A stretch of 64,000 nucleotides of DNA, taken from the NCBI RefSeq assembly GCF_000768315.1, contig NZ_AQQX01000007.1, forward strand, positions 1 through 64,000, written 5' to 3'. Of this stretch, positions 1 through 64,000 are shown one piece after another; position 1 is the stretch's first letter; the number at the start of each line of letters is the position of its first letter. The stretch is from Pseudooceanicola atlanticus (GTDB lineage Bacteria > Pseudomonadota > Alphaproteobacteria > Rhodobacterales > Rhodobacteraceae). The position numbers and the translations under genes are program-made. The notes under the pieces were generated by a model. The model saw only the letters and a program-made list of their open reading frames with translations. It searched no databases and had not been told where the DNA came from.

Positions 1-76
1 CAACCTGCAGACTCTCATTATGAACGAGGGACCAACAGGGGGCAGGTCACCCTCAGTCGCCATTTCTTCAGTGTGT

Positions 77-364
77 TCAGCGAGGCTTTCCGTCTATGAT
101 TATGCCATCATAGAAGATGTTAGCGGCACCTGCCGGAGTCTTGAAGCGAAGCCCCCAGTCAGGGCGAGCAAGCAGGTGCTGTGCAACGTCCTCCAAGGAT
201 CGGTAGAATACAGCATTCGCTGACTCATTGTGACCATCTCCGGCCGGATGCACACGATAACCCCCTCTCTTGCCAAAGCGATCTACTTTCGTCCTTGCGT
301 CACCGGGGGCATACCAGTGTGGTTCTAAGGTAACGCCTTTCCAATCAACCGTTATTTTCGTCAT
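77..364 (-). CDS. hypothetical protein, 95 aa
   Basis: I do not recognise this small protein. The frame runs from ATG at 364 to TGA, with an AAGG-like ribosome site about nine bases upstream. There is no signal peptide or membrane segment. It is mixed-charge, with two Trp and several Tyr/His residues, and has a plausible soluble mixed alpha/beta composition (ends in DGIIIDGKPR). Base composition is visibly lower in GC than the genes from 734 onward, which would suit an acquired gene. Its only neighbour within the window is the moeA operon, read in the same direction. It could be real or a chance frame; the coherent amino-acid composition favours real. Confidence 0.5.
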   Translation of the reverse strand: MTKITVDWKGVTLEPHWYAPGDARTKVDRFGKRGGYRVHPAGDGHNESANAVFYRSLEDVAQHLLARPDWGLRFKTPAGAANIFYDGIIIDGKPR

Positions 365-733
365 GAATGACGGCCTTCTTTCGTCAGTTTGAAAATGTTT
401 TTGCGTTGTAAGTGCTACCCGAGAAATTGGACTGCCATCAAGCAGTTGTAGGGTCGACTTCTGCCTATCAAGGCGACCAGCAGGGCAAGATTAGCCCTCA
501 CTGCTGACCGAGGACTGCAAGACCATGCCACGGATAATCAGTCCAGTGACGCTGCGCTGCGGCGATGACTATCCTGTTAAATGTCAGCAAAGGGCCGATA
601 GCGAAGAACGCATCTCTCTCGTCGCTCGAGCAATTCCATCCGTGCTTCGCATTTGAAAACGTGATGGATTGGACCCGCGGCTGCGCTCTCTGGCGCGAGG
701 CCGGGTAGCAGGAGGCCCGGTCAAAAGGGCTTC
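365..733. other. non-coding gap between orphan gene and moeA
   Basis: This 369-base stretch has no convincing open frame. It is lower in GC than the operon that follows. A short inverted repeat (CCGGG at 702-706, CCCGG at 716-720) lies just past the moeA stop and could be a weak transcription end for that operon, but it has no T-run. I saw no tRNA, attachment site or insertion-sequence end. Confidence 0.5.
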
Positions 734-1909
734 TCAGAGGGGGATGTAGGGAACCGGCTCTCCGGCTCGGGCGGCGGGGGCGTCGGGGGCGCGGACGAGG
801 AGGGCGGAGGCGCCGGAGAGGACCGACAGGAGCGCGCTGTCCTGGCGGGTGTCGGGGGCGATGGCTCCGGTCTGGTCCAGGCGGGCGCGCATGTAATGTT
901 CGCGGGGGCCGTTGGCGGGGATATCCTGAGCCAGCGGAGCCGACAGGCGCGGGACCGGGGCCGCGCCGAGGCCCAGCATGTGACGGATCACCGGCACCAC
1001 GAAGATGTGGCCGCAGACCATGGCCGAGACCGGGTTGCCGGGCAGGCCGATCATCGCCGCATTGCCTAACCGGCCCGCCATCAGCGGTTTGCCGGGGCGC
1101 ATGGCGACCTTGTAGAAGCTCTGCTCCATCCCCTGGCCCTGGGCGGCCTGGGCGACGAGGTCGTGATCGCCGACGGAGGCGCCGCCGATGGTCAGGATCA
1201 GGTCGGCATCGCGGGCGAGCGAGAAGATCATCTCGAGGCTGTCGATCCGGTCGCGGGCAATGGGCATCAGGCGGGGGGCGGCGCCTGCGGCCTCCAGCAG
1301 GGCGTGCAGACCGTAGGAATTCGACGCGACGATCTGGTCGGGGCCGGGGGTTTCGCCGGGCTGCACGAGTTCATCGCCCGTGGGGATCAAAGCGACGGTG
1401 GGGCGGCGAGTGACAGTGACCCGGGGCACGTTCATCGCGGCGAAGAGCGCGATATCCGCAGGCGAGATCACCCGCGGGGCGGAGATCGTGTCGCCCTCGC
1501 GGAAATCGCCGCCGGCGGCGCGGATATTGGCGCCTTCGCCGTACTCGCCGGTCAGGGTGACCTGGAAGCCGCGGGCGGTCGTGTCCTCCTGAATGACGAC
1601 GTGATCGGCGCCGTCGGGCACGGGGGCGCCGGTGAAGATGCGCACAGCCTGGCCCGCCGCGACGGTGCCGGCGAAGCCGCGGCCGGCGGCGGCCTCTCCG
1701 ATCACGTCGAAGGTTGCGCCGGGGGCGAGGTCGGCGGCGCGCAGGGCGTAGCCGTCCATGGCCGAGGCGGCGAAGGGCGGCTGGTTGCGCCGCGCGGTGA
1801 CGGGGGCGGCGAGGGTGCGGTTGGCGGCACGGGTCAGCGGCACCTCTTCGGTGCCGAGGGGCGCGGTGAGCGCGAAGAGGTGGTCGAGGGCTTCGGCGAC
1901 GGAGATCAT
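734..1909 (-). CDS. moeA: molybdopterin molybdotransferase MoeA
   Basis: MoeA inserts molybdate into adenylylated molybdopterin, the last cytosolic step of molybdenum cofactor synthesis. The 391-residue protein has the family layout: an N-terminal segment (ISVAEALDHLFAL), the AMDGYA motif near residue 50, the MoCF-binding core with PTGDEL and GGASVGDHD, and GLPGNPVSAM, then a C-terminal beta domain. I chose ATG at 1909 because the alignable protein starts there; in-frame TTG at 1972 would add 21 low-complexity residues. It is the last gene of the trpD-ung-trpC-moaC-moeA transcript, 148 bases after moaC. Length is normal for the family. Confidence 0.95.
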   Translation of the reverse strand: MISVAEALDHLFALTAPLGTEEVPLTRAANRTLAAPVTARRNQPPFAASAMDGYALRAADLAPGATFDVIGEAAAGRGFAGTVAAGQAVRIFTGAPVPDGADHVVIQEDTTARGFQVTLTGEYGEGANIRAAGGDFREGDTISAPRVISPADIALFAAMNVPRVTVTRRPTVALIPTGDELVQPGETPGPDQIVASNSYGLHALLEAAGAAPRLMPIARDRIDSLEMIFSLARDADLILTIGGASVGDHDLVAQAAQGQGMEQSFYKVAMRPGKPLMAGRLGNAAMIGLPGNPVSAMVCGHIFVVPVIRHMLGLGAAPVPRLSAPLAQDIPANGPREHYMRARLDQTGAIAPDTRQDSALLSVLSGASALLVRAPDAPAARAGEPVPYIPL

Positions 1910-2057
1910 GGGCGGTCCGGTGTCATGGGTCAGGCTTTGGGCGACGCTGGCGGCTGAGGATCCCGGGGTCAAGTCCGAGGATGGTCGCGGGGGGCTGTCC
2001 GGGCGCGCGCCGTCTTGGGGGGCTCCGTTGCGGGCCGGCCGGGCGTGGCGTCAGCCG

Positions 2058-2546
2058 TTACGCGCCCTGATCCGTTCCGGCCTCGTACCGGCCGGACTTG
2101 CCGCCATCCTTGAGCCGGACGTGAAGGCCGCCGATCTCCATCCCGCGATCCACGGCCTTGCACATGTCGTAGACCGTCAGCGCGGCGGTGGAGGCGGCGG
2201 TGAGCGCTTCCATCTCGACCCCGGTCTTGCCGGTGGTCTTGACCATCGCCTCGATCCGAAGGCCGGGCAGGTCGGGATCGGGGGTCAGGTCGACGGTGAC
2301 CTTGGTGATGGGCAGCGGATGGCAGAGCGGGATCAGGTCCGCCGTCTTCTTGGCCCCCATGATACCGGCGAGGCGGGCAATGCCCATCACGTCGCCCTTT
2401 TTCGCGGTGCCGTCCTGGATCAGTGCCAGGGTTTCGGGCAGCATGCGGATATGGGCGGCGGCCACGGCGATGCGGTCGGTATCGGCCTTGTCGGAGACGT
2501 CGACCATATGCGCCTGGCCGGCGGCGTCGAAATGGGTGAGGCTCAT
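2058..2546 (-). CDS. moaC: cyclic pyranopterin monophosphate synthase MoaC
   Basis: MoaC converts the MoaA product (3',8-cyclo-7,8-dihydro-GTP) to cyclic pyranopterin monophosphate in molybdenum cofactor synthesis. The 162-residue protein carries the family hallmarks: LTHFD at the N terminus, [19 protein letters not shown] near residue 50, [10 protein letters not shown] near residue 75 (catalytic region) and [22 protein letters not shown] near residue 110. Its start overlaps the trpC stop by four bases (ATGA), so the two are translationally coupled. The neighbour moeA acts later in the same cofactor pathway. Confidence 0.96.
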
Positions 2547-3367
2547 AGCCCGACCCCCACGCCGGGGGCGAGATAGGGATCGGCCAGCAGGTCGCGGGTG
2601 GCCTGTTCCACGTCGTCCTTGCGCATCAGGCTTTCGCCGATCAGGAAGCAGCGGGCGCCGTACTGGGCGATATCGGCCAGGTCCTCGGGCGTGTTGAGCC
2701 CGCTTTCGGAGACCAGGATCTTGTCCTCGTGGGCCAGCCGGGCAAGGTGCCGGGTGGTGTCGAGAGAGGTCTCGAAGGTGCGCAGGTCGCGGTTGTTGAT
2801 GCCAAGCAGGTTGGATTTCAGCTTGGCCGCGCGGTTGAGTTCGTCCTCGTTATGGACCTCGACCAGGACATCCATGCCCCAGACTTGCGCCGCGGCCTCG
2901 AGCTCGGCCGCCTGGCTGTCCTCGAGCGAGGCCATGATGAGCAGGATGCAATCGGCGCCAAGGGCGCGGGCCTCGGCCACTTGGTAGGTGTCGTACATGA
3001 AATCCTTGCGCAGCACCGGCAGGTCGCAGGCGGCACGGGCCTGGCCAAGGTAATCCTTGGAGCCCTGGAAGGACGGCGTGTCGGTCAGCACCGACAGGCA
3101 GGTCGCACCGCCGGCGGCATAGGCGCTGGCGATGGCGGCGGGGTCGAAATCTTCGCGGATGAGCCCTTTGGAGGGCGAGGCCTTCTTGACCTCGGCGATC
3201 AGGCCGTAGCCCCCGCGGGAGGCATGAAGCAGGGCTTCGGTGAAGGGGCGGACGGGGCCTTCTTCCCGGGCCAGCGCCTCGACATCGGAGAGCGGGTAGC
3301 GGGCCTTGTCGGCCTCGATTTCGTCGAGCTTGTAGGCCTTGATGCGGTCGAGGGCGGTTTCGGTCAT
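2543..3367 (-). CDS. trpC: indole-3-glycerol phosphate synthase TrpC
   Basis: TrpC closes the ring of 1-(o-carboxyphenylamino)-1-deoxyribulose-5-phosphate to indole-3-glycerol phosphate in tryptophan synthesis. The 274-residue TIM barrel shows VKKASPSKG near residue 60 (substrate and catalytic Lys), [11 protein letters not shown] near 120, [10 protein letters not shown] near 170, [13 protein letters not shown] near 190, and SESGL near 220. The length is normal for a monofunctional enzyme. It overlaps ung upstream and moaC downstream by four bases each, so the three genes are tightly coupled. The ung insertion between trpD and trpC is discussed in the findings. Confidence 0.97.
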
Positions 3368-4017
3368 GGGATGCTGGCTCCGATCCAGTTGATTGGCGGC
3401 TCTCCCCGAGACGTAAGCCAGTTATTGACGGATGAAAATGGGCGAGACCCGAAAAACCCGCGCCGCGCCGAAAGGGGCGAGGGGTGTGCCGAACGCAGGA
3501 TCAGGTGGTCGGGGTGGGTGATCCGGTCCGCAAAGGATTGGGCATGGGCGCCCCAGAGGATGTAGGCGCGGGGCCGGTCGTCGAGCCGGTCGAGCACCTG
3601 GCGGGTGAGCGTGGCCCAGCCGAGCTTGGCATGGCCGCCGGCCTTGCCCGCCGGCACGGAGAGCGCGGTGTTGAGCAACAGCACACCCTGGCGGGCCCAG
3701 GGGCGGAGGTCGCCGCTGGCGGGATGGCCCCCGAGATCGGTCTGCGTTTCCTTGAAGATATTGGTCAGGGAGCGCGGTAGGGGCCGGACATCCGGTTCGA
3801 CGGAAAAGGCCAGGCCATGGGCGTGGCCCGGTGTCGGGTAGGGGTCCTGGCCCAGGATCACCACGCGGGTCTCGGCAGGGGCGGTCAGGTCGAGCGCCGC
3901 GAACCGGTCGGGATCGGGCGGCAGGACGGGGTCGGGGGAGGCCGCGAGGGTTTGCGCGATGCGCGGGTAGTCTTCGGCAAAGAAGGGCAGGTCGCGCCAG
4001 GCGGGGGGCAGGGTCAT
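3364..4017 (-). CDS. ung: uracil-DNA glycosylase (family 1)
   Basis: This enzyme excises uracil from DNA to start base-excision repair. The 217-residue protein has the family-1 water-activating motif GQDPYP (Asp58) and the minor-groove loop HPSPLS (His178), with the uracil-binding segment [11 protein letters not shown] near residue 115 and LWGAHAQ near 155. ATG at 4017 was chosen because everything upstream is arginine/proline-rich out-of-family sequence. The stop overlaps the trpC start (ATGA), and 58 bases separate it from trpD. Its position between trpD and trpC is odd, as nothing links it to tryptophan metabolism. Confidence 0.95.
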
Positions 4018-4075
4018 CGGCAAGGGTCGTCCTTGGGGGCGGGCGCGCCGCCCCCGGGGTTGGGGCCGCGCCGGG

Positions 4076-5098
4076 TCAGGTGGCGGCGGAGGTGATGCGC
4101 GCCAGCGCCTCGATCCGGCCCCGGGCGGCACCGCTGTCGATGCTTTCCACGGCCATGTCGCGCCCTTCGGTCAGCGAACCGGCGCGGCCGGCGACGACGA
4201 GGGCGGCGGCGGAGTTCAGCAGCACCGCATCGCGATAGGCCGAGGGTTCGCCCGCCAGCAGGGCGCGGAAGGCGGCGCCGTTTTCCTCGGGCGTGCCGCC
4301 GACGATCGACTCGAAGGGATGCACGGGCAGGCCGGCCTCTTCGGGGTGGATCTCGATCTCGTTGACCGATCCGTCCTCTTCCAGGGCGGCAACCCAGCTG
4401 ATGCCGGTGATCGTCAGCTCGTCCGTGCCGTCCGACCCATGCACCAGCCAGGCGCGTTCGGACCCGAGCAGTCCCAGGGTTTCGGCCATCGGGCGGATCA
4501 GGTCGCGGGAAAACGCACCGGTCAGCTGACGCTTGACCCCGGCGGGGTTGGTGAGCGGCCCGAGGATGTTGAAGATCGTGCGGGTGCCCAGTTCGGTCCG
4601 GGCGGGCATGACATGGCGGATCGCCGGGTGATGCATCGGCGCCATCATGAAGGCGATCCCGGCCTCGGCCAGGGCGGCCTCGACCACGGGCACGCCGACC
4701 ATGACGTTGACGCCCAGGGCGGCCAGCGCATCCGCCGCCCCGGATTTGGAGCTGAGGTTGCGGTTGCCGTGCTTGGCCACGGGCACGCCCGCCCCGGCCA
4801 CCACGAAGGCGGTGGCGGTCGAGATGTTCAGCGTGCCCTTGCCGTCGCCCCCGGTGCCGACGATGTCCATCGAGCCCTCCGGCGCGGTGACGGCATTGCA
4901 CTTGGCCCGCATCACGGCGGCGGCTGCGGCGTATTCCTCGACCGTTTCGCCACGGGTGCGCAGGGCCATCAGGAAGCCGCCGATCTGGGCCGGCGTCGCC
5001 TCGCCCTCGAAGAGCAGGTCAAAGGCGGTTTCCGCCTCCTGCCGGGTCAGCGGGCGCTCTGGCGCGGCGGCGATCATCGGTTTCAGCGCGTCGCTCAT
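4076..5098 (-). CDS. trpD: anthranilate phosphoribosyltransferase TrpD
   Basis: TrpD joins anthranilate to phosphoribosyl pyrophosphate. The 340-residue protein shows the PRPP loop GTGGDG near residue 80, [14 protein letters not shown] near 90, and [15 protein letters not shown] near 105, all diagnostic. I chose ATG at 5098 since it follows a good GGATGGAG ribosome site and starts the alignable sequence; an upstream frame extension to 5164 has no homologous look. It is the first gene of the minus-strand operon. No trpG lies immediately upstream in this window, although I would expect one beside trpD in relatives. Confidence 0.96.
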
Positions 5099-5451
5099 TC
5101 TCCATCCCTTTCCGCCGATTACGGCGCCGCGGCCACTGGAACGCGGCTGCGCTTGTGATATCATCCTGTCATACGGGCCGGTGACCGGTCCGCAGTCGCC
5201 CTGGTTCGGGCCGAGACCCGGGGCACATGTCCCGGGGCGGGGCCCGAGGCAAAGTCTGTCCCCCGACGGTCCTGTCCGGCCTTCTCTGGCTGTCCTGGTC
5301 CGTGCTTGGTTCCGGTTGCGCCGCTGTCGGCTTGCTGCCCGGAGAGGTCGGCCTTAAATGGGCCGAGCGGAAAGCCAGCGTCAAGAGGGCAGGCTGATCC
5401 ATGAGGCTGATCCATGAGACCGGGGACCATCCCGGCGGAAGGAGAGCAGAG
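5099..5451. promoter_or_regulatory. divergent intergenic region trpD / deacetylase
   Basis: This 353-base gap must hold the promoters of both the trpD operon and the deacetylase gene. It contains a nested GC-rich dyad at 5206-5247 (outer arms TCGGGCC and GGCCCGA, inner CCCGGG twice), about 110 bases upstream of trpD, which could form a leader hairpin. A 13-base tandem repeat sits at 5391-5416. I did not find a tryptophan-rich leader peptide or an unambiguous -35/-10 pair, so the regulation is unassigned. Confidence 0.45.
5391..5416. repeat. two tandem copies of a 13-base unit
   Basis: AGGCTGATCCATG occurs twice head to tail (5391-5403 and 5404-5416). The unit length is not a multiple of three, so it lies most naturally in the untranslated leader of the following gene, and each copy offers an ATG out of phase with the other. 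It looks like a recent slippage duplication. Confidence 0.9.
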
Positions 5452-7167
5452 GTGTTGCGCGGTTTCATCCTTGGGACGATCTGGGGCCTGATCCTGGCCG
5501 GTGGCGTGGCGGCGGTGTCATCGCTGAGCCTGCCGTTGCCCGGCGACATGCCGCCCGCGACCGGCGCGGCCGAAGTGCCGGCGGGGTCGGGGTTCATGTC
5601 CAACCGGGCCGACAGTCCGGCAGAATTGCCCCGCACCGAAGCCAGCCCCGAGATCGCCGACGTGCCGCGCAGCGAAACGCCCGAGGCCGATGACCTGGCC
5701 GCCATCCGGGACGACGCGCTGGAACCGGCGACGCCGCCCGCCATCGGCGGCCCGGAAAGCGAATTGTCCGACCCGCCCGGCACCGGCAGCACCGAGGGCG
5801 CGGAGCCCACGGCGGAACAGCCCGTGCTGCCCAACCCGCAGGCCGCCTTGCCCGGCGTGCCGGGGCAGGAGCCGCAGCCCGACGCCGCGACCGAGCCGCG
5901 CACCCCGCCGCGCGCCGAGCCGGGCGAGACGATCACGCAGTTCTCCTCCTCCGACCTGGAGATGGCCGCGACCACGCCCGACGCGCCCGAAGCGCAGGCC
6001 GATCTGCCGACGCCGCCGGAGGACCCGGCAGAAGCCGGGGCCGGCGCGGGTGGGATGGACGCCGTGGCCGGCGATCCGGCCGAGGCGGTGGCTGAGCCGT
6101 CCGACGAACCTGCGGAGCCCGCTGGCGAGGCCGCGACCGATGCAGAGGGGGCCGATGCCACGGTGGCGGAAGCCCCGGTACCTGACGCCACGGGCGCGCC
6201 AAATGCCGAAACGACCGAGGACGCCGCTGCCGATCCGGCCGACGCGGCTGTCGCGGACACGGCCGAGGATGCCGACGCCTCGGTCGCCCAGGCTCTGGAC
6301 CCCGAAACGACCGAAGAACCGGCCGAGGCCGACGCCGAAGCCACCACCGCAGGGACCGGCCTCGCGGGGCGTCCCGCCACGACCATGCCCGGCCAGCGCG
6401 CGGTGCCCCTGACCGAGCGCAATGCCACCCCGGCAGAGGAAACCGCGACCGAGGCCGCGCCGGAGGCCGCCCCCGTCGACCCCGATGCCCCCGCGATCGA
6501 CCGTTTCGCCGCCCCGTTCGACAACCCTGAGGCCAAGCCGCTCCTCTCCATCGTGCTGATCGACGACGGGCTGGCCGAGGACGGGTTCGAACTCCCGCGC
6601 AATTTCCCCTATCCGCTATCCGTCGCGATCCCGGTCGACGCCCCCGACGCGGCCGAGAAACAGGCGATGTACCGTGCCGCCGGCCATGAAGTGCTCGCGC
6701 TGGTCGACCTGCCGGAGGGTGTCACCGCGCAGGATATGGAAACCCAGGCCGCCGGCTGGTTCCAGGCGCTGGACGAGGCCGTGGCCGTCATGGAAACCCC
6801 GGATCGCTCGCTCCAGGCGGGGCGGGCGCAATCGGAACAGCTGGCCGAGATCCTGACCGATAGCGGCCATGGCCTGCTGCTTTATCCCGAGGGGCTGGAC
6901 ACGGCGCGCAAGCTGGCGGCCCGCGAAGGCGTGCCCGCCGCCACCGTGTTCCGCGACCTCGACGGAGAGGGGCAGAGCGGCACGGTGATGCGCCGCTTCA
7001 TGGACAACGCCGCCTTCCGCGCGGGCCAGGAGGAGGCGGTGATCCTCGTCGCCCGGCTGCGGCCCGACACGGTGTCGGTGCTGCTGCTCTGGGGGTTGGC
7101 GGATCGCGCGTCGCGGGTGGCCATGGCGCCTGTTTCCTACGCGCTCAAAGCCTCTACCGAAGAGTAG
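5452..7167 (+). CDS. divergent polysaccharide deacetylase family protein
   Basis: This envelope protein belongs to the DUF610/YibQ-like divergent polysaccharide deacetylases; its enzyme activity is not established. A hydrophobic segment near residues 4-24 anchors or exports it. Residues of about 40-345 are a long acidic linker rich in Ala, Pro, Glu, Asp and Thr. The catalytic-like domain begins near PLLSIVLIDDG (about residue 360), with a later LLLYPEGLDTA segment. I chose GTG at 5452 because AAGGAG at 5439-5444 is seven bases upstream; ATG at 5401 would add 17 residues and lies in the tandem repeat. The linker is much longer than the domain and probably spans the periplasm or peptidoglycan. 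Confidence 0.8.
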   Translation: MLRGFILGTIWGLILAGGVAAVSSLSLPLPGDMPPATGAAEVPAGSGFMSNRADSPAELPRTEASPEIADVPRSETPEADDLAAIRDDALEPATPPAIGGPESELSDPPGTGSTEGAEPTAEQPVLPNPQAALPGVPGQEPQPDAATEPRTPPRAEPGETITQFSSSDLEMAATTPDAPEAQADLPTPPEDPAEAGAGAGGMDAVAGDPAEAVAEPSDEPAEPAGEAATDAEGADATVAEAPVPDATGAPNAETTEDAAADPADAAVADTAEDADASVAQALDPETTEEPAEADAEATTAGTGLAGRPATTMPGQRAVPLTERNATPAEETATEAAPEAAPVDPDAPAIDRFAAPFDNPEAKPLLSIVLIDDGLAEDGFELPRNFPYPLSVAIPVDAPDAAEKQAMYRAAGHEVLALVDLPEGVTAQDMETQAAGWFQALDEAVAVMETPDRSLQAGRAQSEQLAEILTDSGHGLLLYPEGLDTARKLAAREGVPAATVFRDLDGEGQSGTVMRRFMDNAAFRAGQEEAVILVARLRPDTVSVLLLWGLADRASRVAMAPVSYALKASTEE

Positions 7168-7201
7168 AATTCAGCGTTGCGATGCCGTCGCGGCAGGTCT
7201 A

Positions 7202-7219
7202 TCCCTGAGATATCAGGGA
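7202..7219 (+). promoter_or_regulatory. hairpin overlapping the ribosome site of the next gene
   Basis: TCCCTGA (7202-7208) and TCAGGGA (7213-7219) form a seven-base stem with loop GATA. The right arm overlaps the AGGGAGGA ribosome site (7215-7222) of the ATG at 7227, so folding could hide it. A role in translation control is inference. Confidence 0.45.
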
Positions 7220-7226
7220 GGATGGC

Positions 7227-8108
7227 ATGAGTGATGGACAAGTGCTGGGCTTCATCGGCCTGGGGGTGATGGGCGAACCCATCTGCCGCAACATGATGCA
7301 GAAATCCGGGGCTCGGATGCTGGTCAGCGACCTTTCTGAGGGCCCGGTGGACCGGCTGACCGCCCTGGGCGCAGAGGCGGCGACAGCAGAGCAGATCGCG
7401 CAGGAGGCCGACCTGATCTTCCTGTCGCTGCCCGGCGGCCCCCAGGTGGAGGCCGTGGCCGGCGCGCTGATCCCGCAGCTGCGCGCAGGCCAGGTGCTGA
7501 TCGACATGTCCACCGCCCCGGTCGGCCTGACCCGGCGCCTTGCGGAGGAGGCCGCGGCGCGCGGGGCCTCTTACGCCGATGCCCCGGTCGCGCGCACCCG
7601 TGCGGCGGCCGAGGCCGGCACGCTTGCCATCATGGTCGGCGCCGCGGCGGACGTCTTCGCCCGGATCGAACCGATCCTGGCCCATGCCGGCGAGGCGATC
7701 CTGCATTGCGGCGATGTGGGCTGCGGTCAGGTGGCCAAGATCCTCAACAACATGGTGCTGTTCCAGAACGTGGTCGCCCTGTCCGAGGCGCAGGCGCTTG
7801 GCCGCGCGGCGGGCATGGCGCCCGAGCGGCTCTTCGAGGTGCTGTCGCAGGGATCGGCGGACAGTTTCGCCCTGCGCAACCATGGCCAGAAGGCGATGAT
7901 CCCCGACACTTTCCCGCAGGGCGCCTTTCCGACGGATTATGCGCTCAAGGACGTCTCCTATGCGCTGGAAATGGCCGAGGAGGCGGGGCTCGTGGCCCCC
8001 GGCGCCGAACTGGCGCAGGCGCGGATGAAGATGGCGCAGAAAGTGGGCTTTGCCGCGGAGTATTTCCCCGTGCTCACCCGCCTCGCCGGAGAGCCCACCC
8101 GCGACTGA
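7227..8108 (+). CDS. NAD(P)-dependent beta-hydroxyacid dehydrogenase family protein
   Basis: A cytosolic oxidoreductase of the 3-hydroxyisobutyrate / 2-hydroxy-3-oxopropionate (tartronate semialdehyde) reductase family. The 293-residue protein starts with the dinucleotide-binding GFIGLGVMGEPICRNM (GxGxxG), has the substrate-binding DAPVARTRAAAEAGTLAIMVG region near residue 118, and the catalytic-helix sequence GCGQVAKILNNM near 166 with the conserved Lys. The strong ribosome site AGGGAGGA precedes ATG. The exact substrate cannot be assigned: the family also includes GarR, GlxR and MmsB, and the flanking genes give no clue. Length is normal. Confidence 0.85.
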   Translation: MSDGQVLGFIGLGVMGEPICRNMMQKSGARMLVSDLSEGPVDRLTALGAEAATAEQIAQEADLIFLSLPGGPQVEAVAGALIPQLRAGQVLIDMSTAPVGLTRRLAEEAAARGASYADAPVARTRAAAEAGTLAIMVGAAADVFARIEPILAHAGEAILHCGDVGCGQVAKILNNMVLFQNVVALSEAQALGRAAGMAPERLFEVLSQGSADSFALRNHGQKAMIPDTFPQGAFPTDYALKDVSYALEMAEEAGLVAPGAELAQARMKMAQKVGFAAEYFPVLTRLAGEPTRD

Positions 8109-8169
8109 CATTCATCTTTTGGCGTGTTCAGGGAACTTCCGGCGTCTTCCGGGCGCATCCCCTGCTTCA

Positions 8170-8229
8170 TCTTGCCGGAAATACTCCCGCCGGAGGCCCC
8201 GCCCGATCGGCCCGAAGGGCGGATCGGGC
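8170..8229 (+). promoter_or_regulatory. structured leader region upstream of guaB
   Basis: The 235-base gap before guaB holds a strong dyad, GCCCGATC (8201-8208) with GATCGGGC (8222-8229) and an inner GCCC-GAA-GGGC. It is preceded by CTTGCCGGAAATACTCCCGC (8171-8190), which resembles an intergenic element I have often seen in Roseobacter genomes. It could end the upstream transcript; there is no T-run. Confidence 0.5.
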
Positions 8230-8322
8230 ACATGGATGGAATGCCGCAGGCCCATTTGGATCACGACGGTTTTTGCCCCTTTCCCCTCCGGCACATCCAT
8301 GCAATAGGGAAGCGCCAAGTGA

Positions 8323-9792
<1,470 letters not shown>

Positions 9793-9808
9793 CGGCCAGC
9801 GCACAGTT

Positions 9809-9835
9809 GCAATCGGCCGAACCTCGGTCGGTTGC
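9809..9835. terminator. bidirectional hairpin between guaB and glxA-like regulator
   Basis: GCAATCGGCCGA (9809-9820) pairs with TCGGTCGGTTGC (9824-9835) through twelve pairs, two of them G-U, around loop ACC. It sits in the 42-base gap between two convergent genes and touches the stop codon of the minus-strand one. It lacks a long T-run on either side. Confidence 0.6.
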
Positions 9836-10773
9836 TACCTGATACGGAACCTTTTGCGGTACTCGCTGGCGCTGAGGCCAGAGACACTGCGGAACAGGCG
9901 GCTGAAGGCGGAGGGGTCCTCGTATCCCACGGCCCAGCAGATCTCGTTGACCGGCATCTGGCTGCGTTCCAGCAACCCGCGCGCCTTTTCGACCCGCAGC
10001 TCCTGCGCGTAGGTGCTGAGCGGCAGACCGGTGGCCCGGGTGAAGCGGCGTTGCAGGCTGCGCTCGGGCAGGGCGCAGCGGGAGGCGAGCGCGGTAACGG
10101 ACAGATCGCCGGTCACGTTGGCCTCCATCCAGACCTGCAGGTCGCGGATCCTTGTGTCACCGTGATCCAGGCGCGGCCGGAAACTGCGGTAATTGCGCTG
10201 CTCGCGTCCCTGCGGGTCGATCAGCATGTGGCGACAGACCTGCGACACGACCTCTGCCCCCAGCCAGCGCTTGACCAGGTGCAGCCCCAGATCGACCCAG
10301 GCCATCACGCCGCAGGCGGTGACGATGTCGTGGTCGTCGACGAGGATGCTCTCTGCGTGAAGCTGCGCCTTGGGGAAAGCCGCGCGAAACTCCGGCTCGA
10401 GCGCCCAGTGCGTGGTGACCGGTCGCCCGTCCAGGAGGCCCGCATGACCCAGCCAGAAGGCCCCGGCGCATGCGGAGCAGATCAGGGCGCCCGCCTGGTG
10501 CCGGTCGCTTAGCCAGGTATGGATCGCCGTGTCTGCGGCCCCGCGCTGCCCCGTCAGGTTCGGCGGCAGCCAGACGGCATCGAAACGCGTGTCGGGCAGC
10601 GCGCCGTCGCGCAGGACGTCGTGCAGGATCTGTCCGGCCCCGGTTTCCTTGCCATAGCGGTTCGCGATCTCCAGCAGGTCGATCAGGCCGAGCACGGCCG
10701 ACATCTGAACCCCCTCGTAGCCAAGAAGGGCGATCCGGGCGCGGATTGGCGTATCTGGCACATCATTTGTCAT
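9835..10773 (-). CDS. GlxA-type AraC family transcriptional regulator
   Basis: A DNA-binding regulator with an N-terminal DJ-1/PfpI-like domain and a C-terminal AraC helix-turn-helix pair. The 312-residue protein shows the nucleophile-elbow-like ICSACAGAFWLGHAGLLDG (Cys102) and, at about residues 215-312, LASRCALPERSLQRRFTRATG and AVGYEDPSAFSRLFRSVSG. ATG at 10773 was chosen over a long upstream extension because this is where the conserved sequence begins. It is transcribed away from the isochorismatase-like gene at 10834 across a 60-base promoter gap, so it likely controls that gene. The ligand is unknown. Confidence 0.88.
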   Translation of the reverse strand: MTNDVPDTPIRARIALLGYEGVQMSAVLGLIDLLEIANRYGKETGAGQILHDVLRDGALPDTRFDAVWLPPNLTGQRGAADTAIHTWLSDRHQAGALICSACAGAFWLGHAGLLDGRPVTTHWALEPEFRAAFPKAQLHAESILVDDHDIVTACGVMAWVDLGLHLVKRWLGAEVVSQVCRHMLIDPQGREQRNYRSFRPRLDHGDTRIRDLQVWMEANVTGDLSVTALASRCALPERSLQRRFTRATGLPLSTYAQELRVEKARGLLERSQMPVNEICWAVGYEDPSAFSRLFRSVSGLSASEYRKRFRIR

Positions 10774-10833
10774 ACGCGCCAATCGTAGGGCGGGGCACTG
10801 TGCGCGTAAACAGGGGTCAGGAGGTACTTCAAC

Positions 10834-11382
10834 ATGACCCAGACTGCCCTGATCCTTGTCGATATCCAGAACGACTACTTCGCGGGGGGCCGCATGGCCC
10901 TGCCGGGCATGGAGGCTGCCGCGACCAAGGCCGCGGCGATCCTCGATATGGCCCGGGACAAGGCCTATCCCATCCTGCACATCCGCCACATCGCGCCTGC
11001 CGACGCGCCCTTTTTTCGCAAAGGGACCGAGGGCAGCGAAATCCACGACACCGTGGCGTCCCGGGATGGCGAACGCGTCGTCGAAAAGGCGCGTCCGAAC
11101 AGCTTTGTCGGGACCGGGCTGGATGACATTCTGCGGGCCGACGGGGTGGAACACCTGATCATATGCGGCGCGATGAGCCAGATGTGCATAGATGCCACAA
11201 CCCGCGCGGCGGCGGATCTTGGCTACAAGGTCACGCTGGTGTCGGACGCCTGCGCGGCGGCTGCGGTCAGCTTTGACGGTGTCGATGTCGCGGCGGATCA
11301 GGTCCATGCGGCGATCATGGCACCGCTCGCAGCGCGCTATGCGACGGTCGTGAAGGCGGCGGACCTCAGCGTTCCGGCCTGA
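10834..11382 (+). CDS. isochorismatase-like cysteine hydrolase
   Basis: A small cytosolic hydrolase of the isochorismatase/nicotinamidase superfamily, acting on an amide, N-carbamoyl or similar bond. The 182-residue protein carries the catalytic triad expected of the cysteine-hydrolase members: Asp10 (LILVDIQNDY), Lys85 (VVEKARPNSF) and Cys118 (GAMSQMCID). A good AGGAGG site precedes the ATG. It is divergent from the GlxA-type regulator, a common pairing for such hydrolases. An amidase cluster follows nearby on the other strand, so amide breakdown is a possible theme, but the substrate is not readable. Confidence 0.88.
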   Translation: MTQTALILVDIQNDYFAGGRMALPGMEAAATKAAAILDMARDKAYPILHIRHIAPADAPFFRKGTEGSEIHDTVASRDGERVVEKARPNSFVGTGLDDILRADGVEHLIICGAMSQMCIDATTRAAADLGYKVTLVSDACAAAAVSFDGVDVAADQVHAAIMAPLAARYATVVKAADLSVPA

Positions 11383-11401
11383 AGGCAAGCACCGCGCAGG
11401 G

Positions 11402-12358
11402 TCAGTCCACCGGGGGGCGGGCCTCTCCGGGCAGGCGGACATCCATCCAGGCGGGCAGGTGGCTTTCGCCGTCCCGCATCTGGCGGATGTAGTCGCGCAA
11501 CATCTGCATGTAGCGGTTGGCCAGCGGCGAGGCGATGCGGTCGCGGGGGCGGAAGGCGGAGAAGGTGAACTCGATCGGCGGATCGAAGGGGATGGCGCGG
11601 ACGTCGGGCCAGAAATTCTGGCGCACGCCGAGCGGTTCGACGATGGCCACCCCGACACCCCGCGACACAAGCGCGTTGGCCTCGGCGGAGGCGAAGACCT
11701 CGATCCGCATCTTCCGGGCGACGCGGTATTGTTCAAACACGCCATCGGTGATGTGCCGCATCCGGGTGTCGCGGGTGAAGGAGATGAACTCTTCTCCCTC
11801 AAGGTCCTTGGGGCCCAGCCGGTCGCGATCCGCCAGCGGATGATCCTTGTGCACGATACAGACCGAACTGACATGGAAGAGCGGTTCGATCTTGAGCGAG
11901 GGATGCTGGAACTGCGTCACCGAGAAGCCGATATCGACATTGGCGGCCAGCACGTCCGGCCCGACATTGGACGACATGTCCATCAGCACGTCGACCTCGG
12001 GGTTTTCCTTGCAGAAATCCGACAGCGCATCGGCGACCAGCGTCAGGCCGAGGGTCGAGCCGGTGATGATCCGCAGCTCTCCGGTGCGGAAGGTGCGCAG
12101 GTCCTCGGCAAAGCGTTCCACGTCGGAAAGCGAGGCAAAGAGGCGCCGGACCTCGTTATAGAGCAGCCGGGCCTCGTCGGTGGGGATCAGGCGGCGTTTC
12201 TCGCGCTGGAAGAGCGTCAGCTTGAGGTCGATCTCCAGCCCGGCGAGCATCTTGCTCATCGCGGGCTGGGTGACCAGCATCCGTTCGGCCGCCGCGGTGA
12301 CGGTGCCGGTTTCCATGAACTGGATGAATGCCTCGAGCTGGCGGTGCGTGATGCGCAT
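11402..12358 (-). CDS. LysR family transcriptional regulator
   Basis: A LysR-type regulator of 318 residues. The winged helix-turn-helix lies in residues 1-60 (RQLEAFIQFMETGTVTAAAERMLVTQPAMSKMLAGLE) and the effector-binding domain follows from about 90 (TGELRIITGSTLGLTLVADALSDF). It is on the same strand as, and 110 bases after, the amidase gene, so it may be co-transcribed with the amidase-amidohydrolase-ligase cluster and control it. A candidate dyad upstream of that cluster is listed separately. Effector unknown. Confidence 0.9.
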   Translation of the reverse strand: MRITHRQLEAFIQFMETGTVTAAAERMLVTQPAMSKMLAGLEIDLKLTLFQREKRRLIPTDEARLLYNEVRRLFASLSDVERFAEDLRTFRTGELRIITGSTLGLTLVADALSDFCKENPEVDVLMDMSSNVGPDVLAANVDIGFSVTQFQHPSLKIEPLFHVSSVCIVHKDHPLADRDRLGPKDLEGEEFISFTRDTRMRHITDGVFEQYRVARKMRIEVFASAEANALVSRGVGVAIVEPLGVRQNFWPDVRAIPFDPPIEFTFSAFRPRDRIASPLANRYMQMLRDYIRQMRDGESHLPAWMDVRLPGEARPPVD

Positions 12359-12468
12359 GCGTCCGTCCTCCCTGAGCTTACCGTAGTGGCAATGCGCTGA
12401 AAGACAACGGGATTTTCCGGTGTCCCTTCCGGGTGCGGGCGCAGGTCATCGGACGGACAGGGGGCGCA

Positions 12469-13902
12469 TCACCGCGCGGCGGGCGGCCAGCGGTCGGCCC
12501 AGGGCATCATCGCCTCGAGCGCAGCGGCGATGGAGAGAAGCCGTTCCTCGCTGTGCCAGGGGCCGACGATCTGCATGCCGATGGGGATGCCTGCGGAGGA
12601 CATGCCCACGGGCACCGACATTGCCGGGTGGCCGCTGGCATTCTGCGGCACCGTGTAGGGATACCATGCCTCGCGCAGCGCGCCGTGGTTCACCCCGTCG
12701 ACGATCAGCGGTTCGTCCTGTTTCTGGTCGGCGGCCAGCGATGGAGTGGTGATGGTCGGCGTGATGTAGATATCCGCGCCGTCGAACTGCCGCTCGACCT
12801 CGTGGAAGATATCGGTGCGGGCCTTCATCGACTTGGCGAGGGATTCGTAGGTCAGTTCGGGATTGGCGGTCAGGGACATCTTCGCCGTCCGGTCGAGCCT
12901 GTCGCCGTGGGTTTCCATCAGGTGGCCGAAGCGCGCGTATTGGTAGCCGCGCATGAAGATCAGCGCGTTGTTGATGTCGTAGACCGGGTTGTCGATCTGG
13001 CCCACATCCCGCGCGCCGGCGTCGATCATCTGCTGCACCGCGCCCTGCACGGCAGCCTCGACCTCCGGGTCCAGCCAGTCGTTCACGGTGCGCATGACGA
13101 CGCGGAGGCGCAGGCCCTTGAGCGTTTCGCGCGGGTCGGCGGGCAGGTGGATCGGGCCAGTCGTGCTGCCGAAGGTCATCGGGTCGCGGCGGTCCGGGCC
13201 TTTCATGGCGTTGAAGCCCAGCACGAGGTCCGGCACCGTACGGGCCATGACGCCGATCACGGTGAGAGAGCCGAAGACATCTGGCGTCGTTTCATGCGGG
13301 ATGGCGCCCCAGGTCGGTTTGAGCCCGGTGACCCCGCAGGCCGAGGCGGGGATGCGCCCCGATCCCGCCCCGTCGGACGAGATGTGGATCGGTCCGAACC
13401 CCATGGAGGCCGCGATGCCGGACCCGCCGGATGACCCGCCGCAGCTGCGCGACAGGTCCCAGGGGTTGCGGCTGACGCCGTTGATCGGGCTGTCGGTCAG
13501 CACCTTGTGGCCGAATTCAGGGGTGGCGGACTTGGCGAAGGGAATGGCCCCGGCGCGGCGCAGGCGGGCGATGCCTTCGGCGTCGTCTTCGGGGGTCTGC
13601 CCCTCGAAGGCGTAGGAGGCCATCTCCATCGGGAGGCCTTTGACCTTGAGCAGGTCCTTGGCGGTGACCGGGATGCCCTGCAGGTCGCCCGGCGCCTCGC
13701 CTGCGGCCAGCGCCTTGTCGCGTGCCTCTGCCTCGGCCATGGCCAGGTCGGGGTCCATATGGGCGATGCCGTTGGTTTCGGTGTCCAGTCGCGTCACGCG
13801 GTCCAGCACGGCACGCATCAGCGCGGCGGCCTTGACCTCTCCGGATTTCAGGCGCGGCAGGAGGTCCGTCGCGGACATGCGGCACAGATCGTCTTCGGTC
13901 AT
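12469..13902 (-). CDS. amidase signature family amidase
   Basis: A cytosolic amidase that hydrolyses a carboxamide to acid and ammonia or amine. The 477-residue protein has the Ser-cisSer-Lys triad: Lys82 in PVTAKDLLKVKG, the cis-Ser in CGGSSGGSG (157/158), and nucleophile Ser181 in DGAGSGRIPAS. ATG at 13902 was chosen for the GGAGAGGAG site upstream; extension to 14004 would run into the intergenic region. It ends the cluster ligase-amidohydrolase-amidase, where the freed acid could be activated by the ligase. Length is normal; substrate unknown. Confidence 0.9.
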   Translation of the reverse strand: MTEDDLCRMSATDLLPRLKSGEVKAAALMRAVLDRVTRLDTETNGIAHMDPDLAMAEAEARDKALAAGEAPGDLQGIPVTAKDLLKVKGLPMEMASYAFEGQTPEDDAEGIARLRRAGAIPFAKSATPEFGHKVLTDSPINGVSRNPWDLSRSCGGSSGGSGIAASMGFGPIHISSDGAGSGRIPASACGVTGLKPTWGAIPHETTPDVFGSLTVIGVMARTVPDLVLGFNAMKGPDRRDPMTFGSTTGPIHLPADPRETLKGLRLRVVMRTVNDWLDPEVEAAVQGAVQQMIDAGARDVGQIDNPVYDINNALIFMRGYQYARFGHLMETHGDRLDRTAKMSLTANPELTYESLAKSMKARTDIFHEVERQFDGADIYITPTITTPSLAADQKQDEPLIVDGVNHGALREAWYPYTVPQNASGHPAMSVPVGMSSAGIPIGMQIVGPWHSEERLLSIAAALEAMMPWADRWPPAAR

Positions 13903-13969
13903 TCTGGGGTCTCCTCTCCCTCCGCCATACTGGCGCGTCTGGTCGCGGGGTGCATCCCCCTGCGGCATG

Positions 13970-14818
13970 TCAAAGGCGCAGGAGCGCCTTCGCGTTTTCG
14001 CCAAGCCAGCGATTGGCGATGGTTTCGTCGATGGGCAGGGCGCGGATTTCCTCGATCGCGCGTTTCATCGGCAGCATCGGCCAGGCCGTGCCGAAGAGCA
14101 TCCGGTCCTTCAGTATCGTGCGTCCGTATTGCATGAGCGGCCCGTAGCCCGAATTCTCGACGCCCAGCAGCTTGGGCCGCATCGCGACCAGCCCGATCGA
14201 CAGGTTGGGGTGACGCCAGGCCACGGCAAGCAATTCCTCGACCCAGGGCCAGCCGGGCGGGGAGGCGATGACCCGCAGATCGGGGAAGTCGCACAGCACC
14301 TTGTCGAGCAGCATGGGCCGCCCGAATTCCGGCGAGGTTTTGAGCGAGAAGTTCATGCCGACATGGATGTTCACCGGGATGTCGAGCTCGATACACTTGG
14401 CATAGACCGGGTACATGCGGCGGTCGTCGATGGCGAGTCGGTTCTCGAAACACTGGATGTTCAGGCCCTTGAGGCCCAGCCCGGTCACCGCGTCCTCAAG
14501 TTCGCGCAGCGCGGTCATGCCCTTGTTCGGATCGACGCCCGCGAAGCCCAGGAAGCGGCCGGGATGATCCGCGACGACCTTGGCCACCGCTTCGTTCGTG
14601 ACGCGGCCGCCGAAGGTGGTTTCCACGTCGCGGGCCTTGATCACGGTCAGGTCGATCCCGGCCTCGTCCACGGCGGAAAACCATTGCTCGAGGTCCATGG
14701 ATCCGCGATCCGCGGCCTTTTCGGCCGAGGCATAGACCCGGCGGTAATTCTTCAGATGCGCCCCGTCGGAGAGCGAGAGTTCGGGGATGGGCGGGGTGGC
14801 GCCGTAGTCGATGATCAT
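13970..14818 (-). CDS. amidohydrolase-2 family protein lacking most metal ligands
   Basis: A TIM-barrel protein related to the ACMSD/amidohydrolase-2 family, 282 residues. The fold-level pattern is present: VDPNKGM near 96, IPVNIHVGMN with His152, LRVIASPPGWPWVEELL near 182 and MLFGTAWPMLP near 240. But the usual metal-binding DxHxH at the start reads IIDYGATPP, the third-strand His is Ser186, and the Asp of the GTD/GSDWP motif is Ala245. It therefore probably does not bind metal in the usual way. ATG at 14818 has AGGAG eight bases upstream. It lies ten bases after the acyl-CoA ligase. Confidence 0.8.
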   Translation of the reverse strand: MIIDYGATPPIPELSLSDGAHLKNYRRVYASAEKAADRGSMDLEQWFSAVDEAGIDLTVIKARDVETTFGGRVTNEAVAKVVADHPGRFLGFAGVDPNKGMTALRELEDAVTGLGLKGLNIQCFENRLAIDDRRMYPVYAKCIELDIPVNIHVGMNFSLKTSPEFGRPMLLDKVLCDFPDLRVIASPPGWPWVEELLAVAWRHPNLSIGLVAMRPKLLGVENSGYGPLMQYGRTILKDRMLFGTAWPMLPMKRAIEEIRALPIDETIANRWLGENAKALLRL

Positions 14819-14828
14819 CGGGATGCTC

Positions 14829-16430
14829 CTATCGCCAGATCTGGTCAACCCGGTCGAAGGCGCTGGTGCGCTGGTCGTCCCGGTCCTTGGTCAATGCGGT
14901 CTTGGCGACCTTGAAAGACGGTGTGCGCGGCATCTCTTCGATGAATTCGAAGTAGCGGGGCACCTTGAACGAGGCGAGGCGCTTTTCCGCGTAGCTGACG
15001 ATCTGGTCGATCAGGGCCTCGTCGCCCGTGTGTCCGTCCTGGAGGGTCAGAAAGGCCTTCACTTCCTCGCCGCGCATGTCGTCGGGGACGGGCACCAGGG
15101 CGACCTCTTCGATCTGGTCCATGTCGCGCAGGACGCCTTCGACCTCGCGGCAGGCGATGTTCTCGCCCGAGCGGCGGATCATGTCCTTCTTGCGCCCGAC
15201 GATGTAGTGGAAACCGTTCTCGTCCTTGCGGAACAGGTCGCCGGAATGGAACCAGCCGTCGCGGATCGCCTTGGCGGTCGCGTCAGGGTTGTTGTAATAG
15301 CCCTGAAAGATGCCGGGGCCCTTGATCAGCAGTTCTCCGATCTCGCCCGGCGGCAGGTCCTGGCCGTTATCGTCGACGATGCGGGTTTCGCGGAAGGGCG
15401 AGGCAAGCCCGCAGCTGCCGGACCCGATCATGTCCTCGGCTTCGATGGGGACATACATGCCCGACCCGATTTCGGTCATGCCGAAGGCCTCGCGCGCCTT
15501 GAAGCCGAAACGGGCCTCGATCTCGCGATGGGCGGAGGCGCGGACGCCGTAGATATTGGCGCGTTTGACGACGTTTTGGTTGTCATGGGGGGCAGGGGGC
15601 TGCTTGCTGGCGGCCTCGGGGAAGAGGCAGAAGTCGATCCGGTGATCGGCCAGCCAGCCCGAGAACCGCGTGGCGCTCTGCTTGCGGCCGACGACCAGCG
15701 TGCCGCGCTGGTATATCGCCATCAGCAAGAGCCATTGCGGGTCCATGTAGGTGAAGGGCGTCGTCGCCAGGATGCGGCGCAGGCGCAGGCCGTCGCGCCA
15801 GGCATTCACCATTCCCGTGGTCAGCCAGTAGCGATGGGTCAGCAGGCAGCCCTTGGGCAGGCCGGTCGTGCCGGACGTGTACTGGATGTTGACCAGCGTA
15901 TCGCGGTCCAGCCGGGGCGTTGGACACTTGGCGGCATCGGCGCGGCTGACGCGTTTGTCCCAGTCGGGGGGGCCCACGATGATGACCTCGATATCCAGGT
16001 CGCCCTCTTCCAAAAGGTCGGCATAATCTTCGTGGATCAGCAGAAGCCGCGCCCCCGAGTTTTCGACTGCATATGCCAGTTCGCGGGCGGAGGAGCGGGT
16101 GTTGACCGGCACCATCACCGCCCCGATCCGGCCCAGGCCCAGCCAGGTCAGCGGCATTTCGGGGATGTTGGGCAGCATGACGGCCACGCGGTCGCCCTGC
16201 CAGATGCCTTCACCGGCCAGGAACGCGCCCATCCGCATGCTGTCCCGGCGCACCTCGGCAAAGGTGGCAGAGAGGCCTTCGTCGAAGAATTCCCACAGCG
16301 TGGCCTCCGGGCAATCCGCGACCGCTTCGTCGAGGAGCGCGGGGATCGAGTTTGGCATCGGGGCCTGTTCTATCGCGGCGCGGCGGTCTGCAGGGGATTG
16401 GTCCGGCGTGGTCAGGGGAACGGGTGTCAT
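14829..16430 (-). CDS. AMP-binding acyl-CoA ligase
   Basis: An adenylate-forming enzyme that activates a carboxylic acid to its CoA thioester. The 533-residue protein has the core motifs: YTSGTTGLPKG (ATP P-loop), FGMTE, HSGDLFRKDENG, GRKKDMIRRSGENI, and a C-terminal PRTPSFKVAK where the conserved catalytic Lys is kept but the usual Gly before it is Phe. I prefer ATG at 16430; an ATG at 16460 would add ten residues and neither has a strong ribosome site. It leads the cluster with the amidohydrolase and amidase, suggesting amide to acid to acyl-CoA. Acid unknown. Confidence 0.87.
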   Translation of the reverse strand: MTPVPLTTPDQSPADRRAAIEQAPMPNSIPALLDEAVADCPEATLWEFFDEGLSATFAEVRRDSMRMGAFLAGEGIWQGDRVAVMLPNIPEMPLTWLGLGRIGAVMVPVNTRSSARELAYAVENSGARLLLIHEDYADLLEEGDLDIEVIIVGPPDWDKRVSRADAAKCPTPRLDRDTLVNIQYTSGTTGLPKGCLLTHRYWLTTGMVNAWRDGLRLRRILATTPFTYMDPQWLLLMAIYQRGTLVVGRKQSATRFSGWLADHRIDFCLFPEAASKQPPAPHDNQNVVKRANIYGVRASAHREIEARFGFKAREAFGMTEIGSGMYVPIEAEDMIGSGSCGLASPFRETRIVDDNGQDLPPGEIGELLIKGPGIFQGYYNNPDATAKAIRDGWFHSGDLFRKDENGFHYIVGRKKDMIRRSGENIACREVEGVLRDMDQIEEVALVPVPDDMRGEEVKAFLTLQDGHTGDEALIDQIVSYAEKRLASFKVPRYFEFIEEMPRTPSFKVAKTALTKDRDDQRTSAFDRVDQIWR

Positions 16431-16748
16431 CGAAAGGGAATTTCCTGCAGTTCTTGTCATCTGCACGGCGATTTTTCCGTGCGGTCGACCCTACCTAGAC
16501 AGCCTTCCGTCAGACCCGCAAATTTCGAATTTGGCGCATATCATAACCAGAAGTTATCTTCTCTGATCTCGGCATCCGATTGTTTTTGAACAAGTTTGAC
16601 GACGACGTGGCGCGTCAGGTTTCCATAAGTTTTTGGAATGATGTGCTGCAGACTTGATATTTGACTTGGGGGGCATCCCCGGCCCCACATTAGGGCCATG
16701 TTCGACCACCGATCCACTGATCCCATTCACCACAACCGGAGCCTCTGC
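16431..16748. promoter_or_regulatory. divergent promoter region, ligase cluster / ABC importer 1
   Basis: This AT-richer gap separates the minus-strand ligase cluster from the plus-strand importer. It contains the dyad CAAATT-TCG-AATTTG (16519-16533) and, just after it, ATAAC-N5-GTTAT (16543-16557), a LysR-type T-N11-A pattern. Either could be an operator. No certain -35/-10 pair was assigned. Confidence 0.5.
16543..16557. promoter_or_regulatory. LysR-type dyad, ATAAC-N5-GTTAT
   Basis: Perfect five-base arms with a five-base spacer, matching the T-N11-A form of LysR binding sites. A similar 15-base dyad lies upstream of the second importer at 27309-27323, which suggests a shared regulator. 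Function is inference. Confidence 0.45.
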
Positions 16749-17858
16749 GTGCCCGACACAGCTACTTTGTCCCAGCCGATCCTGCAGATTGATGCCGTCA
16801 CCAAGGAATTCGACGGAACGACAGCGGTCGACCGCGTGACCCTTGATGTTGCCGAGGGCGAGTTCGTCACGCTGCTCGGGCCGTCGGGCTGCGGGAAATC
16901 CACCCTGTTGCGCATGATGGCCGGGTTCGAGACGCCGACCTCGGGTCGTATCCTGATGCGCGGCGAGGACATGTCGAAGGACCCGGCCTACGAGCGCGAG
17001 ATCGGGCTGGTGTTCCAGAACCTGGCGCTGTTTCCGCATATGAACGTCTACGACAACGTGGCCTTCGGGCTGCGGGCCCGCAAGCGGACCGAGGGGCTGG
17101 ACCGCAAGGTGCGCGACATCCTTGCGCTGGTCGGGCTGGAGGGGTTCGAGACACGTCGTACCGGCCAGATCTCGGGCGGGCAGCGGCAGCGCGTGGCGCT
17201 GGCCCGGTCGCTGGTCACGTCGCCCGACGTGCTGCTGCTGGACGAGCCGCTTTCGGCGCTGGACCTCAAGCTGCGGCGGCAATTGCAGGTCGAGCTCAAG
17301 CGTATCCAGAAAGAGACCGGGATCACCTTCATCTTCGTCACCCACGACCAGGAGGAAGCGCTGTCCATGTCCGACCGGATCGCGGTGATGAATGCGGGCC
17401 GGGTCGAACAGTTCAGCTCGGCCGTGGAAACCTATCATCATCCGCAAACGCGTTTCGTCGCCCAGTTCGTGGGCGAGACCAACCTCGTCGAGGCCCGCGC
17501 CGTGTCGCGCGATGCCGTCGGAGCGGTGCTGGCCGTCGATGGCATCGACCAGCCGTTTTCCGTGCCCCTGGTCGAAGGGTCCGGGATCGGGGCAGGGGAC
17601 AGCGTCTGGATCTCGATCCGCCCGGAATACATGACGCTTGGCCCCAACACCGACCCGGCGCCGACCGGGCCGACACTGACCGGGCAAGTCGTCTCTCACA
17701 GCTTTTCCGGGTCCACCGTGACCTATGCGCTCGACAGTGCGGCGGGGCCGCTCTTGGCGCAGGTGCCATTCCGCGCGGGCGAGGGGCATCCCTTTCCGAA
17801 CGGCGAGACGGTCCAGATCAGCTGGGCCGCCGATACCACAACCGTGATCCCGGGCTAA
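16749..17858 (+). CDS. ABC transporter ATP-binding protein (spermidine/putrescine type)
   Basis: The ATPase of a PotA-type importer, on the inner face of the membrane. The 369-residue protein has Walker A GPSGCGKST, Q-loop FQNLALFPHM, signature ISGGQRQRVALARS, Walker B LLLDEPLSALD, and a C-terminal TOBE-like regulatory domain. GTG at 16749 has GGAG seven bases upstream, better than ATG at 16698, which has none and would add 17 residues. It heads the operon ATPase-binding protein-two permeases-oxidoreductase. The substrate class is inferred from family and neighbours: polyamine, amino-acid-like or opine-like amine. Confidence 0.88.
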   Translation: MPDTATLSQPILQIDAVTKEFDGTTAVDRVTLDVAEGEFVTLLGPSGCGKSTLLRMMAGFETPTSGRILMRGEDMSKDPAYEREIGLVFQNLALFPHMNVYDNVAFGLRARKRTEGLDRKVRDILALVGLEGFETRRTGQISGGQRQRVALARSLVTSPDVLLLDEPLSALDLKLRRQLQVELKRIQKETGITFIFVTHDQEEALSMSDRIAVMNAGRVEQFSSAVETYHHPQTRFVAQFVGETNLVEARAVSRDAVGAVLAVDGIDQPFSVPLVEGSGIGAGDSVWISIRPEYMTLGPNTDPAPTGPTLTGQVVSHSFSGSTVTYALDSAAGPLLAQVPFRAGEGHPFPNGETVQISWAADTTTVIPG

Positions 17859-17893
17859 CCGGGGCGATCCAACCCGACATAGAGGACCATCAG

Positions 17894-18952
17894 ATGAAAT
17901 TCACCAGACGACAGACCCTTGCCAGCGCACTTGGCGCCACGGCGACCCTTTCGATGCCCAGCCGGTTGCTGGCGCAATCCGGCCCGCTTCTGCATGCCTC
18001 ATGGGGTGGTGGCGTCGGGGACACCTGGACCAACGCCTTTGCCGAACCCTATGCAGAGGAGACGGGGACGGAGGTCCGCATCGTCGAACTGCCCAACCCC
18101 GAGGCGCAGTTCCGCGCCCAGGCCGGCAATCCGCAATACCATACCGGGATCGGCACTTTCGTGCAGGGCGTGAACCTGATGCGGGACGACATGCTGGAGA
18201 CGTTCGGCCTGGACGAGATCCCCAACATGAAGAACATCGACGAGAAATACTGGCTGAAGACCGAGGATGGCCGCATCGCCGGCGTCACCCCGTATTTCGC
18301 CTATTACGGGATCGCCGTGAACACCAACGAGGCCCCGGTCGAGGAGTTCAGTTCGTGGAAGAACCTGGCCGATCCGAAATGGGAAAGCCGCCTGGGCATG
18401 ACCCGGCCGATCTACCTGTCGACCTATGACCTGACGATCCTGTCGAAGACGGCGGGCGGTGACGAATACAACACCGAGGGCGGCATGGAGCTGCTGAAGG
18501 GCATGGCGAAGAACGTGCTGAACGTCGGCAATTCGCTGGCACAGCAGAACACCATGCTGGAGCGCGGAGAGGTCGCGGCCATGCCGTTCTATTCGGTCCG
18601 TGTCTGGTCGCTGAACGAAGCGGGTGTCGATTACGTGCGTATCGTCATCCCCGAAGAGGGGGCGCTGCTGCTGCCCTATGCGATTTTTGCGCCAAAGGGC
18701 GTCAAGAACCGCGAAATGGTGGCGGAATGGCTGAACTACATCGCCTCTGCCGCGCCACAGGAACGGGGCACGGCCCTGTCGGGCTACATCCCTGCCAACA
18801 ACGACGCCAAGGCCACCGACGAGATCAAGGCCAAGCTGGGCGGCGAATATGACGAGCTGCGGGCGCGGCTCTACCAGCCCGACTGGGGCTATATCGCCGA
18901 GAACCAGAAAGACACCGTTGCCGCCATCGACCAGATGCTGGCCACGCTCTGA
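17894..18952 (+). CDS. ABC transporter substrate-binding protein (PotD-like)
   Basis: The periplasmic receptor of importer 1, 352 residues. The N terminus TRRQTLASALG... with cleavage near residue 28 (LLAQ-SG) looks like a twin-arginine signal. The mature protein has the type-II periplasmic fold features PYFAYYGIAVN, SWKNLADPKW and MPFYSVRVWSLN. It is clearly paralogous to the binding protein at 26168-27205, sharing WGGG, ADPKW and PFYS-RVW segments. Two strong hairpins follow its stop, probably raising its expression over the permeases. Confidence 0.88.
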   Translation: MKFTRRQTLASALGATATLSMPSRLLAQSGPLLHASWGGGVGDTWTNAFAEPYAEETGTEVRIVELPNPEAQFRAQAGNPQYHTGIGTFVQGVNLMRDDMLETFGLDEIPNMKNIDEKYWLKTEDGRIAGVTPYFAYYGIAVNTNEAPVEEFSSWKNLADPKWESRLGMTRPIYLSTYDLTILSKTAGGDEYNTEGGMELLKGMAKNVLNVGNSLAQQNTMLERGEVAAMPFYSVRVWSLNEAGVDYVRIVIPEEGALLLPYAIFAPKGVKNREMVAEWLNYIASAAPQERGTALSGYIPANNDAKATDEIKAKLGGEYDELRARLYQPDWGYIAENQKDTVAAIDQMLATL

Positions 18953-18974
18953 CCCACCCCTGAGCATCCCAGTA

Positions 18975-19033
18975 CGGCCCGGCCAGTCCGGGCCGTTCTC
19001 TGCCCGCCGGTGCGCCCTTTCGGCACCGGCGGG
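18975..19033 (+). terminator. two tandem intra-operon hairpins after binding-protein gene
   Basis: First stem CGGCCCGG (18975-18982) with CCGGGCCG (18988-18995), followed by TTCTC. Second stem CCCGCCGGTGC (19003-19013) with GCACCGGCGGG (19023-19033), eleven pairs. They lie between the binding protein and the first permease, where partial termination or 3'-end protection would raise the binding-protein dose. Confidence 0.7.
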
Positions 19034-19058
19034 TCCCTAAGCGAAACCGGAGCCTCCT

Positions 19059-19898
19059 TTGCCGCGATCCCTGCGAATAGCCTTGTTGTTGGCGCCCTCG
19101 GGCCTGCTGATGTGCGTCTTCCTGTACGGTCTGATCCGACTGATCGGATCGTCCCTTGTGACCGACGGGCAGATCGACCTGTCCTATTACGAGGCGATCT
19201 TCAGCCGGGCCGATTACGTCGCCATGCTGGGCCGGACCCTGCGCATCGCGGCGATGACCACATTCTTCTGCCTGCTGCTGGGCTTTCCGACGGCCTATTA
19301 CGTGGCGCGCTATCGCGGGAACCGGAACTTCCTGCTGCTGATGATCATCTTCCCCTGGCTCGTGTCGATCGTGGTGCGCAGCTATGGCTGGGTGGTGATC
19401 CTGGGCCCGCGCGGCCTGATCAACGGATTCCTGACCTGGACCGGGCTGATCGAACGACCGGCCAAGCTGATGTACAATGATTTCGGGGTGATCCTCGGGC
19501 TGGTGCATGTGCTGCTGCCCTTCATGATCATCGCAATCCTGTCGGTGCTGATGCAGATCCCTCGCAACCTGGAAGAGGCGTCGATGAGCCTGGGCGGGCG
19601 GCCCTCCTACAGTTTCCGCACGGTGCTGTTGCCGTTGTCGCTGCCCGGCGTGCTGACCGGTATCACGCTGGTCTACCTGATGGCGACGGGGGCGATCGTG
19701 ACGCCGCTGCTGCTGGGCGGGCTGGGTGACACGATGCTGGGCACCGAGATCTTCCAGGAGGTCATGCATTTCTTCGATTATCCCAAGGCCGCGGCGCTGG
19801 CCACGGTGCTTCTGATCACCGCGCTGGCCGTCGTCCTGCCCATCCAGATCCTTGAACGCTGGGTCGCCCGGCGCCTGTCCGACGGAGGTTCGCAATGA
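19059..19898 (+). CDS. ABC transporter permease (PotB-like)
   Basis: Inner-membrane channel subunit, 279 residues with about six hydrophobic helices. The cytoplasmic EAA-type loop reads NLEEASMSLGGRPSYSFRTVLLPLSLPG near residue 170, for docking the ATPase. The start is TTG at 19059, with GGAG (19049-19052) upstream; no ATG fits. It overlaps the second permease by four bases (ATGA). It is paralogous to the permease at 24093-24929, which has an EEASRVLGAGRWQTFRTIVFPLSLPG loop. Confidence 0.88.
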   Translation: MPRSLRIALLLAPSGLLMCVFLYGLIRLIGSSLVTDGQIDLSYYEAIFSRADYVAMLGRTLRIAAMTTFFCLLLGFPTAYYVARYRGNRNFLLLMIIFPWLVSIVVRSYGWVVILGPRGLINGFLTWTGLIERPAKLMYNDFGVILGLVHVLLPFMIIAILSVLMQIPRNLEEASMSLGGRPSYSFRTVLLPLSLPGVLTGITLVYLMATGAIVTPLLLGGLGDTMLGTEIFQEVMHFFDYPKAAALATVLLITALAVVLPIQILERWVARRLSDGGSQ

Positions 19899-20671
19899 CC
19901 ACCCGTGCCATCGCCATTGCGGTGCTTCTTTTCCTGCCCCTGCCCATCGTCATTGTGGTGCTGTCGTCCTTCACCTCGGCCGGGTACCTGTCCTTTCCGA
20001 TCAAGGGCGTCTCGCTGCGCTGGTATGCGGAATTCCTTGGCTCGGCCGACTGGCTGAAGGTGCTGGGCACCTCCGCGTTGCTGGCCCTGATCGGGGCGCT
20101 GGTCAGCACGGCGGCCTCTTTCGCTGCCGCCTGGGCCGTGGTCCGCCACGAGATGCGGTTCGGCACGACCTACGAGACGATCCTGCTGACCCCGCTGATC
20201 TTTCCCCATGCGGCCATCGGGGTGATCATGATCGTGACGTTGTCGGGCCTTGGCTGGCTGGGCACGTTCACCGGGCTGATCCTGGTGCATTGCATCCTGA
20301 CGATCCCCTATGCCTACCGCCCCGTCGTCGCCGCCCTGCGCAAGGCCGATCCGGCACTGGAGGAAGCGGCGGCAAGCCTTGGGGCTCGTCCCTGGCGGAC
20401 CTTCTGGCTGGTGTCGCTGCCGGCGGTGCGGCCGGGTCTGGTGACCTCGCTCCTGTTCAGTTTCATCATCTCCTTCGACGAGGTGACCGTGACGATGTTC
20501 CTGGTCGGCCCCTTCGTGATGACGCTGCCGGTGCAGGTCTTTTCCGAAGTGCTGGAAAGCGCCAGCCCGATCATCGCGGCCGTCTCTGCGGCGCTGGTCC
20601 TGTTCACCTCGCTGATGGTCTTCGTGCTCGACAAGGTCATCGGCATCCAGTTCTTCGTGGAGCGTGACTGA
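19895..20671 (+). CDS. ABC transporter permease (PotC-like)
   Basis: Second channel subunit of importer 1, 258 residues with about six helices. The EAA loop is LEEAAASLGARPWRTFWLVSLP near residue 153, and the SFIISFDEVTVTMFLVGP segment near 192 is typical of PotC proteins. It overlaps the upstream permease (ATGA) and the downstream oxidoreductase (TGATG), so translation is coupled through all three genes. Confidence 0.9.
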   Translation: MTTRAIAIAVLLFLPLPIVIVVLSSFTSAGYLSFPIKGVSLRWYAEFLGSADWLKVLGTSALLALIGALVSTAASFAAAWAVVRHEMRFGTTYETILLTPLIFPHAAIGVIMIVTLSGLGWLGTFTGLILVHCILTIPYAYRPVVAALRKADPALEEAAASLGARPWRTFWLVSLPAVRPGLVTSLLFSFIISFDEVTVTMFLVGPFVMTLPVQVFSEVLESASPIIAAVSAALVLFTSLMVFVLDKVIGIQFFVERD

Positions 20672-21966
20672 TGAGCCTGATCCAGACCCCCTATTGGTGG
20701 GAAGAGGCCCCGCCGCGCAAGCTGGGCCACACGCCGCCCGCCCGGGCCGATGTCGTCATTGTCGGCGGCGGGTTCACCGGGCTGAACGCGGCCATCGCGC
20801 TGCGGCAGGCGGGGGCAGAGGTCGTCGTGCTGGAGGCCGAGGATTTCGGCCATGGCGCCAGCAGCCGCAATGCGGGCCACGTGTCGAGCGGCGTGAACCT
20901 GGGCAAGACGGCCTCGTCCTCGAATGTCCGTTCGCCGCTGGAACAGAGCCTGCCCGAGGGTGTGTTCGACCAGTTGAAGACCGAGGCGGCGGCGTCCTTC
21001 GATTTCGTCGAGGCGCGCACGGCAGAGCTGTCGCGCGATGCGAAATACCGCCGGTCGGGGCGCGTGGTCTGTGCGACGCTGCCGGGGCATTTCGAGGCGA
21101 TGAAGGGCAAGGCGGCCAAGATGCGGCGCGACGGCGTGCAGCTGTATGACCGTGACCAGCAACGCCGGGTGATCGGGTCGGACCTCTATCACGGGGCCAT
21201 GACCATCGACCGTGCGGGGCAGTTGCATCCGGGGCGTTACGTGCAGGGCCTTGTCGACATGGCCGAGGCGCGCGGCGCGGTGCTGTGCGACAATATCCGC
21301 GTGACCGGTATCGAACGGCAGGGGACCGAATGGCAGGTCAGGGCCGGCGATGTGGCGATCCGCTGCGACAAGGTGCTGATCGCGACGAACGGCTATTCCG
21401 ACGGGCTGAACCCCTGGGTGCGGCGGCGGGTGATCCCGGCGGCAAGCTATATCGTCGTGACCGAGGAACTGCCCGAAGGCATGATCGACACGCTGCTGCC
21501 CGAGGGGCGGACAGCCGTCGACAGCCGCCGCCTGCTGAGCTATTTCCGGCCCACGCCGGACCGCAAACGCATCCTCTTCGGCGGGCGCGCCAGCCTGCGC
21601 ATCCGCGATGCGTCAGAGCTGGCGACAGAGCTGGCCGCCAGGCTTCACGCCGTTTTTCCCGAAACCAGCGGCATCCCGATCCGCTATGCTTGGTCCGGTC
21701 AGATCGCCTTTACCTTCGACCTGCTGCCGCATCTGGGCGAACGCGAGGGCATCGTCTATGCGCTTGGCTGCAACGGGTCGGGCGTGGCGATGCAAAGCTA
21801 CCTGGGCCATATGGCGGGGCAGGCGATGGCGGGGGGCGAAAGATCGGCCTTCTGGAACCTCGGCTTCCCGACCATGCCGTTTTACCGCGAAAAGGCGTGG
21901 TTCCTGCCGATGATGACCGGCTGGTACAAGCTGCGCGACCAGATCGAGCGGGTCACCGGGCGCTAG
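20671..21966 (+). CDS. FAD-dependent oxidoreductase (PuuB-like, DAO family)
   Basis: A flavoenzyme resembling gamma-glutamylputrescine oxidase, expected to oxidise an amine or amino acid imported by the adjacent transporter. The 431-residue protein opens with PYWWEEAPP, has the FAD motif VVIVGGGFTGLNAA (GxGxxG) near residue 27, the GASSRNAGHVSSG segment near 66, and the C-terminal GCNGSGVAMQSYLG FAD contact near 370. It ends in CTAG, shared with the convergent aminotransferase. The oxidoreductase plus aminotransferase pair resembles a putrescine or diamine catabolic set; the substrate is unproven. Confidence 0.85.
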   Translation: MSLIQTPYWWEEAPPRKLGHTPPARADVVIVGGGFTGLNAAIALRQAGAEVVVLEAEDFGHGASSRNAGHVSSGVNLGKTASSSNVRSPLEQSLPEGVFDQLKTEAAASFDFVEARTAELSRDAKYRRSGRVVCATLPGHFEAMKGKAAKMRRDGVQLYDRDQQRRVIGSDLYHGAMTIDRAGQLHPGRYVQGLVDMAEARGAVLCDNIRVTGIERQGTEWQVRAGDVAIRCDKVLIATNGYSDGLNPWVRRRVIPAASYIVVTEELPEGMIDTLLPEGRTAVDSRRLLSYFRPTPDRKRILFGGRASLRIRDASELATELAARLHAVFPETSGIPIRYAWSGQIAFTFDLLPHLGEREGIVYALGCNGSGVAMQSYLGHMAGQAMAGGERSAFWNLGFPTMPFYREKAWFLPMMTGWYKLRDQIERVTGR

Positions 21967-23288
21967 GCGTCCAGTGCCCGGTCGATGGCGGCGCTCAGCC
22001 GGTCGGCCAGCATGCCGATTTCGTCTTCGGAAATGATGTAGGGCGGGGCGAGCAGCACGTGATCGCCTGCCTTGCCATCCGCCGTGCCGCCCATCGGGTA
22101 GCAGACCAGCCCTTCCTCCATCGCCGCAGTCTTGACCTTGGCATGCAGTTTGCGCGCCGGGTCGAAGGGGGTTTTCGTGTCGCGATCCGCCACCAGTTCC
22201 ACGCTGCGGAACAGGCCGCGGCCGCGGATGTCGCCGATATGGGGGTGCTGGCCCAGCCGGTCGGTGAGTGCCGCCTGCAGCGCCTCGCCCGCCGGGATGA
22301 CCCGCCCGAGGACGTCGTCGTCGATCAGCCGGCCCATCACTGCATTGGCGGCGGCCGCGGCGACCGGGTGGCCGATATAGGTATGGCCGTGCTGGAACGC
22401 GCCGCTGGCGTTGACGATGGTCTGGTAGAGGGCTTCGGTGCACAGGACAGCGCCAATTGGCTGGTAGCCTGCGCCCAGCCCCTTGGCGATGGTGACGATA
22501 TCGGGGGTGATCCCCTCGGCTTCGAAGGCGAAGAAGGTGCCGCAGCGGCCCGAACCACACATGACCTCGTCCAGGATCAGCAGGATCCCGTATTGGTCGC
22601 AGATCTCGCGGATGCGTCTGAAATAGCCTTGCGCCGCCGGCACCGACCCGAGGGTCGCGCCGACGACGGTTTCGGCGACGAAGGCCAGCACCGTTTCGGG
22701 GCCGAGGGCGAGGATCTGCGCCTCGAGCGTGTCGGCGGCGCGGCGGCCGTATTCGGCCTCGCTCTCGCCGTTGTCCTGCCCGCGATAGGCGTAGCAGGGC
22801 GGGATATGCCAGGTTTCTGGCAGCAGCGGCGCGAAAGGTGCGCGGCGTGCGGCGTTGCCGCCGGTCGCGAGCGCGCCGAGCGTGTTGCCATGATAGCTTT
22901 GATCCCGCGCGATGATGCGGCGGCGGTCGGGCTGTCCGCTGTCGATGGCCCACTGCCGGGCCAGTTTCAGTGCGGCCTCGACGGATTCACTGCCGCCGGA
23001 GGTGAGGTAGACGCGGCCGAACCCCTCGGGCGCTTGGGCGATCAGCTTTTCCGCCAGCGCCTCGGCGGGGGCGGAGGTAAAGAAGCCGGTATGGGCGAAG
23101 GGCAGGGCGTCGATCTGGGCGTGAACCGCGGCCTTCACCGTGTCGTCGGAATGGCCAAGGCAGGACACCGCCGCGCCGCCACTGCCATCGAGGTATCGCT
23201 TGCCGTCCGCCCCGATCAGGAAGCAGCCCTCCCCGCCGGTGGCGAGGAGGGGCGGGGAGAGGGGCGCGCGGTGAAACAGGTGGGTCAT
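21963..23288 (-). CDS. class III (PLP-dependent) aminotransferase
   Basis: An omega-amino-acid:pyruvate/2-oxoglutarate-type transaminase of 441 residues. PLP features are GGSESVEAALKLAR near 98, SYHGNT near 131, the Asp of LILDEVMCGSGRCG (Asp240) and the Schiff-base Lys269 in TIAKGLGAGYQP. ATG at 23288 was preferred to an in-frame TTG two codons upstream. It is the terminal gene of the importer-2 operon, just after the permease at 23291. Its stop overlaps the convergent flavoenzyme stop. Substrate probably an amine or omega-amino acid. Confidence 0.88.
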   Translation of the reverse strand: MTHLFHRAPLSPPLLATGGEGCFLIGADGKRYLDGSGGAAVSCLGHSDDTVKAAVHAQIDALPFAHTGFFTSAPAEALAEKLIAQAPEGFGRVYLTSGGSESVEAALKLARQWAIDSGQPDRRRIIARDQSYHGNTLGALATGGNAARRAPFAPLLPETWHIPPCYAYRGQDNGESEAEYGRRAADTLEAQILALGPETVLAFVAETVVGATLGSVPAAQGYFRRIREICDQYGILLILDEVMCGSGRCGTFFAFEAEGITPDIVTIAKGLGAGYQPIGAVLCTEALYQTIVNASGAFQHGHTYIGHPVAAAAANAVMGRLIDDDVLGRVIPAGEALQAALTDRLGQHPHIGDIRGRGLFRSVELVADRDTKTPFDPARKLHAKVKTAAMEEGLVCYPMGGTADGKAGDHVLLAPPYIISEDEIGMLADRLSAAIDRALDA

Positions 23289-23290
23289 GG

Positions 23291-24088
23291 TCAACTCGAC
23301 TGACGTTGCACGAAGAAGCTAAGCCCGGCGACCCGTTCCAGCAACAGGATTGCGAGGAAGGTGATGACCACCGACAGGGTCGAGATCGCGGCAAGAACGG
23401 GAGAGGCGTCGTCCTGGATGAAGGTGAAGATCTGCACCGGCAGCGTCGTGATGTCGGGGCCGATCAGGAACATGGTCACCGTCACCTCGTCGAACGAAAT
23501 GATCCCGGTGAACAGCAGCGATGTCAGGATGCCGGACCGGCAGATCGGCAGGATGATGTCCCACAGCGCGCGCAGTTCCGACGCGCCCATGACCTCGGCC
23601 GCGCGGATCAGGTCCGGATCGACGGATTTCAGGGCCACGTGGATGGGCCGGTAGGAGAACGGGATCGTCACCATCAGATGTGCCAGGATGATCGCGATCG
23701 GTGTGCCGACGATGCCCATGCCGGCCATCAGCGCCACCGCCGCAACCCCCATGGAGGCATGGGGGAAGAAGAGCGGAGAGAAGATCGCCAGTTCCAGCCA
23801 GCCCGAGATCCTAGGCGCGTAGCGCAGGGTGAAATAGGCGGCGAGAAAGCTGATCGCGGTGATCAGCGTGGCCACCACGGCGGCGATCCAGAGCGAGGTC
23901 AGCACCGCTCGGCCCCATCTGGGATCGGTGAAGGCGTCCACGTACCAGCGCAGAGACCAGCTTTCCGGTGGGAACTGGATGTAACCGGTTCCGTTGAAGG
24001 ACGCGCCGAAGACGATGAAGATCGGGGCCGGCAGCAGCAACAGCAGCACGATGCCGATTGTCTTCATGAGGGGGGTCATCTTGGCCAT
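23291..24088 (-). CDS. ABC transporter permease (PotC-like)
   Basis: Inner-membrane subunit of importer 2, 265 residues with about six helices. It has an EAA-like loop (LIRAAEVMGASELRALWDIILP near residue 158) and TGIISFDEVTVTMFLIGP near 200, matching the paralogue at 19895-20671. Four bases separate it from the upstream permease, and two bases separate its stop from the aminotransferase start. Confidence 0.9.
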   Translation of the reverse strand: MAKMTPLMKTIGIVLLLLLPAPIFIVFGASFNGTGYIQFPPESWSLRWYVDAFTDPRWGRAVLTSLWIAAVVATLITAISFLAAYFTLRYAPRISGWLELAIFSPLFFPHASMGVAAVALMAGMGIVGTPIAIILAHLMVTIPFSYRPIHVALKSVDPDLIRAAEVMGASELRALWDIILPICRSGILTSLLFTGIISFDEVTVTMFLIGPDITTLPVQIFTFIQDDASPVLAAISTLSVVITFLAILLLERVAGLSFFVQRQSS

Positions 24089-24092
24089 GGGG

Positions 24093-24929
24093 TTACTCCT
24101 GCCCGCGCAGGGCGCGGCGTTCGATGAATTTGAGGAGGACGAGGGACACGAAGCTGAGCGACAGCAGGCAGATCGACCAGGCGGCGGCCTTGGACATGTT
24201 GAAGGTCGCCATGACCTCCTGGTAGATCTGCGAGCCCACGAATTTCTCGGTGATCCCGCCCAGCAGAAGCGGCGTGACGATGGCGCCGATGCAGGCCAGG
24301 TAGATCACCATTAGAGAGGTGAAGACCCCGGGCAGCGAGAGAGGGAAGACGATGGTCCGGAAGGTCTGCCAGCGACCGGCGCCGAGGACGCGGGACGCCT
24401 CTTCCAGGTTTTCCTCGATCGACAAGAGTGACGCCAGGATCGAGATCACCGCGAAGGGGATCAGTACATGAGTCAGACCGATGATGATACCCGTGTCGTT
24501 GAACATCAGCTTGAGCGGCGTGTCGATCACGCCGACCCAGCCGAGGAAGGCATTCACGAACCCCTTGGGGCCCAGCAGGATGATCCAGCCATAGGTCCGC
24601 ACCACGAGGCTGACGAGCCAGGGCACCAGCACCACGATCAGCAGCATGTTGCGGTGCTTTTCCGACCGCCAGAGCAGCAGGGAGATCGGATAAGCCAATA
24701 GCACCGCCAGCAGCGCCACGATGATCGAGGTCAGGACGGTGCGGTAGAAGACGACGTGGTAGTCGGGCCGTGCGAGGATCTGTTCGAAATATTTCAGGGA
24801 AAACCCGCCGCGATCCACGAAAGCGTTGGAAAACAGCAGGATGACGGAGGTGAAGAAGAGCCCCAGCACGATCAGCGCGGGCAGCAGCATCAACCCCTTG
24901 GCGAGGGTGGGTCTTTCGCCGGTGTTCAT
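24093..24929 (-). CDS. ABC transporter permease (PotB-like)
   Basis: Inner-membrane subunit of importer 2, 278 residues with about six helices and the EAA-like loop NLEEASRVLGAGRWQTFRTI near residue 170. The start overlaps the ATPase stop by four bases. It is paralogous to 19059-19898, including the SLVVRTYGWIILLGPKGFVNAFL segment that matches SIVVRSYGWVVILGPRG there. Confidence 0.9.
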   Translation of the reverse strand: MNTGERPTLAKGLMLLPALIVLGLFFTSVILLFSNAFVDRGGFSLKYFEQILARPDYHVVFYRTVLTSIIVALLAVLLAYPISLLLWRSEKHRNMLLIVVLVPWLVSLVVRTYGWIILLGPKGFVNAFLGWVGVIDTPLKLMFNDTGIIIGLTHVLIPFAVISILASLLSIEENLEEASRVLGAGRWQTFRTIVFPLSLPGVFTSLMVIYLACIGAIVTPLLLGGITEKFVGSQIYQEVMATFNMSKAAAWSICLLSLSFVSLVLLKFIERRALRGQE

Positions 24930-26089
24930 GCGTGATCTCCGAAGGCGGTGGCCAGGTCGGCGGTGAGCGGCGCGAAGACGCGCGCGGCGTCGGCGGGAAA
25001 GCCGATGCGGACCGTGGCGCCGGGCGTCACGCGGCCAGTAACGGGGCCAAGCGCGTCGGTCATCTGGATGGAGGTCATCCGCGTGCCCTGTGCGTCGAGC
25101 GTGATGCGGGTCAGCGGGCCGATGACCAGCGTGTCGATCACCTGTGCCTGCGCCGTGACGATGCCGGGAGCGGGGGCCGTGTCGCCGAGCATGGTGATCT
25201 TTTCGGGGCGCAGGCAGATGGTGACGTTGTCGCCGGCTGCGGGGCTGGGCCCGCGCGCCACGCCGGGGGGGAGTTCGAACGTGCCGGCGCCGGTTTCCAC
25301 GGCCAGCGTCTGCCCTGCCGAGCGGACCCGGCCGGGCAGTTCGTTCACCTCTCCGATGAACTTGGACACGAACAGGTTCTGGGGGTCGGAATAGATTTCC
25401 TGCGGGGTGCCGACCTGCTGGACGTGGCCGTTGCTCATCACCACGATCCGGTCGGAGATCATCGTCGCCTCTTCCTGGTCGTGGGTGACGAAGACGAAGG
25501 TGGTGCGCAGTTGTTTCTGGATGTCCTTCAGCGCGAACTGCAATTGCTTGCGCAATTGCAGGTCAAGCGCCGAAAGCGGTTCGTCAAGCAGCAGGATCGA
25601 GGGTTCCAGCACCAGAGACCGGGCCAGCGCGACCCGCTGTTTCTGGCCGCCCGACAGCTGCGCGATGCGCCGGTCGCCCAGGCCGTCCAGCCCGACAAGC
25701 TGGATGAACTTGGCCACCCGCGCCTGGGTTTCGGCCTGTGACGTGCCGCGCAGCTTGAGCCCGTAGGCGATGTTCTCGGCCACCGAGAAATGCGGGAAGA
25801 GGGCGAGGTTCTGGAACACCATCCCGATGGGACGTTTCTGCGTGGGCACCTGCGTCATGGTGCGACCGTCGATCTGGATGCTGCCCCGGGTCGGTGCGAT
25901 GAAGCCCGCGATCAGGCGCAGCAGGGTGGTCTTGCCGCAGCCCGACGGTCCGAGAAGCGTCAGGAAGCTGCCGGCCGGGATCGAAAGCGATACCTCGGAC
26001 AGCACTTCGGCATCACCGTAAGATTTCGAAACGGAAGAGATGTCGATGCTGCCGAAGGCGGCATTCGGGGTCGGGGTCTGTCGTGTCAT
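24926..26089 (-). CDS. ABC transporter ATP-binding protein (spermidine/putrescine type)
   Basis: ATPase of importer 2, 387 residues, with Walker A GPSGCGKTT, FQNLALFPHFS, signature LSGGQKQRVALARS and Walker B LLLDEPLSALD, then a TOBE-like C-terminal domain from about residue 270. It is a paralogue of 16749-17858. In this operon the order is binding protein-ATPase-permeases-aminotransferase, so the ATPase has moved relative to importer 1. Substrate inferred as for its operon. Confidence 0.9.
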   Translation of the reverse strand: MTRQTPTPNAAFGSIDISSVSKSYGDAEVLSEVSLSIPAGSFLTLLGPSGCGKTTLLRLIAGFIAPTRGSIQIDGRTMTQVPTQKRPIGMVFQNLALFPHFSVAENIAYGLKLRGTSQAETQARVAKFIQLVGLDGLGDRRIAQLSGGQKQRVALARSLVLEPSILLLDEPLSALDLQLRKQLQFALKDIQKQLRTTFVFVTHDQEEATMISDRIVVMSNGHVQQVGTPQEIYSDPQNLFVSKFIGEVNELPGRVRSAGQTLAVETGAGTFELPPGVARGPSPAAGDNVTICLRPEKITMLGDTAPAPGIVTAQAQVIDTLVIGPLTRITLDAQGTRMTSIQMTDALGPVTGRVTPGATVRIGFPADAARVFAPLTADLATAFGDHA

Positions 26090-26117
26090 GAGGTTCTCGG
26101 TGTTCCGTGGGGCAAAA

Positions 26118-26140
26118 CTGGCCGGAACATGTCCGGCCAG
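26118..26140 (-). terminator. intra-operon hairpin after binding-protein gene
   Basis: CTGGCCGGA (26118-26126) pairs with TCCGGCCAG (26132-26140). Read on the minus strand it is followed directly by TTTTG, an intrinsic-terminator form. It lies in the 78-base gap between the binding protein and the ATPase, so it most likely attenuates the distal genes. Confidence 0.75.
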
Positions 26141-26167
26141 GTCCTGAAGGGCGTGTCGGAGGGTGGG

Positions 26168-27205
26168 TCAGTTCCCGACCTGGGACATCATCTGCTCGAC
26201 CATGTTGATGCGGTCTTCGTGGTTGTCCCAGACGGTCTTCCAGTCGGGGATGTACATCTTCTTCATCAGCTCTTCGCGGGTGGTGCCGAGGGTATCGAGG
26301 TATTCCTGCGGCAATTGCGCGGTGTTGTTGGTCGGGATGCCGCCACCGTGCACCGAAACCGAGACCTGGCTTTCGGCGGAGGCGAGGTAGTTCATGTATT
26401 TCGCCGTTTCCTCGCGGTTCCCGGACCCTTTGGGCGACACGACCGCGTAGGCCAGCATCAAACCGCCTTCTTCGGGGATGGCGATCTTGATGTTGTCCTG
26501 CCCCTCGTTCTGAAGCTGCCAGACGCGGGTGGAATAGAAGGGCACGGCCGTGACCTCTCCGGTGCCGAGCAGCGTGTTCATATGCGCCAGCGAGGTGTAG
26601 GTGGTCAGGGAATTCGAGATCAGCCCCTTCAGGATGTCGACGCCGGGTTCGATATTGGCGGCATCGCCGCCTGCCGCATGGGCATACATCGTCAGGTCAT
26701 AGGCGGCGGCGTAGACGGGCCGGGTGATCGCCAGCTTGCCCTTCCATTTGGGGTCGGCAAGACTTTTCCAGCTCTTGAAGTCCTCGGCGTCGGCCAGGTC
26801 TTCGTTGTAGACGATGCCGTAATAGGAAAAGTAGGTCGGGATGCCGACGATCAGGCCTTCGTCGTTGCGGATCACGACCTCGGGCGGCAGGTTCTTCACC
26901 TCGGGGATTTCCTCGTCCGTGAAGCCCTGAAGCAGGTCTGTGCCCGACAGGCCGACGCCTTCGAAGAAGGTCACCGTGACGGCGTTGTATTGCGAGGCAG
27001 TCGGCGAGCGGACGGCACCGGCCGTGTTGGGCACTTCGGTCACGCGGGCATCGACGCCGGTCTTTTCCATGAAGGGCTTCTGGACGTATTCCTCGAGCTT
27101 CCTCGCGCCGCCGCCGCCCCAGGTGGCGTGGATCACCTCAGCCGTGGCGGTCGTGGCGAATGTTGCGGCCAATCCGAACGCCGCTGCTGTGATGTAAGTG
27201 TTCAT
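26168..27205 (-). CDS. ABC transporter substrate-binding protein (PotD-like)
   Basis: Periplasmic receptor of importer 2, 345 residues, with a Sec-type signal (AAAFGLAATFATTATA) cleaved near residue 22. Mature features are IHATWGGGG, PTYFSYYGIVYNEDLA, WKSLADPKWKGKLAITRPVYA and VPFYSTRVWQLQNEG. It is paralogous to 17894-18952. ATG at 27205 was chosen because GGGGAG lies just upstream and a clean signal peptide starts there. It leads its operon and is followed by a terminator-like hairpin. Confidence 0.88.
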   Translation of the reverse strand: MNTYITAAAFGLAATFATTATAEVIHATWGGGGARKLEEYVQKPFMEKTGVDARVTEVPNTAGAVRSPTASQYNAVTVTFFEGVGLSGTDLLQGFTDEEIPEVKNLPPEVVIRNDEGLIVGIPTYFSYYGIVYNEDLADAEDFKSWKSLADPKWKGKLAITRPVYAAAYDLTMYAHAAGGDAANIEPGVDILKGLISNSLTTYTSLAHMNTLLGTGEVTAVPFYSTRVWQLQNEGQDNIKIAIPEEGGLMLAYAVVSPKGSGNREETAKYMNYLASAESQVSVSVHGGGIPTNNTAQLPQEYLDTLGTTREELMKKMYIPDWKTVWDNHEDRINMVEQMMSQVGN

Positions 27206-27532
27206 TTCGCTCCCCATTGATTGCGGTCGGACATCTGCCGAGCCTTGGTATCGCTTCACTGTGCGAGGGGTTCAGCGGCCCTGTAAAATTCAATAGTCGG
27301 GTCATTTTATAATCCAGGGTTATGTATCCGCGCTGGTGGGGCGCTGCCGGAAATCCGTGTCCCTGCATTCTGCGGCGCAGCAAGAAGGCATGCGTTTCGA
27401 CCCGCAATATCGGGTGTTTGCGGTGGGCTGACAGATAACCTGCCGGAATGGCATGGCGTCCGCTTTGCATTATTCGGCGCGGTCCGAACCGAATACCGTT
27501 CCCGGAATGCGAAACGAAAACGGGATTTTGGA
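27206..27532. promoter_or_regulatory. divergent promoter region, importer 2 / ThDP enzyme
   Basis: This 327-base AT-richer gap separates divergent operons. It contains ATAAT-CCAGG-GTTAT (27309-27323), a LysR-like dyad about 105 bases upstream of the importer-2 receptor gene, and a TAAAATTC word near 27284 that recurs in the 32312-32461 gap. I see no convincing gene in it. Confidence 0.45.
27309..27323. promoter_or_regulatory. LysR-like dyad, ATAA-N7-TTAT
   Basis: ATAATCCAGGGTTAT has ATAA/TTAT arms and matches ATAACCAGAAGTTAT (16543-16557) at both ends and at internal C and G positions. Both copies lie upstream of paralogous importer operons. Operator function is inferred. Confidence 0.4.
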
Positions 27533-29068
27533 ATGATCGGAGCGGAAGTCGTCGTCAGGACGTTGGACAGGTGCGGGGTCGATGTCTGTTTCGCCAATCC
27601 CGGTACCTCGGAAATGCACGTCCTGTCGGCACTGGACAGCGCCCCCGACATGCGCCCGGTTCTGGTCCTGCAGGAAAACGTGGCCACCGGGGCGGCGGAC
27701 GGGTTCGCACGGATCGCAGGGCGACCGGCGGCGACGTTGCTGCACCTGGGGCCGGGGTTGGCGAACGGATTGTCGAACCTGCACAACGCTTCGCGCGCGC
27801 TGAGCCCGGTGGTGAACATCGTGGGCGATCACGCGACCGGGCACCGCCGGCTGGATGCGCCGCTGACCTCGGATATCCGGTCGCTGTCGGAGACCGTCAG
27901 CGTCTCGACCCGCTGCGCCATGCCCGGGCGCGGCATCGGGGCAGAAACCGCGGCGGTGGTGTCGGACAGCCTTGGGCCGGTGCCGGGGGTGGCGACGATG
28001 CTGCTGCCTGCCGATGCCGCGTGGCAGGAGGCCGCGGACGACATCGGCAGCCTGCCCGTCAGCCGGGCCGAGGCGCCGGAGGTCGATCATGGCCGGATCG
28101 CGCAGGCCCTGCGCCAGCCCGGCGCGGTTCTGATGCTGGGCCATGACGCCGTGCGGGGTGAGCCCTTGCGCATTGCCGGCCGTATCGCGGCGGCGACGGG
28201 GGCCGCGCTGATGGCGCAGACGACCACCCCGGTGACGGATCGCGGGGCGGGGCGCGTGGCGCTGGAACGCCTGCCGTTCAATCCCGATCAGGCGCGGCAA
28301 CGGCTGGCCGGGGCTCCGGTTGTCGTTCTGGCCGGGGCGCGGGCGCCGGTTGCCTTTTTCGCCTATCCCGGAACGCCTGGGCGCCTGACCGCGCCGGACA
28401 CCACGGTGATCGAACTGTGCCCGCCCGAGGTCACGGCGAGCGACCCTCTCTCTGCCCTGGCGGAGGCCTGTGGCGCCACGGAGGATCCGGTTGTGCAGCC
28501 GCCGCGCCTTCCCGACCTGCGGGGCGGAGCGCTGGATGCGGCCAAGGTGGGGGCCGTGCTGGCGCGCCACCTGCCCGAAGGCGCCATCGTCGTGGACGAG
28601 GCGATGACCAATGGCGTGCCGATTGCCGCCGCCACGGCCGCCGCCGCGCCGCATCGCTGGTGCCAGAACATGGGCGGGTCGATCGGATATGGCGCGCCGC
28701 TGGCCATCGGCTGTGCGGCGGCGGACCCGACTGTGCCGGTCGTGGCCCTGATCGGGGACGGCTCGGCCATGTACACGATCCAGGCGCTGTGGACGCAGGC
28801 GCGCGAGAACCAGAACGTGACCACGATCATACTCGCCAACCGGTCCTACCGTATCCTGCAGGCCGAGGTCGCCAAGATGGACCCGACCCAGAGATCCAAC
28901 GCGATGGACGACATGCTGCGGATCGATGCGCCGGTGCTCGACTTCGTGGCGATGGCGCAGGGGATGGGCGTCGCGGCGGATCGCGTGTCAACCGCGGAGG
29001 AACTGGACCGCGTGTTGCGTGACGCCTTTGTCCAGCCGGGGCCGCGACTGATCGAGGTGTCGTTGTGA
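27533..29068 (+). CDS. thiamine diphosphate-dependent enzyme (acetolactate synthase / benzoylformate decarboxylase family)
   Basis: A cytosolic ThDP enzyme of 511 residues. It has three domains: Pyr (catalytic Glu48 in VLQENVATGAADGFAR), a middle domain, and PP (GDGSAMYTIQALW near residue 408, with the downstream LANRSY completing the metal motif). It resembles the acetolactate synthase large-subunit-like and MdlC-like proteins that decarboxylate 2-oxo acids. No small regulatory subunit is adjacent, which argues against valine synthesis. It overlaps the DauA-like dehydrogenase by four bases (GTGA), so a 2-oxo acid made by that enzyme is a natural substrate; this is inference. Confidence 0.82.
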   Translation: MIGAEVVVRTLDRCGVDVCFANPGTSEMHVLSALDSAPDMRPVLVLQENVATGAADGFARIAGRPAATLLHLGPGLANGLSNLHNASRALSPVVNIVGDHATGHRRLDAPLTSDIRSLSETVSVSTRCAMPGRGIGAETAAVVSDSLGPVPGVATMLLPADAAWQEAADDIGSLPVSRAEAPEVDHGRIAQALRQPGAVLMLGHDAVRGEPLRIAGRIAAATGAALMAQTTTPVTDRGAGRVALERLPFNPDQARQRLAGAPVVVLAGARAPVAFFAYPGTPGRLTAPDTTVIELCPPEVTASDPLSALAEACGATEDPVVQPPRLPDLRGGALDAAKVGAVLARHLPEGAIVVDEAMTNGVPIAAATAAAAPHRWCQNMGGSIGYGAPLAIGCAAADPTVPVVALIGDGSAMYTIQALWTQARENQNVTTIILANRSYRILQAEVAKMDPTQRSNAMDDMLRIDAPVLDFVAMAQGMGVAADRVSTAEELDRVLRDAFVQPGPRLIEVSL

Positions 29069-30201
29069 CCACGATTGCGGATGTCATCATCATCGGGGCC
29101 GGGATCGCGGGGGCCTCTCTCGCCTGGCGATTGCGCGGGACGCGGCGGGTCGTGCTGCTGGAGGCAGAGGACAGCCCGTCGCACCATTCCACCGGCCGCT
29201 CGGCAGCGATGATGACACCCTACGCAGGCGCGCCGCTGATCCGTGCCGCCAGCGTGGCCAGCCGTGCGTTCCTGCTGGCCCCGTCGGACGGGTTCAGTGA
29301 CGCGTCTCTGACAACGCCGCGTGGCGTGCTGCGCCTGGCGGGCGAGGCGGAGCTGGCCGCGCTGGATGCCGCCCATGACGACGGGATTGCGGAGGGGCGT
29401 CCGTTCAAGCGGATGACCCGGGCCGAGCTGATGGCAATGGGGCTGCCGATCACGGACCGCGTGGTCCGTGGGCTGCTGGATACGGAGCCGCGCGACATCG
29501 ATGTCGACGCGCTGCACCGGGGCTTTCTGAAAGGGTCCGGGGCGGAGCTGTGGTTGAAAGCTCCTGCTGTTTCCATCAGTCGGAAAGGGCCTGACTGGGT
29601 GGTCGAGACACCCAAAGGGGTCGTCACCGCGCCCGTCTTAGTCAATGCGGCGGGGGCCTTTGCGGACCGGGTCGCTGGTTTGGCGGGCGTGACGCCCCGC
29701 GGTCTGACCCCGTGCAAACGAACCATCGCCCATTTCGATCTGCCATCACATCGGACGGGCAAATGGCCGTTGATCGCCGACCCGACCTTCAGCTTCTACG
29801 CGAAACCCGAGGCGACGGGGCTGGTTGTCTCGCCCTCCGACGCCAGCCCGGTCGACCCGGGAGAGGTCTGGCCGGATGACATTGACATCGCGGTGGCGGT
29901 GGACCGGATGCAAGGCTGGCTGGATATCGCGGTGCGCCGCCCGAGCGCCGCATGGTCCGGCCTGCGCAGTTTCTTCGTGGATGAAGACCCGGTTGCGGGC
30001 TTCGATCCCGAGGTTCCGGGGTTTTTCTGGTATGCCGGGCAGGGGGGATACGGGATCCAGTCCTCTCCGGCCCTGTCGCGGGTGGCTGCGGCGATCCTGT
30101 GCGATGCCCCCATCCCGGCCGATCTTTCCGACGCTGGCCTGACGCGCGATGCGCTGTCGCCGGCGCGGCTGTCTCAATCATCAAGGAAGGACCCGATATG
30201 A
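29065..30201 (+). CDS. FAD-dependent D-amino-acid dehydrogenase-like protein (DauA/DAO family)
   Basis: A flavoenzyme that strongly resembles D-arginine dehydrogenase (DauA) in layout, 378 residues from GTG at 29065. It has VIIIGAGIAGASLA for FAD, SHHSTGRSAAMMTPYAG near 40, SFYAKPEATG near 235, WSGLRSFFVDEDPVAGF near 300 and GQGGYGIQSSPAL. Positions that bind the substrate carboxylate in DauA as I recall them (two Arg, one Tyr) are kept, but the DauA active-site His and loop Tyr are replaced (Met49, Ala54). It overlaps the ThDP gene (GTGA) and the M81 gene (ATGA). It likely oxidises a D- or alpha-amino acid to the 2-oxo acid. Confidence 0.82.
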   Translation: MTTIADVIIIGAGIAGASLAWRLRGTRRVVLLEAEDSPSHHSTGRSAAMMTPYAGAPLIRAASVASRAFLLAPSDGFSDASLTTPRGVLRLAGEAELAALDAAHDDGIAEGRPFKRMTRAELMAMGLPITDRVVRGLLDTEPRDIDVDALHRGFLKGSGAELWLKAPAVSISRKGPDWVVETPKGVVTAPVLVNAAGAFADRVAGLAGVTPRGLTPCKRTIAHFDLPSHRTGKWPLIADPTFSFYAKPEATGLVVSPSDASPVDPGEVWPDDIDIAVAVDRMQGWLDIAVRRPSAAWSGLRSFFVDEDPVAGFDPEVPGFFWYAGQGGYGIQSSPALSRVAAAILCDAPIPADLSDAGLTRDALSPARLSQSSRKDPI

Positions 30202-31661
30202 CCCGTTTGTTCATCGGCGGTATTGCCACCGAAACCAATTCGTTCAGCCCCATCCCCACGACCATGAGCGATTTCGAAATCGGCGGTATATACGAGGGCA
30301 CCGCGACGCAGGCGGAGCCGCAGCATTTCACCGCGCCCCTTCATGTCTGGCGCAAACGGGCCGAGGCAGAGGGGATCGAGGTAGTCGAGGGTCTGATGGC
30401 CGCCGCGCAGCCCGGGGGCACCACGCTGGGCGCTGTCTGGAGCGACCTGCGCGACCGACTTCTGCAGGATGTGCGCCGGGCCGGGCCGCTGGATATGATC
30501 CTGCTGAACCTGCATGGCGCGATGATCGCGACGGATGAGTTCGACTGCGAGGGCGAACTGTTGGCGGGGATCCGCGAGATCTGTCCCGATGCGGTGATCG
30601 GCTGCGAGCTGGACCTGCATTGCCACCTGACCCGGCGCATGATGCAGGTCACGGACCTGATCGTGCCTTACAAGGAATACCCGCATACCGACATCGTCGA
30701 AGGGGCCGAGGACCTCTGGTCACTGGCCCTGCGGATGCAACGCGGGGAGATCAGGCCGGTCGGTGCCACGGCCGAGTGCAACATGCTGTCGGTCTGGCAC
30801 ACGACCAAGGCGCCGATGAGCGATTTCGTCGCCCGCATGTCGGCGCTGGAACAGGACGGGACGGCTCTGTCCGTGAGTTTCTGCCATGGCTTTGCCTTGG
30901 GGGATTTGCCGGAGCTTGGATCGCGCATGCTGGTTTACGGGGATGGCGACGGGGCGGCGGCGCAGGACCTGGCCGACACGCTGGCCCGAGAGATATGGGA
31001 CATGCGCGACCAGACGCGCACCCGGATGATGACGGAGGCCGAGGCAGTCAAGGCTGCGCTTGCCGTCGGCAATGGGCCTGTCGTCATCGCCGATGTCGCG
31101 GACAATCCCGGCGTCGGGGCCGGCGCCGACAGCACCTACCTGCTGAGCGCGCTGATCGACGCGCAGGTCAAGGGCGCAGTGGTCGGGCTGATGTACGATC
31201 CGATGGCCGTCGCGACCGCGGCCGGTGCGGGCGAAGGGGCAGAGCTGACGCTGCGGATCGGCGGCAAATTCAGCCCGCGGTCGGGGCCGCCGCTCGATCT
31301 GGATGTGCAGGTGTTGCGGGTGGTGGACGACCTGGCCCAGACCACGGTGGCCGGGCAGACCATGTCCTGCGGCCAGGTGGTTCTTGTCGAGACGACAGGC
31401 GGTATCCGGATCGCGCTGGCCGACCGGCGCGTGCAGACCTTCCACCCGGATGCCTTCACCGGTCTGGGCGTCGACCTGGACGAGGCGCCGGTCATCGTGG
31501 TCAAGTCGACCCAGCATTTCCACGCGGGTTTTGCCCCGGTCGCGGCGGAGATCCTCTATGCGCGCTCGCCCACGGCGGTGCAGTTCGAGGGGCCGGAAAA
31601 CCCCTACAAGCATCGCGACGGCAATTACTGGCCGCTCACCGAAACACCGGTTCCGGCATAG
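30198..31661 (+). CDS. M81 family metallopeptidase (MlrC-like), copy 1
   Basis: A zinc-type hydrolase of the family named for microcystin-degrading MlrC, 487 residues. Motifs are TETNSFSPIPT near the start, LNLHGAMIATDEFDCEGELL near 97, CELDLHCHLTRRM near 135 (probable metal ligands), YKEYPHTD near 156 and VKSTQHFHAGFAPVAAEI near 435. ATG at 30198 overlaps the preceding stop (ATGA) and has AAGGAAGG upstream. It is a full-length paralogue of 36496-37962. The family cleaves peptide or amide bonds; most members have unknown substrates. Confidence 0.88.
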   Translation: MTRLFIGGIATETNSFSPIPTTMSDFEIGGIYEGTATQAEPQHFTAPLHVWRKRAEAEGIEVVEGLMAAAQPGGTTLGAVWSDLRDRLLQDVRRAGPLDMILLNLHGAMIATDEFDCEGELLAGIREICPDAVIGCELDLHCHLTRRMMQVTDLIVPYKEYPHTDIVEGAEDLWSLALRMQRGEIRPVGATAECNMLSVWHTTKAPMSDFVARMSALEQDGTALSVSFCHGFALGDLPELGSRMLVYGDGDGAAAQDLADTLAREIWDMRDQTRTRMMTEAEAVKAALAVGNGPVVIADVADNPGVGAGADSTYLLSALIDAQVKGAVVGLMYDPMAVATAAGAGEGAELTLRIGGKFSPRSGPPLDLDVQVLRVVDDLAQTTVAGQTMSCGQVVLVETTGGIRIALADRRVQTFHPDAFTGLGVDLDEAPVIVVKSTQHFHAGFAPVAAEILYARSPTAVQFEGPENPYKHRDGNYWPLTETPVPA

Positions 31662-31714
31662 GTCGTTTCAGGTTCCGCATGAAGGCATGCAGTCAGGGAC
31701 CGGGCGGGGGGCGG

Positions 31715-32311
31715 TCAGACCGATTGCACCTGGGGTTCGGTGCAAATGCACAGAACCTCGGCCTGGCCCTCGCCGGTACTGACGTAGCCATGGGCCATCT
31801 GGCTGTCGAGGTAGACACTGTCCCCCTTGTGCAGGATCAGCGGTTCGTAATGTTCGGTGTGGACTTCGACCGAGCCTTCCAGCACGTACAGGAACTCTTC
31901 ACCGCCATGGCGGAACAGCTCTCCGAAGCTCTTGAGGTCACGGGCTTTCAGCTTTGCCAGGATCGGGACGATGAACTTGTTCTTCACGTCCGGGCACAGG
32001 TAGAAATAGTCGTAATTCTCGGTGCTTATCAGCGCGCCTTCACCCTTGTAGGCCGGAGCGAGCCGGCTGTTCGGCGCGGTCATTTCCTTGGTGGCGCGGT
32101 TGTCGGTTCCCGACACCAGGTCGCCGATCTGCACCGACAATCCGTCACACAACTTCAGGATGACATCGAGCGTGGGCGAAAGCGCCCCGTTCTCGATTTT
32201 GGAGATGGTGGAGACCGAAACGCCGGACCGGCTGGCCAGGTCTGCGAGGGTCAGTTGTCCGGCCTTGCGCAGCGTTCTGAGGCGTTGGCCGACTTCGCTT
32301 TTGTACGACAT
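31715..32311 (-). CDS. XRE family regulator with C-terminal cupin
   Basis: A 198-residue regulator. A helix-turn-helix at about residues 9-63 (LRTLRKAGQLTLADLASRSGVSVSTISKIENG) precedes a cupin at about 120-190 (HGGEEFLYVLEGSVEVHTEH, KGDSVYLDSQMAHGY). The cupin would bind the inducer. It sits between two modules, convergent with the ThDP-DauA-M81 operon and divergent from the DauA-TRAP-M81 operon, and could control both. The shared divergent gap (32312-32461) is AT-rich with two dyads. Such regulators often govern amine and amino-acid catabolism (PuuR type). Confidence 0.9.
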   Translation of the reverse strand: MSYKSEVGQRLRTLRKAGQLTLADLASRSGVSVSTISKIENGALSPTLDVILKLCDGLSVQIGDLVSGTDNRATKEMTAPNSRLAPAYKGEGALISTENYDYFYLCPDVKNKFIVPILAKLKARDLKSFGELFRHGGEEFLYVLEGSVEVHTEHYEPLILHKGDSVYLDSQMAHGYVSTGEGQAEVLCICTEPQVQSV

Positions 32312-32461
32312 GACAAGATCCCCCCTGACGGTCGGCCCGCTTTTTCCACAAAACTACCGTCCGGCATAGCTGTAAATCAACGAAATTTTCGTATGTGAGA
32401 ATTTTTCTTGTAATAAAATTCGAATCTGGCAAGGCTCGGGGCACAGGCGAAAAGGGAAGCC
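32312..32461. promoter_or_regulatory. divergent promoter region with two dyads
   Basis: AT-rich gap of 150 bases. It holds ACGAAA-T-TTTCGT (32380-32392) and GAATTTT-N9-AAAATTC (32399-32405 / 32415-32421), both perfect. They lie 40-80 bases upstream of the DauA-like gene start and are good candidate operators for the XRE-cupin protein. Confidence 0.6.
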
Positions 32462-33607
32462 ATGAGCGCGCAAGACAATATTCAGACAGAGATCGTGGTG
32501 ATCGGTGCCGGGATCGCGGGGGCCTCGGTCGCGGCAGAACTGGCGGCGACCCGGCAGGTTGTGCTGCTGGAGATGGAAAGCCAGCCGGGCTATCACACGA
32601 CCGGACGCTCCGCCGCGGTCTTCGCCCCATGCTATGGGCCCGCGCCGATCCGGCACCTGACCCGCGCATCGGAGGCGTTCTTTCGTAATCCGCCTGAGGG
32701 GTTCAGCGCGGCCCCGCTGTTTTCACCGCGGTCGATCCTGATGATTGCCCGTCCCGAACAGGTTGCGGCGCTGGATCAACTGACCGAAGCCGTATCCGCC
32801 GAAACCGTCGTCCGCCGACTGCAAGGGGCGGAGGTGACGCAAGCGCAGCCCTTGCTGCGTGAGGGCTATGCCAGCGACGCGATGCTGGACGAACTGGGGC
32901 AGGATATCGACGTGCATGCCCTGCATCAGGGTTTCCTGCGGATGTTCCGTGCAAGGGGCGGCAAGCTGATGACCGGGGCCGGGGTGACGGCGCTGGATCG
33001 GGACGGCCAAGATTGGCGGATCGAGACGCCGCAGGGCCAGTTGCGGGCGCCCATCGTGGTGAACGCTGCCGGCGCCTGGGCTGAAGAGATCGGCACGCTG
33101 GCCGGGGCAGAGCGGATCGGCCTGACGCCCAAGCGCCGCACGGCGCTGATGGTCGCCGATCATCCCGACATCGCCACCGCCGCATTGCCGATCACGGTCG
33201 ATGTGGAAGAGGAATTCTACCTCAAGCCCGATGCGGGCCGCCTGCTGATTTCCCCGGCGGACGAGACGCCGTCGGCCCCCTGTGACGCCCAGCCCGAAGA
33301 GCTGGACATCGCCATCTGCGCGGACCGGATCATGACCGCCTTCGACCTTGAGATCCGGCGGATCGAAAACAGCTGGGCCGGCTTGCGCAGCTTCGTGCCC
33401 GATGGCGCGCCGGTGGTGGGCTATTCCGACCGCGCGCCGGCCTTCTTCTGGCTGGCGGGGCAGGGCGGATACGGCATCCAGTCGGCGCCCGGCATGGCGC
33501 AATTCGCAGCCTCGGGCATCCTGGGACAGGACGTGCCGTCGCATATCATGGAAACCGGGTTCGACCCCGACAGCGTCCGGCCTGGCCGGTTGAAGGCGGC
33601 CGCATGA
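32462..33607 (+). CDS. FAD-dependent D-amino-acid dehydrogenase-like protein (DauA family)
   Basis: A closer DauA-like flavoenzyme, 381 residues. FAD motif VVIGAGIAGAS near 13, QPGYHTTGRSAAVFAPCYG near 41, LTPKRRTALMV near 220, EEEFYLKPDAG near 242, NSWAGLRSFVPDG near 300 and GQGGYGIQSAPGM near 340. The Arg and Tyr residues that hold the amino-acid carboxylate in DauA, as I recall them, are kept, as is the loop Tyr (Tyr58), but the active-site His is Val53. It overlaps the TRAP permease by four bases (ATGA), so it is coupled to import. Predicted role: oxidise an imported D-amino acid to the 2-oxo acid. Confidence 0.85.
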   Translation: MSAQDNIQTEIVVIGAGIAGASVAAELAATRQVVLLEMESQPGYHTTGRSAAVFAPCYGPAPIRHLTRASEAFFRNPPEGFSAAPLFSPRSILMIARPEQVAALDQLTEAVSAETVVRRLQGAEVTQAQPLLREGYASDAMLDELGQDIDVHALHQGFLRMFRARGGKLMTGAGVTALDRDGQDWRIETPQGQLRAPIVVNAAGAWAEEIGTLAGAERIGLTPKRRTALMVADHPDIATAALPITVDVEEEFYLKPDAGRLLISPADETPSAPCDAQPEELDIAICADRIMTAFDLEIRRIENSWAGLRSFVPDGAPVVGYSDRAPAFFWLAGQGGYGIQSAPGMAQFAASGILGQDVPSHIMETGFDPDSVRPGRLKAAA

Positions 33608-34887
33608 TCTGGCTGGTCCCCGTCGTCTCGCTGGTCTTCCTCGCTTCGGGGTTGGCGCTGGCCTATGTGATCGGTGGATCGGCCATGCTGGCCTTCGTGG
33701 CCACGGAAAAGACCCGCTACCTGGCGATCATGCCGCAGAAAGTGTTCTCGCAGATCAGCGTGTTTTCCCTGCTGGCGATGCCGCTTTTCATTCTCGCCGG
33801 CGAGGTGATGAACCGGGGCGGCGTGACCAAGGCGCTGATCGACCTGTCGATGGCGCTGGTGGGACGGGTCCGGGGCGGGCTGGGCCATGTGAACATCATG
33901 ACATCCGTCTTCTTTGCCGGGATCTCGGGATCGGCGGTGGCGGACGCGGCGGCGCTGTCGAACACGCTGGTCCCGGCCATGAAGGAACGCGGCTACACGG
34001 CGGCCTATGCCGGGGCGATCACCGCAGCGTCGTCGATCATCGGGCCGATCGTGCCGCCCTCGATCATCCTGATCTTCTATGGCGCGCTGATGCAGACCTC
34101 GGTCGCGGCGCTGTTCGTGGCGGGGATCCTGCCCGGGCTGGTGCTGGCCGGGGCGCTGTTTGCCGTCAATGCCTGGTATGCCTGGCGCGAGGATCATCCG
34201 CGGGTCGAAAAGGGCGATGCCCCGCCCGTTCTGCCCGCGATCTGGAAGGCGCTGCCCGCCATGGCGCTGCCCTTCATCATCGTGGGCGGTATCGTCTTCG
34301 GCTGGATGACCCCGACCGAGGCCGCCGCCGTGGCCGTGGTTGCCGCCGCCGCCGTGGCTTGGTTCTACGAGGGGCTGAACCGGTCCGACCTCTGGGAAGC
34401 GCTGTCGCGCACCGCCGTCCTGACCGGGTCGATTTTCATGATCCTATGCGCCGTCGCGGCCTTCGGCCACCTGGCGGCCTTGGAACGCATTCCGCAGGCG
34501 CTGGCCGCGCTGGTGGACCGGATGGGGCTGGGCCCGGTGGGCTACCTGCTGGTGATGAACGTGCTGTTCATCATCGCGGGAATGGTGCTGGACGTGACCG
34601 TCGCGCTGGCCCTGCTGGTGCCGCTGCTGGCGCCTGTCGCGCTGGCCAACGGCGCGGACCCGGTGCACCTGGGCATCGTCATCTGCTTCAATCTGTCGAT
34701 CGGCCTCGTCTCTCCGCCACTGGGCGGGTGCCTTCTGATCGTGTCGACCGTCACCGGCGTCCGCTACTGGGAACTGGCCCGCAAGGTCATCCCCTTCGTG
34801 ATCGCCGAGATCGTGGTGCTGGGCCTGCTGGTCGCGGTGCCGGATATCAGCCTGCTGCTGCCCCGTCTGATGGGGCTGTGGAACTGA
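33604..34887 (+). CDS. TRAP transporter large permease (DctM type)
   Basis: The 12-helix membrane subunit of a TRAP importer driven by an ion gradient, 427 residues. Family features are PLFILAGEVMNRGG near 60, FFAGISGSAVADAAALS near 105, ITAASSIIGPIVPPSIILI near 140 and SIGLVSPPLGGCLLIVS near 365. It starts inside the preceding dehydrogenase stop. The gene order M-P-Q is unusual, as most operons read P-Q-M. A TRAP receptor and small subunit follow. Confidence 0.92.
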   Translation: MIWLVPVVSLVFLASGLALAYVIGGSAMLAFVATEKTRYLAIMPQKVFSQISVFSLLAMPLFILAGEVMNRGGVTKALIDLSMALVGRVRGGLGHVNIMTSVFFAGISGSAVADAAALSNTLVPAMKERGYTAAYAGAITAASSIIGPIVPPSIILIFYGALMQTSVAALFVAGILPGLVLAGALFAVNAWYAWREDHPRVEKGDAPPVLPAIWKALPAMALPFIIVGGIVFGWMTPTEAAAVAVVAAAAVAWFYEGLNRSDLWEALSRTAVLTGSIFMILCAVAAFGHLAALERIPQALAALVDRMGLGPVGYLLVMNVLFIIAGMVLDVTVALALLVPLLAPVALANGADPVHLGIVICFNLSIGLVSPPLGGCLLIVSTVTGVRYWELARKVIPFVIAEIVVLGLLVAVPDISLLLPRLMGLWN

Positions 34888-34946
34888 CAAGACACTCAAT
34901 AACAAACTGAAAACCAATAGAGAAAATCAACGGAGAGGAAAACAAC

Positions 34947-35918
34947 ATGAACATGAGGACATGCATCGCCGCGTCGGCCGCGGCCATCCTGCTGGCCCTG
35001 CCGGCCACCGCCGAGGTCAAGATCGCCTTGGACGGCCCGCCGGACATGGAGCAATCGGGCACCTATGTCTGGGCCCATACCTTTGCCGAACACCTGAAGG
35101 CCAACGGGATGGAGGCGGTCGAATACGAGCGCAACTCCTTGGGCGAAGAAGCCGAGCGCCTGGACCAGGTCAGCACGGGCCTTCTGGAAGTGTCGATGTC
35201 GGACGCCAAATCGGCGGGTCAACTGGACGGAACGATCTTCGGGTCGATGATGCCGTTCTTCTTTGCCGATGGCGATGAACTGGACATGGCGCTGGAAGAC
35301 GGCGGCATGCTGGAAATGATCAACGAGGGCACGACGCCGCATGGCGTGCGGGTGCTGGACCTTGTCTATCTCGGCCTGCCCTCGGGCATCTTCACCACCG
35401 AAACGCCGGTCCGCACCTTCGAGGATTTCTCGGGCCTGCGAATGCGCGCGCTGGACGAGCTGCAGATCCAGACCTTTGAACAATGGGGCGCCAAGGGTAC
35501 CATCGTGTCCTGGTCCGAAGTGCCGAACGCCCTGCAGACGGGTGTGGCAGAGGGCTACCTGAACCCGCCCTTCGTGCCGCTGGTCTATGGCCATACCTCG
35601 TTCATCAACTACTTCACCGACGTGAAGACCTCGGCCTCTGTCCGGATCGCGATTGCGTCCGAGGACTGGTACCAGTCGCTGTCGGACGAGGAACGCGCCG
35701 TGGTCGATGAAGGCGCGCAGCTGGCACATGACGCCAACCGGACCTTCGTGAAGGAACGCGAGCAGGTCTTCGACGATCTGGAAGCCGCCGGTATCGAGGT
35801 GATCCGCCTGACCGAGGAAGAGCGCGCCAAGTTCCGCGAAGCCTCCCAGCCGCTTTACGAGGCTGTCGACATGCCCGAGGGCGCGTTCGAGGCCTGGAAA
35901 GCCGCGGTCGGTCGGTGA
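34947..35918 (+). CDS. TRAP transporter substrate-binding protein (DctP type)
   Basis: Periplasmic receptor, 323 residues, with a Sec signal (CIAASAAAILLALPATA, cleaved near residue 22). The ligand-anchoring Arg region reads DFSGLRMRALDELQ near residue 168, followed by EVPNALQTGVAEGYLNPPF near 190. A 59-base A-rich leader and a strong GGAGAGGAAAACAAC site precede its ATG, the only gene in this operon with such a leader, so it is likely made in excess. Its stop overlaps the small permease start (GTGA). Confidence 0.9.
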   Translation: MNMRTCIAASAAAILLALPATAEVKIALDGPPDMEQSGTYVWAHTFAEHLKANGMEAVEYERNSLGEEAERLDQVSTGLLEVSMSDAKSAGQLDGTIFGSMMPFFFADGDELDMALEDGGMLEMINEGTTPHGVRVLDLVYLGLPSGIFTTETPVRTFEDFSGLRMRALDELQIQTFEQWGAKGTIVSWSEVPNALQTGVAEGYLNPPFVPLVYGHTSFINYFTDVKTSASVRIAIASEDWYQSLSDEERAVVDEGAQLAHDANRTFVKEREQVFDDLEAAGIEVIRLTEEERAKFREASQPLYEAVDMPEGAFEAWKAAVGR

Positions 35919-36499
35919 GCACCCTCCGCGCCATAGCAAGAGGGCTGGACCGGGTTTCGGTCCAGCTGAACCGCGTCGGGCTGGTCGTCGCCGTGCTGGC
36001 AGTGCTGGTGATGCTGGCCGCCGCGTCCTGGCAGGTGATTGCCCGCTACGTGCTGTCCCAGCCCCCTATCTGGACCGAGGAACTGGCGCGGTTCTCGATG
36101 GTCTGGGCGGGGCTGATGGGGGCATCCTGCGCATTCCGCTTCAAGGCCGATCCGACGCTCTTTCCCGAGGCGCTGAAGGCGACGGGGGCGGTCGGGGTGA
36201 TCGTCACCCTGATCCGCAGCGCGGGCACCCTGATCTTTGTCTGCGTGTGCATCTGGTTCTGCGTGTTCGGCCCGGGCATGAATATCGCACGCGGCTATAT
36301 CGGCCGCCTTGCCGGGCGCCAGGCGGAAACCATGGACGTGCCGATGCTTGTCTTCGGCATCGCCATCCCGATCGCCTTCACTTTCATCGTCATCCACGTG
36401 CTCGCCGATATCGCGCGGCTGGTCCTGCCGCAGGACAGGCCCGCGTCCGAGCCGGATGTGGACCCTGATACGGACCCTGATACGGACCCTGCCACATGA
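35915..36499 (+). CDS. TRAP transporter small permease (DctQ type)
   Basis: Small membrane subunit, 194 residues from GTG at 35915, with about four helices (LVVAVLAVLVMLAAASWQVIARY, VIVTLIRSAGTLIFVCVCIW and LVFGIAIPIAFTFIVIHVLADI among them). It contains the conserved EELARFSMVWAGLMGASCAF near residue 50. The C terminus is an odd acidic tail made by 12-base repeats (DPDT DPDT DPAT) and overlaps the next start. Confidence 0.88.
   Translation: MSTLRAIARGLDRVSVQLNRVGLVVAVLAVLVMLAAASWQVIARYVLSQPPIWTEELARFSMVWAGLMGASCAFRFKADPTLFPEALKATGAVGVIVTLIRSAGTLIFVCVCIWFCVFGPGMNIARGYIGRLAGRQAETMDVPMLVFGIAIPIAFTFIVIHVLADIARLVLPQDRPASEPDVDPDTDPDTDPAT
36461..36496 (+). repeat. 12-base tandem repeat at 3' end of TRAP small permease gene
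   Basis: GACCCTGATACG occurs at 36461-36472 and 36473-36484, followed by a diverged third copy. It keeps frame and gives a DPDT-type tail directly ahead of the overlapping ATG of the next gene at 36496. Likely slippage-prone. Confidence 0.9.
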
Positions 36500-37962
36500 A
36501 GATGTTCATGGCCTCGCTGGCCACCGAAACGAACTCATTCTCGCCCATCCCGACGGGGTGGAGCGGGTTCAAGGAACACCTCTATTCCAAGACTGCCTCG
36601 CGCGGGGAAGCCGGGCTATACGCGACCGCCGTCACCGCCTGGCGCAACATGGCCGAGGACAAGGGCTGGGAGGTCGTTGAGGGGCTGGCCACCTATGCGC
36701 AGCCCGCCGGGCCGACCGTGCGTGCCGTCTACGAGACAATGCGCGACGACATTCTTTCTGACCTGACGGCCGCGATGCCGGTCGACGTGGTCCTGCTGTC
36801 GATGCACGGCGCGATGATCGCCGAGGGGTATGACGATTGCGAGGGCGACATGCTGCAACGCGTGCGGGCCATAGTCGGGCCTGACGCCGTGGTGGGCCTT
36901 GAGATCGACCCGCATTGCCACCTGACCGAAGAGATGCTCGAGGCCGCCACCGCCATCATCTGCTACAAGGAATATCCCCATATCGACATCACCGAGCGGG
37001 CGGTCGACCTGTTCCACCTCTGCGCCGATGCGGCAGAAGGGAAGACGCGGCCGGTGATGCGCGATTACGATTGTCGCATGATGGCGATGTATCACACCCC
37101 GTTCGAGCCGGTCCGCGGCTATGTCGACCGGATGAGCGCGATGGAGGGGCAGGGCGGTATCCTGTCCGTGTCGCTGGCCCATGGTTTTCCCTGGGGCGAC
37201 AACCCGCGTGTCGGGACCCGGACGCTGGTGATCACCGATGGCGATACCGAGCTGGCCGCGACCCGCGCGCGAGAGCTGGGCGAGGAGTTGTGGGAGATGC
37301 GGCACGATCTGCGCAGCTTCCCCTCGATGGAGGCCGGTCTGGACCGGGCCGTTGCGGCCAATGCCTACCCGGTGGTGCTGGCTGATTTCGCCGATAATGC
37401 GGGCGGCGGGGCACCGTCGGATTCCACCTTCGTGCTGCGCGCGGCGCTGGACCGGGGTCTGACCGATATCGCCTTCGGCATCTTCTGGGACCCGGTGCTG
37501 GTCGGGATGTGCATCGACGCCGGTGAAGGCGCGGTCCTGCCGATGCGCATTGGCGGCAAGATCGGCCCGATGTCGGGCGATCCTGTCGATCTGACCGTCA
37601 GGGTGCGGGGGATCGCGCGCGACGCGGTGCAGCACCTGGGCACGGCGGCCATGGGCATGGGCGATGCCGTCTGGCTGGAGGCGCCGGGCGGGGTGCATAT
37701 CGTGGTCAACACGCAGCGCACCCAATGTTTCCACCCCGAAGCCTTCGAATGCCTGGGGCTCGACCTGTCGACGTTGAAGATCGTCGTGGTGAAATCCTCG
37801 CAGCATTTCTACGACGGCTTCGCGCCGATCGCGTCCGAGGTGATCCACCTGGCGACGCCGGGGGCGATCCCGCCGGATTATTCGATCATCCCCTACACCA
37901 AGCGCGACGACAATTTCTGGCCCAAGACAGAGAACCCATTCAAGGACGAGGCATTGGCATGA
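36496..37962 (+). CDS. M81 family metallopeptidase (MlrC-like), copy 2
   Basis: Second MlrC-like hydrolase, 488 residues. It shares TETNSFSPIPTGW, LSMHGAMIAEGYDDCEGDML near 97, GLEIDPHCHLTEEM near 135, YKEYPHIDITE near 156 and VKSSQHFYDGFAPIASEV near 435 with copy 1. It overlaps the TRAP small permease (ATGA) and the amidohydrolase gene (ATGA). Being inside an import operon, it probably hydrolyses the imported peptide- or amide-like compound; substrate unproven. Confidence 0.88.
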   Translation: MKMFMASLATETNSFSPIPTGWSGFKEHLYSKTASRGEAGLYATAVTAWRNMAEDKGWEVVEGLATYAQPAGPTVRAVYETMRDDILSDLTAAMPVDVVLLSMHGAMIAEGYDDCEGDMLQRVRAIVGPDAVVGLEIDPHCHLTEEMLEAATAIICYKEYPHIDITERAVDLFHLCADAAEGKTRPVMRDYDCRMMAMYHTPFEPVRGYVDRMSAMEGQGGILSVSLAHGFPWGDNPRVGTRTLVITDGDTELAATRARELGEELWEMRHDLRSFPSMEAGLDRAVAANAYPVVLADFADNAGGGAPSDSTFVLRAALDRGLTDIAFGIFWDPVLVGMCIDAGEGAVLPMRIGGKIGPMSGDPVDLTVRVRGIARDAVQHLGTAAMGMGDAVWLEAPGGVHIVVNTQRTQCFHPEAFECLGLDLSTLKIVVVKSSQHFYDGFAPIASEVIHLATPGAIPPDYSIIPYTKRDDNFWPKTENPFKDEALA

Positions 37963-39452
37963 CCCACGATATCCTGATCCGCAACGGTCGCGTGATGGAC
38001 CCCGAGACCGGGTTCGACGAGGTCTGCGACGTCGCGATTTCGGGCGGCACCATCGCGAAGATCGGCACGGAACTGGGCGCCGCGAAGGACGAGATCGACG
38101 CGACCGGGCTGGTCGTGTCGCCGGGCTTCATCGACATCCACGCCCATGGCCAGTCGGTGGCTGCTGACCGGATGCAGGCCTTCGATGGGATGACAACCGC
38201 GCTGGAGCTTGAGGTCGGGTCGCTGCCGGTGGGGGAATGGTACGATCACCAGGCGGGTGTGCCGCGGGTGCTGAATTACGGAACCGCCGCGGCCTGGGGC
38301 TTTGCCCGCCGGGCGGCCTTTGGCGGGTTCACACCGGATGGCACGCGAAATCCGATCGACCACATGGCGTCCTCCAACGACCTGCGCTGGACGACCGACG
38401 CGGCCAGCCCGGACCAGACCGATGCCGTTGTGTCCCTGACCCGACAGGCGCTGGAGGAAGGCGCGATCGGGATCGGCATGCCCAACGGATACCTTCCCGG
38501 GGCCGGGTTGAAGGAATTGTCGTTGATCTGCGACCTGGCGGCAGAGTTCGGCCGACCGACCTATACCCACATCGCCTTCATGGGGAATATCGACCCCAAG
38601 AGTTCCGTCGATGCCTATATCCGCCTGATCGGGCTTGCCGGCGCGACGGGTGCGCATATGCATATCTGTCACCTGAATTCGACCAGCCTGCTGGATATCG
38701 ACCGGGTGGTTCAGCTGATCGGCAAGGCGCAGGCGCAGGGCCTGCCCGTGACGACCGAGGCCTATCCCTACGGCGCCGGGTCAACGGTTGTCGGGGCCGG
38801 GTTCTTCAAGGACCCGGACTTCACCAAGCGCACGGGCAGCGAGTATTCCGCCATCGAACTGGTCAAGAACCTGCACCGCTTCACCGACCGCGACGATCTG
38901 CTGAAGGCCGCCCATGAGGATCCGAGCGACCTGGTGATGTGGCATTACCTCGATGTCGAGGCCAATGACGATCACCGGCGGATGCTGGATGCCTCCGTCA
39001 CCTATCCCGGTGCCTCCATCGCATCGGATGCGATGCCATGGGTGCGGCCGGACGGGTCGATCTACGAAGGCGACGAGTGGCCGCTGCCGGCCGAGGTCTC
39101 GGCGCATCCCCGGTCTTCGGGCACCTTCACGCGGTTCCTGCGCGAATATACCCGCGAGCGCGAGGTGATGCCGCTGATGGAGGCGCTGGCAAAATGCACG
39201 ATCTACCCGGCCAGCGTCATCGAAGGCTGTGCCCCGCAGATCGCCCGCAAGGCGCGGCTGCGCGAAGGGTTTGACGCGGATGTCACGATCTTCAATCCTG
39301 CCACGGTGACCGACCGCGCGACCTTCACCGAAATGAACAAGGCCTCCGAGGGGGTCGTTCACCTGTTGGTCGGCGGCACCCGGGTGATCGTGGATGGAAC
39401 GCTGGACACCTCGCAATCCCCCGGCCAGCCGATCCGCTGCCCGGTGTCATGA
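37959..39452 (+). CDS. N-acyl-D-amino-acid deacylase-family amidohydrolase
   Basis: A metal-dependent amidohydrolase of the D-aminoacylase group (COG3653-like), 497 residues. It has GFIDIHAHGQ (His61, His63), a His in PTYTHIAF near 204, GAHMHICH near 233-238 and a catalytic Asp in IASDAMPWV near 355. The usual GNCG bridging segment is replaced by LELEVGSLP, so it is not a standard D-aminoacylase and its metal bridge differs. ATG at 37959 overlaps the M81 stop. Likely cleaves an N-acyl or amide bond near a D-configured centre; this is inference from family. Confidence 0.82.
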   Translation: MTHDILIRNGRVMDPETGFDEVCDVAISGGTIAKIGTELGAAKDEIDATGLVVSPGFIDIHAHGQSVAADRMQAFDGMTTALELEVGSLPVGEWYDHQAGVPRVLNYGTAAAWGFARRAAFGGFTPDGTRNPIDHMASSNDLRWTTDAASPDQTDAVVSLTRQALEEGAIGIGMPNGYLPGAGLKELSLICDLAAEFGRPTYTHIAFMGNIDPKSSVDAYIRLIGLAGATGAHMHICHLNSTSLLDIDRVVQLIGKAQAQGLPVTTEAYPYGAGSTVVGAGFFKDPDFTKRTGSEYSAIELVKNLHRFTDRDDLLKAAHEDPSDLVMWHYLDVEANDDHRRMLDASVTYPGASIASDAMPWVRPDGSIYEGDEWPLPAEVSAHPRSSGTFTRFLREYTREREVMPLMEALAKCTIYPASVIEGCAPQIARKARLREGFDADVTIFNPATVTDRATFTEMNKASEGVVHLLVGGTRVIVDGTLDTSQSPGQPIRCPVS

Positions 39453-40357
39453 CGGTTCCCATCCTGCTGGTCACCGGGTTCCTCGGGGCCGGAAAGACGA
39501 CCTTCATCAACGCGTTGCTGCAGGACAGTGCGGGGCTGCGCATTGCCGCGATCGTCAACGATTTCGGCAGCATCAACATCGACGCGGCCCTGCTGGAAAC
39601 CGCGACGGACGAGGTGATCGGGCTGAAGAACGGCTGCATCTGCTGTTCGCTGCAGGGCGACCTGCTGCGCACGCTCCGCACCGTTCTGCGCGAGGGCGAG
39701 CCGGACCTGATCGTGATCGAGGCCAGCGGCGTGGCCGATCCGCAGGGGATCATGTCCGCGCTGATGGACCCGGTGCTGTGGCAGGCGGCGCGGCTGGATA
39801 CGGTGCTTTGCCTTGTCGATGCGGAGGACGTGTCGCGGGATATTGGCCGTTGGGAGGATCCGCTGTGGAAGTCGCAGGTGGCCGGGGCCGATATCGTCCA
39901 GCTGAGCAAGGTCGAAAGCTGCGAGGGTGCGGTGGAAGCGTTGGCGACGCGGCTGCATGCCATGGGCAAACCGGCGGTCTTTGGCCAGGATGGCACGACG
40001 CTGGCCATCCGGGATCTGATCGGTCGGGCTCATCCGCGGAGCGTCTCGGGCGCGGCTCCGGTCATCGACAGTGGCCGGTTTGCGACGCTGGAATGGACGC
40101 ATGACGCGCCGGTTTCGATGCCGAAGTTCCAACGGCTGATCGGGACCGAGGCGGGCGTCGTTCGGGCCAAGGGTTTCCTGAGCTTTCACGAAAAACCCGG
40201 CGAGACGCTGCTGTTCCAGCTGGTTGGTCGCCGCGCGACGCTGGCCCCGGCAGACAGGGATCAGAAGGGCTGCGGCCTGGTTCTGATCGGCGAGGCAGAC
40301 GCCTTCGACCCTGAGGCCACGCGTCGCCGGATGGATGCCGCCCTGATCGAGGGCTGA
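39449..40357 (+). CDS. COG0523 (CobW/YjiA) metal-chaperone GTPase
   Basis: A G3E GTPase family member thought to deliver metal, often zinc, to client enzymes; 302 residues. It has Walker A GFLGAGKTT (10-18), the metal-binding CxCC as Cys63-Ile-Cys65-Cys66, EASGVADP near 91 and a CobW C-terminal domain (VRAKGFLSFHEKPG). The guanine-specificity NKxD is replaced by SKVE (153-156), so nucleotide choice may differ. It is the last gene of the TRAP-M81-deacylase operon (ATGA overlap), where these metalloenzymes are its probable clients. Confidence 0.86.
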   Translation: MTVPILLVTGFLGAGKTTFINALLQDSAGLRIAAIVNDFGSINIDAALLETATDEVIGLKNGCICCSLQGDLLRTLRTVLREGEPDLIVIEASGVADPQGIMSALMDPVLWQAARLDTVLCLVDAEDVSRDIGRWEDPLWKSQVAGADIVQLSKVESCEGAVEALATRLHAMGKPAVFGQDGTTLAIRDLIGRAHPRSVSGAAPVIDSGRFATLEWTHDAPVSMPKFQRLIGTEAGVVRAKGFLSFHEKPGETLLFQLVGRRATLAPADRDQKGCGLVLIGEADAFDPEATRRRMDAALIEG

Positions 40358-40363
40358 CCTGTC

Positions 40364-40384
40364 CGCCGGCATCACCTGCCGGCG
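40364..40384. terminator. bidirectional hairpin between convergent genes
   Basis: CGCCGGCA (40364-40371), loop TCACC, and TGCCGGCG (40377-40384) form a perfect eight-base stem filling the 27-base gap between the COG0523 gene and gbpR. It likely ends both transcripts. Confidence 0.7.
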
Positions 40385-41386
40385 TCAATCCGATGATGGT
40401 GTTCCCTTCCCGATGTCGATTTTCTGCCGGATGAGGCCGAGGACGCGTTTGACGGCCGGTGATTGTTCGATGGTCCGCATGTGGATCAGGGAAAAGGGCA
40501 CAACGGCGAGGTCTGCGGCGGTTTCCAGCCGCCTGATCCGCCCGCCGAAAGCCTTTTCACCGGCATAGAAATCCGCGGCAGAACGGGCGAGCGGGGCGAT
40601 GGCGTTGGTTTCGCAGATGATGGCCAGGGTCAGCAGCATGGATGACGTGCTGAGGATCCGTTCGGGCGGGTTGAACCCGTTCCTCAGCAGATAGGCCTCG
40701 GCGGTACGGCGCAGCAGGCCGTTTTCGGGCTGCATTACCCAGTCATAGGCCAGGCAATCGGCGACCTGCAGGTCGGATTTGCGCGACAGGGGATGTTCGA
40801 GGCGGGCGACGAGGGATACCGGCTCCGGCCCCACTTCGAAGAGCGTGATGGCGCGGGTGTCCATGCCGTCGGGCACGCGGCCGATATAGAAATCCAGCTC
40901 TCCGGCGGTCAGGGCATCGGCGAGTTTGTCGCTGGTATCCACATGTACCGATAATTCGATGTCAGGGTAGGTGACGCGCAATTCCCGGATAACCGGCAAC
41001 ACCAGTTCGACGGCCGGGCCGGTCACGCTGCCGATGCGGACCTTGCCACGTTCGCCGCTGCCAAGCGCGGTGATCTGCTGCTGTACCTCGTCGAGGCCAT
41101 GAAGCATCTCGCGCGCGCGGGCGGCCAGCGCAAGGCCGGCGGCGGTCAGGGTGACCCCGCGGGCATGGCGGTCGTAAAGCCGGGCATCCACGGTCTTTTC
41201 CAGTTCCGACAATAGCCGAGAGGCCGCAGGCTGGGTCATGGCGACTTGTGCGGCGGCACCCGAGACCTGGCCGGTATCCTGCAAGGCGACCAGCAGTCTG
41301 AGCTGCGGCAGGCGCAGTCCACGCCGGATCAGTTCATCACGGACGGGGACGACCGGTGGGGCGGTGACGGGGATGGAGGTCGGCAT
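40385..41386 (-). CDS. gbpR: LysR family regulator GbpR
   Basis: A LysR regulator of 333 residues. The helix-turn-helix is near residues 20-80 (LRLPQLRLLVALQDTGQVSGAAAQVAMTQPAASRLLSELE), with an effector domain from about 100. ATG at 41386 has AGGAGAG upstream. It is divergent from a ChvE-type sugar-binding gene, the arrangement of gbpR-chvE in Agrobacterium, which supports the name. A dyad TATACC-N6-GGTATA lies just upstream of its start. It is expected to control the sugar operon in response to galactose- or arabinose-like sugars. Confidence 0.88.
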   Translation of the reverse strand: MPTSIPVTAPPVVPVRDELIRRGLRLPQLRLLVALQDTGQVSGAAAQVAMTQPAASRLLSELEKTVDARLYDRHARGVTLTAAGLALAARAREMLHGLDEVQQQITALGSGERGKVRIGSVTGPAVELVLPVIRELRVTYPDIELSVHVDTSDKLADALTAGELDFYIGRVPDGMDTRAITLFEVGPEPVSLVARLEHPLSRKSDLQVADCLAYDWVMQPENGLLRRTAEAYLLRNGFNPPERILSTSSMLLTLAIICETNAIAPLARSAADFYAGEKAFGGRIRRLETAADLAVVPFSLIHMRTIEQSPAVKRVLGLIRQKIDIGKGTPSSD

Positions 41387-41397
41387 GATCTCTCTCC

Positions 41398-41415
41398 TAT
41401 ACCTATTACGGTATA
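41398..41415. promoter_or_regulatory. GbpR-type dyad TATACC-N6-GGTATA
   Basis: Perfect six-base arms with a six-base spacer, 12 bases upstream of the gbpR ATG and about 140 upstream of the chvE-like ATG. The position suits autoregulation by GbpR and control of chvE. Confidence 0.55.
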
Positions 41416-41554
41416 TCATTTAGCAGATTGCGAATTTGATTGATATAGCGATGCAAGCGCATGGTGCCGCCACGGCCCCGGGAATCGCGGGGCACGACAC
41501 AACGGGTCCGAGACGCCGCAGAGGAGCGGTGACCGGATAATGGGAGGATTACAG

Positions 41555-42619
41555 ATGGTTTTCACCAGACGCGCCCTTGGCGCGACCGCGCTTGCGCTTG
41601 TCATTGCCGGTCCGGCCTTCGCGCAGGACAAGGGCTATGTCGGCATCGCAATGCCCACCAAGTCGTCCGCTCGCTGGATCGACGACGGCAACAACATGGT
41701 CAAGCAATTCGAAGAGGCTGGCTATACGACCGACCTGCAATATGCCGAGGATGACATCCCCAACCAGCTGGCCCAGATCGAGAACATGATCACCAAGGGC
41801 GTCGATGCGCTGGTGATCGCGGCGATCGACGGCACCACGTTGACCTCGGCGCTGGCCAATGCGGCCGCCATGGATATTCCGGTCGTCGCCTATGACCGGC
41901 TGATCCGCGACAGTGGCGACGTGAGCTATTACGCCACCTTCGACAACTTCAAGGTGGGTGTGCAGCAGGCCGAAACGCTGGTTGCGGGCCTCGAAGAACG
42001 TTTCCCCGATACGCAGCCTTGGAATGTCGAATTGTTCGGCGGCAGCCCGGACGACAACAATGCCTACTTCTTTTACGATGGCGCGATGTCGGTGCTGCAG
42101 CCGATGATCGACGATGGCAGCATTGCCATTCCCTCCGGCCAGATGGGTATGGACACCGTCGGCACGCTTCGCTGGGACGGATCGGTCGCACAGGCGCGGA
42201 TGGATAACCTGTTGTCCGCCAACTATACCGATCAGCAGGTCCATGGCGTTCTGTCGCCCTATGACGGGCTGTCCATCGGCATCATCTCGTCCCTGCAGGG
42301 GGTCGGCTATGGCTCCGGCGACATGAAGATGCCGATCGTGTCGGGCCAGGATGCCGAGGTGCCCTCGGTCAAGGCGATCCTGCGCGGCGACCAGTATTCG
42401 ACGATCTTCAAGGACACCCGGGAACTGGCCCGCGTGACCGTGGGCATGGTCGATGCGCTGCTGCAGGGCGGTGAGCCCGAAATCAACGACACCGAGACCT
42501 ACGATAACGGGGTCAAGGTCGTGCCGTCCTACCTTCTCGAACCGCTGCCGGTGACCGCCGACAACTGGGAAGAGCGGCTGGTGGACAGCGGCTATTACGA
42601 CAAGAGCGAGATCGAATGA
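41555..42619 (+). CDS. chvE: multiple-sugar-binding periplasmic protein ChvE
   Basis: Periplasmic receptor for galactose, arabinose and similar pyranoses; 354 residues with a signal peptide ending near AGPAFA-QD. Its segments match ChvE closely: [77 protein letters not shown] and [17 protein letters not shown] at 41555 follows GGGAGG (41542-41547) by seven bases. It leads the operon chvE-gguA-gguB-gguC. A hairpin pair lies between it and gguA. Confidence 0.92.
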
Positions 42620-42631
42620 TCTATCCTCCCT

Positions 42632-42683
42632 GACCGGTCCTGCGTGACCGGTCCGACTGGCCCGCCGGGCATTGTCCGGCGGG
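42632..42683 (+). terminator. intra-operon hairpins after chvE
   Basis: GACCGGTC occurs twice (42632-42639, 42646-42653), itself palindromic. CCCGCCGG (42661-42668) then pairs with CCGGCGGG (42676-42683). They lie between the receptor and ATPase genes, as in the other three ABC operons here. Confidence 0.6.
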
Positions 42684-42709
42684 TGCTTCCCGAAAGTACG
42701 AGCCCCCAG

Positions 42710-44242
42710 ATGTCGATTATTTTGGAAATGCGCGGGATCACCAAGGAATTCCCCGGTGTGAAGGCGCTGGACGACGTGACGCTGTCCGTCGCCGAAGGCG
42801 AGATACACGCCCTGGTCGGTGAAAACGGCGCGGGCAAGTCGACCCTGATGAAGGTGTTGTCCGGGGTCTATCCCGACGGGTCCTTCGACGGAGAGATCGT
42901 CTATGACGGCCAGCCGCGCGGCTTCCGGTCAATCCGCGACAGCGAAGACATCGGGATCATCATCATCCACCAGGAACTGGCGCTGATCCCGCTTCTGTCG
43001 GTGGCCGAGAACATCTTCCTGGGCAATGAACGCGCCGCGAAGGGCATCATCGACTGGCGCGAGACCCATGACCGCGCCGCGGAGCTTCTGGCCCGTGTCG
43101 GTCTGGACGAAAACCCCGAGACGATCCTAGACGATCTTGGCCTGGGCAAGCAGCAGCTGGTCGAGATCGCCAAGGCGCTGTCCAAGAATGTGCGCCTGCT
43201 CATCCTGGACGAGCCGACCTCGTCCCTGAACGAGGATGACAGCGCCAAGCTTTTGGATCTGCTCATGGATTTCCGCGATAAGGGTCTGACTTCGATCCTG
43301 ATTTCGCACAAGCTGAACGAGGTGTCGAAGGTCGCGGACACGATCACCGTGTTGCGTGACGGCGCGACGGTGGCGCGGATGAACTGCGCCGATGGCGTGG
43401 ACGAGAATGACATCGTACGCAACATGGTCGGGCGCGCGCTGGAGGATCGTTATCCGCCCAAGGGCGACGCCAGGCCGGGCGACATCGCGATGGAAGTGCG
43501 CAACTGGAGCGTCCATCACCCGCTGCATCCCGAACGTCGCGTCGTGGACGATGTCAGCTTTCATGTCCGCAAGGGCGAGGTGCTGGGCATTGCCGGCCTG
43601 ATGGGGGCGGGGCGCACGGAACTGGCGATGAGCCTGTTCGGCCGGTCCTATGGCCGCGATATCTCGGGCTACGTGGCGATCAACGGCGCGTCGGCCGACC
43701 TGTCGACCGTGCGCCGCGCGATCAATGCGGGGCTGGCCTATGCCACCGAGGACCGCAAGACCTATGGTCTGGTCCTGGATGACACGATCCGGCGCAATGT
43801 GCCCATGGCGGACCTGCCGGCCATCGCGCGCAACGGCATCGTCGACCGCAACCGCGAGGCCGAGGTGGCCAGCGAGTACCGCAAGAAGCTGGCGATCAAG
43901 TCGTCTTCGATCGAGCAGGCGACCGTGAACCTGTCGGGCGGGAACCAGCAGAAGGTCGTGCTGTCCAAGTGGCTGTTCGCCGATCCGGAAATCCTGATCC
44001 TGGACGAACCGACCCGCGGCATCGATGTCGGGGCCAAGTACGAAATCTACACCGTGATCCGTGACCTCGCGGCGCAGGGCAAGGCGATCGTCGTGATCTC
44101 GTCTGAACTGCCCGAACTGCTGGGCGTGACGGATCGCCTTTACGTCATGAACGAGGGCCGCTTCGTGGGCGAAATGCCGACCGGAGAGGCCAGCCAGGAA
44201 AAGATCATGTCAATGATCGTCAAGTCGGGAGAAGTCGCATGA
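42710..44242 (+). CDS. gguA: sugar ABC transporter ATPase GguA
   Basis: A double-domain sugar ABC ATPase of 510 residues. The first half has Walker A GENGAGKST, FQ-like HQELALI and Walker B LLILDEPTSSL; the second half has LSGGNQQKVVLSKWL and LILDEPTRGIDVGAKYEIY. ATG at 42710 starts the alignable sequence (MSIILEMRGITKEFPG), and an extension to 42644 would run through the upstream hairpin. It works with ChvE and GguB. Confidence 0.92.
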   Translation: MSIILEMRGITKEFPGVKALDDVTLSVAEGEIHALVGENGAGKSTLMKVLSGVYPDGSFDGEIVYDGQPRGFRSIRDSEDIGIIIIHQELALIPLLSVAENIFLGNERAAKGIIDWRETHDRAAELLARVGLDENPETILDDLGLGKQQLVEIAKALSKNVRLLILDEPTSSLNEDDSAKLLDLLMDFRDKGLTSILISHKLNEVSKVADTITVLRDGATVARMNCADGVDENDIVRNMVGRALEDRYPPKGDARPGDIAMEVRNWSVHHPLHPERRVVDDVSFHVRKGEVLGIAGLMGAGRTELAMSLFGRSYGRDISGYVAINGASADLSTVRRAINAGLAYATEDRKTYGLVLDDTIRRNVPMADLPAIARNGIVDRNREAEVASEYRKKLAIKSSSIEQATVNLSGGNQQKVVLSKWLFADPEILILDEPTRGIDVGAKYEIYTVIRDLAAQGKAIVVISSELPELLGVTDRLYVMNEGRFVGEMPTGEASQEKIMSMIVKSGEVA

Positions 44243-45444
44243 CCGACACAACCACACAAACCACCGGCCGGGGCGAAAGCCCCCAGAAATCGGGCTGGCA
44301 GTTCCTCAAGGGCCACCTGCGGGAATACGGCATCCTGATCGCGCTTGTGGTCATCATGGCCTTCTTCCAGGTCGCGACCGGGGGCATCCTGCTGAAACCG
44401 GTCAACCTGACCAACCTGATCCTGCAGAATTCCTACATCGTCATCATGGCCGTAGGCATGCTGCTGGTGATCGTCTGCGGACATATCGACCTGTCGGTCG
44501 GGTCGGTCCTGGGCTTCATTGGCGCGCTGGCCGCGGTGATGATCGTGAACTGGGAGATCCCCTGGCTGATCGCCGCTATCCTGTGCCTTGCCGCCGGGGC
44601 CGCCATTGGCGCCGCGCAGGGCTTCTGGGTGGCCTATTTCCGGATACCGTCGTTCATCGTGACGCTAGCTGGTATGCTTGTTTTCAAGGGTCTGACGTTG
44701 TGGCTGCTGGCCGGGCAATCCGTGGGGCCGTTCCCGCCGGAGTTTCGCCTGATCTCCTCTGGCTTCGTTCCGGACATCTTCGGCGGCGAGAACCTGAACC
44801 TGCTGTCGCTTTTCGCAGGGGTCGCCGTGGCCGCGCTGCTGCTATGGCTCGCGATCCGGACCCGGGCACGCCAGGTCGCTGCAGGGGCCGAGGCCGAACC
44901 CTTCGCCTTCTTCGCCGGTCGTAACCTGCTGATCTTCGGGGCGCTCGTCTATATGTCCTGGCTGATGGCGGATTTCCGGGGGCTGCCGAATGTTTTCATC
45001 GTCATGGCGCTGCTGATCGCGATCTATTCCTTCCTGACCTCGCGCACCACCTTCGGCCGCCGCATCTATGCGATCGGCGGCAACGAGAAGGCGGCGAGCC
45101 TGTCGGGCATCAACTCTCAGCGCCTGACCTTCCTGACCTTCGCCAATATGGGGATGCTGGCGGCGTTGGCAGGGCTTGTCTTCGCGGCGCGGCTGAACAC
45201 CGCGACGCCCAAGGCGGGTGTCGCGTTCGAACTGGACGTGATCGCCGCGGTCTTCATCGGCGGTGCGTCGATGTCGGGTGGCGTGGGCACCGTGGTGGGG
45301 GCCGTCGTCGGTGCTTTCATCATGGGGGTCATGAACAACGGCATGTCGATCCTGGGGATCGGCATCGACTGGCAACAGGTCATCAAGGGCCTCGTGCTGC
45401 TGGCTGCCGTGATCTTCGACGTGCTGAACAAGCAGAAAGGCTAA
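44239..45444 (+). CDS. gguB: sugar ABC transporter permease GguB
   Basis: Membrane subunit of the ChvE-GguA importer, 401 residues with about ten hydrophobic helices. Typical segments are VCGHIDLSVGSVLGFIGA near 75, FRIPSFIVTLAGMLVFKGL near 135 and AIGGNEKAASLSGINSQRL near 280. It overlaps gguA by four bases (ATGA), and gguC follows after four bases. Confidence 0.92.
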   Translation: MTDTTTQTTGRGESPQKSGWQFLKGHLREYGILIALVVIMAFFQVATGGILLKPVNLTNLILQNSYIVIMAVGMLLVIVCGHIDLSVGSVLGFIGALAAVMIVNWEIPWLIAAILCLAAGAAIGAAQGFWVAYFRIPSFIVTLAGMLVFKGLTLWLLAGQSVGPFPPEFRLISSGFVPDIFGGENLNLLSLFAGVAVAALLLWLAIRTRARQVAAGAEAEPFAFFAGRNLLIFGALVYMSWLMADFRGLPNVFIVMALLIAIYSFLTSRTTFGRRIYAIGGNEKAASLSGINSQRLTFLTFANMGMLAALAGLVFAARLNTATPKAGVAFELDVIAAVFIGGASMSGGVGTVVGAVVGAFIMGVMNNGMSILGIGIDWQQVIKGLVLLAAVIFDVLNKQKG

Positions 45445-45448
45445 CGAC

Positions 45449-46441
45449 ATGCTGCTTTCCCAATATGCCCGCGAGGACGGAACCCCGCAGATCGTCGCCC
45501 GTGATGGGACCGAGGCCTACGAGGTGAAGACCGACCTGTCGCTTTATGCGCTGGCCATGGAATGTCTCAAAAAGGGGCAGGGCCTGCGCGACAGGATCGC
45601 ATCGCTCGGGATGAACGGCGCGGTGGACCTGGATGCGCTTTACGTCTCGCACCGCCTGCTGCCGCCCGTGACGCATCCCGATCCGGCGCATCTGCACCTG
45701 ACGGGAACCGGGCTGACCCATCTTGGATCGGCCTCCACCCGGGCCGAGATGCACAAGAAGGCGACCGGCGACGAGACCGACAGCATGAAGATGTTCCGGA
45801 TGGGCGTCGAGGGCGGCAAGCCCGCCAACGGGGCCGCCGGGGTCCAGCCGGAATGGTTCTACAAGGGCAATGGCACGGTGCTTGCAGCGCCGGCGGGCGA
45901 ACTGGCTTCACCGGAATTTGCCGAGGATGGCGGGGAGGAACCCGAGATCGCGGGTATCTACCTGATCGCCCCCGACGGCACGCCTGTCCGCCTGGGCTGG
46001 GCCTTGGCGAACGAGTTCTCGGACCACGTGATGGAGCGCCGCAATTACCTCTACCTCGCGCATTCCAAGCTGCGCCCCGCCTCCATCGGGCCGGAACTGC
46101 TGATCGGTGACCTGCCGGACCACGTGGAGGGGACCAGCCGCGTCTATCGCGGCAACCGGGTGATCTTTGAAAAGCCGTTCCTGTCGGGCGAGGCGAACAT
46201 GAGCCATTCCTTCGCCAACTTGGAACACCACCATTTCAAGTATCCGCTGTTCCGTCAGCCGGGCGACCTGCATGTCCACATGTTCGGGACCGCCACGCTG
46301 TCCTTTGCCGATGGCGTGCAGACCCGCGACGGCGACATCTTCGAGATCGAGGCCGAGCCTTTCGGCCTGCCGCTGCGCAACACGCTGGCCTACACGCCGC
46401 TCGGGGCTCCCGAACCGCGCACTGAAATCCGCACGCTCTGA
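45449..46441 (+). CDS. gguC: GguC / AraD1 family protein (FAH fold)
   Basis: A protein of the fumarylacetoacetate hydrolase fold, 330 residues, named for gguC of Agrobacterium. AraD1-type members act as L-2-keto-3-deoxyarabonate dehydratase, giving 2-oxoglutaric semialdehyde in non-phosphorylative arabinose breakdown. It shows GLTHLGSAS near 90, QPEWFYKGNG near 132 and NEFSDHVMERRNYLYLAHSK near 190, with a PEIAGIYLI acidic metal-site region. It lies between the importer and the arabonate dehydratase, fitting the next pathway step. Confidence 0.85.
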   Translation: MLLSQYAREDGTPQIVARDGTEAYEVKTDLSLYALAMECLKKGQGLRDRIASLGMNGAVDLDALYVSHRLLPPVTHPDPAHLHLTGTGLTHLGSASTRAEMHKKATGDETDSMKMFRMGVEGGKPANGAAGVQPEWFYKGNGTVLAAPAGELASPEFAEDGGEEPEIAGIYLIAPDGTPVRLGWALANEFSDHVMERRNYLYLAHSKLRPASIGPELLIGDLPDHVEGTSRVYRGNRVIFEKPFLSGEANMSHSFANLEHHHFKYPLFRQPGDLHVHMFGTATLSFADGVQTRDGDIFEIEAEPFGLPLRNTLAYTPLGAPEPRTEIRTL

Positions 46442-46449
46442 GGATTGCC

Positions 46450-48195
46450 ATGACCTTTACTCCGGCCGAATGGCCCAGAAAACTCAGGTCCCAGGAATGG
46501 TACGGCGGCACGTCGCGGGACAATATCTACCATCGCGGCTGGCTCAAGAACCAGGGCTACCCGCATGACCTGTTCGATGGCCGCCCGGTCATCGGCATCC
46601 TGAACACCTGGTCCGAACTGACCCCCTGCAACGGCCATCTGCGCGAGCTGGCGGAAAAGGTGAAGGCTGGCGTCTGGGAGGCCGGGGGCTTCCCGGTCGA
46701 GGTGCCTGTCTTCTCGGCCTCCGAGAACACGTTCCGCCCGACGGCGATGATGTATCGCAACCTTGCCGCCATGGCGGTCGAAGAACAGATTCGCGCCCAG
46801 CCTATCGACGGGGCGGTGCTGCTGGTGGGCTGCGACAAGACCACCCCGTCGCTGATGATGGGCGCGGCCTCCACGGATATCCCCTCGATTGTCGTGACCG
46901 GTGGGCCGATGCTGAATGGCTGGTTCCGGGGCGAACGGGTCGGGTCGGGCACCGCGCTTTGGCAGATGAGCGAGGATATCAAGGCCGGCAAGATGAGCCA
47001 GGAAGATTTCCTGGAAGCCGAGCAGGCCATGAGCCGCTCCTCCGGCACCTGCAACACGATGGGCACCGCGTCGACCATGGCGTCGATGGCCGAGGCGCTT
47101 GGCATGGCGCTGTCGGGCAACGCAGCGATCCCGGGCGTCGACGCGCGGCGCCGGGTGATGGCGCAGATGACCGGACGGCGCATCGTTCAGATGGTCAAGG
47201 ACGACCTGAAACCCTCGGACATCATGACCAAGGACGCGTTCGAGAACGCGATCCGCGTGAACGGGGCCATCGGTGGCTCGACCAACGCGGTGATCCACCT
47301 GCTGGCCATGGCGGGCCGGGTCGGCGTCGACCTGACGCTGGACGACTGGGACCGGCTGGGGCGTGACGTTCCGACGATCGTGAACCTGATGCCGTCGGGC
47401 AAGTACCTGATGGAGGAGTTCTTCTATGCCGGTGGCCTGCCCGTCGTTCTGAAACGCCTGGGCGAGGCCGGGATGCTGCACCGCGAGGCGCTGACCGTCT
47501 CGGGCGGGGCCATCTGGGACGAGGTCAAGGATGCCGTGAACTGGAACGAGGACGTGATCCGGCCCGCCGACAAGGCTTTGACCGCATCGGGGGGCATCGC
47601 CGTTCTGAAGGGCAACCTGGCGCCGGCGGGCTGCGTGCTGAAACCCTCCGCCGCCACGCCCGAACTGATGCAGCACCGGGGCAGGGCGGTCGTCTTCGAG
47701 GATATCGACGACTACAAGGCCAAGATCAACGACGACGCGCTGGACATCGACGAGACCTGCGTGATGGTCCTGAAGAATTGCGGGCCCAAGGGATATCCCG
47801 GCATGTCCGAGGTCGGCAATATGGGCCTTCCGCCCAAGGTGCTGAAGAAGGGCATCACCGACATGGTGCGGATCTCTGACGCGCGCATGTCGGGCACCGC
47901 CTATGGCACCGTGATCCTGCACACCGCGCCGGAGGCTGCCGCCGGTGGCCCGCTGGCCATCGTGCAGACCGGCGACATGATCGAGGTCGATGTCGCCAAC
48001 CGGCGCATCCACCTGGACCTGACGGACGCGGAGATCGCCGCGCGCCTGGCCGACTGGACCCCGCCCGAAATTCCCGCTGCGAATGGCGGTTATACCCGGC
48101 TCTATCATGATGCAGTCGAGGGCGCGGATACGGGTGCAGATTTCAGCTTCCTGAAAGGATGCAGAGGAAACGAGGTGCCCCGTGACAGCCACTAA
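46450..48195 (+). CDS. L-arabonate dehydratase (IlvD/Edd family)
   Basis: An Fe-S dehydratase of the dihydroxy-acid dehydratase family, 581 residues, making 2-keto-3-deoxy acid from L-arabonate. The cluster Cys residues are Cys60 (TPCNGH), Cys128 (VGCDKT) and Cys201 (SGTCNTMG). The sequence RSQEWYGGTSRDNIYHRGW is typical of arabonate dehydratase. The related Rhizobium enzyme is, as I recall, active on D-galactonate and D-fuconate too, which matters here since no separate galactonate dehydratase is present. It overlaps the next gene by 14 bases. Confidence 0.88.
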   Translation: MTFTPAEWPRKLRSQEWYGGTSRDNIYHRGWLKNQGYPHDLFDGRPVIGILNTWSELTPCNGHLRELAEKVKAGVWEAGGFPVEVPVFSASENTFRPTAMMYRNLAAMAVEEQIRAQPIDGAVLLVGCDKTTPSLMMGAASTDIPSIVVTGGPMLNGWFRGERVGSGTALWQMSEDIKAGKMSQEDFLEAEQAMSRSSGTCNTMGTASTMASMAEALGMALSGNAAIPGVDARRRVMAQMTGRRIVQMVKDDLKPSDIMTKDAFENAIRVNGAIGGSTNAVIHLLAMAGRVGVDLTLDDWDRLGRDVPTIVNLMPSGKYLMEEFFYAGGLPVVLKRLGEAGMLHREALTVSGGAIWDEVKDAVNWNEDVIRPADKALTASGGIAVLKGNLAPAGCVLKPSAATPELMQHRGRAVVFEDIDDYKAKINDDALDIDETCVMVLKNCGPKGYPGMSEVGNMGLPPKVLKKGITDMVRISDARMSGTAYGTVILHTAPEAAAGGPLAIVQTGDMIEVDVANRRIHLDLTDAEIAARLADWTPPEIPAANGGYTRLYHDAVEGADTGADFSFLKGCRGNEVPRDSH

Positions 48196-49144
48196 AATCG
48201 CACTGGTCGGCATCGGCAAGATCGCCCGCGACCAGCATATTCCGGCCCTCGCGGCCTCGGATGCGTTCGACCTGGCCGCCACGGTCAGCCGCTCGGGCGG
48301 GGTCGAGGGCATCGAGAATTACGAGACGGTCGAGGCGCTGCTGGAGGCCCGGCCCGACATTCCCGCCATCAGTTACTGTACGCCGCCGCAGGTTCGCTAT
48401 GCCGGTGCCCGCGCGGCCCTAGTGGCCGGGCGCCACGTGATGCTGGAAAAGCCGCCCGGGGCGTCTTTGTCCGAAGTGCATGCGCTCCAGTCGCTGGCTG
48501 CAGAAAAGGGCCTCAGCCTCTTTGCCACCTGGCATTCGCGGCACGCAGCCTCTGTTCCGGCCGCCAAGGCGTGGCTGGCAGACAAGGTGATCCGGTCGGT
48601 GAAGATCGACTGGAAGGAAGACGTCCGCGTCTGGCATCCCGGCCAGCAATGGATTTGGGAGGCCGGGGGGCTAGGCATCTTCGACCCCACCATCAACGCC
48701 TTTTCCATCCTGACCGAGATCCTGCCGGTGGAGGTCCATGTCACCGGAGCCGAACTGCGCTTTCCGACCAATTGCGAAACGCCGATCGCGGGCGAGATCC
48801 GTATGGATGGCCCCGATGGCCCGCTGGTCACGGCGGATGTCGATTTCCTCTATGAGGGCGACCCGTTCTGGCGGCAGATCATCGAAACCGACGCCGGCAC
48901 CCTGACGCTGAACCAAGGCGGCGCGATCATGGAGATCGACGGCGGCGCGCAGCAGGGCGAGGGCTGGGAGGAACCCGGCATCCACGGAGAATATGACGGG
49001 CTCTATGCCCGCTTCGCCGACCTGCTGGCCACGACATCATCCGAGGTCGACCTGCGCCCCATGGTGCTGGTGGCCGACGCTTTCACCCTCGGCAAGCGCC
49101 TTGACGCGCCCGAGTTCATTGACCCGACATTGGAGGAGAGCTGA
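48182..49144 (+). CDS. Gfo/Idh/MocA family sugar 1-dehydrogenase (D-galactose / L-arabinose)
   Basis: An NAD(P)-dependent aldose dehydrogenase, 320 residues, starting at GTG 48182 within the previous gene. It has IALVGIGKIARDQHIPAL, EKPPGASLSEVHAL near 95 and EAGGLGIFDPTINAFSIL near 160, with FATWHSRHA near 120. It resembles D-galactose 1-dehydrogenase and L-arabinose 1-dehydrogenase (the Azospirillum type), which oxidise C1 to the lactone. It is the entry enzyme for both sugars in this operon. Confidence 0.85.
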   Translation: MTATKIALVGIGKIARDQHIPALAASDAFDLAATVSRSGGVEGIENYETVEALLEARPDIPAISYCTPPQVRYAGARAALVAGRHVMLEKPPGASLSEVHALQSLAAEKGLSLFATWHSRHAASVPAAKAWLADKVIRSVKIDWKEDVRVWHPGQQWIWEAGGLGIFDPTINAFSILTEILPVEVHVTGAELRFPTNCETPIAGEIRMDGPDGPLVTADVDFLYEGDPFWRQIIETDAGTLTLNQGGAIMEIDGGAQQGEGWEEPGIHGEYDGLYARFADLLATTSSEVDLRPMVLVADAFTLGKRLDAPEFIDPTLEES

Positions 49145-49145
49145 C

Positions 49146-50669
49146 ATGCTCGACAGCGCACCCCTGACCGGCAAACACCTGATCAAAGGCGAATGGACCG
49201 ATGGCGGTCCGGCCTTCACCTCGGACCCCGTTACCGGCGACGCGGTCGGCGTCCAGTGCGGCGGGGCGGCAGAGATCGACGCCGCCGTCCAGGCCGCGGA
49301 AGAGGCGTTCGCCACCTATGGCTGGACCGACCGCGAGACCCGCGCCCGTTTCCTTGAGGCAATCGCGGATGAGATCGAGGCTCGAGGCGATCAACTTACA
49401 GCGTATGGCTCCGCCGAAACCGGCCTGCCGGAGGGACGGCTGGAAGGCGAGCGTGGCCGCACCACGGGGCAGCTGCGCATGTTCGCCGACCATATCCGCA
49501 AGGGCGATTACCTGGACGTGCGCCACGACGCGGCGCTGCCCGACCGCCAGCCGCTGCCGCGGCCCGATCTGCGGCTGATCCAACGGCCGCTGGGGCCGGT
49601 CGGGGTTTTTGGCGCGTCGAACTTCCCGCTGGCCTTCTCGACCGCCGGGGGTGACACCGCCGCGGCGCTCGCCGCCGGTTGCCCGGTGGTCTACAAGGGC
49701 CATCCCGGCCACCCGGCGACGGGCGAACTGGTCGCACAGGCCATTGCTGCGGCCATCGAAAAGACCGGCATGCCCAAGGGGACATTCGGTTTCGTACAGT
49801 CCAATACCAACGAGGCAGGCGAGGCACTGGTCCAGCATCCGCTGATCCGTGCGGTCGGCTTCACCGGATCGTTCCGGGGCGGCAAGGCGCTGTTCGACCT
49901 TGCCATGGCGCGGCCCGAACCGATCCCGTTCTACGGAGAGCTCGGCTCGATCAACCCGGTCTTCGTCATGCCCGCCGCCTTGTCGGCACGCGCGGCGGAA
50001 ACCGGGAAGGCCTGGGCCGGGTCGCTGACCATGGGCGTGGGCCAGTTCTGCACCAATCCCGGCATCGTCGTCCTGCCGCAGGGGGCCGATGGGGATGCTT
50101 TCCGCGAAGCCGCACTGGCCGCGCTGACCGAGGTCGCGCCGCAGCCGATGCTGACCGGCGGAACCGCCAAGGGCTACAGTGCGGCGGTGGCCGAAACTGC
50201 GGGCAAGGCACATCGCCTGACCGACGCGGCAGAAGCGCCGGATCGCTGCGGTCTGCCCGCCGTCTTCGAGGTCACTGGCGCCGAATGGCTGGCCAATCCC
50301 GACCTCGCGCACGAGATGTTCGGCCCCGCCGCGATCCTCGTCCGCACGGCATCACTGGCGGAAACGCTTGATGTGGCCAGGTCCTTCGACGGTCAGCTGA
50401 CTGTCACGCTGCAGATGGAGGACGGCGATATCGAGGCCGCCCGCCCCCTGATGCCCGTGCTGGAACGCATGGCGGGGCGGGTGCTGGCCAATGGCTTTCC
50501 CACCGGGGTCGAGGTGGCCGATGCCATGGTGCATGGCGGCCCATTCCCGGCTTCCACGAATTTCGGCGCGACCTCGGTCGGCAGTCTCGGCATTCGCCGG
50601 TTCCTGCGTCCGGTGTCGTTCCAGAATATTCCCGACGCGCTGTTGCCGGAGGATTTGAAGGACGGTTGA
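49146..50669 (+). CDS. 2-oxoglutaric semialdehyde dehydrogenase
   Basis: An NAD(P)-dependent aldehyde dehydrogenase of 507 residues, oxidising 2,5-dioxopentanoate (2-oxoglutaric semialdehyde) to 2-oxoglutarate. The catalytic Glu265 (FYGELGSINPVF) and Cys302 (GQFCTNPG) are present, as are GVFGASNFPLAFSTAGGDTAAALAAGCPV and VYKGHPGHP. ATG at 49146 starts two bases after the dehydrogenase stop. It completes the non-phosphorylative arabinose route to 2-oxoglutarate. Confidence 0.88.
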   Translation: MLDSAPLTGKHLIKGEWTDGGPAFTSDPVTGDAVGVQCGGAAEIDAAVQAAEEAFATYGWTDRETRARFLEAIADEIEARGDQLTAYGSAETGLPEGRLEGERGRTTGQLRMFADHIRKGDYLDVRHDAALPDRQPLPRPDLRLIQRPLGPVGVFGASNFPLAFSTAGGDTAAALAAGCPVVYKGHPGHPATGELVAQAIAAAIEKTGMPKGTFGFVQSNTNEAGEALVQHPLIRAVGFTGSFRGGKALFDLAMARPEPIPFYGELGSINPVFVMPAALSARAAETGKAWAGSLTMGVGQFCTNPGIVVLPQGADGDAFREAALAALTEVAPQPMLTGGTAKGYSAAVAETAGKAHRLTDAAEAPDRCGLPAVFEVTGAEWLANPDLAHEMFGPAAILVRTASLAETLDVARSFDGQLTVTLQMEDGDIEAARPLMPVLERMAGRVLANGFPTGVEVADAMVHGGPFPASTNFGATSVGSLGIRRFLRPVSFQNIPDALLPEDLKDG

Positions 50670-50693
50670 CGGCGCGCCGGGAACAGAGAGTAT

Positions 50694-50716
50694 CGGCGGC
50701 GGATGGTCCGCCGCCG
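50694..50716 (+). terminator. hairpin between the two sugar modules
   Basis: CGGCGGCGGA (50694-50703), loop TGG, TCCGCCGCCG (50707-50716), ten pairs. It stands in the 100-base gap between the arabinose enzymes and the second importer and has no T-run, so it may only attenuate. Confidence 0.6.
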
Positions 50717-50769
50717 GTGGACAGGACCCGGGGAGGAAATGGGTCCGTCATCCCAAGGGAGGAATACCA

Positions 50770-51717
50770 ATGAAGAAATTACTTACGAGCGCGGCTTTCA
50801 TAGCCTTTGGCGCATCTGCTGCCATGGCCCAGACCGTCGGCTTTTCCCAGATCGGGTCGGAATCCGGCTGGCGTGCGGCAGAAACCACGCTGACCAAGCA
50901 GCAGGCCGAAGAGCGGGGCATTGACCTGAAGTTCTCGGATGCGCAGCAAAAGCAGGAAAACCAGATCGCCGCGATCCGGTCCTTCATCGCCCAAGGCGTA
51001 GATGCGATCCTGCTGGCGCCGGTCGTGGCGACCGGCTGGGACAGCGTGCTTGAGGAAGCCAAGGAAGCCGAGATCCCCGTCGTTCTGCTGGACCGCCAGG
51101 TAGACAGCGACAAGTCGCTCTACCTGACCGCTGTCGGGTCCGACCTCGTGCACGAAGGTGAAGTGGCCGGTCAGTGGCTGGTCGATGCGGTGGACGGTGC
51201 GGAATGCCGCGTGGTCGAGCTTCAGGGCACAACCGGGTCGTCGCCTGCCATCGACCGCAAGACCGGGTTCGAAAAGGGCATCGCAGGCGCAGACAATATC
51301 GAGATCGTACGCTCGCAGACCGGCGATTTCACCCGAGCCCAGGGCAAGGAAGTCATGGAAAGCTTCCTTCAGGCCGAGGGTGGCGGCGCGGATATCTGTG
51401 CGCTCTATGCCCATAACGACGACATGGCCGTGGGCGCGATCCAGGCCATCAAGGAAGCGGGGCTGAAGCCGGGCGAGGACATCCTGATCGTGTCGATCGA
51501 CGCGGTGCCGGATATCTTCCAGGCGATGGCCGCCGGCGAAGCCAACGCAACGGTCGAGTTGACGCCGAACATGGCTGGCCCGGCCTTCGACGCACTGAAG
51601 GCCTACATGGCCGACGGCACGGAACCGGCGAAGTTCATCCAGACCGAGTCGAAGCTCTACACCCAGGACGACGATCCGGCGGGTGAATACGAGCGCCGCA
51701 AGGATCTGGGCTACTGA
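50770..51717 (+). CDS. ytfQ: galactofuranose-type ABC substrate-binding protein YtfQ
   Basis: Periplasmic receptor, 315 residues, with signal peptide MKKLLTSAAFIAFGASAAMA. Features are VGFSQIGSESGWRAAETT, LLAPVVATGWDSVLEEAK, ELQGTTGSSPAIDRKTGFEKG and YAHNDDMAVGAIQAIKEAG, which match YtfQ of E. coli. That receptor binds galactofuranose and arabinofuranose. A GGGAGGAATACCA site precedes ATG. The pyranose receptor ChvE is 9 kb upstream, so both ring forms may be taken up. Confidence 0.92.
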   Translation: MKKLLTSAAFIAFGASAAMAQTVGFSQIGSESGWRAAETTLTKQQAEERGIDLKFSDAQQKQENQIAAIRSFIAQGVDAILLAPVVATGWDSVLEEAKEAEIPVVLLDRQVDSDKSLYLTAVGSDLVHEGEVAGQWLVDAVDGAECRVVELQGTTGSSPAIDRKTGFEKGIAGADNIEIVRSQTGDFTRAQGKEVMESFLQAEGGGADICALYAHNDDMAVGAIQAIKEAGLKPGEDILIVSIDAVPDIFQAMAAGEANATVELTPNMAGPAFDALKAYMADGTEPAKFIQTESKLYTQDDDPAGEYERRKDLGY

Positions 51718-51729
51718 TCCCGACCTGAG

Positions 51730-51790
51730 AACCGGCGGCGGCCCTGTCTGCTGCCGGTTTTACCGCGCGGGCCCCTTGGGCTCGCGCGGT
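51730..51790 (+). terminator. two tandem hairpins after ytfQ
   Basis: AACCGGC (51730-51736) with GCCGGTT (51753-51759) then a short T-run; and ACCGCGCGGGCCC (51762-51774) with GGGCTCGCGCGGT (51778-51790), thirteen pairs. The second ends six bases before the ytfR ATG and could also affect its translation. Confidence 0.75.
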
Positions 51791-51795
51791 CAGAT

Positions 51796-53328
51796 ATGAC
51801 TTTCCGGTGCGACATGCTTCTGACGATCCGATCCCTGACCAAGACCTTTCCCGGCACCAAGGCGCTGGACCGGGTCGATTTCGACCTTGCCGCCGGAGAG
51901 GTGCACGCCCTTCTGGGTGAAAACGGCGCCGGGAAATCGACTCTGATCAAGTGCCTCACCGGGGCCTATGAACGCGACGAAGGCGTGATCGCGCTGGATG
52001 GCGCCACGGTGTCGCCTCGCTCGACCTCGGAGGCGCAGGAGCTTGGCATCGGCACCGTCTACCAAGAGGTCAACCTGCTGCCCAACCTGACCGTGGCGCA
52101 GAACCTGACCTTCGGGCAGGAACCCACCCGGTTCGGCATGGTCGACCGCCGCGCACAGCGGCGGCAGGCCGAAGCGATGCTGGAGGGTTACGGGTTGGAT
52201 ATCGATGTGGGCCGGGACCTGTCGGCCTATTCGGTCGCGATCCGCCAGATCATCGCGATTGCCCGCGCGGTTGCGCTTTCGGGCAAGGTTCTGATCCTGG
52301 ACGAACCGACAGCCAGTCTCGATGCGCGCGAGGTAGAGACGCTGTTCGACGTGGTGCGCGGGCTGCGTGATCGCGGGCTGGGCATCGTCTTCGTCTCGCA
52401 TTTCCTGGACCAGGTGTTCGAGCTGACCGACCGGGTCACCGTGCTGCGCAACGGGCAGAAGGTGACGACCGAACGCACCGCCGACCTGGACCGGGTGCAA
52501 TTGATCGAACACATGCTGGGCCGCGCGCTAGAAAACGAAGTGGTGGGCCATGCAAAGACGCATGTGGCACAGGACCGGCCCGAATTGCTGGCGTTCGAAA
52601 ATTTCGGCCGGCGCGGCCATGTCGAGCCGTTCGACCTGACGGTGGGCGAGGGCGAGGTGCTGGGGCTGGCCGGGCTGCTGGGGTCGGGCCGTACCGAAAG
52701 TGCGGAGCTGATGTTCGGCCTCGCCGCCGCCCATAGCGGCGGGGCGCGGGACCAGTCCGGCGCGCTGGACCTGTCCTCGCCCCGCGCGGCCATCGCGGCG
52801 GGGTTCGGCTTTGCCCCCGAAGAGCGCAAGGAGGACGGCATCGTCGCCGATCTGTCTGTGCGTGAGAACATCGCGCTGGCCTTGCAGGCCCGCCGGGGCT
52901 GGGCGCGACCGGTGCCCCGGGCGGAACAGCTGAGGTTGGCCGATGAATATATCGAAAAGCTGGACATCCGCACCTCCGGCCCGGAACAGCCCATCGGGGA
53001 CCTGTCGGGCGGCAACCAGCAGAAGGTCGTGCTGGCCCGCTGGCTGGCGATGAACCCGCGCTTCCTGATCCTGGACGAACCGACCCGCGGCATCGACGTG
53101 GGCGCCCATGCCGAGATCCTGAGGCTGATCCAGCAGGTGACGGCACAGGGCATGTCGATCCTCGTGATCTCGTCCGAACTGGACGAGTTGATCGCCGTGG
53201 CCGACCGGGTCATCGTGGTGCGCGATCGGCGGCACGTGGCTGAACTGACCGGCTCCGAGATCACCACCGACACCATCGTCCGCGCCATCGCTGCGCCGGG
53301 CCGCGACCAGGCGGAGGCTTCGGTATGA
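51796..53328 (+). CDS. ytfR: sugar ABC transporter ATPase YtfR
   Basis: A double-domain sugar ATPase of 510 residues. Walker A GENGAGKSTLIKC, LLPNLTVAQN, LILDEPTASLD, then a second half with LSGGNQQKVVLARW and LILDEPTRGIDVG. Two ATGs (51796 and 51814) are possible and neither has a good ribosome site; the conserved part begins at LLTIRSLTKTFPG, so 51814 is nearly as likely. It pairs with YtfT and YjfF, both overlapping in turn by four bases. Confidence 0.9.
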   Translation: MTFRCDMLLTIRSLTKTFPGTKALDRVDFDLAAGEVHALLGENGAGKSTLIKCLTGAYERDEGVIALDGATVSPRSTSEAQELGIGTVYQEVNLLPNLTVAQNLTFGQEPTRFGMVDRRAQRRQAEAMLEGYGLDIDVGRDLSAYSVAIRQIIAIARAVALSGKVLILDEPTASLDAREVETLFDVVRGLRDRGLGIVFVSHFLDQVFELTDRVTVLRNGQKVTTERTADLDRVQLIEHMLGRALENEVVGHAKTHVAQDRPELLAFENFGRRGHVEPFDLTVGEGEVLGLAGLLGSGRTESAELMFGLAAAHSGGARDQSGALDLSSPRAAIAAGFGFAPEERKEDGIVADLSVRENIALALQARRGWARPVPRAEQLRLADEYIEKLDIRTSGPEQPIGDLSGGNQQKVVLARWLAMNPRFLILDEPTRGIDVGAHAEILRLIQQVTAQGMSILVISSELDELIAVADRVIVVRDRRHVAELTGSEITTDTIVRAIAAPGRDQAEASV

Positions 53329-54350
53329 CCGCCCTGCGCCGCGTGACCCCGCAATTGTTGACCCTGGCCGCGCTGGTGGCGCTGGTGACGTTGTTCTTCC
53401 CCGATTTCCTGCGGATCGAGGTGGTGAACGGCCGCCTTGTCGGTCCGATCATGGACATTTTGAAACGCGGCGCACCGGTTGGCCTGCTGGCCGTCGGCAT
53501 GACCCTCGTCATCGCCACGCGGGGCATCGACCTGAGCGTCGGCACCACCATGGCGATCACCGGCGCGGTGGCGGCCTGGTCGATTACCCAAGGGTATGGC
53601 CTGGGCGGCGCACTGGCGCTGGCGCTTCTGGCCGGCGTGCTGGCGGGGCTGTGGAACGGCACGCTGGTGGCGATCATCGGCATCCAGCCCATCGTGGCGA
53701 CGCTGATCCTGATGACCTCAGGACGGGGGATCGCGCAGCTGGTCACCGAGGGGCGGATCCTGACCTTTTCCCATGACGGCATGGCCTTTTTCGGCTCGGG
53801 CGACCTGCTGGGGATCCCGGCGCCTGCGCTGCTATGGGGGCTGACGGCCGTGGCGGTGGCGCTGCTGATGCGACGTTCGGCCCTGGGCATGCTGATCGAG
53901 GCCGTGGGCGTGAACCGTGCGGCCTCGGCCCTGGCGGGGGTCAATGCGACGGTTCTGCTGATCGCGGTCTACGTGGCCTCCGGCCTGTGTGCGGCGCTGG
54001 CGGGGATCGTCGCCACAGCCGACATTCGCGGGGCCGATGCCAACAATGCCGGGCTGTGGCTGGAACTGGATGCGATCCTGGCGGTGGTGATCGGCGGCAA
54101 TTCCCTGCTGGGCGGTCGGTTTTCCATCGCCGCGTCGGTGCTGGGCGCGCTGATCATCCAGACCGTCGACACGGGCATCCTGCTGGCCGGGTTCCCGTCG
54201 GAATACAACCTCGTCATCAAAGCGGGCCTCGTCCTGGTCATCCTCGTCCTGCAGAGCCCGAACCTGGCGCATCACTGGTACGCCTTGCGCCGCGCCGCGC
54301 AGGCACGGCGTGAACGTGCGATGGATACCGCGAAGGAGACCGGCCAATGA
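53325..54350 (+). CDS. ytfT: sugar ABC transporter permease YtfT
   Basis: Membrane subunit of the furanose importer, 341 residues with about eight helices. Features: ATRGIDLSVGTTMAITGAVAAW near 65, GIQPIVATLILMTSGRGIAQL near 120 and ADIRGADANNAGLWLELDAILAVVIGGNSLLGG near 230. It overlaps ytfR (ATGA) and yjfF (ATGA). Such transporters commonly use two different permeases, as here. Confidence 0.92.
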   Translation: MTALRRVTPQLLTLAALVALVTLFFPDFLRIEVVNGRLVGPIMDILKRGAPVGLLAVGMTLVIATRGIDLSVGTTMAITGAVAAWSITQGYGLGGALALALLAGVLAGLWNGTLVAIIGIQPIVATLILMTSGRGIAQLVTEGRILTFSHDGMAFFGSGDLLGIPAPALLWGLTAVAVALLMRRSALGMLIEAVGVNRAASALAGVNATVLLIAVYVASGLCAALAGIVATADIRGADANNAGLWLELDAILAVVIGGNSLLGGRFSIAASVLGALIIQTVDTGILLAGFPSEYNLVIKAGLVLVILVLQSPNLAHHWYALRRAAQARRERAMDTAKETGQ

Positions 54351-55312
54351 ACCCCCGCCTTTATCCGCTGGCCGCGACAATCGCGATCTTCCTGCTGGCC
54401 TGGGTGATCTGCGTGATGCAATTCCCCTACATGCTGTCGACCCGCGTGGTGGGCAACCTGCTGACCGACAACGCCTATTTGGGCATCGTCGCGGTCGGCA
54501 TGACGGTGGTGATCCTGTCGGGCGGCATCGATCTGTCGGTGGGCTCGGTCATCGCCTTTTCCGGTGTCTTCATCGCGGTGATGCTGCGCGACAGCGGGCT
54601 GCACCCGCTGGTGGTCTTCGCATTGCTGCTGGTGGTGACTTCCGCTTTCGGCGCAGCCATGGGGTGGTTGATCCACGCGCTGGCCATGCCGCCCTTCATC
54701 GTGACGCTGGCGGGGATGTTCCTGGCCCGAGGCGCGGCCTACATGCTGACGATCGACTCCGTGCCGATAGACCATGCGTTTTATGACCTGTTGGATGACG
54801 CCTATTACTTGATGCCGGGCAAGGGGCGGCTGACCCTGATCGGGGTGGTCATGCTGCTGACCGTGCTGGTCGGCATGATCGTCGCGCATCGCACCCGCTT
54901 CGGCGCCTCGGTCTTCGCCCTTGGGGGCGGAGAGGCGACCGCGCGGCTGATGGGCGTGAAGGTCGGGCGCACGACCGTCGCGATCTATGCGTTCTCCGGC
55001 CTGATGGCGGGGCTCTCGGGCATCGTCTTCTCGATCTACACCAGCTCCGGCTATCCGCTGGCCACGGTGGGGACCGAGCTGACCGCGATTGCCGCCGTGG
55101 TGATCGGGGGCACGTTGCTGACCGGGGGCGCCGGCTTTGTCTTCGGCACGCTGATCGGGGTGCTGACGATGGGGCTGATCCAGACCTACATCGTCTTCGA
55201 TGGCACCCTGTCCAGCTGGTGGACCAAGATCATCATCGGGCTGCTGCTGCTGGCCTTCATCCTGTTGCAGAAGGGGCTGCTGCGGGTCACCACGGCAAGG
55301 GCCGGGGCATGA
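54347..55312 (+). CDS. yjfF: sugar ABC transporter permease YjfF
   Basis: Second membrane subunit of the furanose importer, 321 residues with about eight helices; ILSGGIDLSVGSVIAFSGVFIAV near 60, AMPPFIVTLAGMFLARGAAYML near 110 and GTELTAIAAVVIGGTLLTGGAGFVFGTLIGVLTMGLI near 240. It overlaps ytfT and dgoK by four bases each, extending coupled translation into the catabolic genes. Confidence 0.92.
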   Translation: MNPRLYPLAATIAIFLLAWVICVMQFPYMLSTRVVGNLLTDNAYLGIVAVGMTVVILSGGIDLSVGSVIAFSGVFIAVMLRDSGLHPLVVFALLLVVTSAFGAAMGWLIHALAMPPFIVTLAGMFLARGAAYMLTIDSVPIDHAFYDLLDDAYYLMPGKGRLTLIGVVMLLTVLVGMIVAHRTRFGASVFALGGGEATARLMGVKVGRTTVAIYAFSGLMAGLSGIVFSIYTSSGYPLATVGTELTAIAAVVIGGTLLTGGAGFVFGTLIGVLTMGLIQTYIVFDGTLSSWWTKIIIGLLLLAFILLQKGLLRVTTARAGA

Positions 55313-56205
55313 CAGCCTGGATCGCGGTGGATTGGGGCACGTCCCGGCTGCGTCTCTGGGCCATGGACGCGGATGGAGAGGTGATCGCCACCGCGACGTC
55401 CGAGGCCGGGATGGGCCGCCTGTCGCCGCCGGAATTCGAACCGGCCTTCCTGGCCGCGGCGGGCGATCTGGTGCCCGATATCGGCGAAGTCGAGGTTCTG
55501 ATCTGCGGCATGGCGGGGGCGCGGACCGGCTGGCAGGAGGTGTCCTATACCGCCGTGCCCTGCGCCCCCGTGACCTGGCCCGAGGCGATCGCCGCCACCG
55601 ATCCGCGCCTGTCGGTGCGGATCATCCCCGGCCTCAGCCAATCCGCGCCGCCCGACGTGATGCGCGGTGAGGAAACGCAGATCGCGGGCTTCCTGTCGGA
55701 CCATCCGGACCATGACGGTGTGATCTGCCTGCCTGGGACACACACGAAATGGGTGCGCGTGGCCGATGGACAGGTTGAAAGCTTCCGAACCGCCATGACC
55801 GGAGAGCTGTTCGAACTGCTGAGCGCGCGATCCACCCTTGCGAGTTTCACTGCAGAGGGGTGGGACGACACTGCCTTCGATGACGCCTGCGCAGAGGCGA
55901 TGCAGTCGACCGAGGCCTTGGCCGCCGATCTTTTCGGTCTGCGCGCGGCGGCCCTGCTGGACGGCTTCCGTCCCGGCGCGGCCAGGGGGCGCTTGTCTGG
56001 GCTTCTGATCGGGCATGAGGTGGCCGCGTTGCGCGACCTGTGGCGGGATCGCCCGGTGGCGCTGGTGGGCGACGACCGGCTGGTCGATCTCTACCGTCGG
56101 GCCCTGCAGGCCGCCGGGCAGGGGGCCGAGAGTTTCGGGGCGGAGGCGCTGACGCTCAGGGGCCTGCGCCTCGCCCATCACCATTTCGGAAAGGACGCAT
56201 CGTGA
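55309..56205 (+). CDS. dgoK: 2-dehydro-3-deoxygalactonokinase
   Basis: Kinase that phosphorylates 2-keto-3-deoxygalactonate at O6, 298 residues, DgoK family. Features: WIAVDWGTSRLRLWAMD near 4, GMAGARTGWQEV near 66, MRGEETQIAGFLS near 117 and CLPGTHTKWVRVADG near 140, with the C-terminal GLLIGHEVAAL near 225. ATG at 55309 overlaps the yjfF stop. It feeds DgoA directly. Confidence 0.92.
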   Translation: MTAWIAVDWGTSRLRLWAMDADGEVIATATSEAGMGRLSPPEFEPAFLAAAGDLVPDIGEVEVLICGMAGARTGWQEVSYTAVPCAPVTWPEAIAATDPRLSVRIIPGLSQSAPPDVMRGEETQIAGFLSDHPDHDGVICLPGTHTKWVRVADGQVESFRTAMTGELFELLSARSTLASFTAEGWDDTAFDDACAEAMQSTEALAADLFGLRAAALLDGFRPGAARGRLSGLLIGHEVAALRDLWRDRPVALVGDDRLVDLYRRALQAAGQGAESFGAEALTLRGLRLAHHHFGKDAS

Positions 56206-56804
56206 GAGAGATCGTCGCCATCCTGCGCGGCATCACGCCGTCAGAGGTCGAAGCCGTCGGGCAGGCGCTGATCACCGCCGGGATCACCCGGATCGAGGTG
56301 CCGCTGAATTCGCCCGATCCACTGGACAGCATCGCCCGCCTTGCCGCGGCCTTTGGCAACCAGGCGGAGGTCGGGGCGGGCACAGTGCTTGAGCCATCCC
56401 AGGTGCGCGATGTGGCGGATGCGGGCGGGCGGCTGATCGTGTCGCCCGATACCAACACGGCGGTGATCGAGGAAACGAAACGCCTGGGCCTGACCTCCTG
56501 CCCCGGGGCGATGACCCCGACGGAATGCTTTGCGGCCCTGCGGGCAGGGGCTGATGCGATCAAGCTGTTCCCGGCATCGCTGATCGGTCCCGCCGGGCTG
56601 GCCGCGATCCGCGCCGTCCTGCCGCCCGACGCAAAGGTGCTGGCCGTCGGCGGTGCGGGGCCTGAGAATTTCGCCGAGTGGATCGGCGCGGGGGCGTCGG
56701 GGTTCGGGGTCGGCACCGCGCTCTACCGGCCCGGAGACTCGGCAGACGTGGTCGCGGACAAGGCCGCCCGGCTGGTTGCTGCATATGACGAGGCGATGCG
56801 ATGA
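56202..56804 (+). CDS. dgoA: 2-dehydro-3-deoxy-6-phosphogalactonate aldolase
   Basis: Class I aldolase splitting KDPGal to pyruvate and glyceraldehyde-3-phosphate, 200 residues from GTG at 56202 (GTGA overlap with dgoK). Schiff-base Lys121 lies in DAIKLFPASLIGP, with the start region AILRGITPSEVEAV and ITRIEVPLNSPDPL. KDPG aldolase relatives differ, but the position after dgoK fixes the galactonate role. Length is normal. Confidence 0.92.
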   Translation: MREIVAILRGITPSEVEAVGQALITAGITRIEVPLNSPDPLDSIARLAAAFGNQAEVGAGTVLEPSQVRDVADAGGRLIVSPDTNTAVIEETKRLGLTSCPGAMTPTECFAALRAGADAIKLFPASLIGPAGLAAIRAVLPPDAKVLAVGGAGPENFAEWIGAGASGFGVGTALYRPGDSADVVADKAARLVAAYDEAMR

Positions 56805-57646
56805 CGCGTGTATTTGACGAAGCGCCCTGCGAACTGGGCGAGGGGCCGTTCTGGCATCCCGAACGGCAGGCGCTGTTCTGGTTCGACATCCTGGGGCATC
56901 GCCTTTTGTCGCGTGGCGCGGAGGGCGCGCAAGTCTGGGACATGGGCGAACACGCTTCCGCCGCGGGCTGGATCGACCGGGACAGGCTGATCGTGGCCAC
57001 CGAAATCGGGCTCTACCGGTTTGACCTCGTCACCGGGGCACGACAGCTGATCGTGGCGCTGGAGCCCGACAGGCCGGACACCCGGTCCAATGACGGGCGG
57101 GCCGATCCCATGGGCGGCTTTTGGATCGGGACGATGGGCAAGAAGGCCGAACCGCGCGCGGGCGCGATTTATCGGTATTTCGAGGGTCGGCTTGAGCGGC
57201 TCTTCCCGGAAATCACGATCCCGAACGCGATATGTTTCGCGCCGGACGGACGCAGGGCTTATTACGCGGACACGCCGCGACAGCGGATCTGGACCGTGCC
57301 GCTGGATGCGGATGGTTGGCCCGATGGCCCGTCGGACGTCTTCGTCGATCTGCGCAGCGAGGGGCTGAACCCCGATGGCGCGGTCGTGGATTCAGAGGGC
57401 GGCCTGTGGAACGCGCAATGGGGCGCGGGCCGGATCGTGCGCTACTTGTCGGACGGACGGGCGGACAGGGTGATCGACCTGCCTGCGCGGCTGACGACAT
57501 GTCCCTGTTTCGGCGGGGCGGGCCTGGACCAGATGTTCGTCACGAGCGCCTGGGAAGGCCTGGCCGAGCGTACAGCCTCCGACGGGCAGACCTTCGCGGT
57601 CGATCCCGGCTGCGCCGGGTTGCCGGTGCCGAAGGTTCGCGCATGA
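56801..57646 (+). CDS. SMP-30/gluconolactonase family sugar lactonase
   Basis: Metal-dependent lactonase of 281 residues, opening the aldono-lactone made by the dehydrogenase. It has LGEGPFWHPERQALFWFDI (metal Glu), EPDRPDTRSNDGRADPMGGFWIGTM (Asn/Asp ligands) near 88 and ITIPNAICFAPDGRRAYYADT near 133, with NPDGAVVDSEGGLWNAQWG near 190. In this setting it is expected to act on galactono- and arabinonolactone. ATGA overlaps with both neighbours. Confidence 0.9.
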   Translation: MTRVFDEAPCELGEGPFWHPERQALFWFDILGHRLLSRGAEGAQVWDMGEHASAAGWIDRDRLIVATEIGLYRFDLVTGARQLIVALEPDRPDTRSNDGRADPMGGFWIGTMGKKAEPRAGAIYRYFEGRLERLFPEITIPNAICFAPDGRRAYYADTPRQRIWTVPLDADGWPDGPSDVFVDLRSEGLNPDGAVVDSEGGLWNAQWGAGRIVRYLSDGRADRVIDLPARLTTCPCFGGAGLDQMFVTSAWEGLAERTASDGQTFAVDPGCAGLPVPKVRA

Positions 57647-58638
57647 GCGGGCTGGAGGTCTTCGGCCATTTGCCGGACGGGCGCTCCGTCGAGCGGTATC
57701 GCATCGCGGCGGGTGATCTGGAGGCCTGGGTCATGACCTGGGGTGCCACCGTGCAGGACCTGCGCCATCGCGGCCAGCGCGTGGTGATCGGGGCGGACAC
57801 GCTAACCCCCTATTTGGAAGAATTGGTCTATGCCGGCGCCATCGTCGGCCGTTTTGCCAACAGGATCGGGCAGGCGCGCTTCGCATTGGACGGAGAGACC
57901 TTTGCCACCGATCCCAATTTTCTGGACCGACATACCTTGCATGGTGGGGCCGAGGGCGCCGGCAACCTGTTATGGACGGCTGACGAGGTTCGGCAGGATC
58001 GCATCCGCCTGACTCTGACACTGCCCGACGGACATATGGGTTTCCCGGGTGAGATGACGGTATGCGCCTGCTACAGTATCGAACCGCCGGGATGCCTTCG
58101 CGTGGTGATCGAGGCCCGGACGACCCGCGCCACGCCCTGCAGCTTTGCCCATCACGGCTATTTCGCGCTGGATGACAGCGGAACGATCACGGACCACCTG
58201 CTGGAAATCGCGGCAGAGCATTACCTGCCCGTCGACGCCGACCTGATCCCAGAGGGGCCGCCGATGCCGGTCTCGGGAACAGCGTTCGATTTCCGGTCGG
58301 CGCGGGTGGTCGGGCAGGCTGGCTATGATCACAATTTCTGCCTGTCGGACGGCGCAGCGCCGATGCGTCCGGTCGCCCGCTTGATCAGCCCATCCAGCGG
58401 TTTGGCGATGCAGGTCGCGACCACCGAACCGGGCTTGCAGGTCTATGACGGCGCGCATCTTGGCGGGGCGCGGGGGCATGAGGGCAGGGCGTTGCAACCG
58501 AAAGCCGCGATGGCACTGGAAACGCAGGCCTGGCCGGACAGCCCCAACCGTTCGGATTTCCCCGGCTGCATTCTGCGATCGGGAGAGACCTATCGGACGG
58601 AGACGACTTATGCGTTCTTCGGGGATGGTGCGGACTAG
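57643..58638 (+). CDS. galM: aldose 1-epimerase
   Basis: Galactose mutarotase-type protein, 331 residues, interconverting alpha and beta anomers for the C1 dehydrogenase. Features: VMTWGATVQDLRHRG, AGAIVGRFANRIGQARFALDG near 65, RHTLHGGAEG near 96, FAHHGYFALDD near 167, GYDHNFCL near 227 and the catalytic-Glu segment ALETQAWPDSPN near 291. It is the last gene of the sugar region and overlaps the lactonase (ATGA). No clear terminator follows. Confidence 0.92.
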   Translation: MSGLEVFGHLPDGRSVERYRIAAGDLEAWVMTWGATVQDLRHRGQRVVIGADTLTPYLEELVYAGAIVGRFANRIGQARFALDGETFATDPNFLDRHTLHGGAEGAGNLLWTADEVRQDRIRLTLTLPDGHMGFPGEMTVCACYSIEPPGCLRVVIEARTTRATPCSFAHHGYFALDDSGTITDHLLEIAAEHYLPVDADLIPEGPPMPVSGTAFDFRSARVVGQAGYDHNFCLSDGAAPMRPVARLISPSSGLAMQVATTEPGLQVYDGAHLGGARGHEGRALQPKAAMALETQAWPDSPNRSDFPGCILRSGETYRTETTYAFFGDGAD

Positions 58639-58801
58639 GCCTGCTCCGCAAGTCCGACGCTTGATCTGACGTCCCGACCTTATGGGCACACTATCACCTT
58701 CGGGTCCGGCAAAGCGATCGCCCAATAGCCAAACCGCCGATCGACCGCATCCGCACTAGGCGAACACGGCCGACACGGGGGGTAGTCGTCGCACCCGCGG
58801 C
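58639..58801. other. gap between galM and acyl-CoA synthetase
   Basis: 163 bases between convergent genes. I looked for a terminator and found no strong dyad or T-run. It contains no open frame of note. Confidence 0.5.
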
Positions 58802-60889
58802 TCAGTCCAGCAGCAGGGCGTCCAGGATGAGCGCGCCATCGGTCATGGCGAGCACGGGATTCATGTCGGCGCTTTCCAGCCCCGGAGAGGCCGCTGCGAT
58901 CTGGCTGACCTGAGACAGCAGTCGCGCCAGTGCACCGATATCGGCAGGGTCGGACCCACGCGGATGGGTCAGCAGGCGGATCGCCCGGACCTCGTGGATC
59001 ATGGCATGGGCCTCGTCCTCGCTAAACGGGGCGGCGCGGAAGACCACGTCGCGCAGCGCTTCGACATGGACACCGCCCAGGCCGAACATCACGACCGGCC
59101 CGAAGGTCGGGTCACGCTGCACGCCGATCACGCATTCGGCCACGCCCCGTCGCATCGGCGCGACCATCAGGCCGTCGAGCCGGGCCCCGGGCGCCTTGGC
59201 TCCCGCCGCGGCGAGGATGCGCTCTCCGGCGGCTTCGGCCTCGGCGCGTCCGCTCAGGTTCAGTTCCACCCCGCCGATATCGGATTTGTGGCCGATATCC
59301 GGCGACACGATCTTGACGACGACGCGACCGCCCAGTTCCTCCGCCGCCTGACCAGCCTCGGCGGCGGTGGCGACGTGGCGGAAGTCGACGACCGGCAGGC
59401 CCTGCTTGCCAAGCGCGGCAAGGGCCAGCGGTTCGGTGCAGGCCTCGGGCACGGTTAGTGGTGTTGGCTGGGCGTCGGGCGCGGTGTCCGTTCGCTGGAA
59501 CCCGCGATTGATCCGTGCCAGGGCCGCCACGGCCTTGACCGCGCGGTTGGGGTCTTCGAAGACCGGCACACCCGCCGCCTCGACCGCCTTGCGGAATTCG
59601 GGGCTGGGCAGGGTCGACACGACCTGTAGCACGTCCGGCGACTGGGCCCGTACCGCGGCGATATCTTCGGCGATTTCCAACCCCAAAGGCGACAGGCCGG
59701 CGGCCGAGATGAAGCTGACCACCGTGTCACAGGTCCCGTCGGCCGTGATCAGCCCCAGGGCCTTTCGCGACGCGCCGGGGATCTGGCCGACCTGCCCGGT
59801 GATGTCGAGCGGGTTGCGTGTCCCGGCGAAGGGCACCATCTCCAGCACCTTGTCCTGAGTGGCGCGGGTGAATTCCGGAACGTCCAGACCGTGGGCTTCG
59901 GCGGTGTCCGCCATCAGCACGCCGGCACCGCCCGAAACGGTGTAGAACCCGACGCGGTTGCCGCTGGGCAGGCCCGCGATCGAGGCGGCATAGGCGATGT
60001 CGAGGCATTCCTCGATGCTGTCGGCGCGCAGCACGTTGTACTGGCGGAAGATGCCTTCGAAAACCGCATCCTCGCCCGCCAGTGCGGCGGTGTGGGACGC
60101 GGCGGCCTTGGCACCGGCCTCGGTCTTGCCGACCTTGCAGACGACCAGCGGCTTGCCGGCCTTTCGGCAGGCGTCCAGTGCACGGCGCAGGCCGTCGCCA
60201 TCACGGCAGCCTTCCATGTAGCCGACGATGACGTCTGTGCCGGGATCGGTCGCCAGCCATTCCACGCTTTCGGCAAAGCCGAGATCGGCTTCGTTCCCGG
60301 TGGTGATCCAGTAGCTGAGACCGATGCCGCGTTCGCGGGCCACCGAGAAGGCGAACCCGCCGAAGGCACCGGACTGGCTGACCAGCCCGATCCGGCCCTT
60401 GGGGGCGACGCCCGCCTTCACGACGGGCGCGAAGGTGGCGAAGATCTTTTCCTCGATATTCATGAAGCCAAGGCAATTCGGCCCCATCAGTCGCAGCCCG
60501 GATTTGCGGGCGATGTCCTGCATCTGGCTTTGGGCCGCGGCACCTTCTTCGCCGATCTCGGCAAAGCCGGAGGAGAACATGACCACGCCCTTCACACCCG
60601 CATCCGCGCAATCCTGCAAGGCCTGGACGGCCAGGCTGGCGGGGACGGCGATGATGGCCAGGTCGATCGGACCCGGCGCATCCTTGATGTTGGCATAGGC
60701 CGGAAGCCCCTGGATCTCAGGGGCTTTCGGGTTGATCGGGATCACACGCCCCGCGTAGCCGCGGGACCTGAGATAATACAGCGGCGTGCCACCGATCTTG
60801 CTTTCGGTATCCGAGGCACCGATCACCGCCACCGAACGGGGGCGGAAAACGGCGTCGAGATCGGCGCGTTGCTTGCCGTTGTCGAGCAT
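58802..60889 (-). CDS. ADP-forming acyl-CoA synthetase (acetate--CoA ligase family)
   Basis: A 695-residue enzyme of the CoA-binding, ADP-forming synthetase family. It has a CoA-binding Rossmann domain (SVAVIGASDTESKIGGTPL), a succinyl-CoA-ligase-like middle with the phospho-His region ASHTAALAGEDAVF (His266), and an ATP-grasp C-terminal half (GRVVVKIVSPDIGHKSDIGGV near 525). It would convert an organic acid, ATP and CoA to acyl-CoA, ADP and phosphate. It overlaps the TAXI receptor stop by one base (TAATG), so the imported acid is its likely substrate. Confidence 0.88.
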   Translation of the reverse strand: MLDNGKQRADLDAVFRPRSVAVIGASDTESKIGGTPLYYLRSRGYAGRVIPINPKAPEIQGLPAYANIKDAPGPIDLAIIAVPASLAVQALQDCADAGVKGVVMFSSGFAEIGEEGAAAQSQMQDIARKSGLRLMGPNCLGFMNIEEKIFATFAPVVKAGVAPKGRIGLVSQSGAFGGFAFSVARERGIGLSYWITTGNEADLGFAESVEWLATDPGTDVIVGYMEGCRDGDGLRRALDACRKAGKPLVVCKVGKTEAGAKAAASHTAALAGEDAVFEGIFRQYNVLRADSIEECLDIAYAASIAGLPSGNRVGFYTVSGGAGVLMADTAEAHGLDVPEFTRATQDKVLEMVPFAGTRNPLDITGQVGQIPGASRKALGLITADGTCDTVVSFISAAGLSPLGLEIAEDIAAVRAQSPDVLQVVSTLPSPEFRKAVEAAGVPVFEDPNRAVKAVAALARINRGFQRTDTAPDAQPTPLTVPEACTEPLALAALGKQGLPVVDFRHVATAAEAGQAAEELGGRVVVKIVSPDIGHKSDIGGVELNLSGRAEAEAAGERILAAAGAKAPGARLDGLMVAPMRRGVAECVIGVQRDPTFGPVVMFGLGGVHVEALRDVVFRAAPFSEDEAHAMIHEVRAIRLLTHPRGSDPADIGALARLLSQVSQIAAASPGLESADMNPVLAMTDGALILDALLLD

Positions 60890-61920
60890 TACACGGCCTC
60901 CGGCGGGATATATTCCTCGGGCACCTCGACGCCGTTCTCCTTGTACCAGCGATAGGCCCCGGCATGGACCGGCGCGTTCAGCTGGAGAAGGGCCGTGTCG
61001 GTGGTGAAGTAATCCATCCAGTCGGCGGCGGCATGCATGTCGGGCAGGTTTTCGAACATGGCCTTGGTGACCGCGTAGACGGTATCGGCGTCCACGCCCA
61101 CATGCGATCCGATGCCCACCCAGCTGCCGACGGCGGCGATCGGGTCTTCATTGACCTGGTTCTCGCCATAGATGTCCGGCGGGATCTCGGTCATGGTGCG
61201 GCCCGGGATTTTCAGCATATCCTGAAGCGGTCCACGGGTCAGGGCCTCGTCCGGGATGGTGATCAGCTTGATCTTGCCCAGCAGGGCGAACTGCATCATC
61301 GAGGCCGAAGGCAGTTCGGTCGGAATGATCGCAAGATCGACCTGGCGGTCCTGGAATGCCTGCTGACCCGAAGACCAGTCCAGTTTTGCCTGTTCGTAAT
61401 CGCCAGGCTTCATGCCGGTCGCGCTTTCCATGATGGCCAGTCCGACGGTCGTCGCTGCGCCACCCGGGGGGCCGATGAAGATGCGGCGCCCGCGGCAATC
61501 CTCGAGCGTTTCGATCCCGGAATCCGCGTAGGTGATGATGTGATACGGCCCGAGCGGGAAGTTCACCACCTGGCGGACATTCTTGAACAGCTCCGGCGCG
61601 TTGGCCATGCCGCTGAACATCTGGATGCCTTCGCTCATGTAGTAATTGATAGCGGGCGAGGAGATGAACAGGTCCACGTTGCCGTTCGCCGCATCCAGGG
61701 TCGAGCGTGTCGCGGTCTGGCCCGAGGTCACGTTCATCTTGATCGGGGTTTCGCGCTGCACGATCGTCTGCATCGTCGTGGTGAAGGTGAAGGTCGAACT
61801 GCCCGGCGATCCGGTATGCACCCGCAGGTTTTCCTGCAGGGCCCAGGCGGGGATCGCGGTCGAGGCAAGGCCGAGCGCGGCCATGCTGCCCATGGCCGTC
61901 CGGCGGGTCATCTTAGTCAT
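60889..61920 (-). CDS. TAXI family TRAP transporter substrate-binding protein
   Basis: Periplasmic receptor, 343 residues, with a twin-arginine-like signal (TRRTAMGSMAALGLA) cleaved near PAWA. TAXI features are VHTGSPGSSTFTFTTTMQTIV, VDLFISSPAIN and RIFIGPPGGAATTVGLAIM. It overlaps the DUF1254 gene by eight bases and the synthetase by one. It pairs with the fused permease at the window edge. Confidence 0.9.
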   Translation of the reverse strand: MTKMTRRTAMGSMAALGLASTAIPAWALQENLRVHTGSPGSSTFTFTTTMQTIVQRETPIKMNVTSGQTATRSTLDAANGNVDLFISSPAINYYMSEGIQMFSGMANAPELFKNVRQVVNFPLGPYHIITYADSGIETLEDCRGRRIFIGPPGGAATTVGLAIMESATGMKPGDYEQAKLDWSSGQQAFQDRQVDLAIIPTELPSASMMQFALLGKIKLITIPDEALTRGPLQDMLKIPGRTMTEIPPDIYGENQVNEDPIAAVGSWVGIGSHVGVDADTVYAVTKAMFENLPDMHAAADWMDYFTTDTALLQLNAPVHAGAYRWYKENGVEVPEEYIPPEAV

Positions 61921-63223
61921 GTTTGGGTCTCCTCCCTTGAATGACGGGCTGTGGTTCGGGGATGTCGTAGCGTCCCTCCAGCAGCTCCGGTTTCGCGAAA
62001 TAGGCTCGCAAAAGCAGTGTGTAAGGACCGGCGGGCGCGGGCAGCCAATTGGCCTCGTCCTCTGCGCCGGGGCTGTCGTGGCCGATCCAGATATCCAGCG
62101 ATCCGTCGTGGTTGCGGACCAGTCCCGGGGTCCGGTCGCCGATGGCGTATCGCGAGAGCGGGTTTTCGATGAAGAACAGCTCTCCGTCCTCCGTCGGTTC
62201 GTACATGGACAGCGACCAGAACGCGTTGACAGGGATCGGCTGGTCGGCGGGGATGTGCCAGCGCATCATCTGCCGCCCGTCCAACGCGGTGCCGCCGAAG
62301 GACTTCGCCGGGAAATACGTCGCTTCCTCCAGCGTCAGCGCGCCGAGGCCGCCGATGGCCACGCGGGCACGGAATTCGTAATCCTGGTTGTAGAAGCCGA
62401 GACCCGATTTCGGGTCGAGCCATCCGTCCCCGTCAGCGGCCATGATCATTCCGCCTTCTAGCGTGCGGCGGGCATCGGCGACGCCAGCAGCGATCTGCGC
62501 GATCTCGTCCTCATCGAAACGGTCGGGATCGAACCCGTCGGAATCGTCGAGGCCCAGGGGCGCAATGCGCTGCATCACCCCCATATCGGTTGCCCGAGGC
62601 CGGTGCAGCCTTAGCAGCTCGGCCGCCTGGGCGAAATATTCCGACCAGGGCGCGATGCGGGTTCCCTGCGCCGGATCGCCCACAGGGGTATTGGGCGGAG
62701 GCGGCATCTGCAGCACCAGCCCGTCCTGAACTGCCCGGGCTTCGGCCAGGTCTTCGGGGCCCGCGACGAGGATACGCGCCAGCACCCAGCAGATCGGCGT
62801 GGTCGACCGGATCACCGGCCCCTCGATCCCCTCGGTGCCCGCATCTGGCCCGACGATGGTGTAGCGACCGCCAGAGCCGCCCGTCGTCCGGGTGCCGAGA
62901 ATGGCGATATTGTCGGTCCACATATCCATAACGGCGACCGAAATGTAGCGATCCCCGGTCTCGGGCAGGTCGATCACCGCCGGACCCTGCCTCAGGTCGA
63001 GCCAGGCATTCGAATAGAGCGTGTCGTTGTTCGGCGCGGTGATGTGGCGCGACTTGAAATGCAGCAGTTTGCGGGCGTGAAACATCTCGTTCATCGGCCC
63101 CAGGGACATGCGGCGGCGGCGGAAGCTCTCCATCGCGACAAGCGGCAGGGTGAAGGTATAGGCCTCTTGTGCGATGTCGCGCAGATCGGGTTTCACCTTG
63201 GTCTGAAGCATCGGGGACCTCAT
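61913..63223 (-). CDS. DUF1254/DUF1214 domain protein
   Basis: A 436-residue member of the DUF1254 (N-terminal) plus DUF1214 (C-terminal) family, whose function is not known. Features: APNNDTLYSNAWLDLRQGPAVIDLPET near 63 and YEPTEDGELFFIENPLSRYAIGDRTPGL near 340, with the latter typical of DUF1214. It has no clear signal peptide. Its start overlaps the permease stop by four bases (ATGA). Being co-transcribed with the TAXI system, it may act on the imported compound. Confidence 0.85.
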   Translation of the reverse strand: MRSPMLQTKVKPDLRDIAQEAYTFTLPLVAMESFRRRRMSLGPMNEMFHARKLLHFKSRHITAPNNDTLYSNAWLDLRQGPAVIDLPETGDRYISVAVMDMWTDNIAILGTRTTGGSGGRYTIVGPDAGTEGIEGPVIRSTTPICWVLARILVAGPEDLAEARAVQDGLVLQMPPPPNTPVGDPAQGTRIAPWSEYFAQAAELLRLHRPRATDMGVMQRIAPLGLDDSDGFDPDRFDEDEIAQIAAGVADARRTLEGGMIMAADGDGWLDPKSGLGFYNQDYEFRARVAIGGLGALTLEEATYFPAKSFGGTALDGRQMMRWHIPADQPIPVNAFWSLSMYEPTEDGELFFIENPLSRYAIGDRTPGLVRNHDGSLDIWIGHDSPGAEDEANWLPAPAGPYTLLLRAYFAKPELLEGRYDIPEPQPVIQGRRPKHD

Positions 63224-64000
63224 GCCGTTCTGGGGTGCGCGCGAAGGCGGAGAACCTCGCCCACGAGGATCGCGATGACGAGGCCGAAGCCGATCACGTC
63301 GATCTCTGTCCCGCGGGCCAGGCAGAGGGCGGCGGCCAGGATATAGGCTCCGCGCCAGACCGGTTGCAGGCGTGCGACCCCGAACCCGGCCAGTGCTGCG
63401 GACAGCGCCCAGGTGATGCAGATGATCCGCAGCAGGCCGATGGTGAAATCGGCAATGTCGAAATTCTCGATCAACAGCAACGACGGGTTCAGCACGAAGA
63501 GGAACGGCACGATGAAACCGACGATGGTCAGCCGCAGGGCCACCACGCCGATCCTCATCGGGTTCGCGTCGGCGATCGGGGCGGCGGCGAAGGCGGCTAG
63601 CGCCACTGGCGGGGTGATCGCCGACAGCACCGCGTAATACAGCACGAACATGTGCACGGCGATGCGCGGGGCCCCCATGGCCGACAGGGCCGGGCCCATC
63701 ACCAGCACGATGATCAGGTAGGCGGGCAGGGTGGGCATCCCCATGCCAAGCGCCAGGCAGGCCAGCGCCGTCAGGATCAGCGACAGGAACAGGTTCTGCG
63801 ACCCGAGCGATCCGACCGCCTGGGCGAAGTTCAGGCCCAGCCCGGTCAGGTTCATGCCCGCCACGACGATGCCGATGGCCCCGACGGCGATCATGATCCG
63901 CGCGCCCGAAATGCCGCCCTTGGCCAGCGCCTCGACCAGGCGCCAGGGGTTCTTCCGCACCTCGGGGTTGAGAAAGCCAAGCGCCAGCGCCGTGACCGTC
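63220..64000 (-). CDS. TRAP transporter fused permease (TAXI type), partial
   Basis: The C-terminal 259 residues of a fused 4TM/12TM-type TRAP permease; the frame stays open to the window edge, so the start is outside. It has NLFLSLILTALACLALGMGMPTLPAYLI and PPVALAAFAAAPIADANPMRIGVVALRLTIVGFIVPF, typical of the DctM half, and about seven hydrophobic helices. It serves the TAXI receptor downstream. No truncation beyond the window end is implied. Confidence 0.9.
   Translation of the reverse strand, partial: TVTALALGFLNPEVRKNPWRLVEALAKGGISGARIMIAVGAIGIVVAGMNLTGLGLNFAQAVGSLGSQNLFLSLILTALACLALGMGMPTLPAYLIIVLVMGPALSAMGAPRIAVHMFVLYYAVLSAITPPVALAAFAAAPIADANPMRIGVVALRLTIVGFIVPFLFVLNPSLLLIENFDIADFTIGLLRIICITWALSAALAGFGVARLQPVWRGAYILAAALCLARGTEIDVIGFGLVIAILVGEVLRLRAHPRTA

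Follow-up and report, generated by a model that had tools for sequence, protein, structure and literature searches.

Two neighbouring gene modules in a stretch of 64,000 nucleotides of Pseudooceanicola atlanticus DNA (contig NZ_AQQX01000007.1, positions 1 to 64,000; the whole stretch is called the window below) probably serve the catabolic use of D-amino acids that are locked in amides, either as N-acyl-D-amino acids or as dipeptides containing a D-residue. This reading draws on gene content, conservation, linkage, an intact zinc site and intact DauA-type substrate residues. Each module combines a DauA-like flavoprotein with a member of M81, a poorly known zinc enzyme family, best known for the breakdown of a cyanobacterial toxin.

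Gene content and layout

Module A consists of a ThDP enzyme, a DauA-like FAD dehydrogenase and an M81 protein, together with a divergent PotD-type ABC importer (23291-27259, minus strand). Module B comprises an XRE-cupin gene, which is divergent from the other genes of the module and travels with them, a DauA-like gene, TRAP genes M, P and Q, a second M81 gene, an amidohydrolase gene and a COG0523 gene. Open reading frame positions and family scans bore out all the genes, coordinates and families named in the preliminary description.

23291..24088, minus strand: ABC permease, PotC-like, module A importer (PF00528; PotC model 104 bits, below the cut-off of 326)
24093..24929, minus strand: ABC permease, PotB-like, module A importer (PF00528; PotB model 145 bits, below the cut-off of 348)
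24926..26089, minus strand: ABC ATPase, PotA/PhnT-like, module A importer (ABC_tran and TOBE_2)
26168..27259, minus strand: ABC substrate-binding protein, PotD/PhnS-like, divergent from the ThDP gene (SBP_bac_8)
27533..29068, plus strand: ThDP-dependent enzyme, module A (TPP_enzyme_N/C; PRK07586 equivalog)
29065..30201, plus strand: DauA-like FAD dehydrogenase A (DAO domain)
30198..31661, plus strand: M81 zinc hydrolase A, M81-A (PF07364 and PF07171)
31715..32311, minus strand: XRE-cupin regulator, module B (HTH_31 and Cupin_2)
32312..32461, no strand: XRE/DauA-like intergenic region, candidate operator (recurrent 8-mers in spacers)
32462..33607, plus strand: DauA-like FAD dehydrogenase B (PaDauA 3nyc match, 3e-90)
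33604..34887, plus strand: TRAP large permease DctM (PF06808, 349 bits; TIGR00786 above cut-off)
34947..35918, plus strand: TRAP receptor DctP (PF03480; model pLDDT 89.8; nearest structures 4n8g and 4ngu)
35915..36499, plus strand: TRAP small permease DctQ (PF04290)
36496..37962, plus strand: M81 zinc hydrolase B, M81-B (MlrC 7ylq match, 3e-102)
37959..39452, plus strand: amidohydrolase of subfamily PRK09061, D-aminoacylase-related, Cys-less (NF006560)
39449..40357, plus strand: COG0523 GTPase, probable metallochaperone (cobW and CobW_C; CxCC motif GCICCS in the translation)

Four-base overlaps are found at seven of the eight same-strand junctions, much as first described ("nearly every junction"), a count that depends on the starts at 30198 (M81-A) and 37959 (amidohydrolase), which are our choice; the eighth junction, DctM/DctP, is a gap of 59 bases. 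A repC search for a plasmid nature of the window contig gave six RP-C matches, none of them on that contig.

Linkage of M81 with D-amino acid enzymes

Among 149 genomes of the order, all from one family, 20 of the 30 M81 loci (tandems merged) have a DauA-like gene (11) or a gene for a PLP enzyme of the D-amino acid type (9) within 7 kb; uniform scatter, with 4.1 Mb assumed per genome, would give about 0.04. The other ten have neither. For the DauA-like gene alone the expectation is 0.03 against the 11 observed, which upholds the earlier proposal that the two genes co-occur elsewhere, though 33 of the 44 DauA-like places are not near M81. PLP-type places adjoin M81 more often (nine of 12), and the deacylase, whose co-occurrence had also been proposed, is found within 7 kb of M81 at only four of its 22 places, so that this part of the proposal held only to a limited extent. 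In a wider collection of 106 M81 matches, removal of six identical ones left 100, of which 17 had flanks too short for the flank count; of the resulting 83 rows with at least 5 kb on both sides, in which tandem rows and the window's two rows were counted singly, 31 had no DauA-like, PLP or M55 gene. The partial matches L095 and L096 were left out of the counts, and gaps for L098, L099 and L106 in the gene-neighbour table carry no meaning.

The full module B gene set lies at most 7 kb from M81 in 19 other fetched loci, and because the whole set recurs in this way its arrangement goes beyond chance. L044, counted in the 19, has an amidohydrolase frame that looks interrupted. In a quick tree of 99 of the 100 M81 sequences (one was too short), which has several long branches, M81 genes with DauA-like neighbours fall in separate subclades, and the importers beside them are of three kinds (TRAP, dipeptide-type ABC, Pot-type ABC). 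The named-genome scan used exact peptide patterns of M81-B and is thus biased to close relatives; part of the genome scans scored no more than the top 10 to 13 candidates of each genome, and the counts from these are perhaps low.

The DauA-like flavoproteins

In Pseudomonas aeruginosa, DauA and DauB are paired in an operon for D-arginine catabolism. The modules share with this system a DauA-type FAD dehydrogenase, but family scans found no DauB-like gene in either, and an importer and hydrolases are added. Residues R222, Y249 and R305 of PaDauA are retained in all 41 DauA-like proteins compared (duplicate loci included), Y249 and R305 presumably having roles in the substrate site; with the DAO domain, this predicts a substrate site of the DauA kind. 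DauA-like B further retains G332 and Q336 and has Ile for E87, which we take to be the guanidinium partner, and DauA-like A has Val at this position, Ala for Y53 and Phe for E246. E87 is replaced in all 41 rows (by Ile, Ala, Val, Ser or Gly), and at this position the proteins depart from D-arginine dehydrogenase. E246, placed near the guanidinium in DauA (PMC10655190), is kept in 40 of the 41 rows, DauA-like A being the exception.

Among the NCBIfam models listed (13 for DauA-like A, the best 25 of 26 for B) none reaches its cut-off, and the weak matches are varied (glycine oxidase, MnmC, sarcosine oxidase, others). This would suit a different reading, in which M81 would cleave amides in general, the substrate oxidised by the DauA-like enzyme would be something other than a D-amino acid (glycine-like, N-methylated or an opine-type amine), and the D-link would be an effect of family names. 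Importers of the PotD type often carry amines, which also favours it, and the chance that DauA-like enzymes act on other amines counts against our own explanation. However, DauA is the nearest solved relative of DauA-like B, the protein for which the PDB was searched, by 230 bits (306 vs 76); its substrate-site residues are retained throughout; and M81 also adjoins a PLP enzyme, an AfDam-type D-aminoacylase and M55. We hold this alternative to be rather unlikely and prefer amide-locked D-amino acids.

Parallel loci in other bacteria

Variovorax has an independent version of the system, with a dipeptide-type ABC importer and an AfDam-type D-aminoacylase: XRE, DauA-like, M81 and SBP5-DppBCDF genes are followed by an amidohydrolase with a GNCG motif, present in all six of the Variovorax loci that reach this gene and scoring 607 bits against AfDam (1m7j) in one of them (L078). 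In Frigidibacter (L090), M81 adjoins a Cys-type D-aminoacylase. Ensifer canadensis offers a parallel to known D,D-dipeptide systems (the ddp operon, M55 DppA): its M81 locus has a DdpC-type permease above the D,D-dipeptide cut-off and, next to M81, an M55 DppA-type gene that scores under the cut-off of its model. The window modules, by contrast, have no M55, and their importers are TRAP and Pot-type ABC systems.

In a sister clade, M81 lies with RpiR and a PLP enzyme; six of the loci add TRAP and RidA, and a KDG-kinase-like gene joins these in two. GH20 hexosaminidase genes occur within 7 kb in L033, L035, L037, L115 and L116, and NagA genes in L035, L115 and L116; no D-aminoacylase-like gene was present in the fetched stretch in nine of nine PLP-type loci. 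Among NCBIfam models the PLP enzyme scores best with the aldolase BhcC, but its 201-207 bits fall short of the cut-off (690), so that it may be an aldolase or a deaminase. According to the available part of its description, the ong cluster degrades N-acetyl-D-glucosaminate, with SSS-family importers and TonB receptors (PMC9537276). As far as that account goes, N-deacylation followed by D-amino acid deamination is a logic held in common, and the sister clade, with RpiR, a fold-III-type PLP enzyme, RidA and, in two loci, the KDG-kinase-like gene, resembles this pathway with M81 as the putative occupant of the deacetylase slot. Modules A and B depart from it in having a DauA-like flavoprotein for the PLP deaminase, M81 for OngB and other importers.

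The sister loci, their GH20 and NagA neighbours and the similar parts of ong, so far as described, speak for an N-acylated amino-sugar acid as the substrate (N-acetyl-D-glucosaminate from oxidised chitin, for example, or a cell-wall fragment), deacetylated by M81 and oxidised by the DauA-like enzyme. Such a compound is formally an N-acyl-D-amino acid. We nevertheless regard this as unlikely in the window, since the genome has no match to the PLP protein of L036 at E 1e-50, family scans found no kinase, RpiR or GH20 among the genes of modules A and B, and the TRAP receptors of the sister clade are just 27-29% identical to DctP.

The M81 proteins and MlrC

The zinc-site residues E11, H104, D138, H140 and H162 of M81-B are invariant in a 26-row alignment that includes M81-A, and in the alignment with MlrC they correspond to H133 (H104), E39 (E11), D167 (D138), H169 (H140) and H191 (H162), the zinc-site residues of that enzyme (PMC9982164 numbering). 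A predicted model of M81-B (pLDDT 91.9) has TM 0.87 to MlrC (7ylq) and 0.83 to 3iuu; a structure search with it gave no relative outside the M81 family at E <1e-3, a distant one being still possible. Fold and zinc site are thus common to both, but W59 and F67 of the Adda pocket and E70, the proposed general base of MlrC (PMC9982164), are unmatched in M81-B as we read a poorly conserved stretch of the alignment, so that neither the substrate nor the full mechanism of MlrC can be transferred. The genomic setting also differs, and the two window proteins reach 356 and 321 bits with MlrC model NF041767 (cut-off 999), which suggests that neither is an MlrC microcystinase proper. In the literature searched, a function for M81 is described only in MlrC; one expression table, in the part of the source available, lists an M81 gene. 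Although MlrC is the characterised member of M81, these low scores and the absence of W59 and F67 from M81-B make it highly improbable that M81 works like MlrC here and that cyanobacterial or other non-ribosomal peptides are what the two modules break down.

Amidohydrolase and COG0523 GTPase

The amidohydrolase reaches the PRK09061 subfamily model NF006560 (675.7 bits, cut-off 340), and its H61, H63, E83, E85, H204, H238 and D357 are invariant in 15 rows. Like D-aminoacylase and N-acyl-D-glutamate deacylase (1m7j, 3gip), it belongs to the amidohydrolase superfamily and retains HxH, two His and the Asp. In the portion of the source seen, the subtype V D-aminoacylase site is given as Cys/His/His metal ligands with a catalytic Asp (PMC12017989). 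The Cys aligns with Val86, again invariant in the 15 rows, which rules out a plain D-aminoacylase, makes membership of subtype V doubtful on sequence grounds and takes the canonical sense from the deacylase label first given to the gene; the match to 3gip is 98 bits, compared with 607 for the Variovorax gene and 1m7j. In the Acetobacter copies a Cys stands two positions before this one.

The COG0523 protein has the cobW GTPase domain, CobW_C and the CxCC motif, and is probably a metallochaperone. Its gene adjoins the amidohydrolase even where M81 is not nearby (Tistrella, Acuticoccus and the genomes G035 and G117), and this adjacency predicts the amidohydrolase as its client.

Importers, ThDP enzyme and regulator

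A search of 394 genomes of the family found M81-A orthologues at 76-82% identity in three (G279, G365, G287), so that module A is not confined to the window; a further orthologue (78%) lies on a Sulfitobacter plasmid, and neither the 149 genomes of the order nor 22 of the genus yielded a close one. An ABC importer lies next to M81-A in three other genomes (L206-L208), at 80-97% identity: the PotD/PhnS-like binding protein (80-88%) adjoins M81-A in all three, the full-length PotC-like permease in L207 (96%) and L208 (93%), and the PotB-like permease (92-97%) and ATPase (82-85%) are found in each. DauA-like A is conserved at 71% in L206 and 69% in L208. As module A carries its own importer, one TRAP system need not serve both modules, contrary to the initial proposal. 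The nearest relatives of DctP by sequence and fold are 4n8g and 4ngu (25-28% identity; 27-28% to 4n8g), which we take to be D-Ala-D-Ala complexes; a literature search on these two entries found nothing relevant. D-Ala-D-Ala is a candidate ligand of DctP, and the low identity to 4n8g counts against our explanation.

With TPP_enzyme domains, 634 bits against the PRK07586 equivalog model (cut-off 363) and benzoylformate decarboxylase as its nearest PDB relative (1e-33), the ThDP enzyme is classed by sequence as benzoylformate decarboxylase/acetolactate synthase-like, with a predicted reaction. It is a rare companion of M81, next to it in one of 33 places in the 149 genomes and, beyond that sample, in L208 (76% identity; in L206 only a stretch covering 11% matches), which weakens its standing as a general pathway member.

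No match to the XRE-cupin protein was found in L206-L208 and its gene travels with module B, so that a regulator serving both modules is ruled out; of the original picture of two modules around one XRE-cupin gene, the gene order stands. This gene and a DauA-like gene diverge from a shared spacer in the window, as they do at 37 further retrieved spacers, a set that contains mutual duplicates. The 8-mers AAATTTTC, TACGAAAA and ATACGAAA, on either strand, each occur in 20 of these 38 spacers, duplicates included and without correction for background or kinship, and point to 32312..32461 as a candidate operator.

Proposed pathway and its meaning

Substrates, step order, metal target and regulation are here predicted. 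In module B, the TRAP system would bring in the conjugate, and M81-B would cleave the amide and release the D-amino acid; a second acyl form or a cyclic one may be opened by the PRK09061 amidohydrolase, whose metal the COG0523 GTPase probably supplies. The DauA-like flavoprotein would convert the D-amino acid to an imino acid and then a 2-oxo acid, under the putative control of the XRE-cupin protein. Module A would perform the same steps on a related compound imported by its PotD-type ABC system, its ThDP enzyme decarboxylating the resulting 2-oxo acid. The core of the first proposal, import of a D-conjugate, hydrolysis by M81 and oxidation by a DauA-like enzyme, has thus gained strong comparative support from the linkage and from Variovorax, and its deacylase, shared regulator and ThDP parts have not.

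More tentatively, the zinc hydrolases of M81 may form a widespread family that has gone unrecognised and whose role is to release D-amino acids from N-acyl or peptidyl conjugates, with no relation to D-aminoacylase or OngB. They would have been plugged into operons with TRAP, dipeptide-type ABC and Pot-type ABC importers, and substituted for OngB in an alphaproteobacterial amino-sugar-acid pathway; MlrC would be one specialised member. If M81 does free D-amino acids, a substrate class would be added to many transport operons of marine and soil bacteria, and a new enzyme to the recycling of organic matter rich in D-amino acids.

Two M81 modules and their surroundings

All of the genes named in the preliminary description are found in the window, in the order claimed there, according to translations and family scans. 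Module A runs ThDP enzyme, DauA-like FAD dehydrogenase A and M81-A, the last a member of the zinc hydrolase family that includes microcystinase MlrC. Module B runs DauA-like B, DctM, DctP, DctQ, M81-B, amidohydrolase and COG0523 GTPase, with an XRE-cupin gene divergent from DauA-like B. The 4-base overlaps said to occur at nearly all junctions were recovered at seven of eight same-strand junctions, the exception being a 59-base gap between DctM and DctP (this count rests on the chosen starts 30198 and 37959).

Features in and around the modules
12469-21966: amidase, AMP-dependent ligase, second Pot-type importer (ATPase and permease scanned) and AmaA-like FAD oxidoreductase
21963-23294: class III aminotransferase (PRK07483, above cut-off), overlapping the last module A importer permease by 4 bases
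23291-27259, minus strand: PotD-type ABC importer
32312-32461: XRE/DauA-like spacer, with AT-rich repeats
40385-41419, minus strand: LysR gene, beside the following set
41540-46441: chvE-gguA-gguB-gguC sugar uptake set, 4/4 above NCBIfam equivalog cut-offs

Module A reaches further upstream than had been described, into the PotD-type ABC importer. Since this importer adjoins M81-A in all three orthologue loci (L206, L207 and L208; 80-97% identity), the window contains a pair of distinct M81 modules side by side, each with its own importer. The XRE-cupin regulator, earlier described as flanked by both modules, belongs to module B. It points away from a DauA-like gene in the window as well as in a further 37 fetched spacers (duplicate loci among them), and it had no match in the module A loci L206-L208. 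The 8-mers AAATTTTC, TACGAAAA and ATACGAAA of spacer 32312-32461, each present in 20 of the 38 XRE/DauA-like spacers (raw counts), make a candidate operator.

Distribution of the two modules

M81-A orthologues are rare. Apart from the window itself, nothing above 46% was found in 149 genomes of the order, nor in 22 of the genus; at E 1e-135, five of 394 family genomes had a match, the window's own included, the other four giving three orthologues at 76-82% and one at 47%. Module A is complete in L208 (ThDP enzyme 76%, DauA-like 69%, M81 74-77%), while L206 has the DauA-like and M81 genes with a ThDP match spanning only 11%, L207 has importer and M81 only, and a Sulfitobacter plasmid carries an M81-A orthologue (78%) without other module A genes around it. 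Near module A, L208 has a counterpart of the AmaA-like oxidoreductase (81%) as well as a partial copy of the ligase gene, cut by the locus end (80%). Because these two genes of 12469-21966 recur there, module A may be a piece of a larger catabolic island. The class III aminotransferase had no match at the corresponding place in L208.

Module B is a long-established unit. When M81-B was used to scan named genomes, 57 loci came up; among these and the rest of the fetched loci, 20, window included, carry the full module B set with its regulator no further than 7 kb from M81, in the window's order wherever gene scans or record annotation show it (L065 has a second M81, and L044 has an apparently interrupted amidohydrolase frame). 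The genera include Aquicoccus, Sulfitobacter, Nitratireductor, Albibacillus, Amylibacter, Chachezhania, Acidimangrovimonas, Seohaeicola, Shimia and Roseivivax, with two loci on Sulfitobacter plasmids. Amidohydrolase and COG0523 form a detachable pair, found side by side with no M81 nearby in Tistrella, Acuticoccus and two further searched genomes (G035, G117), placed upstream of M81 in four loci of acetic acid bacteria and downstream of it in Roseomonas, and missing from other relatives with DauA-like, TRAP and M81 genes, some with tandem M81. In the acetic acid bacteria, L072 (2721-11470) shows a row of RpiR-type regulator, 807-aa protein, CapA-like protein of the PGA_cap family (PF09587), amidohydrolase, COG0523 and M81; L071, L081 and L089 have a similar row.

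Linkage of M81 to D-amino-acid enzymes

In the 149 genomes, 32 M81 places at E 1e-60, spread over 26 genomes, merged into 30 loci. A DauA-like gene lies within 7 kb of 11 of them (at least 44 DauA-like places in all) and a PLP gene of D-amino-acid type within 7 kb of nine more (12 PLP places), so that 20 of the 30 loci, which are not independent, are linked, where uniform scatter would give about 0.04. Linked loci cover 15 genera; the remaining ten loci have neither gene within 7 kb. A deacylase is near five of the 30 (4/22 deacylase places) and a ThDP enzyme near one (1/33 ThDP places). Among 83 distinct M81 rows of a wider fetched set, each flanked by 5 kb or more at either end, a DauA-like gene accompanies 41, a PLP gene 11 and an M55 gene one (any of these, 52); an importer of the TRAP, dipeptide-type ABC or Pot-type ABC kind accompanies 63. 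In a quick tree built from 99 M81 proteins, DauA-like neighbours fall in separate subclades with each of these three importer types.

Independent versions occur in Variovorax, Frigidibacter and Ensifer canadensis. In Variovorax (Betaproteobacteria), with M81 50-52% identical to M81-B, the operon comprises a divergent XRE gene, then DauA-like, M81, SBP5, DppB, DppC, two ATPases and an amidohydrolase. The latter carries a GNCG motif in all six loci reaching that gene (the seventh, L077, stops short), and that of L078 scores 607 bits against Alcaligenes D-aminoacylase 1m7j. In Frigidibacter (L090) a Cys-type D-aminoacylase lies 115 bases downstream of M81. In Ensifer canadensis M81 adjoins an M55 DppA-type gene (under the model cut-off) and a permease that exceeds the D,D-dipeptide cut-off. 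The plasmid locus of this species (L168, 6802-18326) has a D-amino-acid-dehydrogenase-like flavoprotein, M55 aminopeptidase, M81, XRE, D,D-dipeptide-type ABC importer and a creatininase-family gene. In Ruegeria and Seohaeicola an M81 pair precedes RidA, a GlcD-like gene and an indolepyruvate ferredoxin oxidoreductase family gene (L061, 10001-18343, where the last is 1152 aa and above the model cut-off; L062 and L063 alike), whose product would consume a 2-oxo acid.

Active-site residues

The MlrC zinc site (PMC12474180, PMC9982164) corresponds to E11, H104, D138, H140 and H162 of M81-B, which do not vary across 26 sequences, M81-A among them. Three other MlrC residues, W59, F67 and E70 (the last a proposed general base), are not conserved in M81-B when aligned to MlrC. 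Judged by the D-aminoacylase metal site (PMC12017989), the module B amidohydrolase retains the HxH motif, two His and the Asp, with Val replacing the metal-binding Cys. Its Glu83 and Glu85 are invariant and may stand in for this missing ligand.

In all 41 DauA-like proteins R222, Y249 and R305 of Pseudomonas aeruginosa DauA are conserved, and E87, the guanidinium partner, is substituted. E246, positioned near the guanidinium according to PMC10655190, is conserved in 40/41, DauA-like A being the exception. That paper also gives P. aeruginosa DauA a wide choice of D-amino acid substrates. With the first three residues kept, E87 replaced and E246 mostly kept, these proteins likely recognise D-amino acids, and a D-arginine preference is less likely, though it may still hold for DauA-like B.

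A sister clade and the ong parallel

M81 proteins of a sister clade, roughly 40-42% identical to M81-B, stand beside a PLP enzyme whose domains are alanine-racemase-N and D-serine-dehydratase and whose closest model, far short of its cut-off, is the aldolase BhcC. Six loci (L033, L036, L037, L039, L114, L117) have RpiR divergent from TRAP, M81, PLP enzyme and RidA; L036 and L039 add a kinase for which the top NCBIfam models, at scores under cut-off, are those of KDG kinases. L035, L115 and L116 have RpiR, PLP enzyme, GH20 and NagA, and GH20 also occurs in L033 and L037. The ong cluster of N-acetyl-D-glucosaminate breakdown is described as RpiR, hexosaminidase, deacetylase OngB, PLP deaminase OngC, RidA and KdgK (PMC9537276). 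RpiR and PLP enzyme are common to both systems, with RidA, a hexosaminidase-type or a KDG-kinase-like gene in some loci. As none of the nine PLP-type loci shows a D-aminoacylase-like gene in the fetched stretch, M81 would, by gene position, take the place of OngB, and these loci possibly encode an alphaproteobacterial amino-sugar-acid pathway. This placement, like modules A and B, suggests that M81 takes an acyl or peptidyl moiety off a D-amino acid. RidA, near 23 of the 83 M81 rows, fits the D-amino-acid reading; the DauA product is deaminated in vitro by Rid2 and Rid3 proteins, not by the RidA subfamily tested (PMC5619798).

Meaning for the M81 family

The original observation holds, and its core reading, that M81 and DauA-like enzymes act on D-amino-acid conjugates, is supported by linkage and residues, with the regulator and the module A importer corrected. 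Amide-locked D-amino acids are the likely substrate class, and taken as a whole we hold it rather probable that both modules break them down; the broader reading of the M81 family is more tentative. Two points weigh against both readings, the aldolase as nearest model of the PLP enzyme and the absence of E70 from M81-B. What is chiefly new here is that the M81 family gains a testable role; in this family MlrC is the only member with a described function in the literature searched.
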